From: a virus
IMG/VR virus record: IMGVR_UViG_3300049812_002840
Coordinates: 1 to 20,437 of that record
Length of the DNA: 20,437 nucleotides
Reading direction: 5' to 3' (one strand)
Shown piece after piece: positions 1-20,437 of this stretch; the stretch's first letter is position 1, and each line of letters starts with the position of its first letter. Made by a program: the position numbers and the translations under genes. The notes beneath the pieces were generated by a model. That model saw only the letters and a list, made by a program, of their open reading frames with translations. It was not told the origin of the DNA and made no database searches.

Positions 1-591
1 AACATTGGTTATCTTAAATTGAAAGTATTGTATGAAGAAAATGGACGTCATCATAAAGTTTTCTGTGGAGAACAAATGCAAAGATTCGGTAAGTTACATC
101 CTAGAGTATGGGATATGATCTTTGCAAGAATAAATTTATTAGAATCAGATCTAATAATCGATTATGAAGTTGATCTTGATTATGAATTTGTACATATCGT
201 TTGCAAAACCTTTATGACACCAACAGATCAAATGGTTCCAAGTCCTCCAGGATTTACTAAAGACCAATATGTGAAAGATGTTATACATAGATTAAAAAAC
301 TATTATCCACTTTGTCCTATAGATTACACCGGTCACAATTTATGTTTCCAAGATAACAAATCTGTTTTCATTGATGTAGAGGATATAATCTTTGGAATAA
401 GTGATAATTCAACAGAACAATTAATTAAAAACTCTGTGAAAAGTAATATCTATCATTCTTTTACAGACGTGGAATTTGATAATTTGTGGAACAAGTACTG
501 TATAGAGTTAGACTACAAATATGTTAAACCTCCTTTAACAGCAACCGTTGAATATAAAGATCTGATAATAAAAAATTATTCCACTTTGTAA
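1..591 (+). CDS. hypothetical protein, 5' end cut by window edge
   Basis: I do not recognise this protein. The frame is open from base 1 to the TAA at 589-591, so the gene probably begins left of the window. A TTG at 19 could serve as a start but has no convincing Shine-Dalgarno sequence, and the upstream in-frame codons are sense. The product is soluble-looking, rich in acidic and aromatic residues, with no transmembrane segment, signal peptide or motif I can name. It sits on the plus strand 78 bp before the DnaE-like polymerase gene and has the same AT-rich composition. It could be cotranscribed with it, although a late-promoter-like box lies between them. Confidence 0.6.
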   Translation, partial: NIGYLKLKVLYEENGRHHKVFCGEQMQRFGKLHPRVWDMIFARINLLESDLIIDYEVDLDYEFVHIVCKTFMTPTDQMVPSPPGFTKDQYVKDVIHRLKNYYPLCPIDYTGHNLCFQDNKSVFIDVEDIIFGISDNSTEQLIKNSVKSNIYHSFTDVEFDNLWNKYCIELDYKYVKPPLTATVEYKDLIIKNYSTL

Positions 592-610
592 ACATTCCAA
601 GTAAAATTTT

Positions 611-618
611 GATAAATA
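611..618 (+). promoter_or_regulatory. candidate T4-like late promoter box GATAAATA
   Basis: GATAAATA matches the T4 late promoter element TATAAATA in seven of eight positions; marine T4-like phages are known to use NATAAATA-type boxes. It lies in the 78-bp gap upstream of the DnaE-like gene and would place transcription start near 624, leaving a leader of about 45 nt. A late promoter is unexpected for a polymerase gene, and the motif is short in AT-rich DNA, so chance is a real alternative. Confidence 0.3.
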
Positions 619-631
619 TGATTACTGTTTG

Positions 632-669
632 AGGCAAAACTCAGGCTCATAAGGCACTAAGGCAAAACA
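632..669 (+). promoter_or_regulatory. AGGC-repeat leader upstream of the DnaE-like gene
   Basis: Four AGGC tetramers start at 632, 643, 652 and 660. The first and last are part of an identical 9-mer, AGGCAAAAC (632-640 and 660-668), and the middle two read AGGCTCATA and AGGCACTAA. The array runs to the base before the ATG at 670. There is no standard Shine-Dalgarno sequence, so the repeats may act as weak, repeated ribosome-contact sites or as a protein or RNA binding site. The function is inferred; the repeats are seen directly. No similar array precedes other genes in the window. Confidence 0.45.
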
Positions 670-2361
670 ATGGAAGACGTAAAGGCGCTAGAACAAATAG
701 GCAAACTCACATCGCGTTTCACACGCACCTGTCCCAACACATCAATATATCAACAAAGACTTGCAGAAGAATTTGAGATCATTCTTGATCTCCGGTTCGT
801 AGAGTACTTCCTACAAATCCGTGATATTCTTGATCTTACTCAGGACATTCCACATATGACTCGTGGCTCTGCTGGTTCATCATTGGTGTGTTACCTTATG
901 GGTATAACTGACGTTGACCCCATCCAGTGGGATATTCCTGTGGCAAGATTTCTTAATCCTAAACGAGATGACTTACCTGATGTTGATATTGATTATCCAC
1001 ACTATCGACAAGAAGAAGTTATGAATCGTATATTTAAGAAATGGCCCGGACAGTCAGCGAGGATATCAAACTATGTCCTTTATCAAGACAAGTCAGCGAA
1101 ACGTGAAGCGGCAAAAAGACTCGGATACAAAGGAAGACTGCCCAGGAAATTTACCTATGAATCAATAGGAGTTGATCCCAAAGAGGCAAAACGTATAGAA
1201 TCAAAACTGAAAGGCAAAAAGAAATGTATATCAAAACACTGTGGAGGCATCTTAATGTTTACAAGGCAATTACCAAAATCTTTAATTTCTCAAACAAATC
1301 AAATACTACTGGACAAGAACGAGGTAGAAGATCTCGAACACCTCAAAGTAGACATCTTGGCCAATCGTGGACTGAGCCAGTTACTGGACATAGACTCGCA
1401 AACAAAGTTATACGAATATCCAGAGATAGACAAGGCTACTTCGTCTTTGTTGAGTCGGGGAGACGTGTTGGGAGTCACCCAGGGAGAATCGCCCGCGATG
1501 CGAAGACTGTTCCGAGCGATACGCCCTCAGTCAATGCTTGATTGTGTATTTGCCACAGCATTGATAAGACCTGTGGCACTGCAAGGAAGACGTAAAGCGG
1601 CCTTTTTTAGTGACTGGACAACTGACAGAGTTTCTGATGTTGTTGTGTGTGAAGATGATGCTATCGTGCAAATATCAAAACTCATAGGCTGTGATTTCTA
1701 CGAAGCAGATATGTATCGTAGAGCATTCGCTAAAAAAAATGAAGAGCGTGTGATGGAATTTATGACTAGACTTGGAGATCATCCTCGCAAAGACGAAGTG
1801 TTCAAATCTTTACAAAGCCTAAGTGGATTTGGTTTGTGCAGAGCTCATGCAGTAAACTTAGGCCGATTAATATGGGCATTAGCATATCAAAAAGCACACA
1901 ACCAAAAAGGTTTCTGGCAAGCGGCACTAAAACACTGTCATGGATCCTATAGGAGATGGGTATACAAGACAGAAGCAAAAAGAGTTGGATTAAATCCTGT
2001 GACTGTTAGTAAGTCTGACAGTTGGGATGATCCTGTATATCAATTTAAAAAATATGGTTGGTGGTCAGATAAAAAATTCTTACCAGGCTTCTATACCAAG
2101 CATCTCTATCTCGATCGTATCGAATTCGCCGGACTAGTCGCCAACGGCAGAGTATACAAATCGGGTGATAAAAAATATGTAACCTTTGTTACGCTTGGTA
2201 TTGATAATGGTTATTATGTTGATTTGAATATAAACAAACCATTTCCTTATTCTGATTATGATGTGATAAAAGGTATAGGAAGAATCAAACACCTAAATAA
2301 TTCTGATTACATTGAGGTGCTAGAGTGCAAGTCAATGAAGATCAATCAATTTTATGATTAA
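670..2361 (+). CDS. DnaE-like DNA polymerase III alpha subunit, PHP-less
   Basis: A 563-aa family C DNA polymerase-like protein, about half the length of bacterial DnaE. It lacks the N-terminal PHP domain and begins just before the conserved RGSAGSSLVCYL block (residues 65-76). The catalytic core is intact: PDVDIDY at 103-109 supplies two aspartates (D104, D106) and KVDIL at 226-230 supplies the third (D228). GVTQGES (268-274) and RAHAVNLGRLIWALAY (391-406) match the usual GVFQLES and SHAxxYxxxAY blocks. Residues about 475-555 resemble the DnaE OB-fold. It presumably synthesises DNA or acts as an accessory polymerase. Most T4-like phages use a family B polymerase (gp43), which is not in this window. 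The stop codon directly abuts that of convergent cytochrome b. A second, shorter DnaE-like gene lies at 10275-10838. Confidence 0.85.
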   Translation: MEDVKALEQIGKLTSRFTRTCPNTSIYQQRLAEEFEIILDLRFVEYFLQIRDILDLTQDIPHMTRGSAGSSLVCYLMGITDVDPIQWDIPVARFLNPKRDDLPDVDIDYPHYRQEEVMNRIFKKWPGQSARISNYVLYQDKSAKREAAKRLGYKGRLPRKFTYESIGVDPKEAKRIESKLKGKKKCISKHCGGILMFTRQLPKSLISQTNQILLDKNEVEDLEHLKVDILANRGLSQLLDIDSQTKLYEYPEIDKATSSLLSRGDVLGVTQGESPAMRRLFRAIRPQSMLDCVFATALIRPVALQGRRKAAFFSDWTTDRVSDVVVCEDDAIVQISKLIGCDFYEADMYRRAFAKKNEERVMEFMTRLGDHPRKDEVFKSLQSLSGFGLCRAHAVNLGRLIWALAYQKAHNQKGFWQAALKHCHGSYRRWVYKTEAKRVGLNPVTVSKSDSWDDPVYQFKKYGWWSDKKFLPGFYTKHLYLDRIEFAGLVANGRVYKSGDKKYVTFVTLGIDNGYYVDLNINKPFPYSDYDVIKGIGRIKHLNNSDYIEVLECKSMKINQFYD

Positions 2362-3612
2362 CTATTTCTTGTTACGTAGATGAATTGCGTCTGGAATAAG
2401 TTGTGGTTTCTCTAGCCAACCTACCACAGGTGCAAGTATTAGGAAGTACGCAAACCAGTATCCGGTTCCAATACGTCCTAGCAGTATCCAAAGACCTTCT
2501 GCCGGCATCGCTCCAACATACATTAACAAGAAGAAGTCTCCAACTAAGAACCACGTAAATTGTTTCCAAATTGGTCTGTAAATAGATGATCTAATCTTAC
2601 TTGTATCTAACCATGGTAGTAATGCCATAATACCTATTGCAGATACCATCGCTATGACACCGCCTAACTTATCTGGAATCGCTCTCAACACTGCGTACCA
2701 AGGTAAGAAATACCACTCAGGAACAATATGTGCTGGCGTCACAAGGGGGTTGGCTTCGATGTAGTTGTCCGGATGTCCTAATATATTTGGTACATACATC
2801 AGGAATAACATAAAGACTAATAAGAACACACAAAAAGCATACATATCTTTCATTGTAACATAAGGATGAAATGATACAGTATCACGTGTGTCCTTTGGTT
2901 CAACACCAACTGGATTGTTAGATCCTGTCATATGTAGTGCTATCACGTGAAACAATACTACACCAACAATTAGAAATGCAATTAACCAATGAAGTACAAA
3001 TGCTCGATTTAGGAATGCATCACCAACAGCATAATCTCCCCAAAGTAGAGTGACAATAGAATCTCCTATTAAAGGAATTGCACTGAATAGGCTTGTAATC
3101 ACAGTTGCTCCCCAATAACTCATTTGTCCCCAGGGAAGAACATAACCTAAAAATGCTGTGGCCATCATTAGGAAATAAATTATTATTCCCAATATCCACA
3201 TTAGTTGCCTAGGTTCTTTGTATGATCCAAAATAAAGTCCGCGGAACATATGCAAATACACAGCAATAAAAAAGAAAGATGCCAAATTCATATGGGCATA
3301 TCTGATAAGCCATCCACCATTGACATCTCTCATGATATGCTCGACACTGTCAAATGCTTCTGCCACACTAGGTTTGTAGTGCATACCTAAAACTAGTCCG
3401 GTTGCAATCAAACCTAATAAAGTGAATGTAAGTATAGCGCCAAAACTCCAAAAGTAATTTAGATTCTTAGGCACTTGAAAGTCCAAGTATTCGTGCTTGA
3501 ACATTCTAAAAATTGGTAATCTATTATCTAACCATCCCAGAGCACCTGTAAAAGGCGAGTTATTATCCTTTACTTTGTTGGTGTGGACTGGTTTGTAGTT
3601 TTTATCGTCCAT
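2362..3612 (-). CDS. petB: cytochrome b of the bc1 complex, full length
   Basis: A 416-aa integral membrane protein matching the cytochrome b subunit of ubiquinol:cytochrome c reductase (complex III), which oxidises quinol and drives the Q cycle. The b-heme histidine pairs are present with the classical 14-residue spacing: H107/H121 and H208/H222. The Qo-site PEWY motif is at 298-301, inside [17 protein letters not shown]. About eight hydrophobic segments are visible, so the fold looks complete with no frameshift. It resembles alphaproteobacterial and mitochondrial forms. In bacteria it normally sits between the Rieske protein and cytochrome c1; here neither neighbour is present. The gene upstream is a 43-aa orphan 16 bp away and the gene downstream is the convergent polymerase with zero spacing. 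Codon use resembles the phage-type neighbours. It may replace or supplement the host subunit, or have a regulatory role. Confidence 0.95.
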
Positions 3613-3628
3613 ATATTTGAACTATTAG

Positions 3629-3760
3629 TTATTGTTTTCTGTATCTTGTTCTTCCCATATAGTGGTCGCCAGGTTCATAGTCCCATCTCTTTCCGGGATG
3701 TCCACGCATCTTTGCATACCACATTCGTAGTCGTACAATCATCTTTTTATAATTCATCAT
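3629..3760 (-). CDS. small basic protein, 43 aa, upstream of cytochrome b
   Basis: A short open frame starting with two consecutive ATG codons (3760 and 3757) and ending at TAA 3629-3631. The product is strongly basic and aromatic-rich, containing WYAKMRGHPGKRWDYEPGDH, a composition that looks selected rather than random. It fills an otherwise empty gap between the SGNH-like gene (50 bp upstream) and cytochrome b (16 bp downstream), on the same strand. I do not recognise the family. There is no membrane segment or metal motif. A role connected with cytochrome b would rest only on adjacency. Confidence 0.6.
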   Translation of the reverse strand: MMNYKKMIVRLRMWYAKMRGHPGKRWDYEPGDHYMGRTRYRKQ

Positions 3761-3809
3761 CAGTTTTGAAGTCTCAGTTCTATGCTATTTTATCTCTTTG
3801 GATAAAAAA

Positions 3810-4487
3810 TTATGAAATAGTGTCAAAAAATTTATTTTCTTCAATCCAGTCAAACATTTCTTTTGACCAAAGTTCAACACCCTTCTCATTTGGATGAGGA
3901 TCTTGTTCAGTGCAAGTATGTTTATTTTTGATACACCATTCCATATGATGAGTATTATATCTGAAGATTCTTTCCTTGTCAACTTGTTTTAGCAAAGTTT
4001 GTATTTGAGGGATTGCTGTGTGTATTTCAGGATCTAATCCAAAATACATAACATAAGCAATCCTATTAAGTTTGAAATAGTTTTGCAAACTAATTAAATT
4101 TTCTAATTCAACTAGAGGCTGATCCATATCTAAATCCCACGCACGATCGTTGATATATCGTGCTTCTCTTTCCTTGTGGCTCTTCCAACTTTTCCAAAAT
4201 ATGGGTTTTAGATTATCTTCATAGCCGTATCGGATTGCAGGAAAGTCTCGTCTTACAGGTGTAGACCATTGTATTACAGCAAATGTGCTCTGTTTTTGTT
4301 CTGGTCTATTTTCAAAATATAATTGTGTGTCTATATTAATTCTTCTATTACCATTTCCTGCCCAAGCAATCACATCAACAGGCAGTCCATAGTGATTTGA
4401 AAATTCGTGACCAATACAGGTCTTAATATCGTTTGAAGGACGTAAAGCAGAGAAAGAACAACCAACGGATAGTATTCTATCTATCAT
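3810..4487 (-). CDS. SGNH/GDSL hydrolase-like protein
   Basis: A 225-aa protein with the outline of an SGNH hydrolase. Block I appears as SVGCSFSA (residues 7-14), where the usual GDS is GCS and the serine is kept. A mid-region AGNGNRR resembles the block with the conserved Gly/Asn, and DPHPNEKG near the C-terminus carries the catalytic Asp/His pair. Such proteins occur in marine T4-like phages, often as orphans; substrates are unknown. I chose ATG 4487 over a TTG at 4532 because this start overlaps the stop of the 23-aa peptide gene as ATGA and places block I at the N-terminus. It is last in the primase-to-SGNH gene run. Enzyme activity is inferred, not shown. Confidence 0.7.
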   Translation of the reverse strand: MIDRILSVGCSFSALRPSNDIKTCIGHEFSNHYGLPVDVIAWAGNGNRRINIDTQLYFENRPEQKQSTFAVIQWSTPVRRDFPAIRYGYEDNLKPIFWKSWKSHKEREARYINDRAWDLDMDQPLVELENLISLQNYFKLNRIAYVMYFGLDPEIHTAIPQIQTLLKQVDKERIFRYNTHHMEWCIKNKHTCTEQDPHPNEKGVELWSKEMFDWIEENKFFDTIS

Positions 4488-4555
4488 ATATACAAACCAA
4501 TGTAAAATGCTAGTATGAGAATTATTATCCAAAAAATTACACTGAACTTGTTCAT
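4484..4555 (-). CDS. 23-aa single-pass membrane microprotein
   Basis: A tiny gene between dnaB and the SGNH-like gene. Its ATG overlaps the dnaB stop as ATGA (4552-4555), and its own TGA overlaps the next start as ATGA (4484-4487). The peptide is a five-residue polar N-terminus (MNKFS) followed by about 18 hydrophobic residues, i.e. one transmembrane helix. Precise 4-bp coupling at both ends, the same arrangement as recognised genes in this window, is the main evidence that it is translated. The function is unknown; small phage membrane peptides can be host takeover or lysis-timing factors, but nothing here shows that. Confidence 0.6.
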   Translation of the reverse strand: MNKFSVIFWIIILILAFYIGLYI

Positions 4556-5967
4556 TTTTTGTTCATATTTTGTATAAGTTGTTTGATTTTACTTGATTCG
4601 ATGTTTGCTTTTACTTTGCCAATGTCATCACGTGGAGGTTCTTCCGACTTGTGTTCTTCTTTCGCTTCTGCTGTCACTGTGGATGTTCTTTTTAAGTTAG
4701 AATAAATTGACGGCGCTTGTTTTTTAAATGTTTGATATTCTTCATCTTCAGCCAAGTCTAGTATGCGTAATGTGTCGATGTTAAACTCTAAGTCCACTTT
4801 ATGACCAACACCGGAACTTGATCTTGTTTTCATAAACTGTATTTGATATTTGCCACGTTCTCTCATTGCACGTGATGTAAATATACCAATCACATTGTCT
4901 GCTGTTTGTATCTTGCTTAAACCACCGCTGATGTGCGAATGATCAAACTCAATCTCTTCTACACTTGCTCTGTTCAACTGCGATGCTGTGATCATTAAAC
5001 AGTTTGTATCAACCGCCAAGTTTCTTAGTTCTTCTGACACATATTTGTCCTTCACAAACAAGTCACTCGGAGATACTCTTTTGTTGATTGGCATCAGTAA
5101 ATCTAAGTAATCTATTAAAACTACATCACACTTTTTATTATTTTGTATTTCAAATTCTTTAATATAAGTTCTTATGTCTAAGGCAGTTGCTCCAGATGGA
5201 ATATACTTTATTCTAAGTTTACCAGATGCTTTCGCTTTCATTTTGACTTTAAGATCAACTGTGTCTAAGTCTTTGTAAATTTCTCTAGTTGGCGTCTCGG
5301 TCATCATAGCATCTATTCTCATTGCTGTAAGATTTTCACTTAATTCTAGTGTGATGTACACACAATTCAATCCTTGCTCTGCATAGTTCACTGCCAAATT
5401 CTGCAAGAACAAACTCTTACCAGCACCAGAACCACCTGCAAATATATTCAGTTCACCTCTATTAAACCCACCAAACAATTTTTTATCAAAGTTTTTCCAT
5501 CCAGTTGGAATCTGTCCGTTGTTATCTTTTAGTGCTTGTAATCTTGATTTTGGATCTTCAAAATAATCCAGACCCATATCTTTTGTAAGTCCAACTTGGA
5601 CTGCCTTCTTAATCTTCTCTTCTACAGAACCATATTCACCTTTTTCCAACATATCTGCAGATGCCAGTATGGCTGTTTCTAAAGACTTGTGTCTTGCAAA
5701 ACGTTCATACTCATCAAGAAACCAATCAAAGTGTTTAGGATCAATGTCAGCCGCAGATTGTAATTGTGCACCTGTTTTTGCATTTACCATTTCAACATCA
5801 GGCAATGTTTTATATTCATCGGCATATTCATAGATAAATTTTGCAGGCTCTCTTAGTTCTGCATCATAGTGCGAATATTTAAAAATGTTTTGTGCTCTCA
5901 CAAATGATTCTGCGTCTGCAAGAAACATTTCCAAAAATAATTTCTGTAAATCTTTAGTGTATTCCAC
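4552..5967 (-). CDS. replicative DNA helicase, DnaB/T4 gp41 family
   Basis: A 471-aa hexameric 5'-3' helicase that unwinds the fork and pairs with the primase encoded upstream. Residues 1-130 form a helical N-terminal domain typical of marine T4-like gp41 proteins. The RecA-type core has Walker A GGSGAGKS (178-185), Walker B VVLIDYLDL (282-290) and TASQLNR (328-334). The C-terminal tail is charged and probably flexible. The start is GTG at 5967, two bases after the speD stop, with no Shine-Dalgarno sequence but a sigma70-like promoter whose TATAAT ends exactly 6 nt upstream, predicting a leaderless message. The 3' end overlaps the 23-aa peptide gene as ATGA. Confidence 0.93.
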   Translation of the reverse strand: MEYTKDLQKLFLEMFLADAESFVRAQNIFKYSHYDAELREPAKFIYEYADEYKTLPDVEMVNAKTGAQLQSAADIDPKHFDWFLDEYERFARHKSLETAILASADMLEKGEYGSVEEKIKKAVQVGLTKDMGLDYFEDPKSRLQALKDNNGQIPTGWKNFDKKLFGGFNRGELNIFAGGSGAGKSLFLQNLAVNYAEQGLNCVYITLELSENLTAMRIDAMMTETPTREIYKDLDTVDLKVKMKAKASGKLRIKYIPSGATALDIRTYIKEFEIQNNKKCDVVLIDYLDLLMPINKRVSPSDLFVKDKYVSEELRNLAVDTNCLMITASQLNRASVEEIEFDHSHISGGLSKIQTADNVIGIFTSRAMRERGKYQIQFMKTRSSSGVGHKVDLEFNIDTLRILDLAEDEEYQTFKKQAPSIYSNLKRTSTVTAEAKEEHKSEEPPRDDIGKVKANIESSKIKQLIQNMNKK

Positions 5968-5969
5968 GT

Positions 5970-6368
5970 CTATATTATAACTTCTTTCTGTAAACTTGTC
6001 ATTTCAAAATTTACTTCTTTTAGTCCTGTCTCTCTATCAAGATACTTGTATTCAAGTTTTTCAATATCCCATTTTTCCAATGCATCGAATATCAATTCCT
6101 TTTCCAATTCACCGCAAGTGTATACATCTAATTGTACCAAATTTGGTTTTGGTTCGTCCCAAATGTGTAAGGCTACGTGTGATGTTTCTATTATTGCAAC
6201 ACAGGTTGTTCCTTTGTTACCAGGCATATTACAATATGTTGCGTATGGTCCTAGCATAACTTTCATTCCTATATCACGTATTAAGTTGTTTGTCCAATCT
6301 ATTATTGTTTGTTCGTGCTTTGGAATATTATGTAATTCTGCACGTACAATCAAATGTTTGTGTTTCAT
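5970..6368 (-). CDS. speD: S-adenosylmethionine decarboxylase-like protein (SpeD fold)
   Basis: A 132-aa pyruvoyl-type decarboxylase of the prokaryotic class 1b size. Family members self-cleave before a serine to make the pyruvoyl cofactor and decarboxylate AdoMet for spermidine synthesis. The serine/histidine motif is SHVALHIW with S63 and H68, the same positions as in the Thermotoga enzyme; YTCG supplies C85. The residue before S63 is Thr rather than the usual Glu, and WDEP replaces the common WPE, so substrate or processing may differ. SpeD-fold proteins in phages and bacteria are known to have changed substrate in some lineages. speD is a recurrent auxiliary gene in marine T4-like phages. 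GGGAG lies about 7 nt before the ATG, which also overlaps the sufE stop as ATGA. Confidence 0.85.
   Translation of the reverse strand: MKHKHLIVRAELHNIPKHEQTIIDWTNNLIRDIGMKVMLGPYATYCNMPGNKGTTCVAIIETSHVALHIWDEPKPNLVQLDVYTCGELEKELIFDALEKWDIEKLEYKYLDRETGLKEVNFEMTSLQKEVII
5974..6002 (-). promoter_or_regulatory. leaderless-type sigma70 promoter for dnaB
   Basis: Read on the minus strand: -35 ATGACA (5997-6002, five of six matches to TTGACA), 17-nt spacer, -10 TATAAT (5974-5979, perfect), then 6 nt to the GTG start of dnaB. Transcription would begin at or next to the start codon. It lies inside the 3' end of speD, so dnaB could be transcribed both from here and by readthrough from the primase promoter. 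Confidence 0.65.
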
Positions 6369-6796
6369 ATTTGCTCCCGTTGGTTTTTTACAAGTTGATC
6401 GAATCTACTAATAATTGTTGCAATTAAATTTCCTAAACCATTACGTCTTTGCTGAGAAAGTAATTCTACAATACCAAGTTCAAGAAAATCATCGCCGTTA
6501 ATTTCTTTACATTCTTCTATTGTACTGTCATTGAAACAATCACAAACTATGCTAGTGATACCTTTTGTTATCATTGCATCACTATCATATTCTACGTTTA
6601 CTTTATTATCTTCTACCATGACATCCACCCAGATTTGACTTATACATCCTGTCACTAATCTTTCTTTTATTCTTTTTTCAAAATCCATTGTAGTTTTATT
6701 TTTTGCAAGATCGATAAGGTAAACCAGTCTGTCTTGTCCTTCCAACAAAGATAAATTTTCACTCCACTCTTTGATACGTTTTTTAATTCGGTTCAT
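6365..6796 (-). CDS. sufE: SufE-like sulfur acceptor for Fe-S cluster assembly
   Basis: A 143-aa SufE-family protein, normal length. SufE takes persulfide sulfur from the cysteine desulfurase SufS and hands it to the SufBCD scaffold. The conserved block RLVTGCISQIWV (residues 47-58) places the acceptor cysteine at C51, the same position as in E. coli SufE. The family signatures YDSDAMITKGI (70-80) and LLSQQRRNGL near the C-terminus are present. It overlaps dam by 14 bp upstream and speD by 4 bp (ATGA) downstream, so it is translated as part of the primase-dam-sufE-speD run. No SufS or SufB is in the window, so it would work with host machinery. It belongs with Nfu and FdxA here as an Fe-S theme. 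Confidence 0.88.
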   Translation of the reverse strand: MNRIKKRIKEWSENLSLLEGQDRLVYLIDLAKNKTTMDFEKRIKERLVTGCISQIWVDVMVEDNKVNVEYDSDAMITKGITSIVCDCFNDSTIEECKEINGDDFLELGIVELLSQQRRNGLGNLIATIISRFDQLVKNQREQI

Positions 6797-7637
6797 AATT
6801 GTAAATCAGTAATTCTTTTCTTTCTTTTTGGTCTTGCATATATGTACCTGTGGATCTAAATGTGTATTTTAAGTCCCAAGACAAACAGTGATACGTTTTA
6901 TACAGTTCTATTGTATGTGGATTTGAATTATATGTTACCATAAAATTAGCCTGCCAACGATCAAGATTATCAATGTGATTTTTGAATTCGTCATGATCAA
7001 ATCCTTTATGCTGACTTCCGTCTTTACCATATAAGAATGATTTTATATCGTATGGCGGATCTAAAAAAATAAAGTCCTGTTCGTAATCAGGTTGCATATA
7101 AAAAGCATAATCCAAATTAGTAATGTTCCATAACTGTATTATATCTTGATAGATCGTTAATTTTTTGATGTTGTTCAAAGTAAAGTTTCCTTCGTATGCC
7201 TGTCGTGAAAATGAACTTGACTCTGACAGTCCACTAAATGAACATTTGTTAACAATGTAAAATGCTTTTGCTAATTCATAATCATCAGTGCTAGTTTGTA
7301 ATATTTTTTTACAGTCTTTGAATAATGATTTCTGATCATCAACACTATCCCAAGTGTTTTTCTTGATGTCTATCAATTCGTGCATTAATTCTTTACCACA
7401 TTTCTGTAGTTGTGTCCAAAAACACCATAAAGGTTTGTATGAATCATTCACAGTGATTAGTGCATTAGGATATGTCTGTGTGATGTACAGTGCCATTGAT
7501 CCGCCTCCTAGGAATGGTTCAGTGTATGATTGTATCACGGATGGCAGATACTTGTGTAAAAATTTAATTGCCCTACTTTTTCCTCCGGGATATCTTAACG
7601 GTGTTTTGTATCTTACTGGTTGGTAATCTTTCTTCAT
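6783..7637 (-). CDS. dam: DNA adenine methyltransferase, Dam/T4 Dam type
   Basis: A 284-aa class D12 N6-adenine DNA methyltransferase. The N-terminal YKTPLRYPGGKSR block and PFLGGGS (41-47) form the AdoMet-binding motif, and DPPY (193-196) is the catalytic motif. Length matches T4 and E. coli Dam. It probably methylates phage DNA, protecting it from host restriction or marking it. I chose ATG 7637 rather than the GTG at 7643 because the ATG overlaps the primase stop as ATGA. Downstream it overlaps sufE by 14 bp. The recognition sequence cannot be read from the motifs; GATC is the family default only. Confidence 0.9.
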   Translation of the reverse strand: MKKDYQPVRYKTPLRYPGGKSRAIKFLHKYLPSVIQSYTEPFLGGGSMALYITQTYPNALITVNDSYKPLWCFWTQLQKCGKELMHELIDIKKNTWDSVDDQKSLFKDCKKILQTSTDDYELAKAFYIVNKCSFSGLSESSSFSRQAYEGNFTLNNIKKLTIYQDIIQLWNITNLDYAFYMQPDYEQDFIFLDPPYDIKSFLYGKDGSQHKGFDHDEFKNHIDNLDRWQANFMVTYNSNPHTIELYKTYHCLSWDLKYTFRSTGTYMQDQKERKELLIYNYEPN

Positions 7638-8596
7638 AACCACAATTTTTCATTTAATTTAATTTTTGTTTTAGAGTCGTGTGTATGTTTGAGGATGGCT
7701 TGAATAGTCAGCATCTTGCCATATTTTAACACAGCATTATTGACATCTTTGATGCCTTTTTGCCATGGTGGCATAGATACTGACCATCCCCAATCACACG
7801 CCTGATCAATGAGTTTGCTTCCGGCTTTGTCACGATCGGGCACTATGATAACTTTTCGATTGAGTGATTCAATCTGTAATTTTTGTTTGTTGCTTATTTC
7901 ACTACCAAGTATTGCTACACCATCTATTGTTATGGCGTCAAATACTCCTTCGACTAATATTATAAATTTTTTTGACCAGTGTTGTTTGTCTAAGTTAAAC
8001 AGTGTACCTGGTTGTACTTGTGCGTAATATTTTGGTTTGGTATTAGGATCAATGGATCTTGCAACTTGTCCTATAAGTTTTTTATCCTTGTATATAGGAA
8101 CTAAAATTCTATTGTCTAATTTTTTAGATGTGTAAAACGGATAATCAATGTGCTTGATTCCTCTTGTGTTTAAATATTTTACATATCTTATATTATTTTC
8201 ATTTATGCGTACTGCATCATCTGGAAGGTTGAAACTATCAAAATTTATATCTACAGTTTGAATATTTTTGTTTGGAGATACTTCTTGTGCAAGTTTCATT
8301 GCAGACATTGATAGTTTACTGATTGTAGATTGATCTACATTTAACCATCTCAACAATTTTCTGAATCGATTACTTAGATATCTACCAGGAGTGAAGTTTG
8401 CTTTGTATCCACAATTGAAACAATGATATTGTATTGAGCCGTCACCAAGATACATAATACCACCTCTGCCTCTAGTGTCCTGTGTTTCGCCATTGTAATG
8501 ACAACAGGGTGCATTGAATGATGTCCAACCCGACGGAGTCTTCTTACGTTTGGGCGGGAGATGTGATTCGAGAGTATGTTGTAAATCCGGAAGCAT
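7634..8596 (-). CDS. DNA primase, zinc-finger plus TOPRIM (T4 gp61-like)
   Basis: A 320-aa primase that makes RNA primers for lagging-strand synthesis with the DnaB-family helicase. The N-terminal zinc ribbon is visible as CCH (31-33) and CFNC (59-62). The TOPRIM domain carries LVEGVFDAI (E216) and VPDRDKAG (D254, D256), the acidic metal-binding residues. It is the first gene of a coupled run leading to dam, sufE and speD. A perfect-consensus sigma70 promoter stops 6 nt before the ATG, leaving no room for a Shine-Dalgarno sequence, so the mRNA should be leaderless. No later Met start would keep the zinc ribbon, which supports this start. Confidence 0.92.
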   Translation of the reverse strand: MLPDLQHTLESHLPPKRKKTPSGWTSFNAPCCHYNGETQDTRGRGGIMYLGDGSIQYHCFNCGYKANFTPGRYLSNRFRKLLRWLNVDQSTISKLSMSAMKLAQEVSPNKNIQTVDINFDSFNLPDDAVRINENNIRYVKYLNTRGIKHIDYPFYTSKKLDNRILVPIYKDKKLIGQVARSIDPNTKPKYYAQVQPGTLFNLDKQHWSKKFIILVEGVFDAITIDGVAILGSEISNKQKLQIESLNRKVIIVPDRDKAGSKLIDQACDWGWSVSMPPWQKGIKDVNNAVLKYGKMLTIQAILKHTHDSKTKIKLNEKLWL

Positions 8597-8602
8597 AACT
8601 TT

Positions 8603-8632
8603 ATTATACTTTAAGATGTTTGGTTATGTCAA
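8603..8632 (-). promoter_or_regulatory. consensus sigma70 promoter, leaderless, for the primase run
   Basis: Minus strand: -35 TTGACA (8627-8632, perfect), 18-nt spacer, -10 TATAAT (8603-8608, perfect), then AAAGTT and the ATG of the primase. It fills the 37-bp gap between the DUF3307-like gene and the primase. With the usual 6-nt discriminator the first transcribed base is the A of the ATG. Confidence 0.8.
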
Positions 8633-8633
8633 T

Positions 8634-9041
8634 CTAAAATGGGCCGTAAATGTTACTGAACAGTATAGTATAGATCAAATAACAGCCTGCGTGTAAACTT
8701 TGATCTACTGAAGTCAAAATCCAAAATTCTCTCATCGTGCTGGTATAACCATTTGCTTTTACAAAATTGTTTTTCAACCAATCAATGAAAAAATGCAATA
8801 CATAATCCAATAAACCAAATAAAATTATACTTGAAAAAACTGCCACACCTGCGTAAAAATAATATGCGGTGCTCAAGCATAAAAATACAAACGCTGTACC
8901 AAGTGCGTGATCCAATGCGTGTAGATGCCCATTCACTGATGTCAGTTTGTATTTGTCTTTTGGTCCTTTGAATCTTCCTTGTAGTGCAAAGTCACAGATG
9001 AAGTGCTTTACCAATAGGATAAAAAATATGTGTGGAAGCAT
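8634..9041 (-). CDS. DUF3307-like membrane protein
   Basis: A 135-aa protein with about four hydrophobic helices. It begins with the family's HxxxDFxLQ-type signature (HFICDFALQ) and later shows GHLHALDH, a second histidine/aspartate helix LHFFIDWLK and DQSLHAGCY, a pattern typical of DUF3307 membrane proteins, which are found in bacteria and marine phages. The histidines and aspartates within helices suggest metal binding or catalysis in the membrane, but the function is not established. The ATG overlaps the stop of the virion protein gene as TAATG, so the two are coupled, and it ends just before the primase promoter. Confidence 0.75.
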   Translation of the reverse strand: MLPHIFFILLVKHFICDFALQGRFKGPKDKYKLTSVNGHLHALDHALGTAFVFLCLSTAYYFYAGVAVFSSIILFGLLDYVLHFFIDWLKNNFVKANGYTSTMREFWILTSVDQSLHAGCYLIYTILFSNIYGPF

Positions 9042-9853
9042 TATGATCTATAAAGTATTTTTTCAACACTACCATCAAGTACGGTAGATGAATCACCTTC
9101 GTTCTGAACAACAACAAATGCCACTGCATTGTGTACTCCAGTAAAGTTAAAATATTTTATACCAGTAGCACTGCTATATGTTTGGCTTGTGATCTTATAA
9201 AATGATTCTTGTTCAGTGTCTGTCGCGTAACTCACATTAGGAGTCAGCGTACCATAGACGTGTATGTCACCTGTAAATCCATTTGTGTAAATTGCCGCAG
9301 TGTGCAAAGCGGTGTTTGAATTTTGATTTGCATTAGCAGTCACAGTGCTTGAGATATGTTTGCCATCTAAGTGTGTAAAAGTTGATAATTCAACACTGTC
9401 AGTCAATTCAGGAAATGTACCACCAACGACTTCAAATCTTAATGCGGCATCATATCTAGTGTCGGCGTAAACTAGTTGAGTAGTGCTTGAAGTATCTGTA
9501 TGTTTGATTGCTCCATGATAAAAACCAGTTTCTAGTGATAACATATCACTTTCAGTCAATGTAAATTTAATATGTCCTTTAGTAGATGTGCTTGAACCAT
9601 CATCAGAGATGGTGCCTAATTTTGTTAATCTCAATTTGTTTGCACTGTCACTTATTTGTAGTACAGTGCTGGTTCCATCGACAAATTGTGGCTTCTGATC
9701 CTGATTACGGATCACAAGTGTAAAGGTATTATCAACTTCTTTGTATAATTTGATAGATCTTTCGTACACTTTCTCGTATCTCCTTACAGTGCCTTCTGTG
9801 TGGATGTACACATCAACAAGGCTGGGTAGTATGTATCCAATGTTATATTGCAT
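9041..9853 (-). CDS. virion structural protein (marine T4-like type)
   Basis: A 270-aa beta-rich, Ser/Thr-rich protein. The N-terminal half follows a pattern I associate with structural proteins of T4-like marine phages: RSIKLYKEVDNTFTLVIRNQ, then a KFTLTESDMLSLETGFYHGA block and a final FEV strand. The second half (FTGDIHVYGTLTP onward) looks like a repeated beta domain for tail or baseplate attachment. I chose ATG 9853; an upstream TTG at 9898 would add 15 residues but would put the late-promoter-like AATAAATA inside the coding region. No Shine-Dalgarno sequence precedes either start. The exact position in the virion is not determined. Confidence 0.7.
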   Translation of the reverse strand: MQYNIGYILPSLVDVYIHTEGTVRRYEKVYERSIKLYKEVDNTFTLVIRNQDQKPQFVDGTSTVLQISDSANKLRLTKLGTISDDGSSTSTKGHIKFTLTESDMLSLETGFYHGAIKHTDTSSTTQLVYADTRYDAALRFEVVGGTFPELTDSVELSTFTHLDGKHISSTVTANANQNSNTALHTAAIYTNGFTGDIHVYGTLTPNVSYATDTEQESFYKITSQTYSSATGIKYFNFTGVHNAVAFVVVQNEGDSSTVLDGSVEKILYRS

Positions 9854-9864
9854 GGCATTTACAG

Positions 9865-9872
9865 TATTTATT
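9865..9872 (-). promoter_or_regulatory. candidate T4-like late promoter box AATAAATA
   Basis: Minus strand AATAAATACTG lies 11 nt upstream of the ATG at 9853. It matches the T4 late element TATAAATA in seven of eight positions and is followed by CT, as in many T4 late promoters. It precedes the one clear virion gene in the window, as expected for late control. Transcription would begin about 6 nt before the ATG, so the leader would be very short. Confidence 0.5.
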
Positions 9873-9920
9873 GTACCAGGAATATACTGAGTCAGCAATG
9901 AGTATGGTAATTATGTTTAA

Positions 9921-10295
9921 ATGACAGTTGATTTAAAAGATATTCAAACTTCTTATCCTTTTCTATCATTAATATCGGTGGTCAAACAAGAAATTGTAGG
10001 TATTATACAGAATTGTGATAATAAGGTTATGAGTATATACGTATTTGAATTATTGCCCAGCGATTTGAAATCTGCGTTCTTAGAATATGGTGCTAATTGG
10101 TGGTGGGAATCAAATCGTAAAATTCCAATTAATATCTTTATAGGTCAAGAGTTTTCCAAATTTAGGCCATTCCTTAGAACTTATTCAATGAAAGAAGTGA
10201 AAGTAGTTTTTGGTCCTGTTACTAGATTAAGTGATTTTGCCGAGAATAAAAGGATAAGACGCAAGACAGTTCAGTTAGTTAGAACTAGTAAGTAA
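9921..10295 (+). CDS. hypothetical protein on the plus strand, 124 aa
   Basis: I do not recognise this protein with confidence. It starts at ATG 9921, is divergent from the virion gene and overlaps the 3' end of the short DnaE-like gene by 21 bp tail to tail. No competing long frame exists on the other strand across 9921-10274, so it is a genuine gene rather than a shadow. The product has a hydrophobic start (SYPFLSLISVVKQEIVGI), a tryptophan cluster YGANWWWES and a basic C-terminus. It reads like a small soluble alpha/beta protein. It is the only plus-strand gene after 2361, so it needs its own promoter, which I could not identify. Confidence 0.7.
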   Translation: MTVDLKDIQTSYPFLSLISVVKQEIVGIIQNCDNKVMSIYVFELLPSDLKSAFLEYGANWWWESNRKIPINIFIGQEFSKFRPFLRTYSMKEVKVVFGPVTRLSDFAENKRIRRKTVQLVRTSK

Positions 10296-10838
10296 ATTCA
10301 TATGCACAATTACTGCCATTGCGTATGATGTGGCGTGTGCTTTTTTAAAATAGTATTGTCCATCTGTCGGCTTTACCCAAACTTCGTTGTTTATTTCTTC
10401 CCAAGTCTTAGATAATAAATGTCTTTTAGCAGGTCTGATAATTGCAAGACAACAAGCAATTTCTTCTAAACTCTTTGGTTTCAGTTTTGCAACTACATCA
10501 TAATGACCATTCAGATGAAATAATTGATCAACAAATTCTCTGTCTAAAAGTTTTTCCCATTTTGGTTCTGTTTGAATTAATTCTTGCAAGTGTTTCCTGG
10601 ATTTGACTTGTGAATATATGTTAACGTTTAACAAATCAAGTTTGAAGTATCCCAATGATTCTAATACTTTATAATCAATAGCAGACTGGTTAGTTTCTGG
10701 AATAGCAGGACATTCTGTAAAATATACTCCCGTGTTGTGTGATTTAGTTCCTTTGGAGTCTATTATACTTGCTTTGGTGTGAGACATTTCATCTAAGATC
10801 TTTTGTCTATCAGCAAAGTCAATATCTATATCAGGCAT
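10275..10838 (-). CDS. minimal DnaE-like polymerase III alpha protein, 187 aa
   Basis: A very short protein that nevertheless carries the family C polymerase catalytic signature in order: PDIDIDFADR (2-11, D3 and D5), HNTGVYF (34-40, like the HxCGVV block), KLDLLNV (66-72, D68, the third acidic position), a compact linker, AIIRPAK (132-138, like ALIRPGP) and FKKAHATSYAMAVIV (164-178, like the SHAxxYxxxAY block). The parts between the motifs are greatly shortened, and there is no PHP, OB or clamp-binding domain. Whether it polymerises DNA, partners the larger DnaE-like protein or acts otherwise is unknown. Its ATG overlaps the preceding 43-aa gene by 8 bp. Confidence 0.7.
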   Translation of the reverse strand: MPDIDIDFADRQKILDEMSHTKASIIDSKGTKSHNTGVYFTECPAIPETNQSAIDYKVLESLGYFKLDLLNVNIYSQVKSRKHLQELIQTEPKWEKLLDREFVDQLFHLNGHYDVVAKLKPKSLEEIACCLAIIRPAKRHLLSKTWEEINNEVWVKPTDGQYYFKKAHATSYAMAVIVHMNLLTSSN

Positions 10839-10962
10839 TTTTGTTTAATATATTTTTTAATTGTAGCATTAGTTTATGGAAGTGTTCAAGATCTTTTGGC
10901 TTATATTTTTTGTTATCATATTTTAACAAATCAATTAATGCTTCGTGTTTTGGATTTGCCAT
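10831..10962 (-). CDS. small hypothetical protein, 43 aa
   Basis: A Lys/His-rich soluble peptide beginning MANPKHEALIDLLKYDNKKY. I chose ATG 10962 over the ATG at 11013 because it overlaps the stop of the 38-aa membrane peptide gene as TAATG. Its 3' end overlaps the start of the short DnaE-like gene by 8 bp, so three genes (38 aa, 43 aa, DnaE-like) form one coupled unit. No known family is recognised. The predicted helices suggest a small helical adaptor, which is inference only. Confidence 0.6.
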   Translation of the reverse strand: MANPKHEALIDLLKYDNKKYKPKDLEHFHKLMLQLKNILNKNA

Positions 10963-11078
10963 TAAATTGCAAGTACCATTGACAAAATAATTATGAAAAG
11001 AATTGATAACCATACAACATTATCTTGTGTAATATCTTTTAGTAGTTGCCAAAATAAAATAAAAAAATCTCTAATCAT
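10962..11078 (-). CDS. 38-aa membrane microprotein with its own promoter
   Basis: A short gene beginning MIRDFFILFWQLLKD, with a polar centre and then a hydrophobic helix (VVWLSILFIIILSMVLAI) to the C-terminus. It has a strong sigma70-like promoter ending 6 nt before its ATG, and its stop overlaps the next ATG as TAATG. Those two features together make translation likely despite the size. It is the first gene of the unit that continues into the short DnaE-like protein. The function is unknown; the single transmembrane segment suggests an inner-membrane location. Confidence 0.6.
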   Translation of the reverse strand: MIRDFFILFWQLLKDITQDNVVWLSILFIIILSMVLAI

Positions 11079-11084
11079 AAGTTT

Positions 11085-11113
11085 ATTATATACTATAAAT
11101 TAAAATTTATCAA
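11085..11113 (-). promoter_or_regulatory. leaderless-type sigma70 promoter for the 38-aa gene unit
   Basis: Minus strand: -35 TTGATA (11108-11113, five of six), 17-nt spacer, -10 TATAAT (11085-11090, perfect), then AAACTT and ATG. The last 12 nt, TATAATAAACTT, differ from those before the primase gene by one base. The -35 overlaps the stop codon of the 83-aa membrane gene, so the promoter restarts transcription within the small-gene run. Confidence 0.7.
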
Positions 11114-11361
11114 GTCAATACCACCCAGTTCCAGATCGCCCGCAATGCCAATAACAAATACATCGCCTCCATTAGTGCCCTGGGAATGTCACCATCTTTG
11201 ATGCCCATATAAATCCAAATTGAACAACTGATAGTGGCTATTGCCCAACCCATCCACTGTGTGTCAACATTAGCATTACTCAATATGAATGCACCAATCA
11301 TGGCCAATAGAAAACCAGTCCATCGCCAACCATCAATTTTTTTATAGTACCTAATCTTCAT
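11110..11361 (-). CDS. small multi-pass membrane protein, 83 aa
   Basis: About three hydrophobic helices: WTGFLLAMIGAFILSNAN, then GWAIATISCSIWIYMGI, then a C-terminal helix ALMEAMYLLLALRAIWNWVV. This two-plus-one layout with a short charged turn resembles small PnuC-like or transporter-fragment proteins carried by marine phages, but no family-defining motif is certain. The ATG overlaps the stop of the 74-aa gene as TAATG. It would sit in the inner membrane. Function unknown. Confidence 0.65.
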   Translation of the reverse strand: MKIRYYKKIDGWRWTGFLLAMIGAFILSNANVDTQWMGWAIATISCSIWIYMGIKDGDIPRALMEAMYLLLALRAIWNWVVLT

Positions 11362-11585
11362 TATTTGCTCTTCTTGGCTCCCCAGCCTCTCTTTTTAAGC
11401 ATTGTGGGATTGCCAGTTTGTCCTACTGGTATTAATTCTACACCACGATGTGCAATATAATTGTCTATTGCTTGACGTTCTATCAAACGTATTTCTGCAA
11501 CTTGTTCTTCTGATAGATCTTTTGTTATCAGTGGTATCTTAATTGCTTTATATCTGCCCTTGGCCGTCTTCTTTGTAAAAACCAT
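11361..11585 (-). CDS. small basic hypothetical protein, 74 aa
   Basis: A Lys/Arg-rich protein with ordered middle helices (LSEEQVAEIRLIERQAIDNY) and a basic tail RGWGAKKSK, which suggests nucleic-acid contact; that is inference. The start at ATG 11585 has an AGGAC Shine-Dalgarno-like sequence about 6 nt upstream and lies 7 bp after the 50-aa gene. It is coupled to the downstream membrane gene by TAATG. I do not recognise the family. Confidence 0.6.
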   Translation of the reverse strand: MVFTKKTAKGRYKAIKIPLITKDLSEEQVAEIRLIERQAIDNYIAHRGVELIPVGQTGNPTMLKKRGWGAKKSK

Positions 11586-11592
11586 GTTTGTC

Positions 11593-11745
11593 CTATTTTT
11601 TCTTTTTTGTTTTTAATATACGACCATAATTCGGCCATCCAAACTTGTCAGGTGATTCGTCTATGTATCTCCAACGTATCACGTCAGTATCTGGATTGCG
11701 TTCAAATATTTTTGGTCTATCTTTTTTTTGTTTTTTTGTTTTCAT
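11593..11745 (-). CDS. small basic protein, 50 aa, with strong ribosome binding site
   Basis: This gene starts at ATG 11745 and ends at TAG 11593-11595. A clear Shine-Dalgarno sequence AAGGAG (11752-11757) lies 6 nt upstream, the strongest in the window. The product has lysine-rich ends and a central region DTDVIRWRYIDESPDKFGW with aromatic and acidic residues. It lies between the 64-aa and 74-aa genes with short gaps on both sides, so it belongs to the same small-gene run. No family recognised. Confidence 0.65.
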   Translation of the reverse strand: MKTKKQKKDRPKIFERNPDTDVIRWRYIDESPDKFGWPNYGRILKTKKKK

Positions 11746-11784
11746 ATTGCACTCCTTAACAGTATATAATATTTGTTAAGCAAA

Positions 11785-11979
11785 TTAACTTGTTTTTGGC
11801 ACCTTTAACCAACGATCTATTTCAGTGCCTTTCCTATTAGTGTATTGTACTCGAAGATGTGTAGTACCCTTAGGAGCACCTCCGGCAACTGATTTAAAAA
11901 TCTTTTTCAAACCAAGACCTTCCTTTTCTTCATTAAATTCTTTGCCATCAGTGACTTTGATCTGGATTTTCCTTGTCAT
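11785..11979 (-). CDS. small hypothetical protein, 64 aa
   Basis: A mixed-charge protein with a KGTTHLRVQYTNRKGTEIDRW stretch that suggests beta strands. The start is ATG 11979, which overlaps the stop of the 73-aa gene as ATGA; a TTG one codon earlier is less likely. No membrane helix or metal motif. The 39-bp gap downstream contains only the Shine-Dalgarno sequence of the 50-aa gene and no clear promoter. Family not recognised. Confidence 0.6.
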   Translation of the reverse strand: MTRKIQIKVTDGKEFNEEKEGLGLKKIFKSVAGGAPKGTTHLRVQYTNRKGTEIDRWLKVPKTS

Positions 11980-12200
11980 CAATCTAACTCCGATCTAAGA
12001 ATGTGTTTACGCAATGCTCTAACTAATTCTTCAATTTTATCTATACAGGCAATCATATCTTTATCTGTAATGTATTTTTGTCTTTCTCTTAACCTATCAT
12101 ATTCTTTCAAAGTCAGGGTCACTGTGCTTTGTTCATTTTCATAAGTTAGATCGTGTTCGTGGGTAGTGTCTTGTTGATCTGCTTGACGATGTTCATTCAT
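11979..12200 (-). CDS. small hypothetical protein with predicted coiled helix, 73 aa
   Basis: The N-terminus is polar, with His and Asp (MNEHRQADQQDTTHEHD). The C-terminal half (LTLKEYDRLRERQKYITDKD onward) looks helical and may form a coiled coil or dimer helix. The Shine-Dalgarno sequence AAGGAAA lies about 6 nt before ATG 12200, and the gene is coupled by ATGA to the 64-aa gene. No family recognised. Confidence 0.6.
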   Translation of the reverse strand: MNEHRQADQQDTTHEHDLTYENEQSTVTLTLKEYDRLRERQKYITDKDMIACIDKIEELVRALRKHILRSELD

Positions 12201-12212
12201 AAAGTTTCCTTA

Positions 12213-12386
12213 TTAGTAGATTTGATATCTTTTTCTTACAATGTCATCAATTCTAAGATAGAGTAATTTTTCACGCCATTGTTGTGCGTTACGTGGATCC
12301 CTCCAGCCTTTTTTGGCAGCTTTACGTTTACAATCTATTAATTTACGTTTAAGTCTGCCACCGGGTTTTTCTTGAATTACTTCCAT
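12213..12386 (-). CDS. small basic protein, 57 aa
   Basis: A short gene from ATG 12386 to TAA 12213-12215. The product is highly basic, with KPGGRLKRKLIDCKRKAAKK and then GWRDPRNAQQWREKLLYLR, which suggests a helical nucleic-acid-binding peptide; this is inference. It fills what would otherwise be a 240-bp empty stretch and sits 12 bp before the next gene. There is no clear Shine-Dalgarno sequence; a weak promoter candidate at 12396-12423 (TTGACG, 16-nt spacer, TAAAGT) ends 9 nt before the ATG. Family not recognised. Confidence 0.55.
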   Translation of the reverse strand: MEVIQEKPGGRLKRKLIDCKRKAAKKGWRDPRNAQQWREKLLYLRIDDIVRKRYQIY

Positions 12387-12395
12387 TGCTTTACT

Positions 12396-12423
12396 ACTTT
12401 ACACAGAATAAAGTAAACGTCAA
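12396..12423 (-). promoter_or_regulatory. weak sigma70-like promoter candidate before the 57-aa gene
   Basis: Minus strand TTGACG (12418-12423), 16-nt spacer, TAAAGT (12396-12401), then 9 nt to ATG 12386. The -35 is five of six and the -10 four of six. It lies in the 53-bp gap after the DUF6356-like gene, the longest gap in this part of the run. It does not match the 6-nt rule of the four strong promoters. Confidence 0.3.
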
Positions 12424-12439
12424 GTGGTATTTTTATTTT

Positions 12440-12691
12440 TTATTCAGGTCTTGTATCAGATTGACCAGTTCGTTCTCTCCGCTGACGAAACTTTCTGTTC
12501 CATTTAACCGCCAATGCGTCCGGGGCTTCTGGAAATAAAAATGGGAATACGCCGTGAATAAAACCAACAACTGCAATGGCTAGTAACATCACAGTAGAAT
12601 ATAAGACCCAACTTAGATGTTGCCAATATGTTTCATCTACAGTCTTTAAGTGTCTCCAATCAAACACATATGGTATCACGGGTAGTTTCAT
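12440..12691 (-). CDS. DUF6356-like small membrane protein
   Basis: An 83-aa protein with an N-terminal amphipathic part (YWQHLSWVLYSTVMLLAIAVVGF) leading to one transmembrane helix and the signature IHGVFPFLFPEAP, which matches the IHAxFPFLF motif of DUF6356 proteins found in alphaproteobacteria and their phages. The C-terminus is basic and hydrophilic, probably cytoplasmic. The start codon overlaps the nth stop as ATGA (12688-12691). Function unknown; in bacteria such proteins are sometimes annotated as capsule-related, which I cannot support from sequence. Confidence 0.6.
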   Translation of the reverse strand: MKLPVIPYVFDWRHLKTVDETYWQHLSWVLYSTVMLLAIAVVGFIHGVFPFLFPEAPDALAVKWNRKFRQRRERTGQSDTRPE

Positions 12692-13368
12692 TGTTTTACA
12701 ACCTCTCTTAATTTTGATTTCGGAATATCTACGTTTCTCTTGTCACATACTTTGGTAATAATACAAGTATCACAATCAGGATTTCGTGAAACACACCATT
12801 TCTTTGCGTGTGTGATTAACCACATATGTGCTCCATATTTGTACTTGCTTGGTGTGGTGTCATTTACAGTAATGGATGCCTTGCCTTCGTCCAAACTATC
12901 TGCCCAACCCAATCGCCACAACAATCTAAACACGTGAGTATCTACTGCAATATGTGGTTCGCCAAACACAAAACGCATAACAATATCTGAACTTTTACGT
13001 CCTACACCTGGCAACGTCATTAGTTCTTTTTGGGTCTGTGGCACTTTACCACCAAATTCCTCTAACAACATTTTACTTGTAGCAAGTATATTCTTCGACT
13101 TTGCGTTGTGCAATCCAGCAGGTCGTATTGCTTCTATAACTTCTTGTTGTGATAGTTTGATCATTTCTTCTGGAGTATCTGCTAATGAAAATAATTGATT
13201 GCAGGCTATCGCAGTTCTTTTATCTTGGCTTTGTGCTGACAGCATCACACCAATTAAACTAGTATACGCCTTGCTGTAAATTTTTGATTTGGGTTTTTTA
13301 TTTGAATAATAGTGATATTTTGAAGCAAGTTTTTCGTATATGTAATCTATTTCAAAAACGTTCTTCAT
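12688..13368 (-). CDS. nth: endonuclease III, DNA glycosylase/AP lyase
   Basis: A 226-aa HhH-GPD base-excision enzyme that removes oxidised pyrimidines and nicks at AP sites. The helix-hairpin-helix LPGVGRKSSDIV (119-130) contains the Schiff-base lysine K125, and AVDTH (141-145) contains catalytic D143. The C-terminal [4Fe-4S] cluster ligands are complete: C192, C199, C202 and C208 in the C-x6-C-x2-C-x5-C pattern. Everything needed for activity is present and the length is normal. A Shine-Dalgarno-like AAAGG precedes the ATG. It overlaps the MBD4-like glycosylase gene by 17 bp upstream and the DUF6356-like gene by 4 bp downstream. The Fe-S cluster ties it to the SufE/Nfu theme. Confidence 0.95.
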   Translation of the reverse strand: MKNVFEIDYIYEKLASKYHYYSNKKPKSKIYSKAYTSLIGVMLSAQSQDKRTAIACNQLFSLADTPEEMIKLSQQEVIEAIRPAGLHNAKSKNILATSKMLLEEFGGKVPQTQKELMTLPGVGRKSSDIVMRFVFGEPHIAVDTHVFRLLWRLGWADSLDEGKASITVNDTTPSKYKYGAHMWLITHAKKWCVSRNPDCDTCIITKVCDKRNVDIPKSKLREVVKQ

Positions 13369-13759
13369 AGTGACCTTTCCATTCTTCTATGTATCTTCTT
13401 AATTCTTTGTCCTGCACGTTACTAGGTACTTCATTCTTATAAAATATTTTATAACTGTCACTACCATATTTGCCAATGCCGTGCAAGTCAGATGCATCTT
13501 TGTAGTCCCAAGTCAAAAACTGTTCGCTCATCTTTCTAATTCTTTTTGCTCTTACACTCCACATACCTAATGGCTTTAACATTTTTTCTTGTGTCTTAAG
13601 TCTTCCACGTAGATATGCTTTTGGATTTGGATACCTTCTAAATAATTTAGGTAGTACTTCTTTTACCTGTTTTCGATATGTTTGGTTAAGACACATAACC
13701 CCAACCATATGTTGCCATACAGTTTTTACTTGCTGTTGTACCATCAAGTCCTCCCGCAT
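13352..13759 (-). CDS. MBD4-like HhH-GPD DNA glycosylase
   Basis: A 135-aa protein matching the catalytic C-terminal domain of MBD4 (a thymine/uracil mismatch glycosylase). KPLGMWSVRAKRI (62-74) corresponds to the PLGLYxxRA block, and LHGIGKYGSDSYKIF (92-106) is almost identical to the MBD4 LHGIGKYGNDSYRIF hairpin. D117 in NVQDKEL occupies the position of the catalytic aspartate. The usual N-terminal methyl-CpG-binding domain is absent, as in prokaryotic members. There is no Fe-S cysteine cluster, so it differs from the adjacent Nth. Expected substrates are T or U opposite G, or modified pyrimidines such as 5-hydroxymethyluracil. It is coupled by TAATG to the upstream membrane gene and overlaps nth by 17 bp. 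Confidence 0.85.
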   Translation of the reverse strand: MREDLMVQQQVKTVWQHMVGVMCLNQTYRKQVKEVLPKLFRRYPNPKAYLRGRLKTQEKMLKPLGMWSVRAKRIRKMSEQFLTWDYKDASDLHGIGKYGSDSYKIFYKNEVPSNVQDKELRRYIEEWKGHYEERF

Positions 13760-14052
13760 TATTTTGTCCCTTCAATTTTAGTTTCGTACTTTGTTTTGAA
13801 GTAATCGTGTGTTACATAAGAAGCAGTAACAAAGCCTGCCACAAATATTAAAATGTAAATCAAAGTTGTTTTTAGATTTTTAATTAATCCACCTTTGCCT
13901 TTGTTCTTTTTATATGCTTTCCACATCCACCAAAAACCGGCAATGGTTAATACAACACTGATTACAATTACCCAAGGATTGTTTGCTATACTGGCACCTG
14001 CGGCACCAAATATCAAAAACAACAATCCGTTAATATAACAAGCCGGACACAT
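13759..14052 (-). CDS. small membrane protein with N-terminal CPAC, 97 aa
   Basis: The protein starts [16 protein letters not shown], so a CxxC pair sits at the membrane entry of the first helix. Two more hydrophobic helices follow (PWVIVISVVLTIAGFWWMW and LIYILIFVAGFVTASYV), separated by a lysine-rich loop. The CxxC could bind metal or be redox active; this is inference. Its ATG overlaps the sdhA stop and its stop overlaps the MBD4-like start, both as TAATG. The position directly after sdhA raises the question of a substitute membrane anchor, but it lacks the heme-ligand histidine pattern of SdhC/SdhD. Family not recognised. Confidence 0.7.
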   Translation of the reverse strand: MCPACYINGLLFLIFGAAGASIANNPWVIVISVVLTIAGFWWMWKAYKKNKGKGGLIKNLKTTLIYILIFVAGFVTASYVTHDYFKTKYETKIEGTK

Positions 14053-15830
14053 TAATATATTCTCGCTTTAGGTGGAACTGGTTCCATTTCATCAGTCAAA
14101 GTTTGAAGTGACACTGCTCTATAACCAATCCTACTGTTATGCCCGCCTGCCCAAGCCATGGTGTGCTTCATCCAATTTTTGTCATCACGTTCTGGATAAT
14201 CATCTCTTGAATGTGCGCCTCTTGATTCTGTTCTTGAATAAGCAGATTTCAAAGTTACCTGTGCTTGTAGCAAAAGATTTTCAAGTTCCATTGCTTCAGT
14301 TAGATCTAAATTAAAAATCATTCCATCTTCTTTGACCACCCCTTGTCTAAAGTCTTCTAATGGTTTTTCAATTTCATTCATACCAACACTAATGTTTTCA
14401 CCTGTCCTAAACACCGCGGCTCTTGTTTGCATAATGTCTTGCATTCTTTCTCTAACATCTGCTAGGTTTACATCTGATCTTTTTGTGTGTATCTCATCTA
14501 TTCTTTCTAATGCTTTGTCGACTGCTTCTTGTGTTGACTCTTGTACTTCGCCATTTGGTTCTAAAATATCTGAGCATCTATTTGCGGCCGCTTTGCCAAA
14601 CACCACTAAATCTATTAATGAGTTCGAACCTAACCTGTTTGCACCATGAACACTTACACAGGCCGCTTCACCAATGGCCATTAACCCTGGAACAGTTTTT
14701 ACTTTTTCATTGTCATCAAGTGTTACTACTTCAGCATTAAGATTTGTTGGTATACCACCCATATTGTAATGAACTGTTGGCACAATGTTTATTGGTTCTT
14801 TTCTAACATCAACATTACCAAACTTTTTTGCTTCTTCTACAATACCTGGCAGTCTTTCCATTAATATTTTTTCATCTAGGTGCATCAAGTTTAGATGTAT
14901 GTAATCTTTGTTAGGTCCACAACCTCTGCCTTCATTTATTTCTACAGTAATTGCTCTTGAAACGACATCTCTTGATGCAAGGTCTTTGGCGTTGGGAGCA
15001 TATCTCTCCATGAATCTTTCGCCTTCTGAATTAGTTAAGTATCCACCTTCACCTCTGGCACCTTCAGTGATTAAACAACCAACACCATATATACCTGATG
15101 GGTGAAATTGTACGAACTCCATATCTTGCATAGGTAGTCCTGCTCTTAATATCATACCGCCGCCATCACCTGTGCAAGTGTGAGCTGACGTGGCACTTTT
15201 ATAAACTTTACCATACCCACCTGTTGCTAACACAGTCATATTAGCGTCAAACTGATGTATCTCACCTGTCTCTAAACAAATAGAAAGTGAACCTGTACAC
15301 TTGCCGTTGTCCATTAATAAGTCTGTAGTAAAGTATTCATCAAAGAACTTAATGTCTTTGGATTGGCATTGTCCATACAATGTGTGTAGTATGGCGTGTC
15401 CGGTTCTATCAGCCGCGGCACACGTTCTTTGTACAATACCTTCTCCATAGTTGGATGTCATACCCCCAAATGGTCTTTGATAAATTTTACCATCTTGTGT
15501 CCTACTGAATGGGACACCATAGTGTTCTAATTCTATTACAGCATCTTTGGCATTCTTACATAGATATTCAACTGCATCTTGATCTGCTAACCAATCGCCA
15601 CCTTTGATTGTGTCATAGGCGTGCCATCTCCAATCATCTTCACCCATATTTCCTAGTGCGGCTGATATACCGCCTTGTGCGGCAACTGTGTGACTTCTCA
15701 TTGGATATATTTTAGACACAACAGCAGTCTTCAAACCTTTTTCGACCATGCCAAGTGCGGCACGAAGTCCAGAGCCTCCTCCACCTATTACAACTACATC
15801 GAATTTATGTTTGTGTGCTACTTCTTTCAT
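14052..15830 (-). CDS. sdhA: succinate dehydrogenase flavoprotein subunit
   Basis: A 592-aa full-length SdhA, which oxidises succinate to fumarate in the TCA cycle and feeds electrons through SdhB into the quinone pool (complex II). The FAD-binding [10 protein letters not shown] is at 12-21 and the covalent-FAD histidine is H47 in [10 protein letters not shown]. Active-site residues fall at H243 (FHPSG), R287, H354 (VHYNMGG) and R399 ([10 protein letters not shown]), nearly the E. coli numbering, so the enzyme looks fully functional. The start ATG 15830 overlaps the upstream reductase stop as ATGA; a TTG at 15842 is less likely. sdhB, sdhC and sdhD are absent here, so it would have to use host subunits or ones encoded elsewhere. 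It resembles alphaproteobacterial SdhA. Confidence 0.97.
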
Positions 15831-16471
15831 TTCCAAAACCAATTTATCTTTTCCTTCTTGTTAGGATTCAAACTCCTAGCAAGTTTTCTTACTCTACCCA
15901 TATGTTTATCAAAATCTTTTTTTTCCATTCCTGGTAGTACTGAATAGAAACGTATGTATCTTGTAACCATACCACCTAGATTGAACACTGCTTTTTTTAT
16001 CCTTCTGTAAGGAATATTATCAAACAAACTAAAATTTACATAGGTAACCATAGGTCCACCATACGTGATTGATATTAATCCTAACTTGCCATTCATTGCA
16101 CCTGGTACAGGATAACCGTAGTTCTTAAAATATTTGCTACCTGGCACCAATGCCCTGTAACTGAAAAACCATTTAGGGTGCAACACCCAATCAACCCAGT
16201 TTTCTAATATACTAGGCATCCTCAAGTTATGGCACGAACCAATGAGAAACATCACATCACTGTTCTCTAATCTTTTCCTATAATCCAAAACTAGTTTGGG
16301 TGGTGGATTAATTGTTGCATTGTAAAATGGCAACTGTTCTTTTTCTTCAAATAAATTAATTAAATCTATTTCATGGCCGTGTTTAGTTGCTTCGTCAATA
16401 AATGTATCTCTAATAGCCGCATTGAAACTATCTTTTGTATTGTGGTGGCCAAATACTATACAAATTTTCAT
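15827..16471 (-). CDS. NAD(P)H dehydrogenase (quinone)-like flavodoxin-fold protein
   Basis: A 214-aa protein of the NQO1/MdaB/KefF-type flavodoxin fold. [20 protein letters not shown] is the FMN/FAD phosphate-binding start, and the region [20 protein letters not shown] matches the family's KxWxDxV plus aromatic active-site segment, followed by [13 protein letters not shown]. Members transfer two electrons from NAD(P)H to quinones. I chose ATG 16471, which puts the flavin loop at the N-terminus and lies 4 bp after the Nfu stop; an upstream frame extension to 16579 runs through the Nfu gene and is rejected. It overlaps sdhA by ATGA. The substrate is not determined; it fits the quinone theme. 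Confidence 0.82.
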
Positions 16472-16475
16472 AATA

Positions 16476-16829
16476 TTATTCTTGATTGTTGTCCTTTGGT
16501 TCATTTGTTTCATCCCACACAGCATAACCTCTACCATCATTTCTTGGTTTGTAGTAGGGGTCATTAAAGTTTGGATCATCTACTCCCTCGACGGATTTTA
16601 CTTCTGGAATGTAATGCTTCAACATATTTTCAATACCCATTTTTAAAGTTGCGGCACTACTGGCACATCCTGAACAAGAGCCACTCATTAGCATTGTAAC
16701 TATTCCGCTATCTTTATCGAAACTTTCTAATTTCACAATGCCACCGTGATGCTGTACAGCAGGCATTATTTGTTTTTCTATTATGTCTTTTATATTATCT
16801 TCTATTTCTTTTTGTGTTCTATCAGTCAT
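16476..16829 (-). CDS. NifU-like (Nfu) Fe-S scaffold protein
   Basis: A 117-aa protein containing a complete NifU C-terminal (Nfu) domain: HHGGIVKLESFD (27-38), then GIVTMLMSGSCSGCASS (42-58) with the cluster-binding CxxC at C52 and C55, then TLKMGIENMLKHYIPEV. Nfu proteins carry [4Fe-4S] clusters to client enzymes. The 35-residue C-terminal tail is charged and unlike standard Nfu. The N-terminal A-type or degenerate domain seen in many bacterial Nfu proteins is missing, as in short alphaproteobacterial or phage forms. It lies just upstream of the quinone-reductase and sdhA genes and probably services Fe-S enzymes with SufE. Confidence 0.9.
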   Translation of the reverse strand: MTDRTQKEIEDNIKDIIEKQIMPAVQHHGGIVKLESFDKDSGIVTMLMSGSCSGCASSAATLKMGIENMLKHYIPEVKSVEGVDDPNFNDPYYKPRNDGRGYAVWDETNEPKDNNQE

Positions 16830-16832
16830 ATG

Positions 16833-16973
16833 TTACCAACCCATATATATTTTAAAAATACAACCTGCTATCACTGTGAAACCTATTAAGTAACCTGGAA
16901 TCAACACAGCCGGATGCATCCTTTTCATTATGTCTTCATTATCTTTTTCTATTTTTTCCCAATGTTCTTTCAT
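16833..16973 (-). CDS. small single-pass membrane protein, 46 aa
   Basis: Polar, lysine- and glutamate-rich N-terminus (MKEHWEKIEKDNEDIMKRMH) followed by one hydrophobic helix PAVLIPGYLIGFTVIAGCIF and a short tail. The start is ATG 16973, which overlaps the stop of the zinc-finger gene as ATGA; the longer frame beginning at a TTG is rejected for this reason. Three bases separate it from Nfu. Topology is probably N-in with a single anchor. No known family. Confidence 0.6.
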   Translation of the reverse strand: MKEHWEKIEKDNEDIMKRMHPAVLIPGYLIGFTVIAGCIFKIYMGW

Positions 16974-17644
16974 TCTATGCCTGCCTCTGTTAGTGTTTGT
17001 TTTACGAAATCTAGATCTTCTTCTCTCTTTTGAAATGTTTTCTTCCAAAATGCTGGATCGATCATTTCATATATTATTTTGATTTGATCATCGTGCATTA
17101 TAGATATCATATCTTTGCCCGCGTCACTGTTAAGAATTATCCACGGACTTATCTTTCCGTTTGCAATCATCTGTGTCACTCTATTTAAATTTATGTATTT
17201 GAAAAAATCCTCTAGCCTTGCATTTTGTTCAGTGGCCCATTCACCCATTTCTTTAATAGTTCGATTCAATGCCTGCGGTACTGGCTCATTTTTGATAATA
17301 TGTTTGAGATATGCGTTGATAGTTTGTTGCTTTGGCCAATTGTCAATTCTTATCTTTGAAGTACACAACCAATCGATAAATGCTCCAATTTCGATAGGAG
17401 TGTTCGATGTAATGAACTCTGCAGTCTTTACAAATGCTCTGTAATATTGTGATTTAACAAAGTCAGTAAAAGTTTTTTCTTTTTGTGTTGGATAATTTAT
17501 TTCATAGAATCTTCTAAATATTTCAAATGCCAACACGTGAACTTTGTTGTCTTTTTGTTGCCAACGTCTTTTTTGCTCACACATATGGATATCCATAGTT
17601 GATTGTTTTGAAAAAGTTCTTCCGCAGTACTCACAAGTTGGCAT
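16970..17644 (-). CDS. zinc-finger protein conserved in marine T4-like phages
   Basis: A 224-aa protein opening with a C2HC zinc finger, MPTCEYCGRTFSKQSTMDIH plus a following cysteine (C4, C7, H20, C22). The rest is helical with blocks KTFTDFVKSQYYRAFVK, MGEWATEQNARLEDFF and GKISPWIILN that I associate with a conserved uncharacterised protein of T4-like cyanophages and pelagiphages. The finger suggests DNA or RNA binding, so a replication, nuclease or transcription role is possible but not shown. ATG 17644 is chosen because it begins at the finger; a TTG further upstream is unlikely. Its stop overlaps the 46-aa gene as ATGA. This gene is one of the better markers of phage origin on the right half. 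Confidence 0.7.
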   Translation of the reverse strand: MPTCEYCGRTFSKQSTMDIHMCEQKRRWQQKDNKVHVLAFEIFRRFYEINYPTQKEKTFTDFVKSQYYRAFVKTAEFITSNTPIEIGAFIDWLCTSKIRIDNWPKQQTINAYLKHIIKNEPVPQALNRTIKEMGEWATEQNARLEDFFKYINLNRVTQMIANGKISPWIILNSDAGKDMISIMHDDQIKIIYEMIDPAFWKKTFQKREEDLDFVKQTLTEAGIE

Positions 17645-17680
17645 ATTTTTTATTTTAGCAGGTGTGTAATGTAAAATCAA

Positions 17681-17881
17681 TTATAATCCGTTGTTTATTT
17701 TTAGTAACATATAGAAAGAAAAATCAGTTATCATAAACCAAAGAAACATTGTCAGCATTGAAGGTATAAAACCAAATAATACTATTGTAAAGAAAAATAG
17801 CAACCAGAAATTCCAAAGCAATTTTTTAAAATATTCTCGGACAAACTTTGCTGGTACTGTGTAAAACAAATATTCCGTCAT
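17681..17881 (-). CDS. small membrane protein, 66 aa
   Basis: Two hydrophobic helices: [20 protein letters not shown] and [20 protein letters not shown], preceded by a basic amphipathic segment [10 protein letters not shown]. The ATG overlaps the fdxA stop as ATGA, and a Shine-Dalgarno-like AGGAAA lies directly upstream. It would be an inner-membrane hairpin. Coupling to ferredoxin suggests coexpression, but there is no sequence sign of electron transfer. Family not recognised. Confidence 0.6.
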
Positions 17882-18207
17882 TTTCCTTTAAAATGCTTTT
17901 CAAATCTTTCGTCAGCATCTTCTCCTGAGTATTTCTCATAATCCGGTAATGGATCTTTTTGTTCTGTTATCACAGGCCAAACAGCAGAGTATTTTGTATT
18001 CACTTCAAGCCACTTACCATCTTTATCTTCTGCATCAGTGATTATTGCATCTTCCGGACATTCTGGTTCACACACACCACAATCAATACATTCATCTGGA
18101 TTTATCACCAGCATATTTTCACCTTCGTAGAAACAATCTACAGGACAGACAGACACACAGGTCGTATGTTTACACATCACACATTTTGAATTTACTAGGT
18201 ATGTCAT
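17878..18207 (-). CDS. fdxA: 7Fe ferredoxin ([3Fe-4S][4Fe-4S])
   Basis: A 109-aa seven-iron ferredoxin of the Azotobacter FdI/FdxA type, a low-potential soluble electron carrier. All nine cysteines of the family are present: C9, C12, C17, C21, C25, C40, C43, C46 and C50, each one residue later than in A. vinelandii FdI. By homology C9, C17 and C50 hold the 3Fe cluster and C21, C40, C43 and C46 the 4Fe cluster. The C-terminal region ([17 protein letters not shown]) matches alphaproteobacterial FdxA. The ATG overlaps the clamp-loader-like stop as TAATG and the 3' end overlaps the 66-aa gene as ATGA. Its electron partner is not identified. Confidence 0.96.
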
Positions 18208-18656
18208 TAATCTATTCCGTGCTGTTTTTTAATTTCCGTGAACTCTTTTGTAGTTATCATTTGATCTAGCACATCTAAATCGCTTTGTTTTGCATTAGGA
18301 TATATTAATTGCAATTCCTTCATTTTAGATTTCTTTGTAGTAGTTTTCTTTTTAGGATATATCCATTTGTGAAACATCTTGAATGTCGAACCACACATTG
18401 CAGTCAATCTCCAAAGCAAAGATTTATGAGATTTGGATAATGCCCAGTGATGCTTGTTAACATTCTCATTCACTTCTTCTATGTAAAACTCTTGTATGCT
18501 TGGATCTTGATGTTCAATTGAAGCAGTCCACTTCATTGTCATATAAGGTGAATATAATTTTTTTTGATCTTCGGGTAAATTTTGATACCAAGTTTTATTT
18601 CTTGTATCAACAGCACTCATCATAGATTTAATGTCTAAGAATTTACTGTTTGGCAT
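18207..18656 (-). CDS. possible clamp-loader small subunit (T4 gp62-like)
   Basis: A 149-aa helical protein. The layout [53 protein letters not shown] and a final [15 protein letters not shown] helix resembles the small clamp-loader subunits of T4-like phages, which help load the sliding clamp with the AAA+ gp44 protein. The resemblance is by pattern, not by a diagnostic motif, so I treat it as tentative. The lysine-rich segment [10 protein letters not shown] is a flexible linker. It has its own leaderless-type promoter, as do primase and dnaB, which fits a replication role. It is coupled to fdxA by TAATG. Confidence 0.45.
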
Positions 18657-18662
18657 ATCTAC

Positions 18663-18691
18663 ATTTTATACTTTCCATTTAGCTTTGTCAA
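18663..18691 (-). promoter_or_regulatory. leaderless-type sigma70 promoter for the clamp-loader-like gene
   Basis: Minus strand: -35 TTGACA (18686-18691, perfect), 17-nt spacer, -10 TAAAAT (18663-18668, five of six), then GTAGAT and the ATG at 18656. It lies in the last codons of the SGNH-like gene. The 6-nt discriminator equals that of the three other strong promoters. The downstream unit includes fdxA and probably the genes leading to sdhA. Confidence 0.6.
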
Positions 18692-19967
18692 TTAGATACC
18701 ACGCCAAATCGTTGTGGCAATCTATTTGTGGATGCATATTTGCAAAATAATTTTTGTCATTGGTTTTTTCTAAAGCCTTGTTGATGTATCTGGATTTGGT
18801 TATTATATCCTGCAAAAATCCATCTTCTCGCAATAGCATTAATTCGTCATGATCTACCTTGAACGGATTGCAAATAAACAGTTCAGAAAATGTTGATATC
18901 CAATCATCTGAATAAGCAGGCACTAAATCAATATTTTGTCCTTGTTTTTCTAATATTGTTTTTAGCCATGGTTTTTCAATTACCTTAAGTTGACCAAATT
19001 CCCATTCCTTGAAATATCCATCTCTTTTGAAAACCACTGTATTAACATTGATCCATTTGTCTGTGACCGCGTCTAATAGTTCTAGTATACATAGATCATA
19101 ATACTGAAACCATTCTTCATATTTCATAAATCCAAATGGCCAGAAATCCATAATGTGCCAACCATTCGCATAAACTTCAGTTCTCCTTGCTCCCATATGC
19201 CAAAAAAAGTATGCCCACGGTGTTGCCCTAGTAGGCAAGTTACTGCTAGTCCTAATAGTGTCTTCAACTTTTTCTGTTTTGTACCATTGTCCATATCTGC
19301 CTGTAAGATATTTGTTTGCCCATACGTTAGAATGATTCATATCTTGTTCAGCACTGTTAAATTGGAATACTACATTTATTTCTCTATATTTTTTTGCTTG
19401 TAGATAATCTAGTATTGCTATCAATCCGAATACGTTGTCTGTGTTGCTAGGTTCATTAGTAGGAGCAGAAAGATACAAATCACTATGTATGTTTTTGGCA
19501 AGGACTCCTCCATATACGTTTTCTAACCTAAAATCTAAAGCATCATCATTATTTTCTAGATCAATTTGTAATTTATTATCAACCCACATCTTGTCACCAG
19601 CAGTCCAACCGTCACCCATTACCACAGTACAGGTATCTTTTCCCCTGCTAATGTAATAATCTTTTCCGCCTGGTATAAATGAATTTTTTTCTAAGACTTT
19701 GCTGTTGTTTAATATGCTATCATTGTGGTCAGATCGAAAATATATTCTGTGCTCTTTGGCTGTTGTGTAATCTTGATTTTCTTGCCAATAAACTGTGTAA
19801 AATTCTTCCAACACAGTTTTTGGATTTTGCAACCATTCCAGAGTATGCAAATATTTTCTTGGATATATTACATCTGGATCACGTGATCTATAGAGTGACT
19901 TCTTGTTTAACTGAGTCTCAAAAGAATATGTGTGTCTACTTTTGTACTTAGAGTTTTTGTTTAACAC
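18666..19967 (-). CDS. large SGNH-hydrolase-like protein with altered active site
   Basis: A 433-aa protein. Residues 114-124 (TVVMGDGWTAG) look like SGNH block I, but the nucleophile serine of GDS is glycine (GDG, 118-120). SAPTNEPSNTD (167-177) resembles the block holding the oxyanion asparagine, and HPQIDCH (412-418) is like the catalytic His block. The first 100 residues are a separate region with many Tyr and Arg. It may be an inactive or redirected hydrolase, perhaps acting on surface sugars given the adjacent kdsA. The start is GTG 19967, within the last 20 bp of kdsA; no ATG exists before block I. It may be related to the 225-aa SGNH-like protein at 3810-4487. Confidence 0.6.
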   Translation of the reverse strand: MLNKNSKYKSRHTYSFETQLNKKSLYRSRDPDVIYPRKYLHTLEWLQNPKTVLEEFYTVYWQENQDYTTAKEHRIYFRSDHNDSILNNSKVLEKNSFIPGGKDYYISRGKDTCTVVMGDGWTAGDKMWVDNKLQIDLENNDDALDFRLENVYGGVLAKNIHSDLYLSAPTNEPSNTDNVFGLIAILDYLQAKKYREINVVFQFNSAEQDMNHSNVWANKYLTGRYGQWYKTEKVEDTIRTSSNLPTRATPWAYFFWHMGARRTEVYANGWHIMDFWPFGFMKYEEWFQYYDLCILELLDAVTDKWINVNTVVFKRDGYFKEWEFGQLKVIEKPWLKTILEKQGQNIDLVPAYSDDWISTFSELFICNPFKVDHDELMLLREDGFLQDIITKSRYINKALEKTNDKNYFANMHPQIDCHNDLAWYLIDKAKWKV

Positions 19968-20437
19968 AATTATCTAACTCCTTTAGATTATTTAAAAGTT
20001 TACGGAAAACTTCTGGAGTCAACATATTAGGACCATCTGATGGAGCGTTATCTGGATCGTTATGGACTTCTAAAAATACGCCGGCGATTCCTATAGATAC
20101 TGCGGCTCTACACAATGGTTCAACAAATGACCTATCACCACCTGATGACGTTCCCATTCCACCTGGTTGTTGTACTGAATGTGTACCATCCATAATCACA
20201 GGATAATGTTCACGCATTGAATGAATACCTCTCATATCAACTACTAAATTATTGTAACCAAAAGTTGTTCCTCTTTCTGTGATTAAGAAATTTTTATTTG
20301 TGGGGCATTTGTCTTTGATGTTTGCAACTTCTTTGAATGATAAAAATTGGCCTTTTTTGACATTGACCCATTTTCCTGTTTCACCTGCGGCAACAATCAA
20401 ATCTGTTTGCCTACATAAGAAAGCAGGTATTTGTATT
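19948..20437 (-). CDS. kdsA: 3-deoxy-8-phosphooctulonate synthase, 5' end cut by window edge
   Basis: The C-terminal part (about 162 residues) of KDO-8-phosphate synthase, which condenses PEP and arabinose 5-phosphate to make the KDO precursor of lipopolysaccharide. The frame is open to the right edge; its first codons read IQIPAFLCRQTDLIVAAGET, matching the IQLPAFLARQTDL block of E. coli KdsA. Further motifs are NVKKGQF, ERGTTFGYNNLVVDMR, MDGTHSVQQPGG and the C-terminal LEVHNDPDNAPSDGPNML. The N-terminal region that distinguishes metal-dependent from metal-independent enzymes is outside the window. It overlaps the SGNH-like gene by 20 bp. In a phage it would support surface-polysaccharide remodelling of a Gram-negative host. 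Confidence 0.95.
   Translation of the reverse strand, partial: IQIPAFLCRQTDLIVAAGETGKWVNVKKGQFLSFKEVANIKDKCPTNKNFLITERGTTFGYNNLVVDMRGIHSMREHYPVIMDGTHSVQQPGGMGTSSGGDRSFVEPLCRAAVSIGIAGVFLEVHNDPDNAPSDGPNMLTPEVFRKLLNNLKELDNCVKQKL

Follow-up and report, generated by a model that had tools for sequence, protein, structure and literature searches.

The open reading frame located at positions 10275..10838, on the minus strand, of the 20,437-nucleotide stretch of viral DNA analysed here (the window) encodes a protein of 187 aa, and it is well supported that this protein is the back half of a small DNA polymerase of the bacterial type, made as two proteins in giant tailed phages, not a new miniature polymerase. 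It is referred to below as the C-half of a split minimal DNA polymerase III alpha. Its family, its fold and its split nature are practically certain, being drawn from a match to PHROG 11778, an AlphaFold2 model, structural matches and conservation. The complete two-chain explanation, i.e., that the C-half and a separately encoded N-half constitute a phage-specific split minimal DNA polymerase III alpha, has in our estimation a probability of about 0.7. An enzyme of this kind is already known: the split minimal Pol III alpha of group 2.2 jumbo phages was described by Iyer et al. 2021 (PMC7824862), who proposed that one active enzyme is made from two chains. As judged from its sequence and predicted structure, the 187-aa protein joins that enzyme.

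The reading frame is initiated by ATG and runs over 187 codons with no interruption. The five motifs pointed out in the initial annotation are found in the protein and are arranged in DnaE order: PDIDIDF (residues 2-8), HNTGVYF (34-40), KLDLL (66-70), AIIRPAK (132-138) and KAHATSYAMA (166-175). The Pfam scan gives a fingers match alone, with a sub-threshold E-value (0.012), and the protein is thus overlooked by a plain domain scan. PHROG 11778 (annotated as DNA polymerase) matches residues 3-185 with an E-value of 3.7e-64, and a profile search of the PDB returns Pol III alpha chains only (best E 0.0054). By tblastn, 63 phage records match the 187-aa protein across at least 80% of its length; the majority of them are jumbo phages, Alishewanella phage Slicko01 being smaller (141 kb). 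Related stretches number more than 500 in viral contigs.

Conservation was counted over 120 distinct full-length C-halves. The aspartates D3, D5 and D7 of the P-D-x-D-x-D motif (10818..10832, minus strand), aligned with PDIDIDF of Mtb DnaE1, are kept in 118/118 distinct C-halves covering the motif. D68 of the KxD motif (10635..10637, minus strand), aligned with VKFDF of E. coli, is kept in 120/120, as are H34, G37, K66, W94, P121, R135, P136 and H168. Arg135 and Pro136 belong to the fingers motif R135-P136-A137-K138 (10425..10436, minus strand), comparable to FRPGP of DnaE, in which K138 is kept in 119 of the 120 sequences. D3 and D5 align with E. coli D401 and D403, and D68 with D555, i.e., with residues that we take to be catalytic. 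The aspartates are conserved in every C-half homologue examined. The dN/dS of the gene versus its relatives ranges from 0.07 to 0.21 (pairs with unsaturated dS), i.e., the gene is under purifying selection. With a length of about 1/6 of that of bacterial DnaE, it could be read as a decaying, functionless DnaE fragment. However, all 120 distinct sequences are intact and their active-site residues do not vary, the dN/dS is low and the gene order is fixed across phages of different hosts; this reading, already refuted by the conservation, keeps a negligible probability.

The AlphaFold2 model of the 187-aa protein, built with a 65-sequence alignment, has a pLDDT of 94.6 and a pTM of 0.85. The 13 best PDB chains obtained with Foldseek are all Pol III alpha or PolC. 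With VIA-align, 179-186 of the 187 residues are aligned to 15 Pol III/PolC entries (Z 6.2-9.6); every chain with Z of at least 6 is Pol III alpha or PolC, and the best unrelated chain has a Z of 3.6. The matched ranges are continuous: 461-836 of 3e0d from Thermus (Z 9.6), 971-1294 of PolC 3f2c (Z 9.5) and 400-779 of E. coli 4jom (Z 8.7). In sequence, the DxDxD, KxD, fingers and KxHxxxY blocks are collinear with M. tuberculosis DnaE1. The predicted model keeps the Pol III/PolC palm, in agreement with the DnaE-like nature first attributed to the protein. Neither of the two results named in the initial annotation as refuting it (a model with no palm fold, homologues devoid of the aspartates) was obtained.

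Palm and fingers take up all 187 aa, and the C-half has no PHP, OB, beta-binding or tau-binding domain. DxDxD and HxxG are separated by 26 residues vs. about 100 in DnaE; thus the thumb is absent from the C-half. The fingers have about 115 residues vs. about 350 in DnaE, i.e., about one third (the limits used for thumb and fingers being those we assume for the E. coli DnaE domains). The GRGS nucleotide-binding loop is absent from the chain because the latter starts at PDIDIDF, downstream of the loop in DnaE. The supposed collapse of the intervening domains is therefore correct for the thumb and the fingers; the part of the palm bearing the GS loop has not collapsed but is coded by a separate gene. 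Likewise, the set of acidic residues is complete, as had been claimed, all the aspartates being there, but the active site is incomplete because the GRGS loop sits in the separate N-half protein. The proposal of a smallest family C polymerase outline does not hold for a self-contained enzyme, since this loop is supplied by another chain.

The N-half family is PHROG 11127 (171 positions, for a protein of about 175 aa), with the GRGS loop near its end. Its relatives terminate in "GxGRGSSxxSYxLYLIGxHxVDSIKYxLDxxEFLK", and GxGRGS is present in 140/140 distinct N-halves. The N-half profile matches residues 214-392 of E. coli DnaE (E 2.6e-7), so that N-half and C-half tile DnaE end to end. The split point corresponds to the loop after the "...FLN" segment, directly before the "PDxDxDF" of ordinary DnaE. 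All nine phage genomes with a C-half that were examined (9/9) also carry one N-half, located 11 to about 220 kb apart, and a family B polymerase is present in the same nine genomes as well as in a syntenic 236-kb contig (G035). Reciprocally, the C-half is also found on 6/7 of the N-half contigs longer than 190 kb. Mirror-tree comparison of N-half and C-half distances leads to r = 0.92 (16 pairs, from genomes with both; Mantel p 0.0002). As expected, this correlation of sequence distances would fit joint (plain vertical) inheritance, and it is by itself no proof of contact. Among the roles suggested by the initial annotation for the 187-aa protein, that of a partner is the right one: its counterpart is the separate N-half, which supplies the GRGS loop and with which it covers DnaE.

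The gene neighbourhoods of the two halves differ. In the window, the stop of a small ORF of 60 aa (10831..11013, minus strand) overlaps the start of the C-half; a short ORF overlaps or abuts this start in several phages and translational coupling of the 60-aa ORF with the C-half is possible. A convergent small gene of PHROG 11637 (9921..10295, plus strand, E 3e-35) is a constant neighbour of the C-half, being present at 92/104 loci with sequence there. A virion structural-type protein (9041..9898, minus strand, weak match to PHROG 14467) is encoded between the C-half and the primase, and such a gene occupies the equivalent place in Phosso, PA5oct, RaK2 and GAP32. The DnaG/gp61-type primase (Toprim; 7634..8596, minus strand, PHROG 47, E 7e-43) and the DnaB/gp41-type replicative helicase (4552..5967, minus strand, PHROG 19, E 4e-76) come next; primase and DnaB are downstream of the C-half in 39/39 loci with at least 6.5 kb there. 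An exonuclease gene (PF00929) is located about 2 kb from the C-half in XacN1 and RAS14. In RaK2, PA5oct, Atu_ph07 and Phosso, genes for a GroES-like protein and an RFC clamp loader follow directly after the N-half (the clamp loader of PA5oct and Phosso being assigned from its position or its AAA-ATPase label). The same order, i.e., N-half, then GroES-like gene and RFC-type clamp loader, is observed in 41 of the 47 viral contigs inspected. The reverse search places an N-half at 65/65 clamp-loader loci for which 4 kb or more of upstream sequence is available, in a set biased to one sequence-space neighbourhood. One half being in a primase-helicase cluster and the other in a clamp-loader cluster, a replication role of the pair is likely.

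In the mechanism proposed, the C-half would give D3, D5 and D68, the palm aspartates that bind metal, together with the shortened fingers, while the separately encoded N-half (PHROG 11127) would give helices and the GRGS loop holding the dNTP triphosphate. Both chains would assemble non-covalently, leading to one palm-fingers active site. Physical assembly and catalysis by the pair are probable. An efficient replicase is doubtful because there is no thumb and there are no clamp- or tau-binding parts. As the PHP, thumb, OB, beta- and tau-binding parts are lost, the pair may synthesise short tracts at the replication fork in a phage with a family B main replicase, with primer extension, gap filling and bypass as candidate tasks.

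Two other functions of the pair were considered. In the first one, the polymerase fold is kept but catalysis is slight or absent, and the pair serves the replisome as a structural or regulatory subunit, e.g., by linking clamp loader and helicase-primase. The loss of the thumb, OB and clamp-binding parts, the family B replicase found in all nine phage genomes and the location of the genes in the clamp-loader and helicase-primase clusters are consistent with it. This is nevertheless rather unlikely, since the aspartates, KxD, IRPxK, HxxxY and the GRGS of the N-half are essentially invariant and would be unneeded in a scaffold. In the second one, the pair is a nucleotidyltransferase with a Pol beta-like site, using another substrate (terminal transferase, RNA or protein nucleotidylation). 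The Pol beta-like fold is used by many transferases, and the thumb to hold a primer-template duplex is missing here. The fingers motifs are, however, conserved, the best structural matches are specifically Pol III/PolC polymerases and replication genes surround the C-half, which makes a transferase improbable.

The window encodes a second family C protein, i.e., a PHP-less single-chain Pol III alpha of 563 aa (670..2361, plus strand) with palm, thumb, fingers and a C-terminal OB-like domain, as assigned from Pfam, AlphaFold2 and structural matches. Pfam gives PF07733 (E 2.6e-41) and PF17657 (E 2.9e-14), and the GSAGSS, PDVDIDY, KVD and fingers motifs are found in one chain, without PHP. Its AlphaFold2 model (pLDDT 79.5) has a Z up to 31.7 to Pol III, and residues 480-563 match SSB/OB folds in the predicted structure. 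The 563-aa protein was rejected as the missing half because GS loop, DxDxD, KxD and fingers are all present in its own chain. The initial annotation was thus correct in stating that the 187-aa protein is not the missing half of this larger protein, which is a complete single chain.

A 563-type gene is located just past DnaB in 6/23 C-half loci with sequence there, and most phages with a C-half have no such gene. A 484-kb metagenomic phage (LR756508.1:47382-49079, L195) encodes a 38% identical single-chain minimal Pol III and neither split half. It was rejected as a natural fusion of the halves: it belongs to another lineage, its DnaB is 25% identical and it has no PHROG 11637. Since its distribution is patchy and it also occurs without either half, the 563-aa protein is most readily understood as a separate accessory polymerase. 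In one locus (L006:10900-11196, minus strand) only the last 99 residues of a 563-type polymerase are left, the C-half being intact; this remnant looks either like a decaying copy or like a leftover OB-like domain.

Alternatively, the 187-aa protein could serve the 563-aa polymerase specifically, as its partner or regulator, or it could borrow the N-terminal palm of that chain in place of an N-half. The two genes are within about 10 kb, the 563 type accompanies the C-half at the six loci mentioned above and no contig was found with both a standalone N-half and a 563 gene. On the other hand, the 563-type gene is absent from most C-half phages, L006 keeps an intact C-half beside a 99-aa tail, LR756508 has the 563 type without either half, and contigs sharing the rare accessory genes of the window hold the N-half. 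Such a specific partnership is thus very improbable.

The co-occurrence has to be read with the coverage of the contigs. The search for an N-half in the 20-kb window gives the 563-aa chain as sole match, because the window stops short of the region where the N-half would lie. No N-half is seen in the longest 563-bearing relatives, whose contigs map away from that region. The 563-bearing contigs map to 144-236 kb of G035, where the N-half is at 6 kb; in other words, their coverage is limited to the C-half side of the G035 plan and does not reach the side with the N-half and PolB. A loss of the N-half in 563-bearing phages is not claimed, their missing PolB being the same coverage gap, and G035 without a 563 gene is uninformative since it ends 3.8 kb past the C-half. 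The contigs that share the rare accessory genes of the window (SdhA, 91%; cytochrome b, 80-87%; FMN-reductase-like, 91%) carry the N-half. The N-half is therefore expected in this phage, and we infer its presence in this particular genome. There is a very slight chance that, in this marine clade, the standalone N-half has been lost and the C-half now pairs with the N-terminal palm of the 563-aa chain instead. If so, a family C enzyme of hybrid make-up would work in one phage alongside a family B replicase.

Several other genes were noticed in the window. An intact cytochrome b gene (416 aa, 2362-3612, minus strand) lies as an insertion between the gene for the 563-aa polymerase and the phage gene that follows it; at that junction it is absent in L127 and L128 and present at 100% in L126. 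Relatives of this cytochrome b occur at 26 viral loci, several beside phage genes. Their neighbours are DnaB and a 563-type polymerase (L490/L491), N-half and clamp loader (L480), RNR and tail spike (L496) or a C-half contig (L484). Cytochrome b looks like a recurrent phage-borne respiratory gene. A full-length succinate dehydrogenase flavoprotein (SdhA, 596 aa, 14052-15842, minus strand) is above the TIGR01816 cut-off; just one other viral contig with SdhA was found (L498, 73.6 kb, 91% identical), and it has a split-polymerase N-half. The respiratory genes are accompanied by an iron-sulphur set, i.e., SufE-like (6365-6796), NfuA-like (16476-16829) and FdxA ferredoxin (17878-18207), all on the minus strand. 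Endonuclease III and an overlapping protein of 135 aa, which is like its first half only, are encoded at 12688-13368 and 13352-13759 (minus strand). KdsA (3-deoxy-8-phosphooctulonate synthase; 19948-20437, minus strand) is apparently truncated by the end of the window, and in marine contigs genes related to it often lie near the C-half.

The comparison with known systems leads to the following points: (i) as in the group 2.2 split Pol III alpha, there is a standalone C-unit with the metal-binding aspartates and the template-binding (fingers) part, and relatives have a separate, distant N-unit and a family B polymerase; this match rests on the description of the C-unit in PMC7824862 and not on an accession. 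In contrast with that system, the marine clade also has the single-chain 563-aa Pol III, and the partner half is outside the window; (ii) like bacterial DnaE/PolC, the C-half has palm aspartates of the D401/D403/D555 type, the same order of fingers and one continuous matching stretch (400-779 in E. coli), whereas it has no GS loop, thumb, PHP, OB or beta-/tau-binding part, its fingers are about 1/3 in length and the enzyme is in two chains; (iii) the PHP-less single-chain phage polymerases (phage PA5, Streptomyces phages and the 563-aa protein) have the same catalytic motifs as the C-half but combine the GS loop, the aspartates, the thumb and the fingers in a single chain. Atu_ph07, named as group 2.2 in PMC7824862, carries both PHROG 11778 and PHROG 11127. 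In a later paper on Sinorhizobium phage AP-J-162, two subunits of DNA polymerase III are listed that resemble the ones in Atu_ph07 (PMC11242549). No experimental test of polymerase activity was found, the literature search for experiments with the split enzyme having led to the 2021 paper alone.

The 2021 proposal can be tested directly, given the precise point of the split, the residues that do not vary on either side of it, the gene context and the many diverse pairs that occur naturally. Moreover, the split pair is common in marine viral contigs, and it is set apart from a nearby single-chain Pol III that could pass for its partner. If its active site is indeed put together from the products of two unlinked genes, such a polymerase would be a rare case of an enzyme split in nature, and it would offer a simple model of how family C polymerases were built up.
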